The notes beneath the pieces are model-generated. The model was not told where the DNA came from. It searched no databases and saw nothing but the letters and a program-made list of their open reading frames with translations. DNA of 63,368 bases from Bacteroidales bacterium (GTDB lineage Bacteria; Bacteroidota; Bacteroidia; Bacteroidales; F082): NCBI GenBank assembly GCA_030683155.1, contig JAUXMV010000111.1, positions 1 through 63,368 of the forward strand, given 5' to 3'. A program made the position numbers and the translations under genes. Below, piece by piece: positions 1-63,368 of this stretch. Position 1 is the stretch's first letter; each line of letters begins with the position of its first letter.

Positions 1-96
1 CCAGGCTTTGGCTTCAAGCTTTCAAAGAACTTTCTTTCTCTTTCTGTATCCCCAACCTTCTCTCTCTCATTCTATCTTTCTCCGCGATTGGGAGTG
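1..96 (-). other. Leader of an rRNA operon (partial, operon lies left of window)
   Basis: Read on the minus strand, the bases after the promoter at 97-126 form a G/A-rich leader with an AAAGTTCTTTGAAA block (about 22-35). It resembles the boxA-like antitermination element that precedes 16S rRNA in Bacteroidota. No coding frame is present and the transcript runs off the window edge. The rRNA assignment rests on remembered resemblance plus the strong promoter; the 16S gene itself is not visible. It could instead be the leader of another highly expressed operon. Confidence 0.5.
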
Positions 97-126
97 CAAA
101 AGTAATACCTTTTTCTTTCCATCCAA
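97..126 (-). promoter_or_regulatory. Strong Bacteroidota-type promoter, TTG-N19-TACTTTTG
   Basis: On the minus strand, TTG (126-124) is followed by exactly 19 bases and then TACTTTTG (104-97). This matches the Bacteroidota sigma-ABfr consensus (-33 TTG, -7 TAnnTTTG). Spacing and -7 element are identical to the promoter in front of rpsL at 21467-21496, as expected for a growth-rate-controlled operon. Transcription would start near position 90 and leave the window leftward. Confidence 0.7.
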
Positions 127-492
127 ATGTTTTTTGAAAAATATTTTTAATTAAATCATATACGTACTGATAATCTGTTTATTAACTGAAAATAAAAAAA
201 TACAAATAGTATTTTCTTCTAATAAACTCTGGAAATTTTATCTTGTTTACAACTATAGCTTCACTGCTTTTAAATTACATTCCTGCAAAATGAAACGTTC
301 CTAATGATGTAATATAGTTTCCAAATACTGTCAAAATTATTTTTATGACTACACAAACACTCCTTTTTGTAGGACTGAAGTAAAAAAACATTCTAAAAGC
401 CAGTGTGAAAATCTTCGTATATTTATTGAATAATCCTATAAAAGGATTCACTAATAGCTTGCATTTCAAACTTTGATTTGTCTATGCTCTTA
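127..492. other. Intergenic stretch, no gene seen
   Basis: A/T-rich DNA between the promoter at 97-126 and the end of the barrel/LRR gene. A 64-codon open frame exists on the minus strand but has low-complexity composition, no homology I recognise and no clear start signal, so I do not call it. A small inverted repeat at 432-448 (AATCCT/AGGATT) lacks a following T-run and is not a convincing terminator. Confidence 0.6.
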
Positions 493-1647
493 TTAATATT
501 TTACAATTATTTTCAATCTGGCATTTGGAAGGTTGAAAGGTATTGGAAAGAGCGTCGTAGGGTCAACGATCAACAACTCGAGATTTCGGAGTCTTTCCAT
601 CTCGACTGGAAGTGTTAACAAGGCCATGTTATTGCTTACATCAAGTTCCCTGAGATTGATTAAATCACCAATTGCAGCAGGTAGGTCAGTAAGATAGTTA
701 TTACTCAAGGTCAAAAATCGCAGTTCTCTCAACTGGCCTATTTCCTCTGGGATTCTTGTTAGCTGATTATAATCTAGATATAGTTCTTTCAGCTGGTGAA
801 GATGTCCTATCTCGACAGGCAATGCAGCAATTCTATTGTTTCTGGCCGAAATGCGTGTAATAAACTCAAGTTCACCAATCTCAGGAGGCAAAGAAGTTAA
901 ATGATTTCCATCAAGGAATAAATCTTCCAGATTTTTCAATACGGTTACTACATCAGCCGGTAGCACCCTAAGACCCTTCCGGTGCAGAATTAGTCTTCTG
1001 CATTCATTCGGATTACTAAAAGCCGTTTCTATGTTTTTAAACTTCTTACCTCTTTGCCTCATCTTCAAATTGTGTGAGGCAAAACTTACCATGAACTGTA
1101 GGTTATTAAATTCAGAAAACGAAGTTGGGATAGCATAGCGGACTTGAAAAGTGACACCATCCTGAAGCTTAAATCCAAAACCCGCATTTATATTCAAGCC
1201 CGATTGATATTTGTCAATCCTCATAGACTGAACTCCACTTGAATTGAAACCATTCAATACTTTCAACCTTTGTCTGAGCAGCAGAGCGTACTGCAAATCA
1301 GCATCAACAAAGAAGTTCTCATTAAAATAATATCTTGGCCCCACAGTAAAGCCCAGGTATTGATTGCGATAGCGAAGTATAGGATGATCATTATCACCAC
1401 CAATCGTTGCAAAGTTAACTGCTGTATTAATTGTATAATTTTGAAACAACTGCCATTGATGAGCAATGGTAAGAGCGGGATGAATGGTACTTTTAAGCGT
1501 TAAAGTGTCATGACTAAGTCTGGTAATTCCAGCTCCCAAAGCCACAGAAAAACCCTCATAGCTATTACTTTGCGCTCCCAGAAAGCGTGGTTGCATCAAC
1601 ACAATAACAAATATGAAAATCAGGCACCAACTTGTTTTGTATGTCAT
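493..1647 (-). CDS. Outer-membrane beta-barrel protein with C-terminal leucine-rich repeats
   Basis: 384 residues. Residues 1-25 are a signal peptide (charged start, hydrophobic core, ending LGAQ). Residues ~26-200 alternate polar and hydrophobic residues with aromatic girdle positions (NQYLGFTVGPRYYF, NINAGFGFKL), like the small outer-membrane barrels of Bacteroidota. From about 210 to the end there are roughly six 23-residue leucine-rich repeats of the LxxLxxLxLxxNxLxxLPxEIG type. The LRR part probably binds a partner, but no function can be assigned. A barrel joined to LRRs is an uncommon arrangement; the frame is continuous, so it is not an assembly join within a codon. It is a single gene with its own candidate promoter (1664-1671). 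Confidence 0.75.
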   Translation of the reverse strand: MTYKTSWCLIFIFVIVLMQPRFLGAQSNSYEGFSVALGAGITRLSHDTLTLKSTIHPALTIAHQWQLFQNYTINTAVNFATIGGDNDHPILRYRNQYLGFTVGPRYYFNENFFVDADLQYALLLRQRLKVLNGFNSSGVQSMRIDKYQSGLNINAGFGFKLQDGVTFQVRYAIPTSFSEFNNLQFMVSFASHNLKMRQRGKKFKNIETAFSNPNECRRLILHRKGLRVLPADVVTVLKNLEDLFLDGNHLTSLPPEIGELEFITRISARNNRIAALPVEIGHLHQLKELYLDYNQLTRIPEEIGQLRELRFLTLSNNYLTDLPAAIGDLINLRELDVSNNMALLTLPVEMERLRNLELLIVDPTTLFPIPFNLPNARLKIIVKY

Positions 1648-1663
1648 AAAAAAGAATCAGTCA

Positions 1664-1671
1664 CAAAATTA
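1664..1671 (-). promoter_or_regulatory. Candidate -7 element (TAATTTTG) for the barrel/LRR gene
   Basis: On the minus strand TAATTTTG fits TAnnTTTG and lies 17 bases before the start codon at 1647, giving a very short leader. No TTG is found at the preferred -33 distance, so this is a weak call. The rest of 1672-1922 is A/T-rich and holds nothing I can name. Confidence 0.35.
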
Positions 1672-1922
1672 CAAAAGTTATTACACTTTCGAAGAATGAT
1701 CTCGCGATTTGTTCACTGAAAACAGGCTGTAAACTCACTTAGTATAAGCGCAATTAATCTTAATCGAACCACCGACTTCACTTCAAATAATAAAACAGAA
1801 AAAAGCTCTATTCCACAATGCTTTGTCTTATGATCGAAGGTAATGTATTCAAAAAGGAAACAAACCTTTTTTTTTATCCTTTTTAAACGACACGAGTACT
1901 TTACTGGAATTTACAAAAAAAG

Positions 1923-1962
1923 TATCAAAAAAAATCCGGTTCAGGATACCCAAACCGGATTT
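1923..1962 (-). terminator. Intrinsic terminator after eno
   Basis: On the minus strand AAATCCGGTT (1962-1953) pairs perfectly with AACCGGATTT (1941-1932) around an 11-base loop. It is followed at once by a run of T's, with a second T-run a few bases further on. It lies 20 bases past the eno stop and is a textbook rho-independent terminator. Confidence 0.85.
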
Positions 1963-1981
1963 ATCATATGAAAGCAATAGC

Positions 1982-3283
<1,302 letters not shown>

Positions 3284-3302
3284 TTAATAAAAATGTTTCA
3301 TG

Positions 3303-3310
3303 CAAAAGTA
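3303..3310 (-). promoter_or_regulatory. Candidate -7 element (TACTTTTG) for eno
   Basis: TACTTTTG on the minus strand matches TAnnTTTG and sits 32 bases before the eno start, just downstream of the ribosomal-operon terminator. A TTTTTTG lies 14 bases upstream, closer than the usual 17-20, so only the -7 part is convincing. Confidence 0.45.
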
Positions 3311-3326
3311 GTACTTAAATATGACA

Positions 3327-3362
3327 AAAAAGGATAAAGCTCTTTCGAACTTTATCCTTTTT
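3327..3362 (-). terminator. Terminator of the ribosomal protein superoperon
   Basis: A 13-bp perfect inverted repeat, AAAAAGGATAAAG (3327-3339) and CTTTATCCTTTTT (3350-3362), with a 10-base loop and U-rich flank on the minus strand. It lies 31 bases after the rplQ stop, so it most likely ends the transcript that began before rpsL. Confidence 0.8.
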
Positions 3363-3392
3363 GAATGCAAACGGTTGCTATAAATGCTAACG

Positions 3393-3950
3393 CTATTCTT
3401 TTGTATTTTCATCAGACTCCGAAGAAGTTTCTTCAGGTACTTCGACATCCTCAGCAGCAATTGGCTCAACCACTTCAGCCACTTTTGCTGGCTTTTCAGC
3501 AACGACTTCAGTTGCAGTTGCTGATTTTTTAGCACCACCTCTTCTGCGGGTTGTCTTGGCTTTCTTTGAAGCTTTTTCACCAAGAAGATTCTCATTAAAA
3601 TCAACGAGTTCTATCATGGCCATTTCTGCGCTATCACCTAAACGGTTTCCAAGCTTTATGATTCTTGTATAACCACCTGGACGATCTGCAACTTTGGGAG
3701 CAACATCGCGGTAGAGTTCTGTAAGTGCATATTTATTTTGCAGCAAACTGAAAACCATCCTTCGTGAGTGGGTTGTATCATCTTTTGAACGGGTGATAAT
3801 GGGCTCAATATAGGGCCTGAGTGCTTTTGCTTTTGCAACTGTTGTTGTAATCCTTTTATGCAGGATAAGCGACGCAGCCATATTCGAAAGCATTGCTTTC
3901 CTGTGAGCACTGGTTCGGCCCAGATGGTTGAATTTCTTATTGTGTCTCAT
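3393..3950 (-). CDS. rplQ: 50S ribosomal protein L17
   Basis: Large-subunit protein near the exit tunnel. The first ~120 residues are the conserved L17 core ([20 protein letters not shown], then the DRPGGYTRI motif). The protein runs to 185 residues with a Lys/Arg-rich then acidic, low-complexity tail ([13 protein letters not shown]...), longer than the ~120-residue E. coli form, as is common in Bacteroidota. It is the last gene of the alpha operon, 5 bases after rpoA and just before the terminator. Confidence 0.97.
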
Positions 3951-3955
3951 TCCTG

Positions 3956-4948
3956 TTATTCTTTTTCTAATTTGTATTTACTGATATTCATTCCAAACTC
4001 AAGTCCTTTAGTTTTCACCAGCTCTTCAAGCTCGGTGAGGGACTTTTTACCAAAATTACGGAACTTGAGCAAATCATTTCTATTGAAAGCCACAAGATCG
4101 CCAAGAGATTCTACATCAGCCGCTTTCAAGCAATTCAATGCCCTAACCGAAAGATCCATGTCCACCAACTTAGTTTTTAGTAATTGGCGGATATGTAATG
4201 AGTTCTCATCAAACTCTTCTGTAACAGATTTCTCATCTGTATCCACGGTTATTTTTTCATCTGAGAAGAGCATAAAGTGCATAATCAAGATTTTTGCAGC
4301 TTCTTTAAGTGCTTCTTTTGGAAAAACAGAACCATCTGTAGTTACTTCGATCACCAGTTTTTCATAGTCAGTTTTCTGTTCAACACGATAGTTTTCAACA
4401 TGGAACTTGACATTTCTGATAGGTGTATGAATAGAATCGACAGCTATTGTACCAATGTTTGCGTTGGGGATTTTATTCTCCTCGGCCGGGACATAGCCTC
4501 TGCCCTTGTTAATAGTAAGCTCGATACTTAGTTTAACAGAAGGATCTAAATTACAGACCACCATATCAGTATTGAGTACCTGAAAAACTGAAAGAAATTT
4601 ATTGATATCGCCAGCTTTAAATTGCTCTTGATCACCGATAACAATATTTACTTTCTCGGATGTTTCGGATGCAATTTGCTGCTTAAATCGAATTTTTTTT
4701 AGGTTCAATACAATGTCTGCAACATCTTCAACGACACCTTCGATAGCAGAGAACTCATGCAATACGCCTTCGATTCTAACTGAAGTAATTGCATATCCTT
4801 CCAGAGAAGAGAGTAAAATGCGGCGAAGAGAATTGCCAATTGTGATGCCGAAACCTGGCTCCAGAGGACGAAATTCAAAGACACCTTTTTTGTTGTCCGA
4901 TTCGACCATGATGACCTTTTCAGGTTTTTGAAACGCTAGAATTGCCAT
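3956..4948 (-). CDS. rpoA: DNA-directed RNA polymerase subunit alpha
   Basis: 330 residues. The N-terminal dimerisation domain (to ~230) contains [20 protein letters not shown] and [18 protein letters not shown] linker is followed by the helix-hairpin-helix C-terminal domain (~250-320; [36 protein letters not shown]). It scaffolds assembly of the core enzyme and contacts activators and UP elements. It sits in the standard order rpsM-rpsK-rpsD-rpoA-rplQ. Confidence 0.98.
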
Positions 4949-5002
4949 AATTAAGGTTTAGTGTTTGATAGAATAAGCTACCAGGTTATTAATAATCATT
5001 GC

Positions 5003-5608
5003 TTATTTCGAGTACAACTCGACGATAAGTTGTTCTTTAATTGTTTCGGGGATATCTTCACGAGTTGGATAGCTCATAAATTTACCTGCCATTTTTTCAG
5101 AGTCCCACTCCAGCCATGAATACTTATTGACACGGCCTTCAAGGGAACCAGTAATAGTTTCAAGACTCTTTGATCTTTCACGAACTCCAATAACGTCTCC
5201 AACTCTTAATAAGTAAGATGGTATATTTACGACCTCACCATTGACTGTTATGTGGCGGTGACCAACCAACTGTCTTGCAGCACTACGTGTTGGGGCTATA
5301 CCCAGACGATAAACTGTATTATCAAGGCGTGACTCAATCAGTTGAAGTAAAACCTCACCGGTGATACCTTTTTTATGCACAGCCTTATCAAAAAGAATAC
5401 GAAACTGTTTTTCGAGGATGCCATAAGTATATTTCGCCTTTTGCTTTTCCTGCAGCTGTATTCCATATTCAGACTGTTTTTTCCTACGCTTTGAACTTCC
5501 ATGTTGTCCAGGAGGATAATTCTTTTTTTCGAATGCTCTGTCGGGGCCGAAGATGGGCTCACCAAATTTCCGAGCTATTTTTGATTTTGGACCAATGTAC
5601 CTAGCCAT
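5003..5608 (-). CDS. rpsD: 30S ribosomal protein S4
   Basis: 201 residues, a primary 16S-binding protein. It begins [21 protein letters not shown] and carries the S4 RNA-binding domain (~92-155: [25 protein letters not shown], then the [13 protein letters not shown] strand). It lacks the N-terminal zinc-binding cysteines found in some S4 proteins. In many bacteria S4 is the translational autoregulator of this operon; I see no leader structure that proves it here. Confidence 0.97.
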
Positions 5609-5644
5609 AATAAATAGTGTTAAATTTTAAATCAATTTGTTCGT

Positions 5645-6034
5645 TTACACTCTTCTTCTTTTGGGAGGGCGACAGCCATTGTGTGGCAATGGTGTTACGT
5701 CATTGATCTCAGTCACTTCAATTCCGGAAGAATGGATCGAACGAATGGCTGATTCGCGGCCAGCGCCAGGTCCTTTTACGTAAACTTTTACTTTTCGCAA
5801 CCCAAGGTCGTAGGCAGTTTTTGAGCATTCTTCTGCTGCCATCTGAGCTGCATATGGGGTGTTCTTTTTTGAACCTCTGAAACCCATTTTACCTGCTGAA
5901 GCCCAGGAAATAACCTGTCCGTTGCTGTTTGTCAAAGAAATGATAATGTTGTTAAAGGAAGCCTTAACGTAGGCCTTTCCAGTAGTTTCAACTTTAACAA
6001 CACGTTTCTTTACTACTCGTGTGGTTTTTGCCAT
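5645..6034 (-). CDS. rpsK: 30S ribosomal protein S11
   Basis: 129 residues, platform protein of the small subunit near the E-site mRNA path. Conserved blocks [32 protein letters not shown] (split over residues ~25-56), [13 protein letters not shown] and the end [10 protein letters not shown] are all present. It lies between rpsM and rpsD with short gaps, in the alpha-operon part of the superoperon. Confidence 0.98.
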
Positions 6035-6076
6035 AATAGATGTTAATTACTTAAGCTGTGATATATGATCCGAATG

Positions 6077-6454
6077 CTACTTGGTAGCCTTCTTCTTATT
6101 TGCAACTGTTTTCTTGCGGCCCTTACGTGTACGGGCATTATTTTTGGTGCTTTGACCTCTCAATGGAAGGCCAAGACGGTGACGAATTCCACGATAACAT
6201 CCAATATCCATCAATCGCTTAATGTTGATTTGGATTTCACTGCGTAATTCACCTTCCACCTTAAATTGACTGCCAATAACGGTACGAACATTGTTTTGAT
6301 CGTCATCAGTCCAGTCCTGTACTTTTTTGTCAAAATCGACGCCGGCATCAGTAAGAATTTTTTTTGCAGCACTTCTGCCGATACCATAAATATATGTGAG
6401 TGATATTTCGCCCCTTTTGTTGTTTGGGATATCTACACCAGCAATTCTAGCCAT
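6077..6454 (-). CDS. rpsM: 30S ribosomal protein S13
   Basis: 125 residues, head protein contacting the P-site tRNA and forming bridge B1. It starts [26 protein letters not shown] and keeps the H2TH-like motif, the [22 protein letters not shown] signature and a Lys-rich tail. It follows rpmJ, as is usual. Confidence 0.98.
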
Positions 6455-6482
6455 ATCTTTCTGTATTATTTATTATTGAAGC

Positions 6483-6599
6483 TTAACCTTGTCTTTGCTT
6501 GAACTTAGGGTTCTTTTTGTTTATTACATATAATCTGCCTTTACGACGCACTATTTTGCATTCGGCTGATCTTTTCTTAACTGATGCTCTGACTTTCAT
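6483..6599 (-). CDS. rpmJ: 50S ribosomal protein L36, zinc-free form
   Basis: A 38-codon gene between infA and rpsM: ATG at 6599, TAA at 6485-6483. The product starts [20 protein letters not shown] and ends NPKFKQRQG, an unmistakable L36. The usual Cys/His zinc-ribbon ligands (C-x2-C...C...H) are reduced to one cysteine, so this is a C-minus form that should not bind zinc. Confidence 0.95.
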
Positions 6600-6658
6600 T
6601 TTTTTTAGTTTCGATGGCAGCCAAAAAAGCTGACCTGGTTTATTAATCTTTTGCCTTA

Positions 6659-6877
6659 TTATTTGTATCTGAATGTAATTCTGCCTTTTGTCAGATCGTA
6701 AGGCGACAGCTCAAGCTTTACTCTGTCACCAGGGAGAATCTTTATATAATGCATTCTCATTTTTCCTGAAATATGCGCAATCAGCGTGTGCCCGTTTTCG
6801 AGTTCTACCCTGAACATAGCATTTCCCAGCGATTCTATTACTGTTCCGTCTTGTTCGATTGACAATTGTTTTGCCAT
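6659..6877 (-). CDS. infA: Translation initiation factor IF-1
   Basis: 72 residues, a single OB-fold. It begins [22 protein letters not shown], with the [20 protein letters not shown] core and the [22 protein letters not shown] end. It binds the ribosomal A site with IF-2 and IF-3 during initiation. It is 6 bases after map, so translation is probably coupled. Confidence 0.98.
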
Positions 6878-6883
6878 ACTTTT

Positions 6884-7666
6884 TTATCCATTCATTTTAC
6901 TTAATACCTCTTCGATCCATTCGAAGCTTGACAATATATCTGCCTTGTTTTTCCTGATGGCTACAGTATGCTCATAATGAGCTGATGGCAATCTGTCAGC
7001 AGTTCGGATGGTCCATCCGTCAGCTTCCTGAGAAATATTTCTCGTTCCAAGATTTATCATCGGCTCGATAGCTATTACCATTCCAGAAAACAGTCTGACT
7101 CCAGAGCCTCTGCGACCATAATTTGGCACTTCAGGCTTTTCGTGCAGTTTTCTTCCAACTCCATGACCTACCAATTCGCGCACTATACCATAACCAAAAG
7201 GTTCAATATAGCTTTGAACAGCATATCCGATGTCACCTGTCCTCATTCCATCCACAGCCACTTCGATACCAGCATATAGTGCCGCTTTTGTGTGTTTCAT
7301 CAGGTTTTTCACATCCTCCGCTATTTCTCCAACAGCAAAAGTATAGGCTGAATCGCCATAAAAACCATTTTTAAGAACACCACAGTCAATCGAGACTATA
7401 TCACCCTCTTTCAAAACTGCTTTACCCGGTATGCCATGCACAACCTGATCATTCACAGAAATGCATAGTGTGCCCGGAAAACCTCCATAACCTTTGAAAC
7501 CAGGTTCAGCCAGATGATCTCTGATAAAGGCTTCAGCTATTGTATCCAATTTTATGGTAGAAACACCAGGTTGAATATATTTAGCCACCTCGGCCAGAGT
7601 TTTGCCAACAAGCAAAGAACTTTCGCGTTGAAGTTCGATCTCATCCTCAGTTTTTTTGTATATCAT
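6884..7666 (-). CDS. map: Methionine aminopeptidase, type I
   Basis: 260 residues; removes the initiator methionine from nascent proteins. The pita-bread fold is recognisable through the five metal ligands in their motifs: DCGVLKNGFYGDSAYTF (two Asp), GHGVGRKLHEKPEVPNYG (His), VIAIEPMIN (Glu) and EHTVAI (Glu). It is placed between secY and infA, a common order in spc operons lacking adk. Confidence 0.97.
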   Translation of the reverse strand: MIYKKTEDEIELQRESSLLVGKTLAEVAKYIQPGVSTIKLDTIAEAFIRDHLAEPGFKGYGGFPGTLCISVNDQVVHGIPGKAVLKEGDIVSIDCGVLKNGFYGDSAYTFAVGEIAEDVKNLMKHTKAALYAGIEVAVDGMRTGDIGYAVQSYIEPFGYGIVRELVGHGVGRKLHEKPEVPNYGRRGSGVRLFSGMVIAIEPMINLGTRNISQEADGWTIRTADRLPSAHYEHTVAIRKNKADILSSFEWIEEVLSKMNG

Positions 7667-7685
7667 ACTGAAGCGAAATCAGGGA

Positions 7686-9047
7686 TTAACCCATGTTCAT
7701 AGCAGAACCACGACCTTTAATTCTGCCAGACTTTGTTAATCCATCATAATGACGCATCAACAAATAACTTTCTATCTGTTGGAGGGTATCGAGAACAACA
7801 CCAACCAAAATTAACAATGAAGTACCACCATAAAATTGTGCGAATGACATACTGACTCCCATCTGGCCTACTATAGCAGGCATAATTGCCACAAAAGCAA
7901 GGAAGAAAGAACCAGGTAATGTTATGCGTGACATAATATTATCAAGATACTCAGCTGTTTTCTTTCCGGGTTTAACGCCTGGAATAAAACCACCATTTTT
8001 CTTCATGTCATCTGCCATCTGACTCGGATTTACAGTGATCGCAGTGTAAAAATAAGTAAAGAGGACGATTAAAATGAAGAAGACAAAATTATACCAGAAC
8101 CCATGCATATCAGTGAAAGCAGCTGCCATTCCAGTCAGGCTTTCAGATGAAGTAAATCCAACGAGTGTAATCGGCAGGAACATTATTGCTTGTGCAAAAA
8201 TGATAGGCATAACACCAGCAGCATTAACTTTTAAAGGAATATACTGACGAACTCCGCCGTACTGACGATTTCCAACAATGCGCTTTGCATACTGAACCGG
8301 AACCCTTCTCGTACCCTGAACAAGCAATATTGTAAGGAGTATAACAAAGACAAGAATTACGATCTCGATAAGGAAAAAGACCAAACCGCCACCTTTTTGT
8401 TCAAGACGAGAGAAAAACTCAGCAAATAATGCAAAAGGAAGATTCGCAATAATCCCAATCATAATGATGAGGGAGATACCGTTACCAATACCTTTATCAG
8501 TAATTCGTTCGCCTAGCCACATTACAAATAGCGTACCTGCAATAAGGATAATTGTATTTGAAATCCAAAAGAAAGCAGCGGGATTTGTAACAGAGGGGTC
8601 AAATGGTGAAATCGCTTCATTAGGCAACTGTGAGATTAGGTTCGCAATATATCCGGGAGCCTGAAGGGCTACAATTGCCACTGTTAAATAGCGTGTAATC
8701 TGATTGATTTTCCGTCGTCCACTTTCACCTTCACGCTGAAGACGTTGAAAGTAAGGGATAGCCATACCCAGCAACTGAATAACGATAGATGCTGAAATAT
8801 ACGGCATGATACCCAAAGCAAAAATAGAAGCATTAGAAAAAGCTCCACCTGAAAACATATTCAACAATCCCAACAGGCCACCGCTTGTTTGTGCCTGAAG
8901 GTTGGCAAGCATATTAGGATCCACGCCAGGAAGCACAACAAAGGAACCTAGTCTGTAGATAAGAATAATAGCCAGCGTATACAGGATGCGTTGACGCAGT
9001 TCCTGAATTTTGTTAATATTACGTAGTGTTTCGAATAGCTTTTTCAT
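7686..9047 (-). CDS. secY: Protein translocase subunit SecY
   Basis: 453 residues with ten hydrophobic segments. It forms the protein-conducting channel of the Sec translocon in the inner membrane. It has the N-terminal RILYTLAIILIYRLGSFVVLPG segment, a plug region rich in Gly/Asn (SGGAFSNASIFALGIMPYISASI), and the conserved cytosolic RRVPVQYAKR loop that contacts SecA and the ribosome. It lies 5 bases after rplO. It is relevant to this island, since most of the respiratory proteins here are Sec-exported. Confidence 0.98.
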   Translation of the reverse strand: MKKLFETLRNINKIQELRQRILYTLAIILIYRLGSFVVLPGVDPNMLANLQAQTSGGLLGLLNMFSGGAFSNASIFALGIMPYISASIVIQLLGMAIPYFQRLQREGESGRRKINQITRYLTVAIVALQAPGYIANLISQLPNEAISPFDPSVTNPAAFFWISNTIILIAGTLFVMWLGERITDKGIGNGISLIIMIGIIANLPFALFAEFFSRLEQKGGGLVFFLIEIVILVFVILLTILLVQGTRRVPVQYAKRIVGNRQYGGVRQYIPLKVNAAGVMPIIFAQAIMFLPITLVGFTSSESLTGMAAAFTDMHGFWYNFVFFILIVLFTYFYTAITVNPSQMADDMKKNGGFIPGVKPGKKTAEYLDNIMSRITLPGSFFLAFVAIMPAIVGQMGVSMSFAQFYGGTSLLILVGVVLDTLQQIESYLLMRHYDGLTKSGRIKGRGSAMNMG

Positions 9048-9052
9048 CAGAA

Positions 9053-9499
9053 TCAGAGTTTTACTGCGTTACCACCAGCTGCTTCGATCGCACTGGTAGC
9101 CGAGGCAGAAAATCCATGTGCATGTACTTCGAGCTTTGCCTTAAGATCACCTTTTCCAAGGATTTTAATCAAGTCATTCTTGCCAGTAAGACCATGTTGT
9201 TTCAACACTTCAGGATTAAAAACCTGAATGTTGTGCACCTCTGCCAAGTTTTGCAGTGTTTCTATATTAATAGCCCTATATTCTTTACGGTTTATATTTT
9301 TAAACCCAAATTTAGGTACGCGTCTAACCAAAGGCATCTGACCACCTTCGAAACCAATCTTTTTTGATGTTCCTGAGCGCGATCCGGCACCTTTATGTCC
9401 ACGTGTAGAAGTGCCACCACGACCTGATCCTTGTCCGCGACCAATACGCTTAACATTCTTTGTGGAACCTTTTGCCGGTTTTAGATTGCTTAAATCCAT
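9053..9499 (-). CDS. rplO: 50S ribosomal protein L15
   Basis: 148 residues. The Gly/Arg-rich N-terminus (GRGQGSGRGGTSTRGHKGAGSR) threads into 23S rRNA. The C-terminal globular domain ends in VHAHGFSASATSAIEAAGG, the L15 signature. It sits between rpmD and secY in the spc section. Confidence 0.97.
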   Translation of the reverse strand: MDLSNLKPAKGSTKNVKRIGRGQGSGRGGTSTRGHKGAGSRSGTSKKIGFEGGQMPLVRRVPKFGFKNINRKEYRAINIETLQNLAEVHNIQVFNPEVLKQHGLTGKNDLIKILGKGDLKAKLEVHAHGFSASATSAIEAAGGNAVKL

Positions 9500-9530
9500 T
9501 TTATAAAGTATTTCCTAGTTTCTAAACTTT

Positions 9531-9710
9531 CTATAACTCTTCAATCTTGAGAAGATGTTTTACTGCATCAACCATACCGGCTACTGCAGGAGACATTTCT
9601 ACTTCAAGTGATTGGTGCATGCGTTTGAAGCCAAGGGCAACAAGTGTAGCTTTTTGTCTTTTGTGCCGACCAATACCACTTTTTATCTGTGTGATTCTAA
9701 CTTTCTTCAT
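9531..9710 (-). CDS. rpmD: 50S ribosomal protein L30
   Basis: A 59-codon gene filling the gap between rpsE and rplO: ATG at 9710, TAG at 9533-9531. The product begins MKKVRITQIKSGIGRHKRQK and continues ATLVALGFKRMHQSLEVE, matching the L30 ferredoxin-like fold. Length (about 59-60) and position are standard. Confidence 0.96.
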   Translation of the reverse strand: MKKVRITQIKSGIGRHKRQKATLVALGFKRMHQSLEVEMSPAVAGMVDAVKHLLKIEEL

Positions 9711-9722
9711 TTTGTGCCTTTT

Positions 9723-10241
9723 TTAACCGTTAAACACAGTATCAAGTTCTACACCTCTCACTTGCGCAACAGTGTATGCATCGCGCAGTTTTGACAGTGC
9801 ATCAAATGTAGCCTTAACAACAGAGTGAGGATTTGAAGAACCCTTCGATTTGGCCAATACATCGTGAACTCCGACACTTTCAAGCACAGCTCTCATCGCA
9901 CCACCGGCGATAACACCAGTACCAGCGGTAGCAGGTTTTATGAAAACCAAAGCCCCACTATATTTTCCAAGTTGCTCATGAGGTATGGTACCTTTACGAA
10001 TAGGCACTTTAATGAGATTTTTCTTTGCATCATCAACACCTTTTGCAATAGCGGCAGTTACTTCTTTGGCTTTTCCAAGACCGTAACCAACAACACCATT
10101 TTCATTCCCTACAACAACGATTGCTGAGAAGCTGAAAGTGCGACCACCCTTGGTTACTTTTGTAACGCGCTGGATGCTTACCAATCGATCTTTAAATTCG
10201 ATTTCGCTGGATTTTACTCTTTTTACGTTTACTTCTGACAT
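9723..10241 (-). CDS. rpsE: 30S ribosomal protein S5
   Basis: 172 residues. The N-terminal double-stranded-RNA-binding domain contains [20 protein letters not shown] and [15 protein letters not shown]; the C-terminal S5 domain contains [15 protein letters not shown] and the [13 protein letters not shown] signature. It helps translational accuracy and forms part of the mRNA entry helicase site. Confidence 0.98.
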
Positions 10242-10247
10242 AGTTTT

Positions 10248-10610
10248 TTAGAATTTTAATCCTCCTTCACGTGCAGCCTCAGCTAAAGACTTAACTCTTC
10301 CATGATATAAATAGCCGTTACGGTCAAAAACAACAGACTCGATACCGGCGGCCACAGCCTTTTCAGCAACAAGATTGCCGACCAGTTTAGCTTGTTCTAT
10401 TTTGTTAACCTTTTGTTCGGCGATTCCTTTTTCGGCAGATGATGCAGCCACAAGCGTTTTGCCTGCTTTGTCATCAATAAGCTGTGCGTAAATCTGTTTA
10501 TTGCTTCTGAATACAGTCAGGCGGGGACGTTCAGGAGTTCCGTTAACGATTTTCCTGATCCGTTTTTTGATGCTGACTCTTCTTTGTTCTTTCTTAGTAT
10601 TAGTTGCCAT
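10248..10610 (-). CDS. rplR: 50S ribosomal protein L18
   Basis: 120 residues, a 5S rRNA-binding protein of the central protuberance. I start it at the ATG at 10610 ([20 protein letters not shown]) rather than an upstream in-frame codon at 10643, because the family begins with this basic stretch. Conserved blocks [20 protein letters not shown] and [25 protein letters not shown] are present. Confidence 0.96.
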
Positions 10611-10654
10611 TTTTTTGGTATTTAAAGCCTGATTTACAAGCAATGAATCACTAC

Positions 10655-11215
10655 TTATTTACCTTTACCCGCTGTTTTGCCAGCTTTCCTTCTCAATACC
10701 TCACCCTGGAATTTGATACCTTTTCCTTTGTAAGGTTCAGGTTTACGCAAGGATCTGATTTTGGCAGCTACCTGTCCGAGCAATTGTCTATCGACACAAC
10801 TCATCTTAATAATCGGGTTTTTACCTCTTTCAGTTACGGTTTCAATTTTGATTTCTTCAGGAATCTCAAAGAAAATATTATGTGAGTACCCTAAAGCCAA
10901 TTCAAGCATCTGTCCTTTGGCATCGGCTTTATAACCAACACCAACAAGTTCTTGAACCGTAGACCAACCTTCAGAAACACCTTTAACCATATTATTGATC
11001 AGGGCACGATATAAACCGTGTTTTGCACGATGTGCAATTTCATCAGATTTTCTTTCAACGATCAGATCAGCTCCTTCAAATTTAATTGAAACAGAGTCAT
11101 CTATCTTTTGGGTTAAGACACCCAATTTTCCTTTTACAGTAACGACCTGGTCGTCTGAAACCTTTACCTCAACGCCGGCAGGGAGGCTAATGGGAAGTTT
11201 TCCTATTCTTGACAT
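10655..11215 (-). CDS. rplF: 50S ribosomal protein L6
   Basis: 186 residues, two duplicated L6 domains. It starts [21 protein letters not shown] and has the C-terminal signature [21 protein letters not shown]. It lies near the factor-binding (sarcin-ricin) region of the large subunit. It is 19 bases after rpsH. Confidence 0.98.
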
Positions 11216-11233
11216 GGATTCTTTCTCCTTTTC

Positions 11234-11632
11234 TTAACTGATGTAACACAACACTTCACCACCAATATTGAGCCTGCGTGCTTCCTTGTCGGTCATAATG
11301 CCATTGGAAGTTGAAACGATAGCAATGCCAAGTCCGTTGAGTACGCGAGGTAATTTTTCGGAATTAACATATTTCCTGAGTCCTGGACGGGAAACCCGTT
11401 CAAGTCTGGTCATTGCAGGCATCTTCGTAACTGGATGGTACTTTAATGCGATTTTTATAGTTCCCTGCTTATCATCGTCTTCGAATTTATAATTGAGGAT
11501 ATATCCTTTTTCGAACAATATTTTGGTCATTGCTTTCTTGACGTTTGATGCAGGTACTTCAACCACTCTGTGTTTAGCCATGACACCGTTTCTTATGCGG
11601 GTCAAATAATCTGCGATTGGGTCAGTATTCAT
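11234..11632 (-). CDS. rpsH: 30S ribosomal protein S8
   Basis: 132 residues, beginning [21 protein letters not shown] and ending [22 protein letters not shown], both diagnostic. It is a primary 16S rRNA-binding protein and, in E. coli, the translational repressor of the spc operon; no binding-site mimic was identified here. Confidence 0.98.
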
Positions 11633-11656
11633 TGTATGCTGCTGTATTAAATATTA

Positions 11657-11926
11657 TTACCAACTTGCTTTTTTCACACCTGGGATAAGACCTTTTAGTG
11701 CCATTTCCCTGAAGTTGATACGGGAAACTCCAAACTGACGCATATACCCTTTAGGGCGACCGGTAAGCTGGCAACGGTTGTGCAAACGCACAGGAGAAGC
11801 GTTTTTCGGAATACGCTGTAATCCTTCATAATCACCCGCTTCTTTCAAGGCGGCACGTTTAGTGGCAAATTTCTCTACCATTTTTTGTCTTTTACGCTCG
11901 CGCGCTTTCATTGACTCTTTTGCCAT
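11657..11926 (-). CDS. rpsN: 30S ribosomal protein S14, zinc-free form
   Basis: 89 residues. It begins [20 protein letters not shown] and has the [21 protein letters not shown] motif. The long form with only one Cys replaces the short C-x2-C zinc form, so it should not need zinc, matching the zinc-free L36 nearby. It is 4 bases after rplE. Confidence 0.97.
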
Positions 11927-11929
11927 GCT

Positions 11930-12490
11930 CTATGATTTTTTTTGGTTCTTAAATGGAAGGCCAAACTCTTTCAGCAAAGCCAATGCTTCCTGGTCGGTTC
12001 TGGCGGTTGTAACGAAGGTAATATCCATTCCATTGATTTTATTCAATTTATCGATATCGATTTCAGGAAAAATAATTTGCTCTGTTACACCAAAGCTATA
12101 GTTTCCGCGTCCATCAAAACCTTTGTCACTAATTCCTCTGAAATCTCGTACACGGGGTAATGCTACAGCGACCAAACGCTCTAGAAACTCGTACATTTTG
12201 TCACCTCTGAGTGTCACTCTAACACCAACAGGACTTCCTTTACGAAGTTTGAAGTTGGATACATCCCTTTTAGAAATAGTAGCAACTGCTTTCTGACCGG
12301 TGATGTTTGTCATTTCATCGACACCATAGTCAATCAGTTTTTTATCGGTCAGTGCGGCGCCGATACCCTGATTGAGCGAAATTTTCACAAGGCGTGGAAC
12401 CTGCATCACAGTATGATAATTGAACTGTTTGATGAGAGCAGGCACGATTTCGCTCTTGTATTGTTCTTTTAGTCTGGGCTGATAACTCAT
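11930..12490 (-). CDS. rplE: 50S ribosomal protein L5
   Basis: 186 residues, binds 5S rRNA and contacts P-site tRNA. Landmarks include [46 protein letters not shown] and the FSFGVTEQ-like block ([17 protein letters not shown]). Its start codon overlaps the rplX stop by one base (12490), suggesting coupled translation. Confidence 0.98.
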
Positions 12491-12810
12491 TACTTAATAA
12501 CCTCCCCTGTCTTTTTTGAATAACGGATTGATTTTCCTGTTTTTTCGTCAATTTTACGTCCTATTCTAGTGGCTTTACCTTTTCCATCCTTAATTTTCAG
12601 GTTGGAAACATGAATAGGAGCTTCTTTCTTTATAATACCACCTTTTGGGTTTTCGGTATTTGGGCGTGTATGCTTGGATACAAGGTTTACTCCTTCAACA
12701 ATGGCTCTTTGTTTTTCAACGTTAACAATAAGCACTTTGCCTTCTTCTCCCCTGTGATCGCCTGAGGTAACAACAACGTTATCCCCTTTTTTGATATGCA
12801 ACTTGATCAT
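12490..12810 (-). CDS. rplX: 50S ribosomal protein L24
   Basis: 106 residues with the KOW motif at the start ([20 protein letters not shown]) and [20 protein letters not shown]. It is an assembly initiator at the tunnel exit. The ATG is at 12810 after a 19-base gap from rplN, and the stop overlaps the rplE start. Confidence 0.97.
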
Positions 12811-12829
12811 GATCTTCTTGGATTAAATA

Positions 12830-13198
12830 TTATAACACTTCAGGTGCCAGTGAAACAATTTTCATAAACTGTTTTTCTCTTAGCTCTCTGGCTACAGGTC
12901 CGAAGATACGTGTTCCAACCATTTCACCGGCATTGTTAAGTAAAACAACAGCATTGTCATCAAATCGGATGTATGAACCGTCATTGCGGCGTGTTTCCTT
13001 TTTGGTGCGAACAACTACAGCTTTTACAACAGTACCTTTTTTGATTGTACCACTTGGAAGTGCACTTTTCACACTAACAACTATTTTATCGCCGATGCGT
13101 GCGTAACGTTTACCAGTGCCACCCAATACCCTGATGCAGAGTACTTCTTTAGCTCCGCTGTTATCTGCAACGGCACATCTTGATTCTTGCTGTATCAT
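12830..13198 (-). CDS. rplN: 50S ribosomal protein L14
   Basis: 122 residues: [20 protein letters not shown] start, the [20 protein letters not shown] block, and the VFGPVAREL-type end ([17 protein letters not shown]). It forms inter-subunit bridges with 16S rRNA. It starts 1 base after the rpsQ stop codon. Confidence 0.98.
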
Positions 13199-13199
13199 T

Positions 13200-13457
13200 T
13201 TACTTAGCCCTTTCGATTATTTGAACCAATCTCCAACATTTATTTTTACTCAAAGGACGGGTTTCCGAGATGCGTACTGTATCACCAATATTACATTCGT
13301 TATTTTCGTCATGTGCCATGAATCGGCTAGTTTTTTTCACAAACTTTCCGTAGATGGGATGTTTTACACGGCGCTCGATCTGTACAGTAATTGATTTATC
13401 CATCTTATTACTGGTAACGACACCTGTTCTTTCTTTACGTACTTTCCTTGTTTCCAT
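13200..13457 (-). CDS. rpsQ: 30S ribosomal protein S17
   Basis: 85 residues, an OB-fold primary 16S-binding protein. It has [33 protein letters not shown]-type sequence (residues 6-38) and the [20 protein letters not shown] end. It lies between rpmC and rplN with normal spacing. Confidence 0.97.
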
Positions 13458-13471
13458 CTTCTTACAAGTTG

Positions 13472-13681
13472 TTATTGTTTAATAGTGGCTTGATCCATCT
13501 GGCGTTTTCTTATCTCGGTAATAATCCTTGCAACAGTGCGACGATACGCTTTTATTTTGTTTGGATTTTCGAGAGGCGAGATGGCGTGGTTGAGCTTTAG
13601 GCGCACCAACTGCTTACGTTCCTCTTCGAGTCTCTCGATAAGGTCCGCCGTACTTAACTCTTTGATTACTTCTTGTTTCAT
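13472..13681 (-). CDS. rpmC: 50S ribosomal protein L29
   Basis: 69 residues, two helices. [20 protein letters not shown] is followed by [20 protein letters not shown] and [15 protein letters not shown]. It sits near the tunnel exit and helps dock trigger factor and SRP. It is 7 bases after rplP. Confidence 0.96.
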
Positions 13682-13688
13682 AGCTATA

Positions 13689-14114
13689 TTAATTTGCTTC
13701 TACGTAATCTCTACTGACTACAAACTTTGTTAAAATCGGCAACTTCTGAGCAGCCAGGCGCAAAGCTTCACGAGCTACTTCCAATGAAACACCCTCTGCC
13801 TCGAAGATGATACGTCCTGGAGTTATTGGAGCAACGAAATATTCAGGAGCTCCTTTACCTTTACCCATACGAACTTCAGCTGGTTTCTTGGTTACAGGTT
13901 TGTCGGGGAAAACGCGAATCCATATCTGACCTTCACGTTTCATATAACGGGTAACTGCCTGACGGGCTGCTTCTATTTGACGACCAGTAAGCCAGGCGTT
14001 TTCCAATGCTTTGATTCCAAAAGTGCCAAAAGCTAACTCGTGACCGCGATGAGCGAGTCCTTTCATTCTGCCTTTCTGGTGTCTTCTGAATTTAGTCTTT
14101 TTTGGCTGTAACAT
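13689..14114 (-). CDS. rplP: 50S ribosomal protein L16
   Basis: 141 residues, beginning [20 protein letters not shown] with [26 protein letters not shown] split over residues ~28-53. [24 protein letters not shown] follows in the middle. It organises the A-site region of the large subunit. Residue 81 region (the hydroxylated Arg in E. coli) is conserved as part of VRMGKGKG. Confidence 0.98.
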
Positions 14115-14143
14115 TGTTACTAAATATTAGGATTGAAAAATGA

Positions 14144-14869
14144 TTATTTACGTCTTCCTCTTTGACGTGGTGCAGGAGCTCCCGGCTTCATGCCAGTAGT
14201 CTTCTTGGCTCCACCGCCTACAGTAGTGGGAACTAGTTCAGGTTTGCCGTAGATTTCTCCTTTGCATATCCAGACTTTGATACCAATACGTCCATAAGTA
14301 GTATGTGCTTCAACGAGCGCATAATCGATATCGGCTCTCAGGGTATGCAATGGAATACGACCTTCTTTATATGTCTCACGACGTGCCATTTCAGCTCCAC
14401 CTACACGACCGGAAATCATTACTTTGATTCCTTCTGCACCAATACGCATACTGGATGTGATGGCAGTTTTGATGGCCCGGCGGAATGAAATACGTCCTTC
14501 AATCTGTTTAGCAATTGTTGAAGCAACAATATATGCATCAAGTTCCGGACGCTTGATTTCACTAATGTTGATCTGAACCTCTTTTCCAGTGAGCTTCTTC
14601 ATCTCTTCCTTCAGCTTGTCAACTTCCTGACCTGCCTTACCGATAATCATACCAGGACGAGCTGTGGAAATAGTTACAGTAACTAGTTTAAGTGAGCGCT
14701 CGATATTGATTTTCGAAATCCCCGCTTTACCTAAACGTGCGTTGAGGTATTTACGGATTTTGTCGTCTTCAACAAGTTTATCTGCAAATTTACGTCCACC
14801 ATACCAGTTAGAATCCCAACCTTTTATGATTCCTAACCTAAGTCCTATTGGATTCGTTTTTTGTCCCAT
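14144..14869 (-). CDS. rpsC: 30S ribosomal protein S3
   Basis: 241 residues. It starts [21 protein letters not shown] type-II KH domain (~40-108; [20 protein letters not shown]) and the C-terminal S3 domain ([20 protein letters not shown]) surround the mRNA entry site. A basic, Pro/Gly-rich tail ends RQRGRRK. Confidence 0.98.
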
Positions 14870-14902
14870 TCAAATTATAACTTAAAGTATTGTTCAATGT
14901 AT

Positions 14903-15310
14903 TTATTCCTGAGTACCCGGTTTGCTATCGAGAACCATTGTAACGTGATTCGAGCGTTTGCGAATTCTGTGTGCTCTTCCCTGTGGTGCAGGCAAAACAC
15001 GTTTCAGAACACGACCACTATCAACAAAAACATCTTTTACGTACAACGTGCTGTAGTCTACACGTGCACCTTCGTTTTTGGCTTCCCAGTTTGCAATAGC
15101 TGAGCGTAACAATTTATAAAGGCGGTTTGATGCTTCTTTTGGTGAAAACTTGAGAGCATATAGTGCGATCTCAACATTTTTACCACGAATCATATCTGCT
15201 ACAAGACGCATTTTTCTGGGCGAAGTTGGTACGTTTTGCAACGATGCCATGTACTGTGTTTTACGAGCTTCTTTTCTCTCTTCAGCTCTCGTATGTTTTC
15301 TAGCTCCCAT
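14903..15310 (-). CDS. rplV: 50S ribosomal protein L22
   Basis: 135 residues. The core starts at ~24 ([23 protein letters not shown]) and ends with the tunnel-lining hairpin and the [20 protein letters not shown] signature. A 20-residue basic extension precedes the core ([20 protein letters not shown]), longer than in E. coli. Confidence 0.97.
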
Positions 15311-15324
15311 TGTATATCTTTTCT

Positions 15325-15603
15325 TTATTTTTTACCTTTATCCTTTTTACCAGCATGGCCTCTGAAGATGCGCGTTGGAGCAAACTCTCCGAGTTTATGT
15401 CCTACCATGTTTTCTGTTACGTAAACAGGGATGAACTTATTTCCATTGTGCACAGCTATTGTCTGACCAACAAATTCCGGTGCTATCATGGAGGCTCTTG
15501 ACCAGGTTTTGACAACAGTTTTCTTGTTGGATTCAACGTTTTCCATTACCTTCTTTTCAAGTTTATAATGGATGTATGGACCTTTTTTAAGCGAACGACT
15601 CAT
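15325..15603 (-). CDS. rpsS: 30S ribosomal protein S19
   Basis: 92 residues. [20 protein letters not shown] begins the protein; [21 protein letters not shown] and [12 protein letters not shown](I)F follow. It is a head protein partnering S13. It lies between rplB and rplV as usual. Confidence 0.98.
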
Positions 15604-15629
15604 TGTATAATAATTGTTACCTGGTTATT

Positions 15630-16454
15630 CTATTTCTTTCTTCTTTCAAGGATATACTTATCAGAAGCATTTTTCTTACTTCTGGTTTTGTAACCTTTAG
15701 CTGGGATACCTTTTCTTGAGCGTGGATGACCTCCGGTAGCCCTACCTTCACCACCACCCATTGGGTGATCAACAGGGTTCATTGCTACACCTCTTACACG
15801 TGGTCGGCGACCAAGCCAGCGACTGCGACCTGCTTTACCCGACTTTTCGAGTTGATGGTCAATGTTGGAAACCATGCCAATAGTAGCTTTGCATGTTTGA
15901 AGGATCATTCTGGTTTCGCCAGAAGGCATCTTTAATACAGCGTACTTTCCATCGCGTGACATCAACTGAGCATAAGATCCTGCACTTCTTGCCATTTTGG
16001 CTCCCTGACCAGGTCTGAGTTCAATATTATGTATTACAGTACCAAAAGGTATGTCACTCAAAAACAGTGTGTTTCCTAAATTAGGTGCAATTCCTTTACC
16101 TGAAAGCACTTCTTGGCCAACTTTTAATCCGTGAGGAGCTACGATATAGCGTTTTTCACCATCAACATAGTTAACGAGAGCAATGCGTGCTGTCCGGTTT
16201 GGATCATACTCTATCGATTTAACAACGCCAGGAATATTTTCCTTATCACGTTTGAAATCGATTATTCTGTACTTCTGTTTATGACCACCACCTACGTTGC
16301 GTACTGTCATTTTACCATTATTGTTCCTTCCACCAGAATTTTTGGCAGGAGCCAGCAATGACTTCTCGGGTACATCGGTGGTAATTTCGTCAAACGCACT
16401 TATTATCTTAAAGCGTTGACCTGGGGTTGTGGGTTTAAATTTCCTTAGGGCCAT
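15630..16454 (-). CDS. rplB: 50S ribosomal protein L2
   Basis: 274 residues. The essential peptidyl-transferase-proximal motif [17 protein letters not shown] is present, as are [20 protein letters not shown] and the N-terminal [15 protein letters not shown]. The gene starts 5 bases after rplW. Confidence 0.98.
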
Positions 16455-16458
16455 TTAT

Positions 16459-16749
16459 CTAAATGTTGCTGAAAAAATCAATAGTATCACCTTCAGCCAA
16501 AGTCACAACTGCTTTTTTGAAAGCAGGACCTTTTCCGGCTATTACACCTGTCTTGGTAAAGCGAGATTTACGCTTTCCCTTATAGTTCATAGTATTTACT
16601 GTCATAACTTCAACACCATAAACATCTTTGATAGCGTTTCTGATCTGAAGCTTATTGGCACGCCTTTCTACAATAAATCCATATTGCTGAAGCTTCTCGC
16701 TTATGGCTGTCATCTTTTCCGTTATAATCGGCTTTATAATAATATTCAT
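16459..16749 (-). CDS. rplW: 50S ribosomal protein L23
   Basis: 96 residues, tunnel-exit docking site for trigger factor and SRP. It begins MNIIIKPIITEKMTAISEKL and includes YGFIVERRANKLQIRNAIKDVYGVEV (residues ~24-49). It ends with an unusual acidic/hydrophobic stretch, EGDTIDFFSNI, as in other Bacteroidota. Confidence 0.97.
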   Translation of the reverse strand: MNIIIKPIITEKMTAISEKLQQYGFIVERRANKLQIRNAIKDVYGVEVMTVNTMNYKGKRKSRFTKTGVIAGKGPAFKKAVVTLAEGDTIDFFSNI

Positions 16750-16776
16750 CGTTTTAAGCGATTAATTGTTACTTTA

Positions 16777-17403
16777 TTACGCGAGTAGTTCGTGCAGAGT
16801 ATTTACAGAACTTTCAACAAAAAACACCTTATTGGCATTTAGGATATCGTATGTATTCAAACTTGAGGCCATTACAACCTTGGTTCTTTGGATGTTTCTT
16901 GACGAAAGTACAAGGTTACGCTCAACACCAGCCATTACAAAAAGATTCTTCTTTCCTTCTACATTAAATTTATTGAGAATCTCAATGAAATTTTTTGTTC
17001 TGGGCACATCAAAACTGAAATCTTCGATGATAACGATTTCCAGGTCTTTGGCTTTATATGAAAGTGCAGACTTACGCGCCAGTTGCTTAAGCTTTTTATT
17101 CAGCTTAAAGCTGTAATCGCGTGGTTTTGGTCCAAAAATACGACCGCCACCAACAAACAAAGGCGATTTTATGCTACCGGCACGAGCTGTACCAGTACCT
17201 TTTTGCTTTTTGATCTTTCTTGTGCTACCAGCTACTTCGTTGCGCTCTTTTGACTTATGAGTACCTTGACGTTGATTGGCAAGAAATTGCTTTACATCAA
17301 GATAAATAGCATGATCATTTGGTTCTATGCCAAACACTGCATCGTCTAACTGAATCTTTTTGTCAGTTACCTCTCCGTTAATCTTGTGAACTACTAATTC
17401 CAT
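16777..17403 (-). CDS. rplD: 50S ribosomal protein L4
   Basis: 208 residues. The tunnel-loop segment [22 protein letters not shown] is diagnostic, and the [18 protein letters not shown] helix follows. Its start overlaps the end of rplC by 10 bases. In E. coli L4 autoregulates the S10 operon; not testable from this sequence. Confidence 0.98.
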
Positions 17404-18017
17404 CTCTCAATTTTTAAAAATCCATTTTTAGGACCCGGAACAGCGCCTTTAACCAGTAACAGGTTCTTTTCAGGGATTATTTTGATTATCTGCAGATTGA
17501 TGAGCTTAACCCTGTCATTACCCATTCGGCCGGCCATACGCATTCCTTTAAAAACACGCGCTGGGTAGGATGAAGCACCAACTGAACCAGGAGCTCTGAG
17601 TCGGTTGTGCTGACCGTGGGTAGCATCGCCAACACCTTTAAATCCATGTCTCTTCACAACACCCTGAAAGCCTTTACCTTTTGAAATGCCAACGACATCA
17701 ATAAATTCACCTTCCATAAAAACCTCAACAGTAATGATTTCACCAAAAGATTTTTTCTTTTCAAAACGTGTGAACTCAGCTACTTTACGCTTTGGTGTTG
17801 CACCTGCTTTCGCAAAATGACCTATTAAAGCTTTACTGGTATTCTTTTCTTTTTTATCAGCAAATGCCATCTGCACTGCTTCATAACCATCCTTTTCAAT
17901 GGTTCTGATTTGGGTAACAACACACGGTCCAGCTTCAATTACCGTCACCGGCAAGTTCTTTCCGTTCGCATCAAAGATGCTTGTCATCCCTATTTTCTTT
18001 CCTAATAATCCTGACAT
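17394..18017 (-). CDS. rplC: 50S ribosomal protein L3
   Basis: 207 residues, starting [20 protein letters not shown]. The central extension with [33 protein letters not shown] and [15 protein letters not shown] reaches the peptidyl-transferase centre. It is the second gene of the S10 section. Confidence 0.98.
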
Positions 18018-18061
18018 GATCTACGTCTTTTAATATGTCCCTTTTAACCTTTTAAAAAAGG

Positions 18062-18367
18062 TCAAACTTTAATCTCAACTTCAACACCACTAGGCAATTC
18101 AAGCTTCATAAGCGCATCAATTGTTTGCGAAGTAGAGCTATAAATGTCAAGCAGTCTCTTATAGGATGACAACTCGAATTGCTCTCTTGACTTTTTGTGC
18201 ACAAAAGTTGAACGCAATACGGTATAAATTTTCTTGTCGGTTGGAAGTGGTATTGGACCGCTTACAACAGCTCCAGTCGTTTTTACCGTTTTAACGATCT
18301 TTTCAGCTGATTTATCAACCAGATTGTGATCGTACGATTTCAGTTTAATTCTTATTCTTTGGCTCAC
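18062..18367 (-). CDS. rpsJ: 30S ribosomal protein S10
   Basis: 101 residues. [20 protein letters not shown] start, [20 protein letters not shown] and [20 protein letters not shown] follow. It also acts with NusB in transcription antitermination. It directly follows fusA (25-base gap) with no tuf gene between them. Confidence 0.98.
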
Positions 18368-18392
18368 GTTGTGGAATAATTATGATTGTTAT

Positions 18393-20510
18393 CTATTTAA
18401 TGATCCCTTTTGCTTTATTAATAACAGCTTCGGCAATATTTTCAGGTGCCTGCTGATAATGGCTAAATTCCATGCTCGATGTCGCACGTCCTGAACTAAG
18501 TGTTCTTAGTGCTGTAACATATCCAAACATTTCGGAGAGTGGCACATCAGCCTTTATAACCTGTGCACTTATTTTGGCAGTTACTTCACGCAGTACTGCA
18601 CGTCGTTTGTTCAAATCACCGGTTACATCACCCAGATAATCATCCGGAGTATTAACCTCTATCTTCATCACAGGCTCGAGGATTACAGACTTAGCTTTAC
18701 GACTGGCAGCCTTAAAGCCCATTCTGGCAGCCATTTCAAATGACAAGGAATCTGAATCAACAGGGTGAAAAGAACCGTCAATCAAACGCACTTTCATGCT
18801 GTCTAATGTATATCCGGCCAATACACCGTTTGTCATTGCTTCTCTAAAACCTTTTTGAATTGCTGGAATATACTCACGAGGAATGTTTCCGCCTTTTACT
18901 TCATCAACAAACTGTAATCCAACGAAACTATCATCTGCTGGTCCGATTTCAAATTGAATATCAGCAAATTTACCACGTCCACCAGTTTGTTTCTTATATA
19001 CTTCTCTATGGCTGGCCTTGCCAGTAAGTGCCTCTTTATAAGCCACCTGTGGACGACCTTGATTACACTCAACTTTAAATTCTCTTTTGAGTCGATCAAC
19101 AAGAATCTCAAGATGCAATTCGCCCATACCTGAAATAACAGTTTGGCCTGAATCTTCATCTGTATGCACCTTGAAAGTAGGATCTTCTTCAGCGAGTTTT
19201 GCAAGAGCCATTCCCATTTTATCCATATCGGCCTGTGTTTTAGGCTCAATTGACACATGGATAACAGGCTCAGGAAATGTCATTGACTCGAGGATTATTG
19301 GTTTCTTCTCATCACAGAGTGTATCACCTGTGCGGATTGTTTTAAAACCAACTGCAGCAGCTATATCTCCTGCCTCAATACGATCAAGAGGATTTTGCTT
19401 ATTTGCATGCATCTGCATGATACGCGAAATGCGTTCCTTTTTCCCGGTTGCAGAATTAAAAACATATGATCCTGCTTCAAGGGTACCTGAATAAACACGG
19501 AAGAAAGCAATACGACCAACAAATGGATCAGTTGCGATCTTAAATGCCAGAGCTGCAAAAGGCTCTTTTGCATCAACTCTGCGGTATTCTTCTTCTTCAG
19601 TATCAGGATTGATTCCAGTAACTCCGTCAATATCCAGCGGACTTGGCAGGTATTGTGCAACACCATCAAGAAGCATTTGAACGCCCTTATTTTTGAAAGA
19701 AGCTCCACAAAGTACAGGTGAGATTCGCATCTCAACGGTAGCTTTACGAATCTGCGCAATCATTTCTTCCTGTGTAATTGAATCAGGATCGTCCATAAAC
19801 TTTTCCAGAAGCTCATCACTGTCTTCAGCAACACTTTCTATCAGTTTTAAACGATATTCTTCAACAACATCAACAAGATCTGCAGGAATTTCAGTTTCAA
19901 CCATCACTACACCTTTGGAGCTATCATCCCAAACAAAAGCTTTGTTTGTAATCAAATCGACGACACCTCTGAAAGTTTCCTCTTCTCCAATAGGTATTTG
20001 GAGTGGAATTGGATTCGCACCCAATCTCTCCTTTATTTGTGTTAAAACGCTAAAAAAATCTGCCCCATTGCGATCCATCTTATTGACGAAACACAAACGA
20101 GGCACTTTATATTTATCTGCCTGACGCCATACTGTCTCTGACTGGGGCTCTACACCGCCAACAGCACAGAACAACGCCACCGCACCATCTAATACTCTTA
20201 AGGAACGTTCAACTTCAACTGTGAAGTCAACGTGTCCGGGAGTATCAATGATATTTATTTTATACTTTTCGTTGTTATAATCCCAGAAAACGGTAGTAGC
20301 AGCTGAAGTGATAGTGATTCCGCGTTCCTGCTCCTGAACCATCCAGTCCATAGTAGCAGAACCTTCATGCACTTCTCCAAGCTTATGACTACGCCCTGTA
20401 TAATAAAGAATACGTTCAGTAGTTGTTGTTTTACCAGCGTCAATATGGGCCATAATACCAATATTGCGGGTAAATAGAAGTTTATTAGTTATGTTTGGGT
20501 CTGATGCCAT
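18393..20510 (-). CDS. fusA: Elongation factor G
   Basis: 705 residues from the ATG at 20510 ([20 protein letters not shown]). An upstream in-frame codon at 20612 would lie inside rpsG and add 34 non-conserved residues, and an AAGGAAG ribosome-binding site precedes 20510. GTPase motifs: [14 protein letters not shown] (G1), DTPGHVDF (G3), NKMDR (G4). Domain IV/V blocks include [15 protein letters not shown] and GEMFGY-like [18 protein letters not shown]. It catalyses ribosomal translocation. Confidence 0.98.
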
Positions 20511-20535
20511 TATTGTTACTTCCTTCTTTGATAGA

Positions 20536-21003
20536 CTAGAATCTGAAATGCGAGAAAGCTTTGTTCGCTTCAGCCATTCTATGGGTATCTTCTTTCTTTT
20601 TGAAAGCAGCACCTTCTTCTTTATACGCAGCTACAATTTCACCAGCAAGTTTCTGACCCATTGTTTTTTCATGTCTTTTGCGTGAATAACCAATAAGGTT
20701 TTTCATGCCGATAGACATTTTACGATTTGGTCTGATTTCTGAAGGAATCTGAAATGTTGCACCACCGATACGGCGACTACGAACCTCAACGGCCGGAGTC
20801 ACATTGGAAAGTGCCTTTTTCCAGACCTCGATACTATCTTCGTTGGTCTTTTGTGTTACGATATCCATTGCTTCATAAAAAATCTTGTATGCAAGATTCT
20901 TTTTTCCCTCGTACATCATGTTGTTTACGAATTTCGTAACCAGAACATCACTGAACTTGGGGTCTGGAAGAATAATTTTTTTCTTTGGTTTAGCTTTTCT
21001 CAT
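20536..21003 (-). CDS. rpsG: 30S ribosomal protein S7
   Basis: 155 residues. It starts [20 protein letters not shown]. It has [21 protein letters not shown] at residues ~75-95 and ends [13 protein letters not shown]. It organises the 30S head and lines the E-site. It is the middle gene of the str section. Confidence 0.98.
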
Positions 21004-21039
21004 TGCTAACAGTTCTTAGTCTGAAATGAATAAAATTGA

Positions 21040-21420
21040 CTACTTCTTAACTTTAGGACGTTTTGTTCCATATTTGGATCTCCTTTGCTTTCTGCCTTCA
21101 ACACCTGAAGTATCGAGTGCACCGCGGATAATATGGTATCTAACGCCGGGGAGGTCTTTAACACGACCACCGCGAATCATTACGATTGAGTGTTCCTGCA
21201 AATTGTGTCCTTCACCAGGAATGTAAGCATTCACCTCTTTACCATTGGTAAGGCGAACCCTGGCAACTTTACGCATTGCAGAATTAGGTTTTTTAGGGGT
21301 GGTGGTGTAGACACGTACACACACACCACGTCTTTGTGGGCATGAATCGAGAGCAGGTGATTTGCTCTTATCTACCAGTTTCTGGCGTCCCTTGCGCACT
21401 AATTGTTGAATAGTAGGCAT
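21040..21420 (-). CDS. rpsL: 30S ribosomal protein S12
   Basis: 126 residues, decoding-centre protein. [20 protein letters not shown] and [17 protein letters not shown] are intact. The two lysines where streptomycin-resistance mutations usually occur are wild type. It is the first gene of the superoperon. The promoter at 21467-21496 would give a leader of about 40 bases. Confidence 0.98.
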
Positions 21421-21466
21421 TTTGTACTGTTTAATTTTTTTTGTTTGAACCCCTTTTTTGGGAGCG

Positions 21467-21496
21467 CAAAAGTATTACAATTTATTGAACGAACAA
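21467..21496 (-). promoter_or_regulatory. Main promoter of the str-S10-spc-alpha superoperon
   Basis: On the minus strand TTG (21496-21494), 19 bases, then TACTTTTG (21474-21467): an exact fit to the Bacteroidota -33/-7 consensus. It is followed by the same G-C-x-C-T-C-C-C start region as the promoter at 97-126. The transcription start is predicted near 21460, ahead of rpsL. Confidence 0.8.
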
Positions 21497-21695
21497 TGCG
21501 TTGTCAAAATAATTTTAAATTTTGGGAGATAGCTCAAAGGATGGGAAAAGCCTGACTTACTCTGGCTCAAAACCCCACAAAAACCGTAACAGAACGTTGC
21601 TTAATGGCTTTTGTGTAAGGAACCTATATCGGTTTAACTTTTCAGATTCCTTTTAACTATATCGTTTCCAACATTTTCCCATTCATACTGAATTG
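21497..21695 (-). other. Unexplained ~200-nt leader or small RNA between two promoters
   Basis: Sequence between the distal promoter (21702-21731) and the proximal promoter, with no open frame of note. Read on the minus strand it can form an 8-bp stem AAGGAATC/GGTTCCTT with a 20-base loop (about 21613-21648). It can also form a two-part stem GGG...AGCC/GGCT...CCC further on. CGATATAG occurs twice. No intrinsic terminator is visible, so it may be an extended rpsL leader rather than a separate RNA. No known RNA family is recognised. Confidence 0.35.
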
Positions 21696-21701
21696 GGGCT
21701 G

Positions 21702-21731
21702 CAAAATTATAAATATTTTTTTATTCAGCAA
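21702..21731 (-). promoter_or_regulatory. Second, distal promoter facing rpsL (TTG-N19-TAATTTTG)
   Basis: On the minus strand TTG (21731-21729), 19 bases, TAATTTTG (21709-21702). Both elements and the spacing match the consensus exactly. It would start a transcript near 21695, about 275 bases before the rpsL start codon and upstream of the proximal promoter. Confidence 0.65.
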
Positions 21732-21951
21732 GCTTTTCTTTTCTTTTTTTTCGGAATTTATCAAATCGCCTTAAAATTGTTACTGAAAGGCTCTGTCAGA
21801 GGGCTTTAAAAGAAAAATATAATCCGCTTCATCTAACTAATGAAAAGCTTACTTGCCGGAAAATGAAGAAAACAGTCTGAGCCAATTTAAATTTATCAGC
21901 AAGTTGTTTGACAAGTTAAATTAAGTTTTCGACGAGTTGTTTTAGGCTTCA
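21732..21951. other. Intergenic region before uvrD
   Basis: A/T-rich region between the divergent promoters. It contains an 11-base perfect palindrome CTCTGTCAGAG at 21791-21801, with no known binding protein. I see no gene or RNA. Together with 21421-21731 it makes the only gene-free stretch over 300 bases in the housekeeping part. Confidence 0.5.
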
Positions 21952-21984
21952 TTGGCACCTACTAAGCTAAATAGACTAATTTTG
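21952..21984 (+). promoter_or_regulatory. Promoter of the UvrD/PcrA helicase gene
   Basis: TTG at 21952-21954, 22 bases, then TAATTTTG at 21977-21984. Transcription would begin near 21991, 15 bases before the GTG start at 22006. This rules out the TTG at 21952 as the start codon, although it is in frame. Confidence 0.6.
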
Positions 21985-22005
21985 CAAACCAAATTTTTTG
22001 AAATC

Positions 22006-24288
22006 GTGACAGATTTACTCATACAACTCAACGAGCCACAGCGTGAAGCTGTTGTTAATACAAACGGGCCAACAATGATAATTGCTGGTGCCGGATCAGG
22101 TAAAACACGAGCTCTTACTTATAGGATAGCCTATCTTTTGCAACAAGGTGTTGACCCATTTTCGATTCTTGCTTTGACTTTTACGAATAAAGCGGCCAGG
22201 GAAATGAAAGAAAGGGTGATGCAGCTAATTGGTGACAGCAATGGCAGAAGTGTCTGGATGGGAACTTTCCATTCAGTCTTTGCAAGGATTCTAAGGGCTG
22301 AAGGGCATCATCTCGGTTACCCCCAAAATTTCACAATCTATGACACAGACGACAGCAAACGTTTGATCAAATCAATCCTTTCAGAACTTAATCTTGATCC
22401 TAAGGTTTATAATGTTTCCTTTGTTCTTCATCGAATTTCAAATGCAAAGTCCAATCTTTTCTCACCAATAGACTATCTTAACAGTCTAGAAATTCAAACT
22501 GCAGATGCTGCAGCCAATAAACCGCTTACCGGAGAAATTTTCAGAACTTACAATGCACGGCTTAAAAGATCAGACGCAATGGATTTTGATGACCTGCTCT
22601 ATAACACCAATCTGCTTTTTCGGGATTTTCCAGAGGTACTTTATAAATATCAGCATCGCTTCAGATATATATTGGTGGATGAGTATCAGGATACGAATCA
22701 TGCGCAATATTTCATCATAAAACGCATGGCAGCCTTGCATGAAAACATTACAGTAGTCGGCGACGATGCTCAAAGCATTTATGCATTCAGAGGTGCCAAC
22801 ATTCAGAATATTTTAAATTTCAAAGTTGACTATCCTGATCACAATCTTTACAGACTAGAGCAAAATTACCGCTCTACCAAAACAATTGTGAATGCGGCCA
22901 ATGGAATTATCGAAAACAACAAGGACCAAATTAAAAAAACTGTCTGGACAGAAAATGAGGAAGGACAGTTAATAGGCTTACTTCGAGCTACTTCTGATAG
23001 TGAGGAGGGCACTCTTGTTGCCAATTCGATTTTTGGCCACAAGATGTCGAAGCAGCTTCCAAATAAAAGTTTTGCTATTCTTTACCGCACCAATTCTCAG
23101 TCACGTTCGATTGAAGAAGCACTGCGCAGACAAAGCATACCTTATAAGATATATGGAGGTTTATCTTTTTACAGCAGAAAAGAAGTAAAAGATTTGCTTT
23201 CATATTTCCGGCTCGTCATTAACCCAAATGACGAGGAAGCCCTCTTACGCGTAATCAATTATCCTGTCAGGGGAATCGGAAAAACGACAATTGAGAAGTT
23301 GCAAGTTGTTAGCAATGAGTCAAATTCCAGTATTATGGAAATTATCAGCAATCAGGATCACAAGCTCAAGGATATCAACAGAGGAACATTGAACAAACTC
23401 GCTGAATTTGCAACAATGTTAAAAAGCTTTTCGGTGCAAATGGAAAGTAAAAATGCTTTTGAGCTTGCACAACATATCACTAATTCCATAGGAATTATTG
23501 CAGCTCTAAAAGAGGAAGACTCAGTCGAGTCTGTTAACAGAATTGAGAATATTGAAGAGTTGCTCAATGCAATCATGGAATTTTCGGAAAGGGAACCTGT
23601 TGCTTCTGAACTAGGAGAGGAAGGCGTCCCAGGAAGATCACTTGCACATTTTATGCAAGAGGTTGCTTTGCTGACAGATGCGGATAAGAAAGATGATGAT
23701 GAAAACGCAGATTATGTAAGTTTGATGACAATTCACGCTTCCAAAGGCCTGGAGTTTCCATATGTTTTTATTGTAGGTTTGGAAGAAAACCTATTTCCTT
23801 CCATTCAATCGCTTGGTACAAGGGCTGAACTTGAAGAAGAGCGACGCTTGTTTTATGTTGCACTTACAAGGGCTCAGCAAAAAGTTACAATAAGCTATGC
23901 GGAAAGCCGTTATCGCTGGGGCAGTCTTACAATGTCGGAACCAAGCAGATTTATTGAAGAAATTGACACGAAATACCTTGATATGCCAAGGCGTGTTGTT
24001 CCTCATAAAAAAACTGTAATGAGCCAGCTTCCGTTTACCAATTCAGCACAAAAAGGAGTAGAAAATAAATTTTCAGGCAATGCAGGCAGTTCACAAGAAC
24101 CCTTTGAATCATCTGACATTGATTCTTTTCAGGCTGGAATGGTTGTAGAACATCAAAAATTTGGCAAAGGCAAAATAATTCAGATGGAAGGGGCAGGAGC
24201 AAACAGAAAAGCCACGGTTTTTTTTAATGGAATCGGTCAAAAACAATTGCTGCTAAAGTTCGCTAAACTGAAAATCATTGGAGATTAG
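22006..24288 (+). CDS. UvrD/PcrA-type superfamily 1A DNA helicase
   Basis: 760 residues starting at GTG 22006 (product MTDLLIQLNEPQREAV), an ATP-driven 3'-5' helicase for repair and replication restart. Motifs in order: Q-motif LNEPQREAV, Walker A GAGSGKT, motif Ia ALTFTNKAAREMKER, Walker B DEYQDTN, motif III GDDAQSIYAFRGA, motif IV LEQNYRST, motif V TIHASKGLEFPYVF, motif VI FYVALTRAQ. The C-terminus has the flexible linker and a Tudor-like end (GMVVEHQKFGKGKIIQMEG) typical of PcrA/UvrD. The start was chosen because a promoter covers the upstream codons. Whether to call it uvrD or pcrA cannot be settled. Confidence 0.95.
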   Translation: MTDLLIQLNEPQREAVVNTNGPTMIIAGAGSGKTRALTYRIAYLLQQGVDPFSILALTFTNKAAREMKERVMQLIGDSNGRSVWMGTFHSVFARILRAEGHHLGYPQNFTIYDTDDSKRLIKSILSELNLDPKVYNVSFVLHRISNAKSNLFSPIDYLNSLEIQTADAAANKPLTGEIFRTYNARLKRSDAMDFDDLLYNTNLLFRDFPEVLYKYQHRFRYILVDEYQDTNHAQYFIIKRMAALHENITVVGDDAQSIYAFRGANIQNILNFKVDYPDHNLYRLEQNYRSTKTIVNAANGIIENNKDQIKKTVWTENEEGQLIGLLRATSDSEEGTLVANSIFGHKMSKQLPNKSFAILYRTNSQSRSIEEALRRQSIPYKIYGGLSFYSRKEVKDLLSYFRLVINPNDEEALLRVINYPVRGIGKTTIEKLQVVSNESNSSIMEIISNQDHKLKDINRGTLNKLAEFATMLKSFSVQMESKNAFELAQHITNSIGIIAALKEEDSVESVNRIENIEELLNAIMEFSEREPVASELGEEGVPGRSLAHFMQEVALLTDADKKDDDENADYVSLMTIHASKGLEFPYVFIVGLEENLFPSIQSLGTRAELEEERRLFYVALTRAQQKVTISYAESRYRWGSLTMSEPSRFIEEIDTKYLDMPRRVVPHKKTVMSQLPFTNSAQKGVENKFSGNAGSSQEPFESSDIDSFQAGMVVEHQKFGKGKIIQMEGAGANRKATVFFNGIGQKQLLLKFAKLKIIGD

Positions 24289-24305
24289 GATTTATATTAT
24301 CTTTG
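24278..24305 (+). promoter_or_regulatory. Candidate promoter for the DUF4290 gene
   Basis: TTG at 24278-24280, 17 bases, then TATCTTTG at 24298-24305, overlapping the helicase stop codon. It gives a leader of roughly 70 bases before the ATG at 24383. Spacing is at the short end of the accepted range. Confidence 0.5.
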
Positions 24306-24382
24306 CAAATGATAACCCTTTAAGATTTCTCCCATCCTTCTTGATAGAAAAGCACAGGCGTTAATAAAATCTATAACAAATC

Positions 24383-25030
24383 ATGAAATACAACACATTA
24401 AGAAGTCCACTGATTATACCGGAATACGGCAGAAATATCCAAAACATGATCGAGCATTTGTTTAAGATCGAGGATAAAGACAAGCGCACAGATAATGCCT
24501 ATTTCATTGTCAATGTTATGGCTCAGATGCATCCGCAAGTGAAAGAATCGGCTGATTATTTGCACAAGCTTTGGGATCATCTGCATATAATCAGCAACTA
24601 CAAGCTCGATATCGATGGCCCATTTCCAAAACCAGAAAAGGAAATATTTACAAAAAAACCTGCCAAGATCGTCTATAATTCAAGCAATATCAGGTATGGG
24701 CATTATGGACGGCATATTGTGAACATCATCAAAAAAGCCAACGAATACGAAGATGGGCAAGAGAAGGACGCATTGATTCATTCCATTGCCAACCAAATGA
24801 AAAAGCTTTATTTGAGCTGGAACCGTGATTCGGTAAGCGACCTTACAATAGCTGAGAACTTAAGCGAACTTTCCGGTGGTCAATTGACTATTCCCGAAGA
24901 ATCAAGATTGATTTCAACAAATGAAATTCTTGCTAAAAATGGTGCAGGATCTCCTTCAAGCTTGCAAAAGAAAAAGAAATTTGTTCCAAGACGCGACAAT
25001 CAGAATTTCCAACGGAAGAAATCCAGGTAA
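24383..25030 (+). CDS. DUF4290 family protein
   Basis: 215 residues, soluble, no signal peptide or membrane segment. The sequence LRSPLIIPEYGRNIQNMIEH and the WDHLHIISNY motif place it in DUF4290, a family restricted to Bacteroidota and typically adjacent to murA, as here. The last 40 residues are basic and low in complexity (KKKKFVPRRDNQNFQRKKSR). Function is unknown. It ends in a strong terminator, so it is its own unit rather than a murA operon partner. Confidence 0.85.
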   Translation: MKYNTLRSPLIIPEYGRNIQNMIEHLFKIEDKDKRTDNAYFIVNVMAQMHPQVKESADYLHKLWDHLHIISNYKLDIDGPFPKPEKEIFTKKPAKIVYNSSNIRYGHYGRHIVNIIKKANEYEDGQEKDALIHSIANQMKKLYLSWNRDSVSDLTIAENLSELSGGQLTIPEESRLISTNEILAKNGAGSPSSLQKKKKFVPRRDNQNFQRKKSR

Positions 25031-25047
25031 GAGATAATGAAAATTTT

Positions 25048-25081
25048 AAAAGGCAAAAAATCTCAAGGTTTTTTGCCTTTT
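25048..25081 (+). terminator. Intrinsic terminator after the DUF4290 gene
   Basis: A 13-bp perfect stem, AAAAGGCAAAAAA (25048-25060) and TTTTTTGCCTTTT (25069-25081), with an 8-base loop. The T-run is built into the 3' arm. It is 17 bases after the stop codon. Confidence 0.85.
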
Positions 25082-25167
25082 GTATTTATGGTAGTATCAA
25101 ATTTATCATTAGAAAAACCGTTGCTTTCTAAAACAAGATAAATGATTAATTTCGAAAAAAAATTCAA

Positions 25168-26475
25168 ATGGGATCATTCATAATCAAAGGGGGCAAAGCC
25201 TTACATGGAGAAATACATCCTCAAGGCGCTAAAAATGAAGCACTTCAAATATTGTGCACCTGTATTTTGACAGAAGAGAAGGTTGTTGTGCATAACCTTC
25301 CAAATATCGTTGATGTAAACAACCTGATTTTTTTACTTGCATCAATGGGGGTTGAAGTTGATCGTATATCTGCTTCAAAGGTCGTTTTACAGGCCAAAGA
25401 AATCAACATGGATTATCTTCGAAGCGATGATTTTATGAAAAAATCATCCCAGCTTCGGGGCAGCATTATGTTGGCCGGACCGCTGCTAGCACGTTACGGA
25501 AAGGCATTTATCCCACAACCAGGCGGCGATAAAATCGGAAGACGTCGGCTTGACACCCATTTCATTGGTCTGCAGAAATTAGGTGCTACTTTCGATGATA
25601 TTTCGTCAGATAAAATTTGTGAAATCCAGACAAAAGGCAAATTAAAAGGAACTTATATGTTGCTTGATGAAGCCTCTGTTACCGGCACGGCAAATATCGT
25701 TATGGCAGCATGCATGGCCGAAGGTACCACTACAATTTTTAATGCTGCATGCGAACCATATCTTGTTCAGCTTTGCAATATGCTCGTAAGAATGGGCGCC
25801 AAAATCACTGGAATAGGATCAAATTTGCTTACTATTGAAGGAGTTATGCGCTTATCAGGCACCGAACATACGCTACTTGCTGACATGATCGAAGTCGGCA
25901 GTTTTATTGGGATGGCGGCTATGACTGCGGCTGACTTAACAATAAAAAATGCTGGCGTTCAACATCTTGGATTAATCCCTGAGGTTTTCAGACGTATGGG
26001 AATCAGACTTGAAATAATCGGAGACGATATTCATGTGCCTCCACACGACCACTATGAGGTAGAAACATTTATGGACGGAAGTATCATGACTGTTGCAGAT
26101 GCTCCATGGCCAGGTTTCACACCTGACCTGATCAGTATTGTGCTTGTTGTTGCCACACAGGCAAAAGGTAGTGTTTTGATTCATCAAAAAATGTTTGAAA
26201 GCAGACTTTTCTTTGTTGATAAACTCATTGATATGGGCGCACAGATAATCCTTTGCGATCCGCACCGGGCCAATGTTATCGGACTCGACAGAAAATATCC
26301 TTTACGAGGTATCCGCATGAGTTCACCTGATATCAGAGCAGGTGTGGCACTCCTAATCGCTGCCTTGTCTGCGAAGGGAACAAGTATCATTGATAATATA
26401 GATCAGATTGACCGCGGATATCAGTTTATTGAGCAGCGATTACAAAATATAGGTGCTGATATTAAAAGAATATGA
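25168..26475 (+). CDS. murA: UDP-N-acetylglucosamine 1-carboxyvinyltransferase (Asp-type)
   Basis: 435 residues; transfers enolpyruvate from PEP to UDP-GlcNAc, the first committed step of peptidoglycan synthesis. It starts MGSFIIKGGKALHGEIHPQGAKNEAL and has the EPSP-synthase double fold with RGSIMLAGPLLARYG and PDIRAGVALLIAAL. The catalytic-loop residue that is Cys115 in E. coli is Asp121 here (PGGDKIGRRRLDTH). That substitution is known from fosfomycin-insensitive MurA enzymes. Candidate promoter: TTG-N23-TAATTTCG ending near 25154, weak. Confidence 0.96.
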   Translation: MGSFIIKGGKALHGEIHPQGAKNEALQILCTCILTEEKVVVHNLPNIVDVNNLIFLLASMGVEVDRISASKVVLQAKEINMDYLRSDDFMKKSSQLRGSIMLAGPLLARYGKAFIPQPGGDKIGRRRLDTHFIGLQKLGATFDDISSDKICEIQTKGKLKGTYMLLDEASVTGTANIVMAACMAEGTTTIFNAACEPYLVQLCNMLVRMGAKITGIGSNLLTIEGVMRLSGTEHTLLADMIEVGSFIGMAAMTAADLTIKNAGVQHLGLIPEVFRRMGIRLEIIGDDIHVPPHDHYEVETFMDGSIMTVADAPWPGFTPDLISIVLVVATQAKGSVLIHQKMFESRLFFVDKLIDMGAQIILCDPHRANVIGLDRKYPLRGIRMSSPDIRAGVALLIAALSAKGTSIIDNIDQIDRGYQFIEQRLQNIGADIKRI

Positions 26476-26551
26476 AAGGAATCCTGTCAAATTGTCAAGC
26501 TAAGTGATGGATGGCAGGCTATTTGATTAGTAGAGAAAAAAATATATTATA

Positions 26552-27160
26552 ATGGACGAAACGAAGAAAACAGATCCAAAAGATCAGATGGAGGATTTTG
26601 AAGATATCCATATCGAAGAAAATGAAGCATTTTTGGAAGAAAAACCAATCGAAGAGACAGATATGAAATTAAAGCAAGACAAGAAAAAAGTCAAAAAAGA
26701 CAAAGCCAGCGAAGAACTTGAAAATCTACAGTTGAAATACGATGAATTAAACGAAAAGTATCTGCGTCTTTTTTCTGAGTTTGATAACTTCAGAAAAAGA
26801 ACTTTGAAAGAAAAGATAGAATTAAGCAAGACAGCTTCTGAAGATATTATCACCAATTTGCTACCCATCATTGATGATTTTGAGAGAGCACTGCAACTCA
26901 TGCCTCAAACAGAAGAAAACAGAAAGCAGTTTGAAGGTATAAATTTAATTTACAATAAATTATCTAAAACGCTTCAGCAGAAAGGCTTAGAAGAATTAAC
27001 TGCCCTTGGCGAAGCTTTTGATACTGATTATCATGAAGCCCTTACCAACATTCCGGCAGCTGATGAGTCGATGAAAGGAAAAGTTGTTGATGTGATTCAG
27101 AAAGGCTACAATCTCAATGGCAAGATAATTCGTTTTGCCAAAGTTGTTGTTGGTAATTAA
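26552..27160 (+). CDS. grpE: Nucleotide exchange factor GrpE
   Basis: 202 residues. The acidic N-terminus and long dimerising coiled coil (~45-120; LENLQLKYDELNEKYLRLFSEFDNFRKR) are followed by the DnaK-binding beta domain with EALTNIPA and the VVDVIQKGYNLNGKIIRFAKVVV signature. It releases ADP from DnaK. It is 31 bases before dnaJ, forming a heat-shock pair. Confidence 0.97.
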   Translation: MDETKKTDPKDQMEDFEDIHIEENEAFLEEKPIEETDMKLKQDKKKVKKDKASEELENLQLKYDELNEKYLRLFSEFDNFRKRTLKEKIELSKTASEDIITNLLPIIDDFERALQLMPQTEENRKQFEGINLIYNKLSKTLQQKGLEELTALGEAFDTDYHEALTNIPAADESMKGKVVDVIQKGYNLNGKIIRFAKVVVGN

Positions 27161-27191
27161 AGGTTGAACGAACCGAAAGCTCCAAAATAAT

Positions 27192-28337
27192 ATGGCAAAA
27201 AGAGACTACTACGAAATTCTTGAAATTGATCGCAACGCTGCTGAAAGTGACATTAAGAAAGCCTACCGTAAGATGGCTTTGAAATACCATCCGGATAAAA
27301 ATCCTGATGATCATGAATCGGAGGAAAAATTCAAAGAAGCCGCAGAAGCCTATGAGGTTTTGAGTAACGCAGATAAAAAAGCCAGGTATGACAGATATGG
27401 CCATGCCGGAGTCGGAGGAAATTCCGGTGGCGGAGGTTTTGGAGGCGGAATGTCGATGGATGACATTTTCAGTCAGTTTGGTGATATTTTTGGAGGTGCA
27501 TTTGGTGGATCATTTGGAGGGTCTTCCAATCGTGGAAGGCGCGTAAACAAGGGGTCAAACCTCAGGGTAAAGGTGAAGATGAACCTTCAGGAAATTGCAA
27601 CAGGCGTAGAAAAAAAGATTAAAGTAAGCAAATATGTTTCCTGTAAGCAGTGCTCAGGTTCAGGCGCTGAACATGGCAGTTCTTATGCTACTTGCTCCAC
27701 ATGTCACGGAAATGGCCATATCAGACAAGTAACAAATACATTTCTGGGTCAGATGCAAACGACCTCCACATGTCCAACCTGTGGAGGCGAAGGCCGCATT
27801 ATTACCAAGAAATGCAATCAGTGTCAGGGCAATGGTGTAATGCGTGACGAGGAGATAATATCGATCAACATCCCTGCCGGCGTTGGTGAAGGCATGCAGC
27901 TTTCGCTTAGTGGTAAAGGAAATGCAGGAGCCCGCGGTGGAATACCGGGTGATCTGATTGTTTTGATCGAAGAAGAAAAACATCCAGAACTGGAACGTGA
28001 TGGCAACAACTTAATTCATAATTTATTTATCAGCGTATCAGATGCTGCACTGGGATCACAGATTGAGGTTCCAACAGTGGACGGAAAAGCAAGAATGAAA
28101 ATTGCGCCCGGTACACAACCCGGAAAAGTCCTGAGACTAAAAGGAAAAGGTCTGCCAAGCGTAAACCAATACGGGAACGGTGATTTGTTGATTAATATAA
28201 ATGTTTGGATACCCAAGGAAGTTACAAAAGAAGAAAGAAAAATACTGGAAGATTTGCAACAATCTGAGAATTTCAAACCCAATCCAACAGCAAACGAAAA
28301 ACGTTTCTTCGACAGAATGCGTGAATTCTTTGGCTAA
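27192..28337 (+). CDS. dnaJ: Chaperone DnaJ
   Basis: 381 residues. J-domain (4-68) with the HPD motif in [13 protein letters not shown]; Gly/Phe-rich region (~75-115); four C-x2-C-x-G-x-G zinc repeats ([32 protein letters not shown]); then the two substrate-binding beta domains. It is type I DnaJ, co-chaperone of DnaK. dnaK itself is not in the window. Confidence 0.98.
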
Positions 28338-28355
28338 AACAAACATGAAGACCAG

Positions 28356-29294
28356 ATGCATTTTATAGAAGCCAGAGACATCGTTAAACGCTATTCAAAC
28401 CATGTGGCATTAAAAGGTGTCAGCATAAGCGTACCGAAACAAAGTATTTTTGGATTGTTAGGTCCAAACGGAGCAGGCAAAACCTCACTCATACGAATCA
28501 TCAATCAGATCACAGCCCCGGATGAAGGATATATTCTGATTGATGGGAAACCACTTATAGCCGAACATTCACAAAGAATCGGGTATCTTCCGGAGGAAAG
28601 AGGCCTTTATAAAAAAATGAAGGTAGGCGAACAGGCACTGTATCTTGCGCAATTAAAAGGTGTTGACAAAAATACAGCACAAATCAGATTAAAAAAATGG
28701 TTTGAGAAATTTGAAATTGAATCGTGGTGGAACCGCAAAGTGGAGGAACTTAGCAAGGGGATGCAACAAAAAATTCAATTCATTGTAACTATAATACACA
28801 ATCCTGAAATTTTGATTTTTGATGAACCCTTCAGTGGATTTGATCCAATCAATGTGAATATCATCAAAGAGGAAATACTTCGACTGAGAGATGAAGGAGC
28901 TACAATTTTATTTTCGACGCACAATATGGCTTCAGTTGAAGAACTTTGCGACAACATTGCGCTTATCAATTCAAGCGAAAAAATTCTTGATGGCCGTGTT
29001 GATGAAATAAAACGTCAATATCGTTCCCATACTTTCGAGTTGAAACTGCAAGATCTAAAGAGTCCGGCCAGATCATTTATCCCTGCCAATTTCAATTTAC
29101 TGACAGAAAGCACCAATAATTTTGGTGAAACGATATTGCGCATTCAAAGCAAGGAAGCTGAAGATGCAAACAAACTTATCCAAACTCTCCTACCCCACGC
29201 AGGGATTGTGGCCTTCAGCGAAATCCTTCCGACGATGAATGAGATATTTATTGAAAAAGTTCAGGCGAGCCAGAATTTGAGCGCTAAATCTTAA
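28356..29294 (+). CDS. ABC exporter ATP-binding protein (NatA-like)
   Basis: 312 residues. Walker A GPNGAGKTS, Q-loop, signature ELSKGMQQKIQ, Walker B ILIFDEPFSGFDP, and H-loop STHNMASVEELC. A ~90-residue C-terminal domain follows, as in NatA/CcmA/YhaQ-type exporters. It is 18 bases after dnaJ and 10 before the permease gene, so probably one operon. Substrate unknown (NatAB of Bacillus exports Na+, but that cannot be carried over). Confidence 0.9.
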   Translation: MHFIEARDIVKRYSNHVALKGVSISVPKQSIFGLLGPNGAGKTSLIRIINQITAPDEGYILIDGKPLIAEHSQRIGYLPEERGLYKKMKVGEQALYLAQLKGVDKNTAQIRLKKWFEKFEIESWWNRKVEELSKGMQQKIQFIVTIIHNPEILIFDEPFSGFDPINVNIIKEEILRLRDEGATILFSTHNMASVEELCDNIALINSSEKILDGRVDEIKRQYRSHTFELKLQDLKSPARSFIPANFNLLTESTNNFGETILRIQSKEAEDANKLIQTLLPHAGIVAFSEILPTMNEIFIEKVQASQNLSAKS

Positions 29295-29304
29295 AAAATA
29301 CGAT

Positions 29305-30618
29305 ATGAATAAAACCTGGCTGATACTGCAAAGAGAATATCTTACCCGCGTTAAAAAAACAAGTTTTATCGTTATGACTTTTTTAGGGCCATTGCTGATG
29401 GCTGCCTTGATGATTGTACCCATCGTACTGGCTTCGCTGGAGGATGTTGGAAAAAAAACAATCGCTGTCATAGACGAAACACAATGGTTTACAGGCAAAT
29501 TCGAATCGGGCGACAACATGGAATTTATTCATGTATTTGAAGATCTTGAGACTGAAAAATTGAAAGTTCTTAATAATGAATATGATGGATTGCTGTATAT
29601 TCCTTTGCCACAGTTAAATGTGCCGGCTAATGCAGAATTCTTTAGCCGTAAACAGGCTTCGCTTACCGTAAGGGCTTATGTGCGCAATGTGATGAAAACC
29701 GAAGTTGAAAACCGGAAGCTAATGGCTTCAGGCATTGATCCCAATCTGATAAAAGAAGCGAAAACCACCATCAACATTGTAACAATCAAACTTGAAAAGG
29801 ATGGCAGTGAATCAAAAAGTTTCACAGAAGTCCAGCTTGGATTGGGCATTTTTTCTGCATTTCTGATTTATTTTTTCATTTTCCTTTTTGGTTCTCAGGT
29901 GATGCGTGGGGTCATAGAAGAGAAAACAAGCCGTATCATAGAAGTCATCGTCTCATCTGTTAAACCTTTTCAGCTGATGATGGGAAAGATTACAGGAATT
30001 GCGCTTGTCGGGCTTACCCAATTTTTGCTTTGGGTTGTGCTCACACTTGGCATTTATGGCGCATTCATATTATTCTTTGGCCCGGAGGTCAATCCACAGC
30101 AGATGTCATCAATGAGTGGCATGCTTAATCAAGGGACAATTGAACAGCCTGAATTAACAAATCAAAGTGTTGCCCAGATTTTTGAGGTTATTCAGTCAAT
30201 CGATTTTGGGGTAATCATTTTCAGTTTCATCGTTTATTTCCTTGGAGGATACCTTCTTTATGCAGCACTTTTTGCAGCAATAGGTTCAGCGGTTGACAAT
30301 GAAGCCGATACACAGCAGTTTATGTTGCCGGTGTCGTTGCCACTGATTTTTGGTATTGTCATTGCAAATTTTATAGTCAATAATCCAGATGGTTCATTGG
30401 CGTTTTGGCTTTCAATTTTTCCGCTGACTTCTCCTGTAATTATGATGGTTCGGATTCCGTTTGGAGTTCCCTATTGGGAGCTTGGTTTATCGATGACACT
30501 TCTGGCAGCAGGATTCATTTTTACAACATGGCTTGCAGCAAAAATTTACCGCACAGGAATACTGATGTACGGTAAGAAAGTGAATTACAAAGAAATCTGG
30601 AAGTGGCTGAGTTATTAA
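29305..30618 (+). CDS. ABC-2 type exporter permease (NatB/YhaP-like)
   Basis: 437 residues. One N-terminal membrane segment (~20-45; SFIVMTFLGPLLMAALMIVP), a ~130-residue extracytoplasmic domain, then five to six membrane segments from ~180 with the RGVIEEKTSRIIEVIVSSVKPFQLMMGKI motif of this family. It pairs with the preceding ATPase. It ends convergently with the minus-strand respiratory island, 15 bases from the SafE-like gene. No clear terminator lies in that gap. Confidence 0.88.
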   Translation: MNKTWLILQREYLTRVKKTSFIVMTFLGPLLMAALMIVPIVLASLEDVGKKTIAVIDETQWFTGKFESGDNMEFIHVFEDLETEKLKVLNNEYDGLLYIPLPQLNVPANAEFFSRKQASLTVRAYVRNVMKTEVENRKLMASGIDPNLIKEAKTTINIVTIKLEKDGSESKSFTEVQLGLGIFSAFLIYFFIFLFGSQVMRGVIEEKTSRIIEVIVSSVKPFQLMMGKITGIALVGLTQFLLWVVLTLGIYGAFILFFGPEVNPQQMSSMSGMLNQGTIEQPELTNQSVAQIFEVIQSIDFGVIIFSFIVYFLGGYLLYAALFAAIGSAVDNEADTQQFMLPVSLPLIFGIVIANFIVNNPDGSLAFWLSIFPLTSPVIMMVRIPFGVPYWELGLSMTLLAAGFIFTTWLAAKIYRTGILMYGKKVNYKEIWKWLSY

Positions 30619-30633
30619 ACCTTATCAAAGGTC

Positions 30634-31404
30634 CTACTTAAAGTCCTTTATTTCAGTCTGATGTGTATCAATAGGTTTTGAAGGAGAGCAGCATGCACCT
30701 TCAACTTTGACTTCCTTCTCGGGAGTAAGCATTTTCGTTTTTGGACTTATAAAAGGTATCCCAAGCGACATTCCTCTGAGAATAAAAATTATTCCAAGCA
30801 TCACAATAAAAACCGGAACAACTTTACTTAGTTTTTGTCTTAATCCACCACTGATTATATTCCCAACCAGCGAAACACCCAGCATCACAGGTATTGTTCC
30901 CAGTCCAAAAACAATCATAAAAAGTGTCCCCATCAGCACATCATTCGTATTGATGGCTCCGGCCACAGCCACATAGACCAACCCACAAGGCAATAACCCG
31001 TTGAGTAATCCAATGAGAAAAAGGTTGCTTTTCGATTGTTTTCCAAACATTTTCCTGAAATGACTGATCAACCGTGTGGCATACCCTGAAGTTATGCTTT
31101 CAATATTTATTTTACCTCTGAAAAGAAATGGAAAGAGTACAGAAGCAATCATTATTACACCCATAATAATGGAGGCCCATTGCTGAATTCCTGCCATGTG
31201 AATGCCTTTGCCAAGCAAGCCAAAAAGTGCTCCCAAAACTCCATAGGTAAGCGCCCGTCCGATATTGTAGAGCAAGCCTCCTGCAGTTCTGTCGAGCCAG
31301 CTTTTGTGTCCCAATGGTAATGCGACAGCAATCGGACCACACATTCCGATGCAATGCAAACTTCCTACCAGCCCAATGGTAAGCGCTGTATACAACTCAA
31401 TCAT
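30634..31404 (-). CDS. SafE/TauE-like membrane protein of the cco cluster
   Basis: 256 residues from ATG 31404; a TTG two codons upstream is in frame but overlaps the ccoH stop. Six or more membrane segments with the family motif HCIGMCGPIA (residues ~18-27). It is the 'sulfite exporter TauE/SafE' type that regularly follows ccoGH in cbb3 clusters. By family context it is thought to help metal supply or oxidase maturation rather than sulfite export. The cytosolic C-terminal tail carries a Cys pair (GACCSP), a possible copper ligand. Confidence 0.85.
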   Translation of the reverse strand: MIELYTALTIGLVGSLHCIGMCGPIAVALPLGHKSWLDRTAGGLLYNIGRALTYGVLGALFGLLGKGIHMAGIQQWASIIMGVIMIASVLFPFLFRGKINIESITSGYATRLISHFRKMFGKQSKSNLFLIGLLNGLLPCGLVYVAVAGAINTNDVLMGTLFMIVFGLGTIPVMLGVSLVGNIISGGLRQKLSKVVPVFIVMLGIIFILRGMSLGIPFISPKTKMLTPEKEVKVEGACCSPSKPIDTHQTEIKDFK

Positions 31405-31406
31405 AA

Positions 31407-31847
31407 TCAAGGCAAATCAACTGATTTTTCAACATAATAATCAGTACCTTCATAAGACCAGTCAATTTTTGCAATGTATCGTCCGCTTAGTCCGGCTACA
31501 GAAATATCAAAAACTCCATCACTATTTGAGGCTAATTCTGTAAACAGATCCATAGTATCATCAATACGATGGTACATATGAACTGTACCTGAAATTAATG
31601 CCGGATTAAATATTTCAGGAAAAACAAGCAACAGCTTACCGTCTTTTTTCACTAAATCAATCGCATTGCCTATACTGCCGGCATTACTTTTTTTATCAAT
31701 TAACGCTTGATGTGTCTGACCTTTTGGGTAATAGTCTCTTTCCACCAGACTAACGCTTTCGCGCATCATCATTACAACAAAGATGATTACCATGACCATA
31801 AATGCGGCCATAGCAATCATCAGTTTTGTCCCCCAGTTCCATTTCAT
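31407..31847 (-). CDS. ccoH: CcoH/FixH-like cbb3 oxidase assembly protein
   Basis: 146 residues. One N-terminal membrane segment (KLMIAMAAFMVMVIIFVVMMM), then a periplasmic FixH domain with the ERDYYPKGQTHQA motif and the RYIAKIDWSYEGTDYYVEK strand. It is needed for stable cbb3 assembly in other bacteria. It lies between ccoG and the SafE-like gene. Confidence 0.9.
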   Translation of the reverse strand: MKWNWGTKLMIAMAAFMVMVIIFVVMMMRESVSLVERDYYPKGQTHQALIDKKSNAGSIGNAIDLVKKDGKLLLVFPEIFNPALISGTVHMYHRIDDTMDLFTELASNSDGVFDISVAGLSGRYIAKIDWSYEGTDYYVEKSVDLP

Positions 31848-31865
31848 ATTTAAAGTTTTAAATTT

Positions 31866-33296
31866 TTAATCATCAAGAATATTTGGAGCTATAAAAGTAG
31901 CTTTTGTTTTATCAATCAATAAATCTCCTGCGTAAATTCCAATTTCAACAGGCGTTGAGCTCGAAGTAAGAATGTTTTTTGGCATAACAATCAGAAAGTT
32001 TGCCTCACTCATTTTCCCACCATCCACAACAATCGGATCTCCCATGATAATAATTTTACCCTCATGCGAAACCATCCGCAACTCAACAGGAAGTGCTGCC
32101 CTCGTTTTATTTACAAGTTGAACTTTGTAAACGTTTGAGAAACTATCATTGCCATATTGCTGAAACAAGGTCCCTGGAACACGCAAAATCGTTGATTCTA
32201 TATCAGTTCTTAATATGAAAACACTTACAACAATCGAAAGAAGTATAGTAAGAAAAACTGAGTAGGCAATAGAGCGGGCATTGAATATTTTACCTATGCC
32301 TTCAGCAATACTTTTTTCAGAAGCATATCGAATCAACCCTTTAGGTAGTTTTACCTTTTCCATAATTGTATCACAAGCATCCATACAAGCGGTGCAGTTG
32401 ATGCATTCGAGCTGTGTACCATTGCGGATATCGATCCCTGTTGGACAAACTGTAACACAACTATTGCAGTCTATACAGTCTCCTTTACCTGAGGTCTGTC
32501 TGTTTTCAAGGGGATTGTGTTTTCCCTTTGGCTCACCTCTTAAATAGTCATAGGCAACAACGATGGATTTATTATCGAGTAAAACACCTTGCAAGCGGCC
32601 ATACGGACAAGCAATGATGCAAACTTGTTCACGGAAAAAAGCGAAAATAAAATAGAATGCGCCAGAAAAAAGCAGTAAAGCAATAAAGCTTCCTAAATGA
32701 GCCAAAGGACCATCTGTCACCAGTTCAAGAAGCCTGTCAGTGCCAACGATATAAGCAAGAAAAGTGTTAGAAATAATAAACGCTATCCCAAAAAAAATTA
32801 TATGTTTAAGCGACTTTTTCCAGATCTTTTCAAAGTTCCATTTTTGACGATTAAGTTTTTTCTGATAATTATAATCTCCTTCGATGAGGTACTCAATCTG
32901 CCGAAACACAAATTCCATAAAAATGGTTTGAGGGCAAGCCCATCCGCAAAAAAGTCGTCCAAAAATTACAGTGAATAGAATTATAAAAACCACAAATGTG
33001 ATCAGACCCAGAACTACCAGATGGAAATCCTGCGGCCAGAATAATTGTCCGAAAACAATGAATTTTCTTTCAAGGATATTAAACAGCATAAAAGGCTCGC
33101 CTTTGTACCGTATCCAGGGAGTAACAAACAATATTGTCAGTAAAACACCAGCAACGATCCTTCGATAATTATAATACTTCCCACTTGGCTTCTTTGGAAA
33201 TATCCATATCCGTTTACCGTCATCGCTTACTGTGCCAATTTTGTCTCTGAAAGATCCTTTTTCATTAACAAATGATTCTGATTCTTGTGCTTCCAT
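31866..33296 (-). CDS. ccoG: CcoG, cytochrome c oxidase accessory iron-sulfur protein
   Basis: 476 residues. About five membrane segments; the conserved loop LFCGWACPQTIFMEFVFRQI; two 4Fe-4S motifs CIDCNSCVTVCP and CINCTACMDACD (~275-310); and a C-terminal immunoglobulin-like periplasmic domain. In other bacteria CcoG reduces copper for the cbb3 assembly line. Separated from ccoP by a hairpin, it may be a second transcription unit or partial read-through. Confidence 0.95.
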   Translation of the reverse strand: MEAQESESFVNEKGSFRDKIGTVSDDGKRIWIFPKKPSGKYYNYRRIVAGVLLTILFVTPWIRYKGEPFMLFNILERKFIVFGQLFWPQDFHLVVLGLITFVVFIILFTVIFGRLFCGWACPQTIFMEFVFRQIEYLIEGDYNYQKKLNRQKWNFEKIWKKSLKHIIFFGIAFIISNTFLAYIVGTDRLLELVTDGPLAHLGSFIALLLFSGAFYFIFAFFREQVCIIACPYGRLQGVLLDNKSIVVAYDYLRGEPKGKHNPLENRQTSGKGDCIDCNSCVTVCPTGIDIRNGTQLECINCTACMDACDTIMEKVKLPKGLIRYASEKSIAEGIGKIFNARSIAYSVFLTILLSIVVSVFILRTDIESTILRVPGTLFQQYGNDSFSNVYKVQLVNKTRAALPVELRMVSHEGKIIIMGDPIVVDGGKMSEANFLIVMPKNILTSSSTPVEIGIYAGDLLIDKTKATFIAPNILDD

Positions 33297-33344
33297 TATT
33301 TGATTTTGAAATATTCAAAAGATGGCATCTTAAGAAAAAATAAT

Positions 33345-33372
33345 CCCCTTCGGTGAAAGGCTGCCAAAGGGG
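33345..33372 (-). terminator. Terminator-like hairpin between ccoP and ccoG
   Basis: On the minus strand CCCCTTTGG (33372-33364) pairs with CCGAAGGGG (33353-33345), one mismatch, around a 10-base loop, followed by ATTATTTTTTCTTA. It lies 75 bases after the ccoP stop. It would separate structural (ccoSNOQP) from assembly (ccoGH) genes or reduce expression of the latter. Confidence 0.6.
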
Positions 33373-33447
33373 ACTATCTCTGATGTCAATTTCCGAAAAA
33401 CATTGTTATTAATAAATCAATAAATTATTTCTGAGATTTTTGACGAA

Positions 33448-34047
33448 TTACTCATACAGTTCTCCCTGAGGCTCTTTAGCTACCGCAGGAGTTGACCCAA
33501 CAAGTTCTGTAAGTATATAACTGGTAACTTCAAGGCGTTGCCTCACAGAGAACTGATCTTTATAGGATATCATGCCTTTTTCAATCACACCTGTTGTGGT
33601 TACATTGAAAAGATCTTCAATGGTATTTCCATGAATCCAGTAGTTGTCGGTCATATTTGGACCCACCAAGCCACCTCCGTCAACCAAATGGCAAACTGCA
33701 CAAATTTTCGTCCAGGTTTCTTTTCCATTTGCAAGTGAAGTTGCATCTGTGAGCAAAGCAATTTCAATCGTCTCAACCTTTGGTGCATTTGCTTTGGCAT
33801 TGGCCATTTCCTTATCAAACTCTTTGCGTTGAATCAGGTCATCAGCCCTGAATACCCAAAGACGAATAAGATATACTACCGAAAAAACAATAGTTATAAT
33901 AAAAAGCCATTTCCACCATGAAGGAAGTTGATTGTCGAGTTCTCTGATACCATCATATTCGTGATCTTTCAACAATTTTTTGTTTGTTAATGTGTCGATT
34001 TCATATTCGGCATCACTCTTTTTTATATGATCTTTATCTGTTGTCAT
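33448..34047 (-). CDS. ccoP: cbb3 oxidase subunit CcoP, monohaem form
   Basis: 199 residues. A soluble N-terminal part precedes one membrane segment (WWKWLFIITIVFSVVYLIRLW), then a cytochrome c domain with C116-A-V-C119-H120 and the Met-bearing MISYKDQFS region. Canonical proteobacterial CcoP has two haems in ~300 residues; this has one, as is frequent in Bacteroidota. It donates electrons from ACIII-reduced cytochrome c to CcoO/CcoN. It is 5 bases after ccoQ. Confidence 0.92.
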   Translation of the reverse strand: MTTDKDHIKKSDAEYEIDTLTNKKLLKDHEYDGIRELDNQLPSWWKWLFIITIVFSVVYLIRLWVFRADDLIQRKEFDKEMANAKANAPKVETIEIALLTDATSLANGKETWTKICAVCHLVDGGGLVGPNMTDNYWIHGNTIEDLFNVTTTGVIEKGMISYKDQFSVRQRLEVTSYILTELVGSTPAVAKEPQGELYE

Positions 34048-34052
34048 ACTTA

Positions 34053-34265
34053 TTAATTTTTATTGTTTTTTAAATCTTTTTTCTCTGAGAGAAGATTCGA
34101 ATTGTCGTCCAAAGGCAAGTTACTATACTCATCAACCTGATTTCGCGTCAGTCTGACTACATGAATAATTAAAAACACAAACATTGCGAAAAATAAAATC
34201 AGGCCTATAATAGGATAAATCTGAATGTCAGCGATGCCTTCAAGCGTTTTTGTTACGATCTTCAT
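34053..34265 (-). CDS. ccoQ: CcoQ-like small membrane subunit
   Basis: 70 residues: one membrane helix (IYPIIGLILFFAMFVFLIIHVV) then a polar cytosolic tail. Position between ccoO and ccoP identifies it as CcoQ/FixQ, which stabilises the complex. Sequence alone would not be enough. Confidence 0.8.
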   Translation of the reverse strand: MKIVTKTLEGIADIQIYPIIGLILFFAMFVFLIIHVVRLTRNQVDEYSNLPLDDNSNLLSEKKDLKNNKN

Positions 34266-34273
34266 AATCTATC

Positions 34274-36421
34274 TTATTTCTCTGAGAATTTAGACCCCTC
34301 AGTATTGTAAATATCTGTACCCAATCTTTGAATATATGCAATCAATGCAATCACCTCTTTGGTATCTTCCACTTGAATGCCCCCATCGCGTAAGCCCTGG
34401 GCAATTTTATTAGCCTGCTTCTTCAAGTCATCGTTTGCTTTGTCGGCATAACCTTCCGGATATGGCACGCCTAATATTTGCATCACTTTTATTTTTCTTG
34501 GGGTGGTGCTGATATCAAGATCATTTTTTATGAGCCATGGATATGGAGGCATAATTGATTGGGCAACCATTTTCTGTGGTTCGAGGAAGTGATTATAATG
34601 CCATGAATCTGGTTTATACATCGGGCCTGACTTCACGCCTGAACGTGCTAAATCTGGGCCTGTACGCCTTGATCCAAACTGGAATGGATGATCATATACA
34701 GTTTCACCGGCTTTGGTATAATCGCCGTATCGTTCTACCTCTGACCTGAAAGGCCTGACCATCTGACTATGACAGTTATAGCATCCTTCACGTAGATAAA
34801 TATCGCGGCCCTGCAATTCAAGCGGCGTATAAGGTTGCACATTGGCAATTGTAGGAACGTTTGATTTTACCATGAACATTGGAACAAATTCAATGATACC
34901 GCCGATAAGTATCGCAATGAGCACTAAAATTGTAAACAGAATTGGTTTCGATTCTACTAATCTGTGGCCTTTTTCTTTTCCATGTCCGTCAGCTGTGTGA
35001 AGAGCAGGAGCTTGATCTTCTTCAGATACAACAAATAATCCAGCTTTGGCAGTTTTAATGAGATTAATTATCATTAATACAACACCAGTAAGATATAAGA
35101 CACCGCCAAAAGCGCGCAAATAATACATTGGCAGAATTTGAACAACGGTTTCAATAAAGTTAGGATATTGCAGATACCCTTCTTCGGTAAACTCTTTCCA
35201 CATCAAACTTTGTGTGAAGCCAGCAAAATAAAGCGGAATTGCAAAGAACAACATACCTGTTGTAGCCAACCAGAAATGGGCATTGGCCATTTTAATGCTG
35301 TAGAGCTTTGTGTTATACAGCCTTGGCATGAGCCAGTAAAGCATCCCAAAAGTTAGCATGCCGTTCCAGCCAAGTGCGCCAATATGCACGTGAGCGATTG
35401 TCCAGTCGGTGAAATGGCTTATTGCATTTACACTTTTCAGTGATAACATTGGGCCTTCAAATGTTGACATTCCATAGGCAGTGATGGCCACAACAAACAT
35501 TTTCAGAACGGGACTTTCACGTACTTTGTCCCAGGCACCACGCAAAGTAAGTAAGCCATTGATCATACCTCCCCATGAAGGCGCTATCAGCATAACTGAG
35601 AAAACAACACCAAGCGCCTGAGCCCAATCGGGGAGTGCGGAATAAAGTAAATGGTGAGGCCCAGCCCAGATATAAAGGAAAATCAATGCCCAGAAGTGAA
35701 TGATAGAAAGCTTATAGGAATAAACTGGTCGGTTTGCAGCTTTTGGTAAAAAATAATACATCAGACCAAGGTAAGGTGTCGTAAGGAAAAATGCAACAGC
35801 ATTGTGTCCATACCACCATTGCACAAGGGCATCCTGAATTCCGGCATAGATTGGATAGCTCTTTAATAGTGAAACCGGAACACTGATTGAGTTTACAATG
35901 TGTAGAACTGCCACAGTTACGAAGGTTGCAATATAGAACCAAATAGCTACATAAATATGCTTAACACGGCGTTTCACCATTGTCATGATCAAATTTATGC
36001 CAAAGACAACCCAAATTAATGCTATGGCAATATCAATTGGCCATTCAAGTTCAGCATACTCCTTACCCACTGTAATTCCAAGCGGTAATGTTATTGCAGC
36101 TGCCACGATAATGAGCTGCCAACCCCAAAAATGAATTTTACCAAGCATCTCGCTGAACATTGGAGTTTTCAGCAAACGTGGTGTTGAATAATAAATGCCG
36201 GTAAACATACCATTCCCCACAAATGCAAAAATTACTGCATTGGTGTGTAATGGACGTAGCCTTCCAAAGGAAAGCCATGAGATTCCACCGCTCAAATGAG
36301 GAAAGATCATCTCAAGAGCAATAGTCAAGCCTACAACCATTCCAATGAGCCCCCAAAAGATGGTAGCATTCATGAAAAGTCTGGAAAGCCTGTTGTCATA
36401 GGTAAATTTTTGTAACTCCAT
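34274..36421 (-). CDS. ccoNO: cbb3 oxidase subunits CcoN and CcoO fused
   Basis: 715 residues. CcoN part (~1-470) has twelve or so membrane helices. The haem and CuB histidines are in LRPLHTNAVIFAF, WYGHNAVAFFLT, GPHHLLYSALPDW and the IAHVHIGALGWNG helix. CcoO part (~490-715) has one anchor helix and a monohaem domain with C547-Y-N-C550-H551 (CYNCHSQMVRPFRSE) and MPPYPWL. Fusion of the two is common in Bacteroidota. It is the catalytic O2-reducing, proton-pumping core, of high oxygen affinity. Confidence 0.96.
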   Translation of the reverse strand: MELQKFTYDNRLSRLFMNATIFWGLIGMVVGLTIALEMIFPHLSGGISWLSFGRLRPLHTNAVIFAFVGNGMFTGIYYSTPRLLKTPMFSEMLGKIHFWGWQLIIVAAAITLPLGITVGKEYAELEWPIDIAIALIWVVFGINLIMTMVKRRVKHIYVAIWFYIATFVTVAVLHIVNSISVPVSLLKSYPIYAGIQDALVQWWYGHNAVAFFLTTPYLGLMYYFLPKAANRPVYSYKLSIIHFWALIFLYIWAGPHHLLYSALPDWAQALGVVFSVMLIAPSWGGMINGLLTLRGAWDKVRESPVLKMFVVAITAYGMSTFEGPMLSLKSVNAISHFTDWTIAHVHIGALGWNGMLTFGMLYWLMPRLYNTKLYSIKMANAHFWLATTGMLFFAIPLYFAGFTQSLMWKEFTEEGYLQYPNFIETVVQILPMYYLRAFGGVLYLTGVVLMIINLIKTAKAGLFVVSEEDQAPALHTADGHGKEKGHRLVESKPILFTILVLIAILIGGIIEFVPMFMVKSNVPTIANVQPYTPLELQGRDIYLREGCYNCHSQMVRPFRSEVERYGDYTKAGETVYDHPFQFGSRRTGPDLARSGVKSGPMYKPDSWHYNHFLEPQKMVAQSIMPPYPWLIKNDLDISTTPRKIKVMQILGVPYPEGYADKANDDLKKQANKIAQGLRDGGIQVEDTKEVIALIAYIQRLGTDIYNTEGSKFSEK

Positions 36422-36432
36422 ACGGTTTGGTT

Positions 36433-36627
36433 TTAGTTTTCGTTTTTTGATTCAGGTTTATCGGTTTCAGTTTCAGTTTCTTTCTTAGGCTTGTTTTCGA
36501 AGAGCATTCTTACCGAAGGAGAATAGTCATCATCGTATTGTCCGCTGCGCACCGCCCATATAAAGGCAACAAGAAAACCAGCTGCTACAATAACACCAAT
36601 AATGATCAGAAAAATGATTGCTTCCAT
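36433..36627 (-). CDS. ccoS: CcoS, cbb3 oxidase maturation protein
   Basis: 64 residues. One N-terminal helix (MEAIIFLIIIGVIVAAGFLVAFIWA) followed by RSGQYDDDYSPSVRML, the CcoS signature. Required for cofactor insertion in other bacteria. It is the first gene of the ccoSNOQP unit, 11 bases before ccoNO. Confidence 0.93.
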   Translation of the reverse strand: MEAIIFLIIIGVIVAAGFLVAFIWAVRSGQYDDDYSPSVRMLFENKPKKETETETDKPESKNEN

Positions 36628-36662
36628 TCAGGTAATAGAGTTCTTCATTACAAATTAATGGA

Positions 36663-36670
36663 CAAATTTA
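36663..36670 (-). promoter_or_regulatory. Candidate -7 element (TAAATTTG) for ccoSNOQP
   Basis: On the minus strand TAAATTTG fits TAnnTTTG, 36 bases before ccoS in a 204-base gap after ccoI. The same octamer lies before actA (48512-48519), and both are followed by TCC. No good -33 TTG is present, as might be expected for an activator-dependent promoter. I found no clear FNR/CRP palindrome nearby. Confidence 0.45.
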
Positions 36671-36831
36671 TGAAAGCCTTTTAAACTTATTTAACATTTA
36701 GGTAATTTAGAAACTGTCTAAATAGTTAATATACTCATATACAATTTATAAGAGAAATTAAAGTGTTAATAATTCTTTAAAAAGGCCCTAAATTGCACTG
36801 AAAATATAGCAAAAATTGAAGGATTTTCAGA

Positions 36832-39222
36832 TTAATAAACCCTCAATTTTCTGAATGCGATGAAGGAAATCATAAATGTAGCAAAAGCTACAACAGTTAC
36901 AGAACTTACGGGCATCAGAATAGCGGCAACCAATGGAGAAAGATTGGCAGTTACGGCAAAGGAGAGGCCAATTACATTATAAAACAATGAAATGAGGAAA
37001 CTCATGCGGATGACTTTGAAGCTGGATCGTGTGAAACGAATAAATTGCTCTAGTTGACCAAATTTTGAAGATTCCATAATTGCATCACAAGCTGGTGAAA
37101 AGCTGAAAACATCGTCAGCGATGCTGATTCCGGTATTGCTTTCAGCAAGTGCGCCTGCATCGTTTAATCCATCACCAATCATTAAAACGCTTTCGCCTCT
37201 TTTCCTCAAGTCAATGATGTAGTTCTTTTTATCGACAGGGCTCTGATTGAATAAAAGTCGACTTTCAGTGCCAAAGATAGATTCAAGATTTTCCTTCTCA
37301 GCATCGTTATCACCCGAAATAAGATGTAGTTTATATTTCTTCTTCAATGTGTTGATTACTTGATTCAAGCCTTCGCGATAGGTATTCATGAAGCTGTAAA
37401 ATCCTCGAATATGACCATCGATACTGACATAAACCCTGCTTTCCTTCATATTTTCACTGGTTGAACTTCCAGTCACGAACAATTCAGAACCAATATTTAT
37501 GCGTTTATCATTTAAAATTCCGGTTATTCCCAGACCAGGGATTTCTTCGTAAGCCTGTGGTTCAAGCATTGATTGAGAAGGCAAGTGTTCGTATAAAGCA
37601 GTACTTAAAGGATGACTGGAATGCTTTACCATGCTGCGAATCGTTTTCTCCTCATCAGCACTTAATGCAGAACCATGAAACATAATTTGAACCTTTCGGT
37701 TAAAAGTAATGGTTCCTGTTTTATCAAAAACAATGGTTGTTGTTCGGTAAAGTTGTTCAACAACATCTGTTGTTTTAATATAGAAGCCTCTGCGGCCAAA
37801 AACGCGCATTGTACTTCCAAAAGTGAAAGGCACTGTCAAAGCCAAAGCGCAGGGGCAAGCAATAATAAGTACTGAAGAAAAAACATATACTGCTGTGGCA
37901 AGATCGACTGTGAGCCAGTAAAAAAAAGCAGAAAATGCGATCACCAATACAGTCGCAGTGAAATATTGACTGATATCATTGATGTGGTTGTTGAGCGAAA
38001 CGGAATCTGGTTTCGAGCTATTCTGATTCCAAAGTTGTGTAAGGTAGCTTTGTTCAACCTCTTTTTCAACAATCAACTCAATGGAACTTCCTACTTGCCT
38101 GCCTCCGGCATAAATAAATTCTCCTTCTTTTTTGGGCACGGGCAAAGCCTCTCCGGTAACAAAAGAATAATCGATATTACCTTTTCCCTTAAAGATGGCT
38201 GCATCAGCAGGAATAAGTTCCAGATTTCGGATAAGAATATGATCACCTTTCTTTAGATCCCTGATTGGTAAAATTGCTTCAATACCATCCACAATGACTG
38301 TAACAGCCACTGGAAAATAGGATTTATAGTCACGTTCAAAAGAAAGCGCCTGATACGTTTTTCCCTGATACCACTTACCAATAAGCAGAAAAAACAACAA
38401 TCCTGCTAGGGAATCCATGTAACCGATACCATTTCCTGTAAACACTTCATAGGAGCTCTGCAAAAACAAAGCAATTATACCCAAAGTAATTGGAAGGTCA
38501 ATACTTATAATCTTATGTTTCAAGCCTTTCCATGCCGAAAGGTAGTAATCGTTGGCACTGTAAAAAACTACCGGAAGTATGAGAATGAAACTTAACCATC
38601 CAAAAATGTGCTTAAAATTCTGCTCGAGAAGATCACCTCCTGGCAAATATTCCGGGAAGCTGTACATCATAATGTTCATAAAACTAAATGATGCTATTCC
38701 GATCTTTAAAAGCAGACTACGATTGGTTTTACCTATTTTCGATCCTTCCAGATGCTCAAGGGTTATTTCAGGCACATAATGAATTGCCGAAAGCATTTCT
38801 GCAAGCTGTCTCAAACTGATTTGGTCATTTCGGAAAGTTATAAAAACTTCTTTTCGGGGAAAATTAACTGTTGAATAAATAATTCCTGAATGCAATGTAT
38901 CCAGATGCTCCAGAAGCCAGATACATGAGGCACAATGTATTGCAGGTATAAAGAACTTCACTTTAGAGGTGTTTCCATCATCAAAGTCAAGCAGTTTGGA
39001 ACTGATTTCTTCATTTTCGAGGTAGGCAAACTTTTTTGAGGGCTGTCCAATATCAATTCGAATGCCCGACATGGGTTGAATCTCATAGTATTGGGTCATT
39101 TCCTTTTCATTCAGAATCTGATAGACGGTTTTGCAGCCATGGCAACAAAAGTTCTTTGCTTCCCAAATAAAAGGTGCAGCACCGCAATCAGCACCACAAT
39201 GAATACATTTGTTATCACTCAT
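36832..39222 (-). CDS. ccoI: CcoI, copper-exporting P-type ATPase for cbb3 assembly
   Basis: 796 residues. An N-terminal Cys-rich metal-binding part (CIHCGADCG...CCHGCKTVY) is typical of CcoI/FixI. A HMA-like domain follows with AIHCASCIWLLEHL. Then eight membrane helices with the CPC copper motif (IACPCALAL), actuator TGEA, phosphorylation site DKTGTIT, and hinge GDGLNDAGAL. It moves Cu(I) outward to load CuB. It is last in a three-gene unit with the SlyD-like and haem lipoprotein genes. Confidence 0.95.
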   Translation of the reverse strand: MSDNKCIHCGADCGAAPFIWEAKNFCCHGCKTVYQILNEKEMTQYYEIQPMSGIRIDIGQPSKKFAYLENEEISSKLLDFDDGNTSKVKFFIPAIHCASCIWLLEHLDTLHSGIIYSTVNFPRKEVFITFRNDQISLRQLAEMLSAIHYVPEITLEHLEGSKIGKTNRSLLLKIGIASFSFMNIMMYSFPEYLPGGDLLEQNFKHIFGWLSFILILPVVFYSANDYYLSAWKGLKHKIISIDLPITLGIIALFLQSSYEVFTGNGIGYMDSLAGLLFFLLIGKWYQGKTYQALSFERDYKSYFPVAVTVIVDGIEAILPIRDLKKGDHILIRNLELIPADAAIFKGKGNIDYSFVTGEALPVPKKEGEFIYAGGRQVGSSIELIVEKEVEQSYLTQLWNQNSSKPDSVSLNNHINDISQYFTATVLVIAFSAFFYWLTVDLATAVYVFSSVLIIACPCALALTVPFTFGSTMRVFGRRGFYIKTTDVVEQLYRTTTIVFDKTGTITFNRKVQIMFHGSALSADEEKTIRSMVKHSSHPLSTALYEHLPSQSMLEPQAYEEIPGLGITGILNDKRINIGSELFVTGSSTSENMKESRVYVSIDGHIRGFYSFMNTYREGLNQVINTLKKKYKLHLISGDNDAEKENLESIFGTESRLLFNQSPVDKKNYIIDLRKRGESVLMIGDGLNDAGALAESNTGISIADDVFSFSPACDAIMESSKFGQLEQFIRFTRSSFKVIRMSFLISLFYNVIGLSFAVTANLSPLVAAILMPVSSVTVVAFATFMISFIAFRKLRVY

Positions 39223-39225
39223 TTT

Positions 39226-39855
39226 TTAATTTTCTATTTGCTCAAAGCGAATCCTCCAAATTCCTCGCAAATCACCTTGCGCGAAGCCAGAAGCTTTATC
39301 AGCCGGGTAAAGCTTTTTGATTATTGAATTGTTTTTATCACTTATATCAGTGCCAATCACACCATGACATTGCAAACAAGGTTGAGCCATAAGAATTGGA
39401 GCAGCATAAACCAGCGTATTATTTGCGTCTAATAAAACTGTATCATTTACTTTACCTGAATTTTTCAGATTTTGGTCAAACAAGTCAAGTATCATTTGTT
39501 CAAATGCATCAGGACTGTTCTCAGGATTGCGGTTTTTTTCTGAAACACGCTTAATGTTTACATTAAATTCAGCTGTCATAGAATCCATTATAGGCACTGC
39601 TTCAATGTTACAAAAAGAAACTGCATAGGGAACACCTCCGGTTTGAATAGCACCTGTCAGCTGAGTGCTCAAGGCCTGAAAACTACTTTTTACGATAAAC
39701 CTGCCTTGTTCACGATACAGATTGATTAAACTGTCTGAAAGGACAAAAACTTCTTTTTCGTTATCCGATTTTTCATTTTTTGTTCCTGTAAAACAAGCTG
39801 TCATAGCAGCCATTAAAAACAATGCAGCAAAAAATGTGACAGACTTTCTGGTCAT
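39226..39855 (-). CDS. DUF3365-type periplasmic haem c lipoprotein
   Basis: 209 residues. Lipobox MTAC (Cys21) predicts a membrane-anchored lipoprotein. The domain matches the Tll0287-like/DUF3365 fold: FCNIEAVPIMDS, RVSEKNRNPENSPDAFEQ, and a single haem c site C-L-Q-C-H. Such domains act as haem-binding redox or gas sensors or electron carriers. The gene is 3 bases before ccoI, suggesting a link to cbb3, but its role is unknown. Confidence 0.85.
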   Translation of the reverse strand: MTRKSVTFFAALFLMAAMTACFTGTKNEKSDNEKEVFVLSDSLINLYREQGRFIVKSSFQALSTQLTGAIQTGGVPYAVSFCNIEAVPIMDSMTAEFNVNIKRVSEKNRNPENSPDAFEQMILDLFDQNLKNSGKVNDTVLLDANNTLVYAAPILMAQPCLQCHGVIGTDISDKNNSIIKKLYPADKASGFAQGDLRGIWRIRFEQIEN

Positions 39856-39866
39856 AGTAAAAGTAT

Positions 39867-40406
39867 TTAATGTTCAAAAATAGACTTGTGTTCAGGGTGT
39901 GCATGGTGATCATGTGAGCCACATCCACATTCGTGACTCTTTGGTAGCTCTTCAGGTTTTGCATTTCTTACAGCAACAACATTTCCTTCAAAGCGAAGTG
40001 TTTTTCCCGCCATAGAATGATTGAAATCCATTGTCACACGGTCTTTCATTTTTCTGATTATCTTTCCAAGGTGCCTGTTACCATAATCATCCTCCATTGG
40101 AAAAACATGTCCAACCTGAACAGCTTCATCATCGATAGATCCGTCTTCTTCCTCAAAAGTAGAAAGAGGCATATCAAAAATAGCATGAGGATCGACAGGG
40201 CCATAAGCCTCTTCCGACTTTGCTACAAAGCTAAATGTGTCACCTTCCATTAGACCAAGGAGATTTTTTTCAAAAACTTCAAGCAGTTGCCCATGGCCAA
40301 AAAGAAATTCCTGTGACTGTTCTGTCACTTTTTGAAGAATGGCATTGCTTTCAGCATTACTGACTGTATAAAACAGAGCAGCTATGGTGTTTCTCTCAAT
40401 TTTCAT
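39867..40406 (-). CDS. SlyD-like FKBP peptidyl-prolyl isomerase with metal-binding tail
   Basis: 179 residues, cytoplasmic. FKBP part with LFGHGQLLEVFEKNLLGLMEGD, an inserted IF (insert-in-flap) chaperone domain in the middle (~70-130), and the VTMDFNHSMAGKTLRFEGNV strand. The last ~22 residues are His/Cys-rich (HECGCGSHDHHAHPEHK), as in SlyD proteins that bind Ni, Cu or Zn. It is 11 bases from the haem lipoprotein gene and in the same unit as ccoI, so a copper-handling role is plausible but unproven. Confidence 0.88.
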   Translation of the reverse strand: MKIERNTIAALFYTVSNAESNAILQKVTEQSQEFLFGHGQLLEVFEKNLLGLMEGDTFSFVAKSEEAYGPVDPHAIFDMPLSTFEEEDGSIDDEAVQVGHVFPMEDDYGNRHLGKIIRKMKDRVTMDFNHSMAGKTLRFEGNVVAVRNAKPEELPKSHECGCGSHDHHAHPEHKSIFEH

Positions 40407-40448
40407 AAAACATCAAATAGGTATCTCAAACTTTTTCTTTAAAAAAAT

Positions 40449-40473
40449 GCCTCCTGCCGCAAAAACAGGAGGC
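40449..40473 (-). terminator. Intrinsic terminator of the act (ACIII) operon
   Basis: GCCTCCTG (40449-40456) and CAGGAGGC (40466-40473) form an 8-bp G/C-rich stem with a 9-base loop. On the minus strand it is followed by ATTTTTTT. It lies 52 bases after the actE stop. Confidence 0.85.
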
Positions 40474-40524
40474 TTATATTATTTTACAGTCATCATTTTG
40501 TCATCTGCTGAAGACAACCATATG

Positions 40525-41088
40525 TTAATTTGCAAGTGAACGTACATAATGAATGATATTCCATCTGTTTTCAGGTAATATCTGGCTTGCATGACTACCC
40601 ATCAGCCCCGAAAGAGATCCAACTGTGATAACGTGGTAAATTTCACCATCGGGTTTGTTTTGAACATAAGCTTCCACCAAAGAAGTAGGCTTGGCCGGAA
40701 ACAATTTACGGGTGTAAATCACACCATCGCCTTTGCCTTCAGGACCGTGACAGACCATGCAGAAGATTTCATACTGCTCTTTTCCTTTCGCTAATACCTG
40801 TTCATCAACGACAACAGGATTCATCATTTCCAGACCTGCATTCACCTGATCGACGAATGATTTTGCTTTATAAGGGTAGGGAGTAAAGCCTCTTGTGATG
40901 CTTCCCTCCGCAGGCAATCGGTTGGTCATGCTATCAGCAAAAACAGGATTTTTACCATAGGTTTCATAGGACACAGGATAGTGCATATCCGGAAAGAACA
41001 CATGTCCGGGGTGGTTTTTATCACGATTGCAAGAGGCCGTTGCCAAAGCGACTACAGCGACCAACATAAACATTACTAAGTTTTTCAT
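40525..41088 (-). CDS. actE: Alternative complex III monohaem cytochrome c subunit (ActE)
   Basis: 187 residues. Lipobox ATASC (Cys20). Conserved ACIII lipoprotein stretch DMHYPVSYETYG...RLPAEGSITRGFTPYPY, then a cytochrome c domain with C-M-V-C-H-G-P-E-G-K-G-D-G and distal Met in GLMGSHA. It passes electrons out of ACIII to cbb3 or soluble carriers. It is last in the operon, after the ActF-like gene, whereas E normally precedes F. Confidence 0.9.
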   Translation of the reverse strand: MKNLVMFMLVAVVALATASCNRDKNHPGHVFFPDMHYPVSYETYGKNPVFADSMTNRLPAEGSITRGFTPYPYKAKSFVDQVNAGLEMMNPVVVDEQVLAKGKEQYEIFCMVCHGPEGKGDGVIYTRKLFPAKPTSLVEAYVQNKPDGEIYHVITVGSLSGLMGSHASQILPENRWNIIHYVRSLAN

Positions 41089-41124
41089 ATGCGTTGATTT
41101 TATCTTTTTTCGCCTTTGATCCTA

Positions 41125-42303
41125 TCAATAATTTGTATGATAGTCAAGGCTTTCTTTATACAAAGGATGTTTCTTTGAAGCAAGCGGCGCCTTTGTGAGT
41201 GTCCAGAAAGTAACAAGTAAAAACAGTCCAATGAAACCAATGGTCAGTCCCACTTCAAGAAGTCCGATACCAGACTTTTCTCCACCTACCGCACCTGGCA
41301 TAATGAGCAGATAAAGATCAACCCAGTGTGCGATTATTACGATTACCGAAACCGGAATCAGAACTGAGAAAGTCCTTTTGGATTTGCGGGTCATCAGCGC
41401 AAAAAACGGAATCAGAAAACCGAGTATAAGATTCACATAAAAGATACCTTCAAAATTTTTGTGTCTTTCATAGAAATAGACTGTTTCTTCCGGGATATTG
41501 GCATACCAGATCAGCATATACTGTGAATACCACAAATAGGCCCAGAAAATACTGAAACCAAACAGATACTTTCCCAGATCGTGCAAATGTTCAACATTCA
41601 CATGCTCCATATATCCCATTCTCTTGAGAATATAGAGAACAATGATAATCATAGCAACGCCGCTGGCAAGCATACTTGAGAAAACATACCAACCATAAAG
41701 TGTACTAAACCAATGCGCATCTATCGACATCAGCCAATCCCATGAAGTTACTACGCTCGAAAGGGCATAAAAAACAATAAATACAGCCGATAGCGTGCGC
41801 AATCTGTTGAAATATTTGATATCGCCATTGTGATCAACCTGTAAGGATACTTTGCGGATGTAATGTGCCATTACTGCCCAAACACCAATAAAAAGTACCG
41901 AACGGATGTAAAAAAACGGTTCGTTCAGGTAGGGAGTTTTTTTCAGCAAGATAGCATCAAGATGATCTTCATGTGTCCATTCAAAAACAGCATGCAAGCC
42001 TCCCAAAACAAAGAATAACAATATCAGCGCACCACCAACAGGGATAAAAGCCGCCATGGCTTCTCCGATTCGACCAACACTTGTGTGCCACGCAGATTCG
42101 GAAATGGCATGAACTGTCACAAAAAACAATCCTATAAGTCCCAGGCTCAGAAAATAATAATTGTTAAGCAAAAGATTTGCTGCAACACGTTCCGGTCCCG
42201 GGCCACCAAACACGCCATATAGCAATGCAATCAATCCGATTGCAATCATTACCACAAAAACGGTAATGGTTTTTTTTGTCAGTTTAAAAGTAAGTTTCTC
42301 CAT
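41125..42303 (-). CDS. actF: Alternative complex III membrane subunit (ActF)
   Basis: 392 residues, ten or so membrane helices, NrfD-related but more divergent than ActC (the 'quinone-binding subunit 2'). Landmarks: [48 protein letters not shown] and [29 protein letters not shown]-like sequence (residues ~245-275). It is 7 bases after actD. Confidence 0.93.
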   Translation of the reverse strand: [392 protein letters not shown]

Positions 42304-42309
42304 GTTTTT

Positions 42310-42825
42310 CTATGCTTTTAAAGTGATTCCTTGTGCACCGGCATCCGAGAGGATGTTTTCTACAACTTTAATGCGCTCTTCGTTTTCCTCATCCATTTTC
42401 ACAACAAGCAAAAACCTGTCATCGGTAATCTGTTCGTCATGAATGATATTCTTTGAGCCAGGCCCAAGATTGTTGCTTATCAGAAAAGCAAAAACCATCG
42501 AAAATGCTGCAAATAAAACCGCAAGTTCAAAAGTTACAGGCATAAATGAAGGGACTGCAAAATAGGGTTTACCACCAAAATTAATCGGATAAGCTCTTGT
42601 AAAAACCCATGCCTGAAAAAGGAAACCTAATGTTGCACCAATTGCACCTCCGGCAAAAGCTACAACAGATAAGCGGGAACGTCGCAAGCCTAAAACCTTG
42701 TCTAAACCATGCACAGGAAAGGGCGTCAAAACATCTGATACCTCTACCCCTTTCGACATAATCTTTTTGAGACCTTTTAACAGGTCCTCCTCATCAAGAT
42801 AGTATGCAGTTAAATATTTATTCAT
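42310..42825 (-). CDS. actD: Alternative complex III subunit ActD (DUF3341)
   Basis: 171 residues from ATG 42825 (MNKYLTAYYLDEEDLLKGLK); an in-frame start at 42849 would add 8 residues inside actC. A DUF3341 domain with SDVLTPFPVHGLDKVLGLRRSRL and two membrane helices between ~50 and 120. It stabilises the ACIII membrane part. It overlaps the actC end by 8 bases. Confidence 0.93.
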   Translation of the reverse strand: MNKYLTAYYLDEEDLLKGLKKIMSKGVEVSDVLTPFPVHGLDKVLGLRRSRLSVVAFAGGAIGATLGFLFQAWVFTRAYPINFGGKPYFAVPSFMPVTFELAVLFAAFSMVFAFLISNNLGPGSKNIIHDEQITDDRFLLVVKMDEENEERIKVVENILSDAGAQGITLKA

Positions 42826-44188
42826 GATGTGTATGTTTTTTTTCGTCACTTGATGATTTCAAAACACTTTTTACTTCGGCAATAGCTATTACAGGAAAGA
42901 CCCTGATAAAAACCATGAACAAAGTAAAGAAAAGGCCAAAGGTTCCAACATACAAGCCAACTTCTGCCATTGTAGGTGTATACATCGTCCAGCTTGAAGG
43001 AAGATAATCGCGGTGAAGGGATGTTACTATAATTACAAAACGTTCGAACCACATTCCAATGTTTACAAAGATGGAAATGATAAAAACAGCAACCAGATTT
43101 GTCCTTATTTTTTTGAACCAGAAAAGTTGTGGTGTAATTACATTGCAAGTCATCATAATCCAGTAAGCCCAGGCATAAGGCCCGAAAGCGCGGTTCATAA
43201 ATGCATATTGCTCATACTCTACACCGGAATACCAGGCCATAAAAAACTCTGTAATGTATGCGATTCCAACGATTGAACCTGTCAGGATGATGATTTTTGT
43301 CATCGATTCGATGTGGACTTTAGTAATATACTGCTCCAGATTCAGCGCTTTTCGTGTTACAATAAGTAAGGTAAGAACCATTGCAAAGCCAGAGAAAACA
43401 GCACCAGAAACAAAGTAAGGTGGAAAGATTGTTGTATGCCAACCAGGTATAACTGAGGTTGCAAAGTCAAAACTTACGATGGTATGCACCGAAAGTACAA
43501 GCGGAGCAGCCAGACCAGCAAGGATAAGACTTACAGTTTCATGGCGTGACCAGTGTTTTGCAGATCCTGTCCAGCCAAAACTCAAAAAGCCATAAATAGC
43601 TTTGCGGATTTTGTTTTTGGCTTTATCGCGTACGGTTCCAATATCAGGTATCAAACCAACATACCAGAAAATGAGTGAGACAAGGAAATAGGTGGTAAGC
43701 GCAAAGACGTCCCACAAAAGAGGTGAATTAAAATTCACCCAAAGCTCACGTGTATTTGGATAAGGAAAAATGAAGAATCCAAGTACAATACGCCCCATGT
43801 GAATCAACGGGAAAAAGCCTGCACATGCAATGGCAATAAGGGTCATGGCTTCGGCTGAGCGGTTGATACTTGTTCTCCACTTTTGACGAAACAACAAAAG
43901 AATTGCTGAAATAAAAGTTCCGGCATGGCCGATACCGACCCACCAGACAAAGTTGGTAATATCCCATGCCCATCCTATTGTTTTATTCAATCCCCAGGAT
44001 CCGATTCCGTAATATACGGTCACAAAGGTTGCCCATGCGCCAAAGAGCAAGGCCCCTCCTGAGATTGCAATTCCAACATACCAATAAATGGAGGGTTTGC
44101 CTGCCATAGGTGCCATAATATCTTTGGTCACCTGGCTGTAGTCTTTTCCCCCTTTGATGAGTGGTTCTCTGATTGGAGATACGTACAT
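42818..44188 (-). CDS. actC: Alternative complex III quinol-oxidising membrane subunit ActC
   Basis: 456 residues, NrfD family with about ten helices: GWAWDITNFVWWVGIGHAGT, RSAEAMTLIAIACAGFFPLIHMGR, WDVFALTTYFLVSLIFWYVG, WHTTIFPPYFVSGAVFSG. Together with ActB it forms the menaquinol-oxidising, proton-translocating module known from structures of Flavobacterium and Rhodothermus ACIII. It is 16 bases after actB. Confidence 0.95.
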   Translation of the reverse strand: MYVSPIREPLIKGGKDYSQVTKDIMAPMAGKPSIYWYVGIAISGGALLFGAWATFVTVYYGIGSWGLNKTIGWAWDITNFVWWVGIGHAGTFISAILLLFRQKWRTSINRSAEAMTLIAIACAGFFPLIHMGRIVLGFFIFPYPNTRELWVNFNSPLLWDVFALTTYFLVSLIFWYVGLIPDIGTVRDKAKNKIRKAIYGFLSFGWTGSAKHWSRHETVSLILAGLAAPLVLSVHTIVSFDFATSVIPGWHTTIFPPYFVSGAVFSGFAMVLTLLIVTRKALNLEQYITKVHIESMTKIIILTGSIVGIAYITEFFMAWYSGVEYEQYAFMNRAFGPYAWAYWIMMTCNVITPQLFWFKKIRTNLVAVFIISIFVNIGMWFERFVIIVTSLHRDYLPSSWTMYTPTMAEVGLYVGTFGLFFTLFMVFIRVFPVIAIAEVKSVLKSSSDEKKHTHHE

Positions 44189-44204
44189 TCTTCTTAGGTT
44201 TTAG

Positions 44205-47186
44205 TTATACGGTTTTGTTCTTTACTTTGGTTAAGTAGCCTACTGAAGGCAATACATGCAACTCTTCAAGCAAATGATAGTTGCGTTGATCGGCAAAGTA
44301 TTTTGATACCATACTTTCCTTATCGTTTAGATTTCCAAAAACTATCGCTTCAGCAGGACAAGCCTGAGCGCAGGCTGGAACTACTTCGCCATCACGCAAC
44401 ATGCGGTTTTCAGTTTTTGCTTTCAATTTCTTTTCCTGAATGCGCTGTACGCAGAAGGAACATTTTTCGATAACACCTTTGGCGCGCACAGTAACATCCG
44501 GATTGAGCACCATTCTTCTTAGATCGGTGGTCATTTCTGCAGGATCATAGCGATTTCCTTTCATCGTATCTGCACCTGTGTAATCAAAGAAGTTGAAGCG
44601 ACGCACTTTGTAAGGGCAGTTATTGTTGCAATAACGGGTGCCAATACATCTGTTGTATGCCATTTGATTTAATCCTTCGTTGCTGTGTGTTGTGGCTGCA
44701 ACCGGACAAACGTTTTCACAAGGTGCATTATCGCAGTGCTGACACATTACAGGCTGACGCAAAATTTCAGGATTGTCAGGGTCACCTTTATAATAGCGGT
44801 CGATTCTGATCCAATGCATTTCGCGTGCCATTATAACCTGTTCCTTTCCAACGACCGGAACATTGTTTTCTGCTGAACACGCCACAACACAAGCATTGCA
44901 GCCCGTACAAGCATTCAGATCAATAGCCATTCCCCAATGCAAACCGTCAAATTCTGCTTTTGGGTACATCGACTTCAAATGTTCTTTTATTTCAAGCCTT
45001 ACTTCATTGCCCGATTGCGGATTTTCAAGATAGGCCTCCAGCGTGGTTTCTCTTATAATAGCCCTCCCTTCCATGGAATGATGAGACTGAGTGATTGCGA
45101 TAGGATGCTTTCCACCAGTAGTGGAAATATTCACATCACTTAACCAGTATTTTTTATTTTCGGCATCTTTTCCAATTAAACCAAAAAGGTTCTGACCAAC
45201 ACCATTTGCCGGAACGCCAGCCTTTTCACGACCATATCCCAAAGCAACTGCTATAGTTTTATATTCCTGACCTGGTTGGATCAGCACTGGCAATGCAGGA
45301 GATCCATTTACAGATATCAATTCCTCATTTTTCAGATTTAATTCAATTGCCAGGCGGGGTGAAATAGCAACATAATTGCCCCAACATGCTTTGGATACCG
45401 GATCCGGCAACTCCTGCAGCCAGGGATTGTTGGCATGTTTACCGCTTCCAACACTGACATTGGTGTATAAAACCAAATCTGTTGAATCTTCTGAGGATTC
45501 TACTTTTATGCTGTTTAAAGCAGCAAAGGCATTATCCCCATTGAAGCTGTTTATTCCACTTTCTTTTTCACCTGTCTCAAAAACTCCATCGTGTACTTTT
45601 TTATTCCAAAAGTCGGTGAAAGATATTTCAGCGGTTGCTTTGGTAAACATTTTTTGTTCCCAGACACCGGCCATATAGGTTCTGAAGTCAGCACTGTTTC
45701 CTGACCAACGGAGCAAACTTTCCTGAGCAGCGCGGGTTTTAAAGATAGGGCGGATGGCAGGTTGGGCCAGTGAATAGTAGCCTGTCATTGGTTCGAAGTC
45801 GTTCCAGGCTTCCAGATAATGATGGTCGGGACAGATAAACTTAACATGATAGGAGGTTTCATCATCCAAAACCGGCATTGCGACACTTAAACCAACTTTT
45901 TTAAGTCCTTCTATGAATTTTTCTCTTTCAGGATAATCATAAGCCGGATTAACATCAAAAATGATAATGCCATCCACTTTACCATCATTCATTTCCTGAA
46001 CCAAGGCGTCCATTCTGGCATCATCTGCTTGTCTGATTTTTGTGTGAACATCGGTCAGGATGGTAGTTCCATAACTTTCCAGAAGATGGTTTACAGCATT
46101 CACAAGCATTTGCTCCTCTGCATCGTTGCTTCCACTGACAACCAATGATTTTCCTTTGCATTGCATTAATTCATCCGCAAGTTTTTCAACTTCCACAGGT
46201 GAAGCTGGCAGGAAGGCGGCGTCCATTCCCATTTTTCCACGCAATACATTGAGTAGATTTGCCACAACAAGTTTTTGCTGCGACGGCTTTAGCTGCACCC
46301 TGTGATCTGCGTTACTTCCGGTAAGGGACATGGCACCTTCAAAATGAATATGCCTTGACATCCGCCCCTGTCCTGAGGTCAGTTTACGGTTTTTAATGTA
46401 TTGCTTTGTGTATTCCACAGGAGAAAGCCATGTGCCAAGAAAATCGGCATCAAAGCTAACAATCATTTCAGCTTTCTCGAAACGATAGGAAGGAATGAAA
46501 GCCTTGCCATAAGTTTTTTCATTGGCTTTGAGCATGCCTGATGCTGAAAGAACATCGTATTGAATATGCTCTGTTCCGGGATATGCCGCTACAAACTCAT
46601 CAATCGCAGCTTTTGTGGAAGGACTGATAACGGTAGGGCTTAAAAGAACAACTTTACCTTGTTTGACTTTAATGGAATTCAGTTGGCTGATAATTTTTTC
46701 ATCGGCCTGCTCCCAGGTTGTTTCCTGACCATCAAAAACAGGAAATTTGTGTCTTTCATTGTCATAAAGACTTAAAACTGAAGCCTGAGCACGTGCATTG
46801 GTTCCACCTTTAGTGATTGAAGACAAGGTATTTCCCTCAATTTTGATTGGGCGGCCATCACGAACTTTTACCAGAACGCTGCCATAGTCGATGCCATCAA
46901 AAAAACTTGAGGCATAATAGTTTGCTTTGCCCGGGATAATGCCCTCAGGCTGAATGAGGAAAGGAATGGCTTTGCGTACAGGCTGTTCACAGCTTGTGGC
47001 TATAGCGGCCGAAGCAATTGTAAAACCAAAGGCTTTCAAAAAGTCACGGCGTGTGCCAGAAGTCATTTTCTTTACTTCCTGCTGCATTTCCAGAATAAAC
47101 TGCTTGTCGCCTGCAGGTTTTTCGGAGGTTTCCCTTGTAATATCGATGGAAAGCTCTTCCAAGCTTTTGAAGTACTTATTTTCCAT
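44205..47186 (-). CDS. actB: Alternative complex III iron-sulfur subunit ActB
   Basis: 993 residues. Twin-arginine signal TRRDFLKAFGFTIASAAIATSC (~49-71). The first ~700 residues are a molybdopterin-oxidoreductase-like domain without cofactor motifs. The last ~270 form a ferredoxin domain with CNACVVACSAENNVP, CQHCDNAPCENVCP, CNNNCPYKVRRFNFF and CSFCVQRIQ clusters. It relays electrons from the quinol site to ActA haems. Confidence 0.96.
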   Translation of the reverse strand: MENKYFKSLEELSIDITRETSEKPAGDKQFILEMQQEVKKMTSGTRRDFLKAFGFTIASAAIATSCEQPVRKAIPFLIQPEGIIPGKANYYASSFFDGIDYGSVLVKVRDGRPIKIEGNTLSSITKGGTNARAQASVLSLYDNERHKFPVFDGQETTWEQADEKIISQLNSIKVKQGKVVLLSPTVISPSTKAAIDEFVAAYPGTEHIQYDVLSASGMLKANEKTYGKAFIPSYRFEKAEMIVSFDADFLGTWLSPVEYTKQYIKNRKLTSGQGRMSRHIHFEGAMSLTGSNADHRVQLKPSQQKLVVANLLNVLRGKMGMDAAFLPASPVEVEKLADELMQCKGKSLVVSGSNDAEEQMLVNAVNHLLESYGTTILTDVHTKIRQADDARMDALVQEMNDGKVDGIIIFDVNPAYDYPEREKFIEGLKKVGLSVAMPVLDDETSYHVKFICPDHHYLEAWNDFEPMTGYYSLAQPAIRPIFKTRAAQESLLRWSGNSADFRTYMAGVWEQKMFTKATAEISFTDFWNKKVHDGVFETGEKESGINSFNGDNAFAALNSIKVESSEDSTDLVLYTNVSVGSGKHANNPWLQELPDPVSKACWGNYVAISPRLAIELNLKNEELISVNGSPALPVLIQPGQEYKTIAVALGYGREKAGVPANGVGQNLFGLIGKDAENKKYWLSDVNISTTGGKHPIAITQSHHSMEGRAIIRETTLEAYLENPQSGNEVRLEIKEHLKSMYPKAEFDGLHWGMAIDLNACTGCNACVVACSAENNVPVVGKEQVIMAREMHWIRIDRYYKGDPDNPEILRQPVMCQHCDNAPCENVCPVAATTHSNEGLNQMAYNRCIGTRYCNNNCPYKVRRFNFFDYTGADTMKGNRYDPAEMTTDLRRMVLNPDVTVRAKGVIEKCSFCVQRIQEKKLKAKTENRMLRDGEVVPACAQACPAEAIVFGNLNDKESMVSKYFADQRNYHLLEELHVLPSVGYLTKVKNKTV

Positions 47187-47211
47187 TAGGAATATTTTCT
47201 TTTGGATGATT

Positions 47212-48423
47212 TTAATAATGACATTTCATACAATCGCCGCCGCCAACCATGTCGGCTGTTACCTTTTTGATCTGGCCGCTTTTGAATTGTTCATGCAATT
47301 TCTCGTATGTTTCGTAGAAACCGTTGTTAGCAAACTGCACTTCTGTTTTTCTGTGGCATTGTAAACACCAACCCATACTTAAATCGTTCACCTGCATTAC
47401 TTCGTGCATGGTTTCAACCTGTCCATGGCATTCAGCACAATCGAGTTTGCCGGAGTTTACGTGTTGTGAATGGTTAAAATACACATGGTCAGGCAGGTTA
47501 TGAATTCTGACCCATTGAACAGGTTCACCCGATTCCCATGCTTTTTGAATTTTTGCAATCTCTACTGTTCCGGTAATTTTTCCTTCTTTTACCTGATGGT
47601 GACAGTTCATACAAACATTTACGGAAGGAATACCGGCACTTTTGCTGTAGTCTGCTGCTGTATGGCAATATTTACAATCAATTTCGTTTTGTGCTGCGTG
47701 CACTTTATGCGAAAACCAGATGGGCTGATCAGGCTGATAATATTGCTGACGACCAATAGCAGCAGCTTCTTTGTAGGCAATCTCAGCAATAACAACCACA
47801 CCTATTAATATAAGTGCGGTATGAACAAACTTTGCTTTGATAACTTTTGTGACAAGTAAGTCGAAGATTACGACAATCAGAATTATCAAAGTAATGATGA
47901 ATATTGTTCCTGTATTACGGTTTGCATCTCTTTCCAAATCCTGCAAACGCTGTAAACGTGCTTCCTGTTCTGCTTCAATCTGTGCAGCAAGTACCATTTT
48001 TGCAGCAAGTTCTTCATTTGAAGGTTCAGGTTTGGCAAATTCCGGGGCAACTTTCAATCCGTTTTTGATATAAGCTAAAATATCGATGATCTGCTCATCA
48101 GTAAGATTGTGCGGCGGCATGGGGATATTGTTGTATTCAGCATAGAGCGCAACAGCAATAGGATCGCCGGACTGAACCATCTCCTGTGAATTACGGATAA
48201 ACTTAATCAACCAATCCTGCTCGCGCCGCTCTGTTACGCCAGCAAGATTTGGCCCGATGAGCTTAGCACCTTCCAAATTGTGACAAGCCTTACACTGCTG
48301 ATAATTTGCCTCTGCCTCAGGCGTCTGCGCCAATGCAGCATTGAAAGAAGCTATAAACAACAACAATGTGCAAGCAAATGCAAATCGGCGAAGTATAGCT
48401 CTGGTAAATAAAGTTTGTTTCAT
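47212..48423 (-). CDS. actA: Alternative complex III multihaem cytochrome c subunit ActA
   Basis: 403 residues. Signal peptide (1-32). An extra N-terminal monohaem domain (C-K-A-C-H, ~43-125, distal Met in IPMPPHN); a membrane helix (~175-195; IFIITLIILIVVIFDLL); then the classic pentahaem part (CKYCH, CMNCH, CAECH, CLQCH, CMKCH). That is six CxxCH motifs in total against five in the textbook ActA. It is the first act gene, with a candidate promoter at 48512-48519. Confidence 0.95.
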   Translation of the reverse strand: MKQTLFTRAILRRFAFACTLLLFIASFNAALAQTPEAEANYQQCKACHNLEGAKLIGPNLAGVTERREQDWLIKFIRNSQEMVQSGDPIAVALYAEYNNIPMPPHNLTDEQIIDILAYIKNGLKVAPEFAKPEPSNEELAAKMVLAAQIEAEQEARLQRLQDLERDANRNTGTIFIITLIILIVVIFDLLVTKVIKAKFVHTALILIGVVVIAEIAYKEAAAIGRQQYYQPDQPIWFSHKVHAAQNEIDCKYCHTAADYSKSAGIPSVNVCMNCHHQVKEGKITGTVEIAKIQKAWESGEPVQWVRIHNLPDHVYFNHSQHVNSGKLDCAECHGQVETMHEVMQVNDLSMGWCLQCHRKTEVQFANNGFYETYEKLHEQFKSGQIKKVTADMVGGGDCMKCHY

Positions 48424-48691
48424 TATAATTGATTTTCTGATATTTACGTATGTAGTTACTGAATTACTTCATTGTTCAAGCCAATAAAATCATATTCAGT
48501 TTTGACAGGGACAAATTTATAAATAATTAACAAAAAGAAACTTAAAAAAGTAATGCTTTACCAAAATATTTCAAATTTACGGAATCCTTCTGTTGGCATC
48601 ATGGTTATCAGAACTTTAAAACATATCTTTTTATCTGGTTATCAACAATTTGATATTTTTTCTTTTATATCGATAAGATTTACAGTAACAG
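48424..48691. other. Spacer between the nos and act operons
   Basis: 268 bases. It contains the candidate act promoter and A/T-rich DNA with two copies of GGTTATCA about 36 bases apart (near 48604 and 48639). No convincing terminator for the nos operon is visible, so some read-through into act is possible. Confidence 0.5.
48512..48519 (-). promoter_or_regulatory. Candidate -7 element (TAAATTTG) for the act operon
   Basis: On the minus strand TAAATTTGTCC matches the -7 element and is identical over 11 bases to that before ccoS. It lies about 90 bases before the actA start codon. No TTG at standard distance was found. Confidence 0.45.
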
Positions 48692-49306
48692 CTATTTTTT
48701 TACTGCTCTAATTTTAACATTTAAAATCAGGGTATCGCTCACAATAAATGCTTCATCCCCTTTTACATAGTTTTTTGACATCGTGAAAATCCCCCAGTCT
48801 GTTCTGTCAATCCTAATTGAATCTGACACAGCAAAAAGGCTATCACCATCGATTTTTAAATCAGCCTCAAAACTTATACACTTTGTGATATCCTTCAACG
48901 TGAGGTCACCTGTAACAAATAATTTATCCTTTTCGCTGGTAAAACTGCTGTAGATATTAAAAAATGCCCTTGGGTATTTTTCCGCAAAGAAAAATTCTTT
49001 TGACTTCAATGTATTTTCAAGAACATTTTTCATAAGAAGATAGTCTATGTCAGTATTCGTAATGCTGTCCATACAAATACTAAAATTTCCTTGTGTTAAA
49101 GAATTATCTTCGAAGGTTAGCATACCATCACAAAAGGGAATAAAACCTCTATGATTATCTGCCCGCCAATACAGTAAACTACCTGTCGAAACTATTTGAT
49201 AGTGAATTGGGATTTCTCCTTTTTTTTGAGCCATGCCGGTAAAAAAAATTATCGAAGTAAAACCCAGAAGGTGAAACAATATCCCTGTAATTCTATAGTT
49301 TTTCAT
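48692..49306 (-). CDS. YceI-like secreted protein at the end of the nos operon
   Basis: 204 residues. N-terminal hydrophobic signal (ITGILFHLLGFTSIIFFTGMA). The remainder shows the YceI lipocalin-like pattern: FEADLKIDGD, GDLTLKDITKCISF and IRIDRTDWGIF. YceI proteins bind long isoprenoids, including quinones, in the periplasm. It is 2 bases after the pentapeptide gene, so cotranscribed. A role in N2O respiration is conjecture. Confidence 0.75.
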   Translation of the reverse strand: MKNYRITGILFHLLGFTSIIFFTGMAQKKGEIPIHYQIVSTGSLLYWRADNHRGFIPFCDGMLTFEDNSLTQGNFSICMDSITNTDIDYLLMKNVLENTLKSKEFFFAEKYPRAFFNIYSSFTSEKDKLFVTGDLTLKDITKCISFEADLKIDGDSLFAVSDSIRIDRTDWGIFTMSKNYVKGDEAFIVSDTLILNVKIRAVKK

Positions 49307-49308
49307 TG

Positions 49309-50238
49309 CTATTCAGGGTTTTGATGATGAAAAACTATGCCAGTAGCATAACCATCTACAATCATATCTTTTAAATAATCTGGAATGTTTCGCGCTCCTT
49401 TGAAGTTTGTTTCTGCTAATTCAGCCCCAAAAAAATTGCTCCCTTTAAGATCTGCACCAGAAAAATCAGCATATTGCAGATGTGCTCCACGAAAAACAAC
49501 TCCATGCAAACGTGAATTGATAAAGCTTGCATCTTCAAGGCCTGCACCTGTAAAGTCAGAATAGCTGAAGTCAACCGAATCGAAGCGTGATCCTGAAAAA
49601 ACAGAAATGAGAAAAATTACTTTGATTGCTTTACTTCGGCTGAAATCTGCATCCGTCAATTCTGATTCTTTCATCAATGAATTTGAGAAGTCGCAATTTC
49701 TGAAATCGGCTCTGTGTCCTTTCAATCCGAACAGATTACACCCCCTTAGGTCAGAGTCATGAATTTTCGCGTCCTTCATCGAACTTCGGAAAAGTGTTGC
49801 CTGTGTAAATCTTGAATTCGAAAGATCTGAACTTTCAAATAGCGACCACCTTAGATCAGCAAACCGGAAATCAGATGCAGAAAAATCAGAATGCTTGCAG
49901 TTTGCTGTTCTGAAGCTTACCCCGCGAAAATCACCATTTTTGACGCTCACATTGTTCCAGACAATTCCATCAAGATCAGCAAATCTGAAATCATCTTCAT
50001 CTTTTGGGGCATTTGTAATACCTTTCATTCTTTTTCTTCCGTCAGCTAAAAACACAGGGTCGTAAACAACCGATTTTCTATATTCGACATCAACAGATGA
50101 TGGCAACGGAATCAGACTTATCGTATCAGTAGCATCTTTAAACAATAAAATCTCATTCTGACTGCTTGAATCTGAAAAACAACCTTGAATGCCGACATAA
50201 CATATCAGAACTAACAACCGCCTTATGTACTTTGTCAT
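49309..50238 (-). CDS. Pentapeptide-repeat lipoprotein in the nos operon
   Basis: 309 residues. Lipobox GIQGC (Cys20) predicts an envelope lipoprotein. From ~75 to 295 there are dozens of A(D/N)(L/F)xx-type five-residue repeats (for example SDFRFADLRWSLF, ADFSGADLKGSNFF, TNFKGARN) that should form a right-handed quadrilateral helix. It lies 4 bases after nosY. I know of no nos-cluster gene of this kind; function unknown. It might be a scaffold, since NosD is also a beta-helix. Confidence 0.8.
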   Translation of the reverse strand: MTKYIRRLLVLICYVGIQGCFSDSSSQNEILLFKDATDTISLIPLPSSVDVEYRKSVVYDPVFLADGRKRMKGITNAPKDEDDFRFADLDGIVWNNVSVKNGDFRGVSFRTANCKHSDFSASDFRFADLRWSLFESSDLSNSRFTQATLFRSSMKDAKIHDSDLRGCNLFGLKGHRADFRNCDFSNSLMKESELTDADFSRSKAIKVIFLISVFSGSRFDSVDFSYSDFTGAGLEDASFINSRLHGVVFRGAHLQYADFSGADLKGSNFFGAELAETNFKGARNIPDYLKDMIVDGYATGIVFHHQNPE

Positions 50239-50242
50239 GGTA

Positions 50243-51091
50243 TCAGATTATGTCATTTTTTTTGAAATACCTGTTTCCGGCCAATCCGAAAAGTGAACCC
50301 AAAACGATTGGATAAGCAATTGCAAAAAAGATGAAAAGTTCTCTTTTTACGGAATCAAGTATATAATAGGATGCGGCGCCCATGACAGTAAGTTCAGGAT
50401 CGAAAAGTACCAGCACTGCTGTTCTGAAAACCTGTAAAGGGTTCAACATTCCAAAACCAATTACCATTCCGGCATCGAGTCTTAGTTTTAGCATGAGCCC
50501 CATAAGAATAAGGTCAAGAAAGGCAACCAAAACCAGCCAGATAATAAAAGCTGTGCTTATGGCAAGGTCCTGAGAGTGTGCCACAACGGAGATAAACATA
50601 CTTATGCCTAAAAAGCAAAATATCATCGAAGCCAGCAAGGCACTGTACAGAAAAAAAAGATTCCATGGCACATCAAGGTCAGTGAATGAACCATAAATTG
50701 CTGCGCCTAAAAGAGCAATAAAAACCGGTATATAGGTTATTAAAAATTTTGCGGTAAACTTTCCCCAAAAATAACCTGTAAAGGAAATCGGCAATGATAG
50801 CATGAACTCCATTACGTTCGATTCGCGGTCTCCAACAATCGATCTGACGGTTGTTATTAAAACATAAATAGGTAAAATAACCATGCTGACCTGCATAAAG
50901 GTTACCATTAGTCTGCTAAGGCCAACAAATCCAATTATTTGAGATTCCGTGATGCCTGTAGAAAACATTATTGCCACAAAACCTCCAAAAAGTATGCTGT
51001 AAGTCCAAAACCATTTTGATCGCAGATTTTGTCTTATATCTGCATTCATTATTTGAAACAGACTTGATTCAGTAAATTTATTTAATCCCAT
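50243..51091 (-). CDS. nosY: NosY, ABC permease of the nos maturation system
   Basis: 282 residues, six membrane segments, ABC-2 family. Landmarks: SKWFWTYSILFGG, RSIVGDRESNVMEFMLSLPISFTGYFWGKF and the LILMGLMLKLRLD-AGMVIGFGMLNPLQVFR region. NosY works with NosF and NosD in copper/sulfur delivery to the CuZ site. It is upstream of the pentapeptide gene, 4 bases away. Confidence 0.92.
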   Translation of the reverse strand: MGLNKFTESSLFQIMNADIRQNLRSKWFWTYSILFGGFVAIMFSTGITESQIIGFVGLSRLMVTFMQVSMVILPIYVLITTVRSIVGDRESNVMEFMLSLPISFTGYFWGKFTAKFLITYIPVFIALLGAAIYGSFTDLDVPWNLFFLYSALLASMIFCFLGISMFISVVAHSQDLAISTAFIIWLVLVAFLDLILMGLMLKLRLDAGMVIGFGMLNPLQVFRTAVLVLFDPELTVMGAASYYILDSVKRELFIFFAIAYPIVLGSLFGLAGNRYFKKNDII

Positions 51092-51140
51092 GATTTAAGA
51101 TTTCAAATTATTCTCTGCTAAATTGCTTTCTTTTTGCATG

Positions 51141-51626
51141 TTAATGATGTAACATTTTCTTGTTTTTCAGAAATTCCTCCCTCATTGTGACTCCTTCCTT
51201 AATTCTTTTCACTGTAGTCGGGTAATCGAAAGCCGTATCAACTTTTTGTTTAACAGCAGAATAGCCATATCCCATTGGGGTTTGTTTACCATAAGTGTAC
51301 CAGGCCTCCTCAACTTTTAGCCACTCCCCTGTTTCACTGTCTGCAATGTATGAAACAGCGGTTTCACCACCAAACCTCTCCCAATCGGGCGATTCCATAA
51401 AAAAAATAAGACATCCTAGATCATCAAACCAAACGATGTCGCCACGCGTGTTGATGGATTGAGCAGAATATTTGGGGTCGGCTAGTCCCATCAGGCAAAG
51501 CACGCAGATATCACGATCGAAATGTATTTCACGCGGGCTCTGATCTACGTTTCGCTTGCAGGCATTGGATGCCAACAAAAGAATTACTGCGATAAGTACA
51601 GGGATTATAATTTTAAGTATTTTCAT
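51141..51626 (-). CDS. nosL: NosL, copper chaperone lipoprotein
   Basis: 161 residues. Lipobox ASNAC (Cys23). The copper-binding motif is C41-V-L-C44-L-M46, a variant of the usual CxxCGM with Leu in place of Gly. DPKYSAQ and the TPMGYGYSAV segment are typical of NosL. It delivers Cu(I) to apo-NosZ, in cooperation with NosD. Confidence 0.92.
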   Translation of the reverse strand: MKILKIIIPVLIAVILLLASNACKRNVDQSPREIHFDRDICVLCLMGLADPKYSAQSINTRGDIVWFDDLGCLIFFMESPDWERFGGETAVSYIADSETGEWLKVEEAWYTYGKQTPMGYGYSAVKQKVDTAFDYPTTVKRIKEGVTMREEFLKNKKMLHH

Positions 51627-51653
51627 TTTCGTAAAATTTTAATTTTCAACTCA

Positions 51654-52316
51654 TTAATTCAAATTTTTATCTAAAACAACAACACCAAGATCCATCTCAA
51701 TCACACGGTTTACAATTCCGGCGATTTCATCCATCCTGTGACTACTGAGAATCATCAGTGTTTTTGGAGCAAAATCTTTTAAATGATCAAAAAGAATTTT
51801 TCTTGCCTGAGGATCGAGATTAGCAGAAGGTTCGTCGAGTAACAAAATTCGTGGTTTACGACCAAGCGCAAAACTAATCAGCAGTTTTTGCTTCATCCCT
51901 CCGGAAAGCTTAAAAAACGGCTTACTGAAATTATCCTCCACGGACAATCCCATTTCGTGACTTAAACGAATGAAAGTGTTCGCGTCAGTTCCCGTCAGTT
52001 TCTCAAAAAAATAAATGAGTTCACGAACAGTCAGTTTCAATGGAGGTGGCATTTGTGGAACAAATCCAATATGCTGAAGGATGTTTTTTCGATCAATGCG
52101 GGGATTCATGTTCAATATTTCCATCTTGCCTTCAAAATTATACTGACCCAACATGCACCTGATAAGCGTCGTTTTACCCGCACCGTTCTGACCAATTAAT
52201 GCGATCCTGTCGTTTTCATTGAAAGTAAGATTGAGGTTTTTAATGACCTCCTGCTTCTTAAAACTTTTTGAAAGACCTTCTATCTGAATAATATTTATTT
52301 TTTCTTTTTGAATCAT
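51654..52316 (-). CDS. nosF: NosF, ABC ATP-binding protein
   Basis: 220 residues from ATG 52316; an in-frame start at 52349 would overlap nosH and adds a non-conserved stretch. Walker A GQNGAGKTTL, signature KLSGGMKQKLL, Walker B ILLLDEPSANLDP, H-loop SSHRMDE. It powers NosDFY. Between nosH and nosL. Confidence 0.94.
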   Translation of the reverse strand: MIQKEKINIIQIEGLSKSFKKQEVIKNLNLTFNENDRIALIGQNGAGKTTLIRCMLGQYNFEGKMEILNMNPRIDRKNILQHIGFVPQMPPPLKLTVRELIYFFEKLTGTDANTFIRLSHEMGLSVEDNFSKPFFKLSGGMKQKLLISFALGRKPRILLLDEPSANLDPQARKILFDHLKDFAPKTLMILSSHRMDEIAGIVNRVIEMDLGVVVLDKNLN

Positions 52317-52329
52317 TTCTATTTGATTT

Positions 52330-53277
52330 TTAGGTAAGTGAAGAGGCACCTCTCACAGCATAAGTGAGTGCATTGCCAGGACAAACATCAACGCAAAGGC
52401 CGTAGCGTGTACAATCTGAACCAGCATAATGCACATTCTGTGTTGCTTTGCCACGTTGCACAAACCAAAGTTCATGTGGCACAAGGCAAACTTTTTGACA
52501 TTCGAGGCAATATCCACATTTATCAAGATCAAATTTTATTGACAAAGGTGAAAGTTTTCCAACGAAGCTATACGTTGTGCCAATAGGGCAAACATATCTG
52601 CACCAGAATCTTTTACTGACAAATACCTCAAAAAGAATGACGGCCAGTACCCAAAGCAAAAGAAGACTTGGACCATAAATCAATGATTTCGAAATAATTC
52701 CAACCATATTGAGGTTTTCGAAAACAAGGTTCTTAGTAAGCACAGCCAGTAAAATAAAGCCAACAAAAAAGATAAATCTTAAGGCGGTATTATAATGGTG
52801 CTCCTTGATCTTTTTCTTTTTAATCAGATAATTATGTAGTTTTTCGGCCCACTCAGCCAATATATGGTATGGACACATCCACGAACAGAAGCCTCTTCCA
52901 CCAAAAATGAACCAAAAGAGCAGAATTGTTATAAATCCAATCCAGAAGTTCATGGTCAGCATTGCAATATATCCTGTTGTAGAGGATATTGCAAGAAGCT
53001 GCAACGAGTTATAGGGATCCATCAAATAAAAACCTATCAGGCGAGAACCACTTAGTGAACCTTCTAAAACCGAAAGATCCAACACGAAAGATGCAACAAA
53101 AAGAAGGTTCATAAACAAAAGGACAGACCACCTGATGTTACGCCATTTATGGTTTTTCTTCCGAGCATCGCGCCATTCTTTGTATGAAAGTCCACTAAGA
53201 CTGTGCGGCATTTGATCGACACTTTTTGGCTTAAATGGAGTTTTATTTTTTCCGCTAATTAAATAATCTGAAATCAT
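52330..53277 (-). CDS. nosH: NosH, NapH-like quinol-dehydrogenase membrane subunit
   Basis: 315 residues. Four to five helices. Conserved cytosolic loops FCSWMCPYHILAEWAEKL and CRYVCPIGTTYSFVGKLSPL, then ferredoxin motifs CGYCLECQKVC and CTRYGLCVDVCP. With NosG it is proposed to move electrons from menaquinol to the periplasmic side in clade II nos systems such as Wolinella. It is 12 bases after nosG. Confidence 0.92.
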   Translation of the reverse strand: MISDYLISGKNKTPFKPKSVDQMPHSLSGLSYKEWRDARKKNHKWRNIRWSVLLFMNLLFVASFVLDLSVLEGSLSGSRLIGFYLMDPYNSLQLLAISSTTGYIAMLTMNFWIGFITILLFWFIFGGRGFCSWMCPYHILAEWAEKLHNYLIKKKKIKEHHYNTALRFIFFVGFILLAVLTKNLVFENLNMVGIISKSLIYGPSLLLLWVLAVILFEVFVSKRFWCRYVCPIGTTYSFVGKLSPLSIKFDLDKCGYCLECQKVCLVPHELWFVQRGKATQNVHYAGSDCTRYGLCVDVCPGNALTYAVRGASSLT

Positions 53278-53289
53278 ATAAGCTGAATT

Positions 53290-54105
53290 TTAATAAGGTT
53301 CGATAATGATACTTGGTTCTTTGGTTGGACAAACCATAACGCACACACCACAGCCCGTGCATCCATCAAGAACGCGGGGAATAAGCTTACGACCGCTTCG
53401 GCTTAAAGCCTGAATAATAGCTGTTTCGCCAATCGGGCATTCAGTAACGCAAAGATTGCAAGGATCACGGTCAAAAGTTTTTTCGTTTAACGGGGAAGCT
53501 GATGCATCTTCACTTTCAGGCGCACGATAGTTTCCTTTAAAATTCAATCCTCTTGAGATGCCGCTAAAACCTTTACCCCTGTGGGCCAAACAGGTATCAT
53601 GATCTACCTTTGCTTTTCCCATCCTTACAATGCTCTTCATTGCAACTTTTTGAACCTCAAATGGGTTCACTTGCTGCAAATCATTGCCTGCTTGAGTCGC
53701 AGCCAATTCTACTGCAAAAAGCCCTGCTTTTTTAAATGGCTCAAAGTTTAACACAGCTGTTGGGCAAGTTTCGACACACTGAAGCGCATCGCAGGAAAAA
53801 TCGCAGGCTTGCTCACGTGGATCTATGTAAGGTGTTCCGAAAGCAAGTCCTTCTCCCGCTTTTGCCAGTTTGATGGCTTGTACAGGACAAATCTGCACAC
53901 AAAGACCACATTTGATGCATCCATACATGAATTCATCTTCGTCAATTGCTCCCGGTGGACGCAAAAAATCGTGTCTTATTCTGCCTTCTGCTGTAAGGTG
54001 GTTCAGCCAGAAAGCACCTGTGCCAACTACAGCCAATGCACCGGCTGCTGTGAGACCGCTTTTAAAAAACTCCCGACGGCTGATTTCGGTTTGCTCTTTT
54101 TCCAT
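53290..54105 (-). CDS. nosG: NosG, NapG-like periplasmic ferredoxin
   Basis: 271 residues. Twin-arginine signal ISRREFFKSGLTAAGALAVV. Four 4Fe-4S motifs: CIKCGLCVQICP, CDFSCDALQCVETCP, CNLCVTECP, CTGCGVCVMVCP. Partner of NosH. A second, ACIII/cytochrome c route to NosZ is also possible in this organism. Confidence 0.92.
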   Translation of the reverse strand: MEKEQTEISRREFFKSGLTAAGALAVVGTGAFWLNHLTAEGRIRHDFLRPPGAIDEDEFMYGCIKCGLCVQICPVQAIKLAKAGEGLAFGTPYIDPREQACDFSCDALQCVETCPTAVLNFEPFKKAGLFAVELAATQAGNDLQQVNPFEVQKVAMKSIVRMGKAKVDHDTCLAHRGKGFSGISRGLNFKGNYRAPESEDASASPLNEKTFDRDPCNLCVTECPIGETAIIQALSRSGRKLIPRVLDGCTGCGVCVMVCPTKEPSIIIEPY

Positions 54106-54174
54106 GCCTGTTATTTTAAGTTATCATAATTGTTTACCCTACCGCGAACCACATTTCAAAATTGTCTTGAAAAA

Positions 54175-56250
54175 TTAAAAAGCTACTTTCAGACCGAAGC
54201 TGAAGCTGCGTCCCGGTTCATAATAAAGACTTTCGGTATCCATTGCTTTGTATGCTCTGCTTAGATGTTCGACGTAGTTTTTATTCGCAAGGTTTTTAAC
54301 TGAAATATTCATTTCCAGCATTTTGAAAAGTTTGTAGGCTGCATAAAAATCAAATACAGCAAAGCCCGGTGTTGTTCCTTCGGCAAAACTTAACGAAACT
54401 CTGTCTTGTTTTCCAACCGCTCTCCCATTGAATCTTGCGGTTAGCTTCTCAGATTTCCACATGATGGATGAAACAAGCGTAACAGGCGTAATTTCAGCCA
54501 AAGGCTCATTCCAGCTTACATTTTGTCCATAGGTGAATGAAACTCCAAGATTATAAACTAAACCAGGTGTTATTGTATAGTCTATTCCTGTTTCAAAACC
54601 GGTTAAAAAAACCTTATCGATATTGGTGAATTTCTTTGTGAATTTTGGATTCATGCACGGCAGATACATTCTGGGAATAGTGGAATCCACTGATGCAGAA
54701 ATATAATCAGTGATGTAAGAATAAAAAACATCGGCAAAAACCAATAAATCCCCTACTCGTTTTTCAACTCTTAAGTCGGTTTGATAATTTACCTCAGATT
54801 TCAGATTAGGATTTCCAAGATATTCATAAGCATCCAGGCCAATACTTAAGTGATTGATAAATAACTCAGCCAATTCGGGAGCTCTACTCGCGCGGGCAGC
54901 AGCAAAATAAAAATTAAGGTTCTTGGGCAGATACCAGCTAAGTGAAGCAGTTGCCGAAATATCTATTCTGCTTTCTGGTGTTATATTATTATTGTAAACC
55001 TCATTGAAACTATTCTCAGGATCATTAATTGAATAGCTTATAAAATCTGATCTCACACCCAAGGTCCAAATCAGATTTTGAGTTATCTGATACTTATTTT
55101 CGAAGAACAGTCCCAAATCATTGTGTCTGGAATCCTGCCATGTTTTATCTACAAAGGCTTTTGGCGGATCGAAAATCTGTCCTGTACAGGTGCTTTTAAA
55201 AACCAGACGGTCACGATGTCCATCCTTACCAATATGTTTAAAGTCAACTCCGGCAAAAAGCATATTGGAAATACCGGCGCTTATTCCAAATTCTGTCCTG
55301 CCACCGAAAACAGTAGCATTCACAGGAGAAATGGCTTGAGAATCTTTATAGGCAGGCCTGTTTGTATTCGACATCAGATGATCCACATAACTGCCATACA
55401 GCTTCAACTTAAATGAACTGATGGTTGGTGTAAGCTGTAAAGCTGCATAGTCAAGGGAAAGAATACTGCTTTTATCCATATCTGCATCCATTGGCAGACC
55501 GGCATAAAGCACATCTTCAGCTTTGCTTTGGCGCCAGCTCAATTGCAGTCTTTGGTTTTCCTTTGGATTAAATCCAAACTTCAGTGCGTAGCCACTTCGG
55601 GTGAAAGATGATGCAATCTTCTGACCACTTCCACTTTTGTAATTGCCATAGTCTTTGTATCCGGCATTCAGAGAAAAATCAAATTTCCCTTTTACACCTT
55701 GAACAAAGAGATTGCTGAAAAAATTTCCTCCGTTTGACTGATAACCTGCATCAAAAGCTCCAATCACTGCTTTCTGCTCATTTCTGTCAGGTTTCCGATT
55801 TACTATATTGATGATACCACCAAAAGATTGTCCATAACGCACACTGTATGGTCCTTTGATAACTTCAATTTTCTCAATTTCTTCCATTGAAACTTGCGAA
55901 ATAGCAGGGTCCATTCTATTAGGACATGCGTTTGTGGTATGCACACCACCATCAATAAGTACATTCAACTGACTATATTTGAACCCTCTCAATACGGGTT
56001 CCATACCATAATTACCTCGTTTTTCTACACCAAATCCAACCTGATTCAGGAACATAGCACCACCATCATGATGGTTTTCCATATTAATTATATTCCCCGA
56101 TATATTTGATTTTGTGATGTTTCCAAAAGCTTTTCCCTTCACCAGAATTTCTTCGAGTTGAAGAGTATCAGGCTCTGATGCCACTAAAGTCATTGTTGCA
56201 AAAAGTGCCGCAATGATAATAATGATTGCTATAATTGTTTTTAATTCCAT
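54175..56250 (-). CDS. TonB-dependent copper receptor, OprC/NosA-like
   Basis: 691 residues from ATG 56250 (MELKTIIAII...signal to ~25); an earlier in-frame ATG at 56391 gives an implausible leader. Plug domain (~45-155) with LNVLIDGGVHTTNACPNRMDP and IEVIKGPYSVRYGQSFGGIINIVNRKP; then a 22-strand barrel ending SFGLKVAF. C109-x3-M113 in the plug and H291-L-M293 in the barrel match the CxxxM-HxM copper site of OprC, including the spacing of about 180 residues. It would import copper for NosZ. It is flanked by nosD/130-residue gene and nosG. Confidence 0.9.
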   Translation of the reverse strand: MELKTIIAIIIIIAALFATMTLVASEPDTLQLEEILVKGKAFGNITKSNISGNIINMENHHDGGAMFLNQVGFGVEKRGNYGMEPVLRGFKYSQLNVLIDGGVHTTNACPNRMDPAISQVSMEEIEKIEVIKGPYSVRYGQSFGGIINIVNRKPDRNEQKAVIGAFDAGYQSNGGNFFSNLFVQGVKGKFDFSLNAGYKDYGNYKSGSGQKIASSFTRSGYALKFGFNPKENQRLQLSWRQSKAEDVLYAGLPMDADMDKSSILSLDYAALQLTPTISSFKLKLYGSYVDHLMSNTNRPAYKDSQAISPVNATVFGGRTEFGISAGISNMLFAGVDFKHIGKDGHRDRLVFKSTCTGQIFDPPKAFVDKTWQDSRHNDLGLFFENKYQITQNLIWTLGVRSDFISYSINDPENSFNEVYNNNITPESRIDISATASLSWYLPKNLNFYFAAARASRAPELAELFINHLSIGLDAYEYLGNPNLKSEVNYQTDLRVEKRVGDLLVFADVFYSYITDYISASVDSTIPRMYLPCMNPKFTKKFTNIDKVFLTGFETGIDYTITPGLVYNLGVSFTYGQNVSWNEPLAEITPVTLVSSIMWKSEKLTARFNGRAVGKQDRVSLSFAEGTTPGFAVFDFYAAYKLFKMLEMNISVKNLANKNYVEHLSRAYKAMDTESLYYEPGRSFSFGLKVAF

Positions 56251-56417
56251 CTTTATGTATTTGTTATGTTTAATATAAACTTTCATTTTGTCTGAATTAG
56301 CTAAAATACTTTCAGGGTTACTCATTTTAAGCCGATGCAAGCAGTAATCTTGTATTTGCCTGACTTTCCTGATAAAATAATGCACATTCAATTGTTCTAA
56401 AAAACTATAAATGAAGC

Positions 56418-56810
56418 TTATATAAACTTTGGAGGTGGAGATGGAATACTGCCAAATTGCAGCAATATGGAGTAGGTCTTTAAATTATAATCTTTTTCGG
56501 CTTGACAAAAGATTGTCGTATTATCGTAGCTTTCATTGACTAAATAAACAAGTGAACCAGTATTAACAGGCCTTTCAGGCAATTTTTGCTTTTCAGTATT
56601 GTCTGCTGATTCTAATGCACGATCAATTAAAGCCTTCAAATAGGTGATATCTCCAACGAGTGGTTTTTCGTTAGAAAAACTACAGGAATCATCAATGCGT
56701 ATATGCCTTACGCCATGCTGATGGAGATAAACCAAATAAGGAACTTCCGGCAAAATAATCATTGTCAGTTGAAGTAATAAAAGTCCATATGCCAGAAACC
56801 TTCTAATCAT
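56418..56810 (-). CDS. Small predicted exported protein between nosD and the TonB receptor
   Basis: 130 residues. N-terminal hydrophobic segment (FLAYGLLLLQLTMIILPEVPYLVYL), then HQHGVRHIRIDDSC with several potential metal ligands, and a Pro-rich end (FGSIPSPPPKF). I know no named family. Bacteroidota often place such short proteins with Pro-rich ends just before TonB receptors. Starts 2 bases after the nosD stop; copper binding is only a guess. Confidence 0.6.
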   Translation of the reverse strand: MIRRFLAYGLLLLQLTMIILPEVPYLVYLHQHGVRHIRIDDSCSFSNEKPLVGDITYLKALIDRALESADNTEKQKLPERPVNTGSLVYLVNESYDNTTIFCQAEKDYNLKTYSILLQFGSIPSPPPKFI

Positions 56811-56812
56811 TA

Positions 56813-58120
56813 TTAAAATACTGTTGATCTGTTTTTGTTTTTTTCTTTCCAGATGTACATAGGTTTATTGTCGCGCAGCACAAATTTTGGTTGTGAGAAA
56901 GGCGCAAGCCTTTCAAGAAAATCAAGTGCAAGCAGCAAAGGAGAACCATAGAAAAACTTTACATCGCGGTCGAACGACCACAAATGCTCCACGTAAGCAT
57001 AAAGTGAATAAGGTGTGTCGCCGATATTATCGCCATCTTTGTCAAACCCTTGATAATCATCGAAATAGTTATTATCCCATTTATTCATGTTTGCTGTTTT
57101 ACCCTCAGCTTCGACCTGTACAAGATTGTTATGGAAGTAGTTGTTTTTAAACAAATTACCTTCCTGATTGGTATGAAATTTAATGCCGATACCGCAAAAC
57201 GCAATTTCGTTGTTGGCAATAGTATTTGTTTTTTCTGGCACAAAGGGCGAAACATCCACATGAATGCCTTCTGAAGAATAAATAAATCGATTGTTCAGTA
57301 TTTGGTTGGAGGATGTTTCTTTCATTCCGAGACACATTCCGCTGATGCCTGTTGAGCGCATGATCGTATTTCCCGTCATAACAGTCTGTTCAGAGTACAT
57401 CAGAAAAACGCCGACAGAATTTTCGTAAAATACATTGTCTTTTATGCGGTTGTTGTGTGCATACATAAAATGAATGCTGTAACGATTTCCAACACCTTTA
57501 TTGGCCTCGAAAGTGTTTTCTGAGGAGTACCAAACCACCATATCACGAACATTGTGCCAGTAGTTGCCCTTTATAAGATTGTTTTTTGAATACCATAACC
57601 GGATAGCATCTCCTTTAAGCGCCATTTGCCGCTTGCTAATAGAGCTTATCTCGCAATGCTGTATCAGGTTGTTGTCTGCCTGAAGAATATCAACACCAAA
57701 AAGACACTCAGCAATATGACAATTATCAACAAGATTAAAATTTCCGGTAAGTTTTACACCACTGTCAATTTTATCATGCGACCCCCCCGAATCGATGATT
57801 TTTAAATTCTTTAAAGATACATGGTCAGCGTTGACAAATAAAACGGAACCTTTTTCCAGTCCGGAGATAGTTACAAGACCTTTACCATCTAATGTGATAC
57901 CGTTGGTTGTAATTGTTGCCGGTCCAACATAAAAACCGGGCTCTAAAATGATTGTCTGACCAGGTCTGGCTTTATCAATAATTTCTTGCAGATTAATTTT
58001 ATTGGTACTATTATCAAAGCCTTGTACAGGAATTTTAAGGCCATAAATAATTTCTTCTGCCAAAAGGCTTTCACAAAAGAAAGCAAGAAAAAACAGTATG
58101 AGAATTTTTTTAATTTTCAT
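56813..58120 (-). CDS. nosD: NosD, periplasmic beta-helix maturation protein
   Basis: 435 residues. Signal peptide (1-21, ending SLLAEE). From ~50 to 360, right-handed beta-helix coils of the CASH/NosD type with many GNxxxxN turns (LVDNCHIAECLFG, NLIKGNYWHNVRDMVVWYSSEN, HNNRIKDNVFYENSVGVFLMYSEQT). The NosD-type end DNYFDDYQGFDKDGDNIGDTPY follows. It feeds copper/sulfur to NosZ together with NosFY and NosL. Confidence 0.95.
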   Translation of the reverse strand: MKIKKILILFFLAFFCESLLAEEIIYGLKIPVQGFDNSTNKINLQEIIDKARPGQTIILEPGFYVGPATITTNGITLDGKGLVTISGLEKGSVLFVNADHVSLKNLKIIDSGGSHDKIDSGVKLTGNFNLVDNCHIAECLFGVDILQADNNLIQHCEISSISKRQMALKGDAIRLWYSKNNLIKGNYWHNVRDMVVWYSSENTFEANKGVGNRYSIHFMYAHNNRIKDNVFYENSVGVFLMYSEQTVMTGNTIMRSTGISGMCLGMKETSSNQILNNRFIYSSEGIHVDVSPFVPEKTNTIANNEIAFCGIGIKFHTNQEGNLFKNNYFHNNLVQVEAEGKTANMNKWDNNYFDDYQGFDKDGDNIGDTPYSLYAYVEHLWSFDRDVKFFYGSPLLLALDFLERLAPFSQPKFVLRDNKPMYIWKEKNKNRSTVF

Positions 58121-58140
58121 TCCTTATTTTATTTTCTAAA

Positions 58141-58168
58141 CGGGGAAGTTAAATGATCAACTTCCCCG
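58141..58168 (-). other. Hairpin before nosD
   Basis: CGGGGAAGTT (58141-58150) and AACTTCCCCG (58159-58168) form a perfect 10-bp stem with an 8-base loop. It lies 18 bases after the upstream stop codon and 20 before the nosD start. On the minus strand it is followed by TTTAGAAAATAAAATAA, a poor T-run. It may be a partial terminator or an RNA-processing/stability element that sets nosZ above nosD levels. Confidence 0.6.
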
Positions 58169-58186
58169 AAAAGACACTATCAACTA

Positions 58187-58543
58187 TCAGCTTGTTTTTA
58201 AAGCTTTACGCTTCAAAAGCAAAGCAAACACAAAAGAAACAAACCCTCCCAACGCTATAAAAAAGCCATAATAGGGATAAGATTCGGTTGTAAACTGGGC
58301 TACTTTCCCTTCACCGAAAACAGTCGGCATAAAAGGTTTGATGCCGGCAAAAGCTCCACCACCATGCAAACCAAGATTGTGACCATACCAATAGAGATAA
58401 AAGATATAAACCAGCAAAAAATAAAATGGTACCAATGCCGGAATCCATGCAGCAAAAGCATACAAACGCTTTGTGGTGATCATAAAAAATATTCCGGCCA
58501 GAATAAAGATTATGAAAAAATAAGGCGAATTAACCATCAACAT
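58187..58543 (-). CDS. Nos-cluster membrane protein, 118 residues
   Basis: Three to four hydrophobic segments (PYFFIIFILAGIFFMI, FAAWIPALVPFYFLLVYIFYLYWYG, YYGFFIALGGFVSFVFALLL) with a Gly-rich loop LGLHGGGAFAGIKPFMPTVFG between them. No Cys. Conserved only by position as far as I can tell: two small membrane genes between the cytochrome c and nosD. It may fill the role of the unrelated or distant NosB-type proteins of other clade II clusters. Starts 3 bases after the 139-residue gene. Confidence 0.6.
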   Translation of the reverse strand: MLMVNSPYFFIIFILAGIFFMITTKRLYAFAAWIPALVPFYFLLVYIFYLYWYGHNLGLHGGGAFAGIKPFMPTVFGEGKVAQFTTESYPYYGFFIALGGFVSFVFALLLKRKALKTS

Positions 58544-58546
58544 ATT

Positions 58547-58966
58547 CTAATATATGAGTGGTTTTGGTGTAACATTAACCTTAATTTTTTCTCCGGTTGC
58601 ATAATCATATACGTCATGACCTTTATCATCTCTTTGGGTGTCGAATACATAAAAACTCGGATGTGTCATTCCTTTAGGATTATTTCTCCCCTGTACGATA
58701 GGATACATTCCGATATAGTGGTTTATTGCATTCATTTCCACCAGACAGTCGGCTCCCTCATTCGTTGCAAGCTCTTCGCGTTCCTTAACACCTTCGCAGC
58801 CATTGTAGACCCCGTCAAATTTGAAATTGATTCGAATTCCTTTCGGATACATAGCTTTGGGATATTGGATACTTTGAAGTGCTACACCCCATATTGGCAC
58901 AAAATAGGTAGCACCAATGAGAATAATTCCGATGAATGAAAAAATGAGATAAGATTTAGATTTCAT
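58547..58966 (-). CDS. Nos-cluster membrane-anchored protein, 139 residues
   Basis: One N-terminal helix (YLIFSFIGIILIGATYFVPIW) followed by a periplasmic domain with two Cys (VYNGCEGV...GADCLVEM), which may form a disulfide, and the motif INHYIGMYPI. The last third (THPSFYVFDTQRDDKGHDVYDY) is soluble. Proteins with an N-H-Y-I-G-M motif occur in other clade II nos clusters to my recollection, but no function is established. Confidence 0.6.
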   Translation of the reverse strand: MKSKSYLIFSFIGIILIGATYFVPIWGVALQSIQYPKAMYPKGIRINFKFDGVYNGCEGVKEREELATNEGADCLVEMNAINHYIGMYPIVQGRNNPKGMTHPSFYVFDTQRDDKGHDVYDYATGEKIKVNVTPKPLIY

Positions 58967-58992
58967 GATTAACTAATGTTGGTTCCTAACTG

Positions 58993-59358
58993 TTACTTTG
59001 AAGCCGTCACACCGGCCTCACCCATCATAAAACTGATGGCATCATACATATCCTGTTCTGAGCAATCCAGGCAAGTACCTTTTTCGGGCATTACACCAAA
59101 TTTTCCAGTGTAGCCCTTAATAGAATGTTCAAGCAGCACAGTCATTCCCTTGGCTGCAATTTCTTCCCATCTTGGTTTGTCTTCAAGGGCTGCAGCTCCG
59201 GCCACACCTTTCCAGTGGCATGCGATACAAGCTTTGTTATAAATGACTTTGCCATTTTCAAGGTTTGCCACCATTTCCCCGGAGCCACTGCTTCCGCAAC
59301 TGCTAATAATGAGCGAAACAAAAGCGCTTACCAAAGTGATTTTAAGTATAGTTTTCAT
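58993..59358 (-). CDS. Small cytochrome c lipoprotein of the nos cluster (NosC-like)
   Basis: 121 residues. Lipobox IISSC (Cys21). Haem c site C44-I-A-C47-H48 and axial Met90 in FGVMPEKG. Cys96 and Cys99 (GTCLDCS) likely form the disulfide seen in cytochrome c5-type proteins. It probably carries electrons to the NosZ-like proteins just upstream, like NosC1/C2 of Wolinella. Confidence 0.88.
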   Translation of the reverse strand: MKTILKITLVSAFVSLIISSCGSSGSGEMVANLENGKVIYNKACIACHWKGVAGAAALEDKPRWEEIAAKGMTVLLEHSIKGYTGKFGVMPEKGTCLDCSEQDMYDAISFMMGEAGVTASK

Positions 59359-59423
59359 TGTAAATGATTTAGAGTTTGTAGAATTACTAATTATGAATTG
59401 CTCAAAATTAACATTTTTTTAAC

Positions 59424-59450
59424 AAAGTGACGGAGCAAGTCCGTCACTTT
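59424..59450 (-). terminator. Strong hairpin after the haem-bearing nosZ
   Basis: AAAGTGACGGA (59424-59434) and TCCGTCACTTT (59440-59450) make an 11-bp perfect stem with a 5-base loop, 15 bases after the stop codon. The T's lie within the 3' arm, and the sequence after it (GTTAAAAAAATG on the minus strand) is not T-rich. It may terminate part of the transcripts or protect the nosZ messenger. Confidence 0.6.
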
Positions 59451-59465
59451 ATTTTGATCAAAATT

Positions 59466-61847
59466 TTATTGCTGACTCATGTATTGTGCTGTCTTCAGCT
59501 TCATGTATGTGATGATTTTATTTACATCTTTTTCCGAAACATTTTGATTTGGCATTGCAAGTTTATACCGCTGACGCATGCTTTCTATATCTGGTTCACT
59601 CATGTGTTTCTGTGGATTCATAATCCATGATTTTAACCATTCATCATTACGCCGTTTATCAACCATTAAAAGGTCAGGGCCATTAAAGTCTTCACCAAAT
59701 CTGTGGCACGCATTACATCCATAGTTCATAAATTCCATCTCGCCATCAAGCAAACCTTTCATCTCCATTGTTGAAGGCTGGAATGCCTGCATTTGCATGT
59801 CTGCCTGAACACGTTTTGAGTAAGCAAGTAAGGTTTCATTATTGGCAGCTTCATCATACTTAACAGTCAAATAACCCTGCAAAGCAGAACCTTCAGGACT
59901 GTGATAATTATCAAGAAGCAGAGGATACATACCTGCTTTTTCAGCTTTAAAGGCCAGTGTTGCCGTTTCACCTGGACGCCAGCGATACATCTGATCGTAG
60001 GACACAACTTCGTAAACATAATGGTCGAGGTTGGTTTGTCCATGATTTGTTACATGAATTTCAACATCCTGTCCCTGTTTAACGGCAATATTTCCGGGTG
60101 TCAGCACACCATTGTTTATTGTGGCATAAACATGAACTTTGTTGCCTTTCACTTCATTTCGTTCAGTACCCAATGCTGTGAAATAAGGAGATTTTTCCAT
60201 GGTATAAATATTCATGCCCACAGGATAGGTTTCTTCAGATTTGAAATAATCATGACGAATCAACGCAGTATAGTGAGGTTCCCCCATTGGAAGAGGCATA
60301 TCATAAATTATTTGCATTTTACCTCCTTCAATATCGATCAGCTGATGGTTTTGCGGATGCAAAGGGCCAACAGGATTAAAACGGTCGATAGAAAGCTTAT
60401 TCAATGAAATAAGGTACTTTCCATGTGGGTTCACAACATCGCCGTGAGCAGAAACAAGGTGTCCAACGTTATAATGGGATGAAACATAATCGAGAACTTT
60501 GAGGTTAATATAATCCCATTTAGTTATACGTGAATCAACATAAATAGAAGTATAGACTACTCCAGGTTCTTTGTCGTATTGATTGTGCAATGGACCCAGA
60601 CCTACTTCAACACTACCGTGCAAGGCAGTTTCAAGTGCGATTACAGGAATACCAAATTCATCTGTGCCTTCATAATTCTTTTCATTGATGGCTTTCATGA
60701 TCTTATCGAAAGAGTAAACCCATGCATGAGAATCAAGTTTACCGGCAACGATGATATATTTACCATCTGGGCTAACATCCACACCGTGAGGTGATTTTGG
60801 TTCAGGAATAAGGAAAAGGATATTATTTTCAACAGCTGCATCAATGGAAATTACTTTATGTCCGTTGACGATCATATACTTTCCTTCATTAATCATCTGC
60901 TCAGCCTTTTTCCAGTTTACAATGTGCAGGTAATCCACGTCGCGTGAGGAGCAACCAGCTTCAAACGGAGGCCGACCACTTTCAATTCCTCCAAAATACA
61001 TTTCTGTACAGAATGAGTTTGTGAACGACCAACCATCACTTACCAGCTTACCCATATCGGAAAGGTCTTGGGTGTAAGGAGGAAATTCTACAGTAAATGA
61101 ATTCTTTTCATCTACCCTGCCAATTTCATCATTAAATTTCCAATAGGTTATTCCACCTCTCCAATATTTTTTGAAGTTATTTTCTGTAAGTGGGTAGTAT
61201 TTTCTATCGAGAGGAGCCGGATATTGGGCTGCTTCGACAAAATATTCTGAATTGGGTGTAAAGAAACATCCACCGTGATTACTTCTGAAAATAGGGTTGT
61301 TTACAATTTGCTTCAATTCCCAGTCTTTCAGCGAAACGATGAACACTCTTGGATTGGCTTTGTCGTTCACAACAGCCCATTTACCATTATAGTCACCATT
61401 GGTTTCGGAGAAACCAGGGTGGTGTGTATCTGCCCATTCAATCTTCTGCCCATCAATAAAACCAGTTTTGAGCATTTCGAGCGACTCCTTACTGAAACCG
61501 AAACCATTCACAGGCTGTTTGGTGGAAGTTGGAACATATTTCAGCATGCGCATTGAGGGCACTGAATACATAATCATGTTTCCAGCCTGACCACCTGAGT
61601 TGAGCGCTATATACTCGTCCATTAAGTTATCCGGTGTAAAAGTTTTTGCTGCTGCGAGAACATCGTCGGCATTCAGGCCACGGCGTTTTACGACGTCACC
61701 AAAGGATTCCTCTCCGTAGGGTGCGCCAAGTTTTCCTCCCTCGGAGGATTTATCCTTCTTACCACAACTTCCGACTAAGATCATAAGCATCAAAGTGATT
61801 GTGCTTAAAAAAAGGACGGATATTATATTTTTATTTATCTTTTTCAT
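59466..61847 (-). CDS. nosZ: NosZ-like protein with CuZ site, no CuA site, and a C-terminal haem c domain
   Basis: 793 residues from ATG 61847 (MKKINKNIISV), lipobox LVGSC (Cys28), so Sec-exported and lipid-anchored. Seven-bladed propeller with all seven CuZ histidines: H142 and H143 (DTHHPGFSET), H191 (SNHGG), H354 (SPHGVDVSPDGKY), H421 (GLGPLH), H463 (NVGHL), H525 (GEPHY). A cupredoxin domain follows (~585-665) but its CuA loop reads PLLLDNYHSPEGSALQG, without the two Cys, His and Met. A monohaem domain ends the protein (C711-N-A-C714-H715, Met765 in AMPNQ). Known haem-fused cNosZ of Wolinella keeps CuA; this does not. It is 34 bases downstream of the CuA-bearing paralogue and is followed by a hairpin. 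Confidence 0.88.
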   Translation of the reverse strand: MKKINKNIISVLFLSTITLMLMILVGSCGKKDKSSEGGKLGAPYGEESFGDVVKRRGLNADDVLAAAKTFTPDNLMDEYIALNSGGQAGNMIMYSVPSMRMLKYVPTSTKQPVNGFGFSKESLEMLKTGFIDGQKIEWADTHHPGFSETNGDYNGKWAVVNDKANPRVFIVSLKDWELKQIVNNPIFRSNHGGCFFTPNSEYFVEAAQYPAPLDRKYYPLTENNFKKYWRGGITYWKFNDEIGRVDEKNSFTVEFPPYTQDLSDMGKLVSDGWSFTNSFCTEMYFGGIESGRPPFEAGCSSRDVDYLHIVNWKKAEQMINEGKYMIVNGHKVISIDAAVENNILFLIPEPKSPHGVDVSPDGKYIIVAGKLDSHAWVYSFDKIMKAINEKNYEGTDEFGIPVIALETALHGSVEVGLGPLHNQYDKEPGVVYTSIYVDSRITKWDYINLKVLDYVSSHYNVGHLVSAHGDVVNPHGKYLISLNKLSIDRFNPVGPLHPQNHQLIDIEGGKMQIIYDMPLPMGEPHYTALIRHDYFKSEETYPVGMNIYTMEKSPYFTALGTERNEVKGNKVHVYATINNGVLTPGNIAVKQGQDVEIHVTNHGQTNLDHYVYEVVSYDQMYRWRPGETATLAFKAEKAGMYPLLLDNYHSPEGSALQGYLTVKYDEAANNETLLAYSKRVQADMQMQAFQPSTMEMKGLLDGEMEFMNYGCNACHRFGEDFNGPDLLMVDKRRNDEWLKSWIMNPQKHMSEPDIESMRQRYKLAMPNQNVSEKDVNKIITYMKLKTAQYMSQQ

Positions 61848-61881
61848 GATGATATACTTCGTTGGTTTTACAATACTTTGA

Positions 61882-63228
61882 TTACATATTGATTTGTTCT
61901 GAGAGCAACTTTTTGGCACGTAAACCAACATCGGCTGTCTTCACCTGATACTGCCAGTATTGTTCAGCCCAAAGGAATGCATCCCTCCATTTACCTTCTG
62001 CAGCATAACGCTCATAGTTGGCTTTTGAGGTTTTTGCAAGTTCAAGCTGGTCGAATGCATCCACAACCAATGCCTCAACATAAGGATATTTTTGATAGTT
62101 ATTTTCTTTCAGATATACAACTACACTATTTATAACATCTTGTGTCTCATTGATAACCTTGATTTTGTCCTCATAATTCTTCTTATATCTGTCGAGATCT
62201 TCTTTTGTCAGCTGAACTTCAACCAAATCTTCTGCTCTTGGAACATAACCTTTAGGCCTCACAAGAAGTATTCCCTCCATTTCCAGATGAAGCGCGGAGC
62301 AAAACTCTGTGCAGTAATAAGGGAACACGCCCGAACGATTAGCAACAAAAGTAAGTGAAGCTGTTTTGCCAGGTTCAAAGCTACCATGAATTCCATATGT
62401 CGAAACTGTAAAACCATGGGTTTCATCTTCTGCCCGCTCAAGGTTTGTAAGATGGAATGTTACAACATCACCTTCTTCAACCTCAACGATTTCAGGTGTG
62501 ATATGAGAGCGGATCAAAGTGCCAAAGATATGCACGCGATTGCCCTGACGCTCTATCCTTTCTTGTCCGGCCACAGTCATAAACCTTGATATTTCTCCGG
62601 TTCTTGTATTTGTTCCGAGAGGATACCTGATAATAGGCTTAATGGTTGTGCGCAAAACACTTACTGAGCCATAGAGGTTTGCCTGCGGTATTGACATCGT
62701 ATAAATATCGCGCATCTTATCGGAGGAGATATCGATCAAATGCTGATAGCTTGGTCTTGTTGGACCAATATTGATCTGATTGTCATACAGCGCCTCTTTG
62801 TTTGTAACGGTAAGATAGTTGGAATGTGGCTCAGCGGAATTGCCTTGCGGAGTCATGAGATGGCCTGGTTTAAAACTAAGCTTAAGTTCATTTTCGATAT
62901 TTAATGTTTCATAGTTCCAACGAACAATCTTTTTGTCTTCAAAAACCGATGCATAAACAACATTGGTACGATAATCAAAAGCAATATCCATTACTTTTCT
63001 TCCAAGATCAATATTGCCATGTTTAACAGCATCAGGGTTTAAAACAGGGATTCCCAACACTTTTTCACTTTCGTATTTTTTACCATCCATTGCGTTTTTA
63101 ACTTTTGCAAAATCAAAAACATAGGCTTTGTCAGCGGCTGTGATGAAATATTTGCCAGTAGGATCAGTTTTAACGCTATTGGCAAATGTAGTCATTGGAA
63201 TAAGAGCGATTGCACCTGCATCAATAGC
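61882..63228 (-). pseudogene. NosZ paralogue with CuA site but without CuZ ligands, 5' end cut by an insertion sequence
   Basis: An open frame of about 448 codons remains up to the IS boundary; the ATG at 63195 is only the first one left. Visible parts: C-terminal half of the propeller, then a cupredoxin domain with a full CuA set (numbered from that ATG): H260 (DETHGF), C295, C299, H303 and M306 (YYCTEFCSALHLEM). Then a ~110-residue helical extension. CuZ positions are replaced: SPHGV by TFANSV, GPLH by RKVMD, EPH by QANLYG; only one (H112, KPGHL) remains. The frame has no other damage, so the insertion is recent, or the 5' half is still expressed elsewhere. Confidence 0.82.
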
Positions 63229-63368
63229 GGCTAAATCTTATTTTGATGTGCTAGGCATAGAATTGACTAAGTCTAAAGAAGAAGAAATCCTTATCTCTGT
63301 TTCCATTATTTGAAGATATTAGTTTCTGTATTTTACTATTAACTGCTTCGGCAATAGCATTTGTTTCA
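63229..63368 (-). mobile_element. End of an ISL3-like insertion sequence (partial)
   Basis: NosZ homology stops at 63228. From 63229 a terminus of the form GGCTAAATC...GATGTGC (23 bases) resembles, to my memory, ISL3-family ends in Bacteroidota. The transposase stop lies 24 bases inside it. The other end and the target duplication lie outside the window. The exact boundary could shift by a few bases. Confidence 0.65.
63251..63367 (-). CDS. Transposase C-terminus, ISL3-like (partial)
   Basis: 38 codons up to the TAG at 63253-63251, open to the window edge. The sequence ETNAIAEAVNSKIQKLISS then NRDKDFFFFRLSQFY matches the end of DDE transposases of the ISL3 type; the Glu in NAIAEA would be the last of the catalytic triad. 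Most of the gene is outside the window. Confidence 0.7.
   Translation of the reverse strand, partial: ETNAIAEAVNSKIQKLISSNNGNRDKDFFFFRLSQFYA

Follow-up and report, generated by a model that had tools for sequence, protein, structure and literature searches.

The solved nitrous oxide reductases (NosZ) are homodimers in which every chain carries both copper centres, CuA and CuZ, and the distance between CuA and CuZ is about 10 Å. No enzyme other than NosZ is known to reduce N2O to N2 (PMC13122619); the NosZ active site is formed by CuA of one protomer and CuZ of the other, with N2O bound between them (PMC11573801), and both centres are described for clade I and clade II enzymes alike (PMC8301774). 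A C-terminal haem c domain occurs in some clade II NosZ, and a path from this haem domain to CuA has been proposed for Wolinella succinogenes (PMC8301774). Furthermore, a clade III of lactonase-type NosZ (L-NosZ) belongs to the recently reported NosZ groups (PMC13122619).

The stretch of DNA analysed here (the window; contig JAUXMV010000111.1, 63,368 nt), from a bacterium of the order Bacteroidales, encodes two NosZ-like genes, called gene 1 and gene 2 below, within a cluster that also contains nos maturation genes (Table 1). As the initial annotation stated, they lie on the same strand, 34 bases apart, gene 2 starting at 61847 and gene 1 ending at 61882. For gene 2, the ATG at 61847 was chosen as the most plausible of the candidate starts and gives a protein of 793 amino acids. 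The accessory genes comprise nosD and a NapH-like gene, both scoring above the profile cut-offs, an ABC-type ATPase and permease, and a weakly matching NosL-like gene. The NosB-like gene, so named from its position, forms a single frame in relatives, roughly 245-300 codons long.

Table 1. Features of the nos-like cluster and of the adjoining end of the window
Feature	Position	Strand	Remarks
Gene 1, 3' part	61882..63228	-	CuA-type NosZ paralogue without CuZ
Gene 2	59466..61847	-	CuZ-type NosZ paralogue without CuA ligands
Insertion sequence end interrupting gene 1	63229..63368	-	Terminal inverted repeat and C-terminal end of transposase
Small monohaem cytochrome c	58993..59358	-	
NosB-like membrane protein	58187..58966	-	In-frame stop at 58547-58549
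NosD	56813..58120	-	TIGR04247, 370.8 bits (cut-off 300)
TonB-dependent receptor	54175..56391	-	Best match to copper-receptor model, 235.6 bits, under cut-off (472)
NapG-like ferredoxin	53290..54105	-	Profile score under cut-off
NapH-like ferredoxin	52330..53277	-	TIGR02163, above cut-off
NosF-like ABC ATPase	51654..52349	-	ABC_tran match; Nos name from position
NosL-like lipoprotein	51141..51626	-	Weak: PF05573, 17.8 bits (cut-off 24)
NosY-like ABC permease	50243..51091	-	ABC2_membrane_2 match; Nos name from position

The closest described relatives are the clade II (atypical, Sec-dependent) NosZ of Bacteroidota and Thermomicrobium roseum (TIGR04246), which have in common with the pair a two-domain fold, nos accessory genes and possibly, judging the pair by inspection, a Sec-type signal, but which carry in one chain the two centres that are found here on separate chains. 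A CuA motif and an EPH motif were both present in all 42 single-gene NosZ sequences fetched for comparison. The W. succinogenes-type NosZ, with its C-terminal cytochrome c domain, resembles gene 2 in bearing haem c; however, each of its chains holds haem c together with both copper centres, whereas gene 2 combines CuZ and haem c without CuA ligands. Clade I (TAT-dependent) NosZ, for example that of Pseudomonas stutzeri, has the fold and ligand positions in common with the pair, and its head-to-tail dimer serves as the template for the heterodimer proposed below, although its two identical chains each carry both centres and show about 26% identity to gene 2. Clade III L-NosZ (NF052460) is weakly related, the two genes reaching profile scores of 66.7 and 116.6 bits, far under the cut-off of 700. 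A search of titles and abstract openings of journal papers found no description of such a CuA/CuZ gene pair.

Gene 2 scores 686.8 bits against the clade II NosZ profile TIGR04246, above the cut-off of 625, which some of its relatives narrowly miss (618-624 bits). The copy in the window has the seven CuZ histidines, no CuA cysteine and one haem c motif (CNACH) in its C-terminal domain, in agreement with its original description as CuZ-only plus haem c. Among full-length gene 2 sequences, the seven histidines are present in 68 of 69, the remaining copy having a gap or an X at three of them, and none of the five CuA ligands (two Cys, two His and Met) is found in any of the 69. The Lys and Glu described as stabilising the CuZ site (PMC8301774) are, by our own mapping of positions, both kept in 69/69 gene 2 sequences; at the same positions, by the same mapping, gene 1 has Lys in 71/71 and Asn in place of Glu in 71/71. 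The beginning of gene 2 is lipobox-like, with Cys28 invariant in 50/50 aligned sequences (export signal judged by inspection), and its structural model keeps the NosZ fold (TM about 0.84, rmsd about 4 Å). The haem c motif occurs in 69/69 full gene 2 sequences versus 0/71 for gene 1. Some gene 2 relatives have two haems, the additional C-terminal domain being homologous to the separate monohaem cytochrome c; the separate gene was absent from all 12 testable loci of this kind. This cytochrome is not universal, both it and a second haem being absent from 18 of the 48 one-haem loci.

The 3' part of gene 1 in the window comprises the C-terminal propeller blades, a CuA cupredoxin (CTEFCSALHLEM) and a helical C-terminal extension of about 120 residues, for which comparison with PDB sequences and Pfam found nothing useful. 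The fragment in the window matches positions 277-578 of TIGR04246 with 276.8 bits, and gene 1 relatives reach at most 479 bits, both below the cut-off of 625. Because only the 3' part is present in the window, the first three CuZ positions cannot be judged there; the 5' part is located on another contig of the same genome (C10; L008, 142-1064, minus strand). Gene 1 had been described as CuA-only: the CuA site stands and, with both parts joined, five of the seven CuZ histidines are missing, but histidines are kept at positions 129 and 433. All five CuA ligands are found in 71/71 full-length gene 1 sequences, of which 57 have no CuZ histidine and 14 have one; position 326 is a histidine in three of the 71. 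Truncation as the sole reason for the lack of CuZ was ruled out, since the 5' part lacks two of the three ligands located there and no more than one of the seven is present in any of the 71 full-length relatives. Gene 1 begins with a hydrophobic stretch ending near AQQ (export signal judged by inspection), and its monomer model matches NosZ in both domains, although the overall superposition is poor (TM to target about 0.62, rmsd about 9 Å), a looser fit than that of gene 2.

A gene-neighbourhood search matched 369 stretches, of which 80 loci with gene 1, all from uncultured organisms, were examined. Gene 2 is directly downstream of gene 1 in 79 of these 80 listed loci, the remaining one stopping at a contig edge; chance neighbourhood is thereby ruled out, as is a chance origin of the CuA/CuZ pattern. 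The genes are not halves of a single split NosZ either, as the initial annotation had already held: in many relatives, each gene in its full form covers the whole NosZ profile (positions 1-578) or almost all of it. Independent occurrence of the two types across genomes would have counted against the heterodimer, as that annotation had noted; instead, among 100 genomes (that of the window and 99 relatives), gene 1 was found in 19 and gene 2 in all 19 of them. Contrary to the second condition that the annotation had named against it, a normal clade II NosZ does not always accompany the pair. An ordinary clade II NosZ was present in 4 of 49 pair genomes tested and not found in 45, an absence that could be missing data because these are metagenome-assembled genomes of unstated completeness. 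In the family to which the window belongs, 60 genomes comprised 19 with the pair, five with a single ordinary NosZ and none with both.

Selection on the domains mirrors the loss of ligands: the conserved halves are the cupredoxin of gene 1 and the propeller of gene 2, unlike in single-gene NosZ. Mean pairwise identities of propeller and cupredoxin are 0.64 and 0.92 in gene 1, 0.77 and 0.67 in gene 2, and 0.74 and 0.77 in 36 single-gene NosZ, so that, within the pair, conservation is highest in the gene 1 cupredoxin. Median dN/dS is 0.02-0.09 in all four domains, including the dead halves, and the value of 0.077 for the dead propeller of gene 1 indicates purifying selection.

In a tree of 35 sequences, built with a model simpler than a site-mixture model, both genes are placed next to the NosZ of T. 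roseum (99.7/100). The grouping of gene 1 with gene 2 to the exclusion of Thermomicrobium is moderately supported (SH-aLRT 55.7, UFBoot 86), and a tree of the cupredoxin domain groups Thermomicrobium with gene 1. The pair would be explained most simply if an ordinary NosZ gene from a clade II-like branch had been duplicated in tandem and each copy had then lost the metal centre that the other kept.

The complementary copper centres and the side-by-side position of the genes in many uncultured bacteria suggest that the enzyme is probably made of two unlike halves. At a probability of roughly 0.76, the products of genes 1 and 2 are unlike subunits that together form a single N2O reductase, an obligate heterodimer. 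Gene 1 would have kept the CuA cupredoxin beside a dead propeller, and gene 2 the CuZ propeller beside a dead cupredoxin; gene 2 also bears haem c and is probably anchored by a lipid. In a head-to-tail dimer, CuA would meet CuZ only in the combination of gene 1 with gene 2, so that each heterodimer would hold one composite active site, versus two per homodimer. Electrons would enter through the haem c of gene 2, the neighbouring cytochrome c or both, and pass from CuA of gene 1 to CuZ of gene 2, the presumed site of N2O reduction. The path from haem c to the CuA of gene 1 is not obvious, since haem c is carried by gene 2, whose cupredoxin would face the dead propeller of gene 1. From sequence, we infer the physical association of the two products, this electron route, expression and activity. 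A heterodimer had been put forward in the initial annotation, and the adjacency and co-occurrence of the two genes, the reciprocal ligand loss, the mirrored domain conservation, the purifying selection on the dead halves and the common branch of origin, all read directly from the sequences, argue for it.

Alternatively, gene 2 could form N2O-reducing homodimers, with haem c instead of CuA as the direct electron donor to CuZ and gene 1 as a separate periplasmic CuA shuttle or copper-assembly partner. The consistent haem c motif of gene 2, absent from gene 1, and the NosZ fold kept in its model would fit such an arrangement, which we nevertheless consider unlikely: a free CuA shuttle needs no dead propeller under purifying selection, the strongest conservation in the pair is that of the gene 1 cupredoxin, and in a gene 2 homodimer a cupredoxin devoid of CuA would cover CuZ, where CuA normally helps to form the N2O site (PMC11573801). 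Still less probable is that the NosZ fold here serves a sensor, or a CuZ enzyme that acts on a different substrate. The solved NosZ are distant (about 26% identity) and every listed locus comes from an uncultured organism, which leaves some room for such a function; however, the CuZ histidines and the Lys and Glu of the site are kept, nos maturation genes lie in the same cluster, and no clade II-type NosZ other than the pair was found in 45 of the 49 genomes.

In the genome from which the window comes, the system is unlikely to be active: an insertion sequence divides gene 1, and an in-frame stop interrupts the NosB-like gene. The last bases of the window, after position 63228, belong to the insertion sequence and not to gene 1: they contain the terminal inverted repeat (GGCTAAATCTTATTTTGATGTGC) and, at 63251-63367, the C-terminal end of a transposase frame that matches the last 31 positions of PF01610 (DDE_Tnp_ISL3; 17.3 bits, cut-off 23). 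Its opposite end lies where contig C10 begins. This interruption had not appeared in the initial annotation. Degenerating, functionless duplicates or an assembly artefact, which this damage might suggest, may hold for this genome alone; for the family such an explanation is very improbable, being contradicted by gene order and ligands conserved across 79 of the 80 listed loci and by low dN/dS in all domains.

If the heterodimer is real, its single site would allow each copper centre and each interface to be studied alone and CuA-to-CuZ electron transfer to be observed at one site, and comparison with the ordinary enzyme would tell whether the two sites of the latter cooperate. Such a heterodimer would, moreover, provide a clear case of an obligate heteromer that evolved through complementary loss after duplication. 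Surveys of nosZ based on HMMs or primers may count the pair as one gene or as two, and either gene judged alone would be mislabelled as defective. In summary, the pair probably represents, with slightly less confidence than its reading as two subunits, an additional architecture among N2O reductases of the NosZ fold. Subfunctionalisation of a tandem duplicate would have produced an obligate heterodimer that has a single composite CuA-CuZ site, receives electrons through a covalently bound haem and, in many uncultured Bacteroidota and their relatives, would be the sole N2O reductase of clade II type.

The minus strand of the window carries a NosZ-like gene pair at 59466-63228, in agreement with the initial annotation of two neighbouring genes of this kind on one strand. 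The gene 2 product combines a lipoprotein-like signal and a NosZ match with a cupredoxin domain and, C-terminally, a cytochrome c domain, and intact gene 1 of relatives encodes about 750 aa spanning NosZ and a helical C-terminal extension.

Features of the nos locus and its surroundings (window coordinates unless stated)
Feature	Position	Strand	Remarks
Gene 2	59466-61847	minus	793 aa; TIGR04246 686.8 bits (cut-off 625), full NosZ match
Gene 1, 3' part	61882-63228, cut off by the insertion sequence end	minus	window = whole contig C68
Insertion sequence end	63229-63368, last 140 bases		terminal repeat and transposase frame end
Gene 1, 5' part	contig C10, L008 142-1064		other side of the insertion
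In-frame stop in NosB-like gene	58547-58549		
TonB-dependent receptor	54175-56391		nearest model, copper receptor
Cytochrome/NrfD-like gene set	40525-48423		downstream of nos cluster
Respiratory island	31866-39222		CcoNO fusion at 34274-36421

With one genome scanned per species, 369 stretches were found to encode relatives of the gene 1 fragment, and the best 80 of these 369 loci, analysed here, supply the ligand and haem counts. Ligands were aligned for 71 gene 1 products (>700 aa, of 80), 69 gene 2 products (of 79) and 6 single-gene NosZ, using for the CuZ and CuA positions what we take to be the P. stutzeri ligand numbers; the His numbers agree with listed P. stutzeri mutant entries and with the 1qni alignment. 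The alignment revealed that (i) the CuZ histidines 129, 130, 178, 326, 382, 433 and 494 occur in 68, 68, 68, 69, 69, 69 and 69 of the 69 gene 2 products (all seven in 68, the remaining copy having a gap or X at three positions) and in 0, 0, 1, 3, 0, 10 and 0 of the 71 gene 1 products (none in 57, one in 14), (ii) the CuA ligands His583, Cys618, Cys622, His626 and Met629 are all present in 71/71 gene 1 products and all absent from the 69 gene 2 copies on which absence was judged (shorter gene 2 fragments cannot show the motif), the CuA motif CTEFCSALHLEM being the same in 80/80 gene 1, and (iii) a haem c motif is found in 69/69 gene 2 products (one in 56, two in 13) and 0/71 gene 1 products. 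A Lys and a Glu are said to stabilise the CuZ site in the excerpt of PMC8301774; mapped onto this alignment, both are present in 69/69 gene 2 products, and gene 1 keeps the Lys with Asn in place of Glu in 71/71. The description of gene 2 as CuZ-only with haem c and of gene 1 as CuA-only is borne out; the window's gene 1 has two CuZ histidines (129 and 433), more than any of the 71 aligned relatives.

A gene-neighbourhood search found the two types adjacent in 79 of the best 80 of 369 loci, gene 2 lying directly downstream of gene 1 on the same strand; in the sole exception (L048), the contig ends right after gene 1. The gap has a median of 30 bases (range -20 to 100; the 72 of these loci with a guessable start). 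Distances among gene 1 and among gene 2 sequences are correlated (r 0.89, 61 of these loci; best of 999 permutations 0.09), as would be expected under co-inheritance. All 80 records are titled as MAGs or as an uncultured bacterium, mainly of Bacteroidales, Flavobacteriales/Flavobacteriaceae, Saprospiraceae, Chlorobiota and Melioribacteraceae; single records are titled Cloacimonetes and Sulfuricurvum, the latter (a 3.6 kb contig) perhaps being misbinned. Two pairs per MAG were observed in G510 (L065, L076) and G515 (L073, L074).

Among 100 genomes (the window's own and relatives), gene 1 is present in 19, with a gene 2-type match in 19/19 (same contig in 16); six other genomes encode one ordinary, single-gene NosZ, with the CuA motif in 6/6, and no genome of this set combines the pair with an ordinary NosZ. 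Fifty of the best 80 of 369 loci fall in 49 genomes, all with both gene types judging by score and length; an ordinary NosZ (>900 bits) stands beside the pair in four (G503, G509, G520, G521), in a search for clade II NosZ in MAGs of unstated completeness. Two objections foreseen in the initial annotation, namely independent occurrence of the two types and constant company of a normal full NosZ, therefore do not agree with these counts (the second for clade II in MAGs). In an even sample of 394 genomes of Bacteroidota, the phylum assigned to the window from its relatives, 127 pass the TIGR04246 cut-off, and 126 of these score at least 806 bits and are of the single-gene type (CuA motif examined in 30 fetched NosZ); the sole visible pair is that of the window's own genome, and the pair is therefore uncommon among well-completed genomes of this sample. 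In G464 (contig C144, 4139-5957), an ordinary-type NosZ is spread over two frames that overlap, of 457 and 268 aa, by frameshift or as a different kind of split NosZ.

As stated in the excerpt of PMC11573801, solved NosZ is a head-to-tail homodimer in which the CuA of each protomer makes up an active site together with the CuZ of its partner, with N2O observed between them, as in the dimer geometry given at the outset. Some clade II NosZ carry a C-terminal cytochrome c domain (excerpt of PMC8301774). In the available sections of a wastewater survey (PMC11409646), 15 MAGs carried two nosZ of clade II, and in no case did the two lie within 45 genes, so no tandem pair is reported there. A full-text literature search, with preprints and most subscription journals outside its coverage, gave no account of such a pair among the matches listed, in line with the earlier remark that this division of labour had not been seen described.

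Mean pairwise identity of propeller versus cupredoxin is 0.641 vs 0.919 in gene 1 (n=71), 0.765 vs 0.667 in gene 2 (n=70 with the window's) and 0.735 vs 0.766 for 36 of the phylum's single-gene NosZ, the cupredoxin being the more identical in 100%, 5% and 72% of pairs, respectively. Median dN/dS, a rough measure here with dS near 1 and locus pairs overlapping in loci, is 0.077 (propeller) and 0.020 (cupredoxin) in gene 1, and 0.064 and 0.087 in gene 2 (68-71 closer locus pairs); the gene 1 and gene 2 figures rest on the best 80 of 369 loci. By these values, purifying selection still acts on the dead halves of both genes, in keeping with a scaffold role.

In FastTree analyses with 42 single-gene NosZ as reference set, gene 1 sequences form one clade and gene 2 sequences another, the two being sisters (support 1.0, full and propeller columns); on cupredoxin columns T. 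roseum groups with gene 1, the joint node having a support of 0.435. IQ-TREE (35 sequences) gave 99.7/100 for gene 1, gene 2 and T. roseum together and 55.7/86 for the two genes to the exclusion of T. roseum. These groupings, in which long branches may play a part, trace both genes to one T. roseum-like branch, and tandem duplication is the simplest, though not certain, reading of the pair's origin.

The alignments behind the structure models comprised 54 and 50 sequences. The gene 2 model (pLDDT 79, pTM 0.71) reaches a TM of ~0.84 to solved NosZ. For gene 1 (from locus L038; pLDDT 78, pTM 0.65), the TM of ~0.62 and rmsd of ~9 Å are such that both NosZ domains are present, in a tentative mutual arrangement. 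Residues 89-118 of this protein, well conserved and of very low confidence in the monomer model, may contact the partner, which is only a hint. Its conserved helical C-terminal extension (residues 627-749) had no Pfam match and no useful PDB match by sequence.

In the window's genome, gene 1 is interrupted. The transposase frame end at the window's edge matches positions 209-239 of the 240-position DDE_Tnp_ISL3 model at 17.3 bits, under that model's cut-off of 23, and contig C10 starts with the inverted partner repeat and an apparent transposase frame start, the latter by eye; the window's last 140 bases and L008 1-141, on C10, are the two ends of one insertion sequence with an ISL3-type transposase end. 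The 8 bases flanking the two repeats are identical at 7/8 positions (ACTATTGA vs GCTATTGA), nearly a target duplication. Upstream on C10 lie an AraC-type regulator, a TPM-domain protein and HtpG/Hsp90, with homologues upstream of gene 1 in at least 8, 6 and 2, respectively, of the best 80 of 369 loci, some of which end before that region; those of the regulator and TPM protein are mostly in the nearest relatives. The repeats, the near-duplication and these upstream genes make it very likely that a single gene 1 is divided between C68 and C10. No second gene 1 copy was found in this genome (98.6% complete), and the stop in the NosB-like gene, a single frame in relatives, is a second sign of decay of the nos locus. 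Given the split, the lack of another copy and this stop, the nos copy of this genome is probably not working, though gene 2 is intact.

The nos cluster also includes a TonB-dependent receptor, perhaps for copper supply. The downstream set (multihaem cytochrome, Mo-like/FeS protein, NrfD-like protein, cytochrome c), which we take to resemble alternative complex III, has homologues directly 5' of gene 1 in a number of relatives, L054, L057, L086 and L116 among them. A cbb3-type oxidase CcoNO fusion, CcoG and a heavy-metal P-type ATPase form a respiratory island near the cluster.

Directly after gene 2, a small cytochrome c gene is present in 30/48 one-haem loci vs 0/12 two-haem loci (best 80 of 369 loci, 9 further ones ending too early to score; Fisher p 0.0001, ignoring kinship among loci), and 18/48 one-haem loci have neither this gene nor a second haem. 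In two-haem gene 2, the additional domain is homologous to the small cytochrome (47% over 117 residues in L061), a fusion that ties the cytochrome to the enzyme. In the proposed head-to-tail dimer of gene 1 and gene 2, the haem domain follows gene 2's own dead cupredoxin; the CuA of gene 1 would be fed either by this haem, the linker of its domain reaching over, or by the small cytochrome docking at gene 1.
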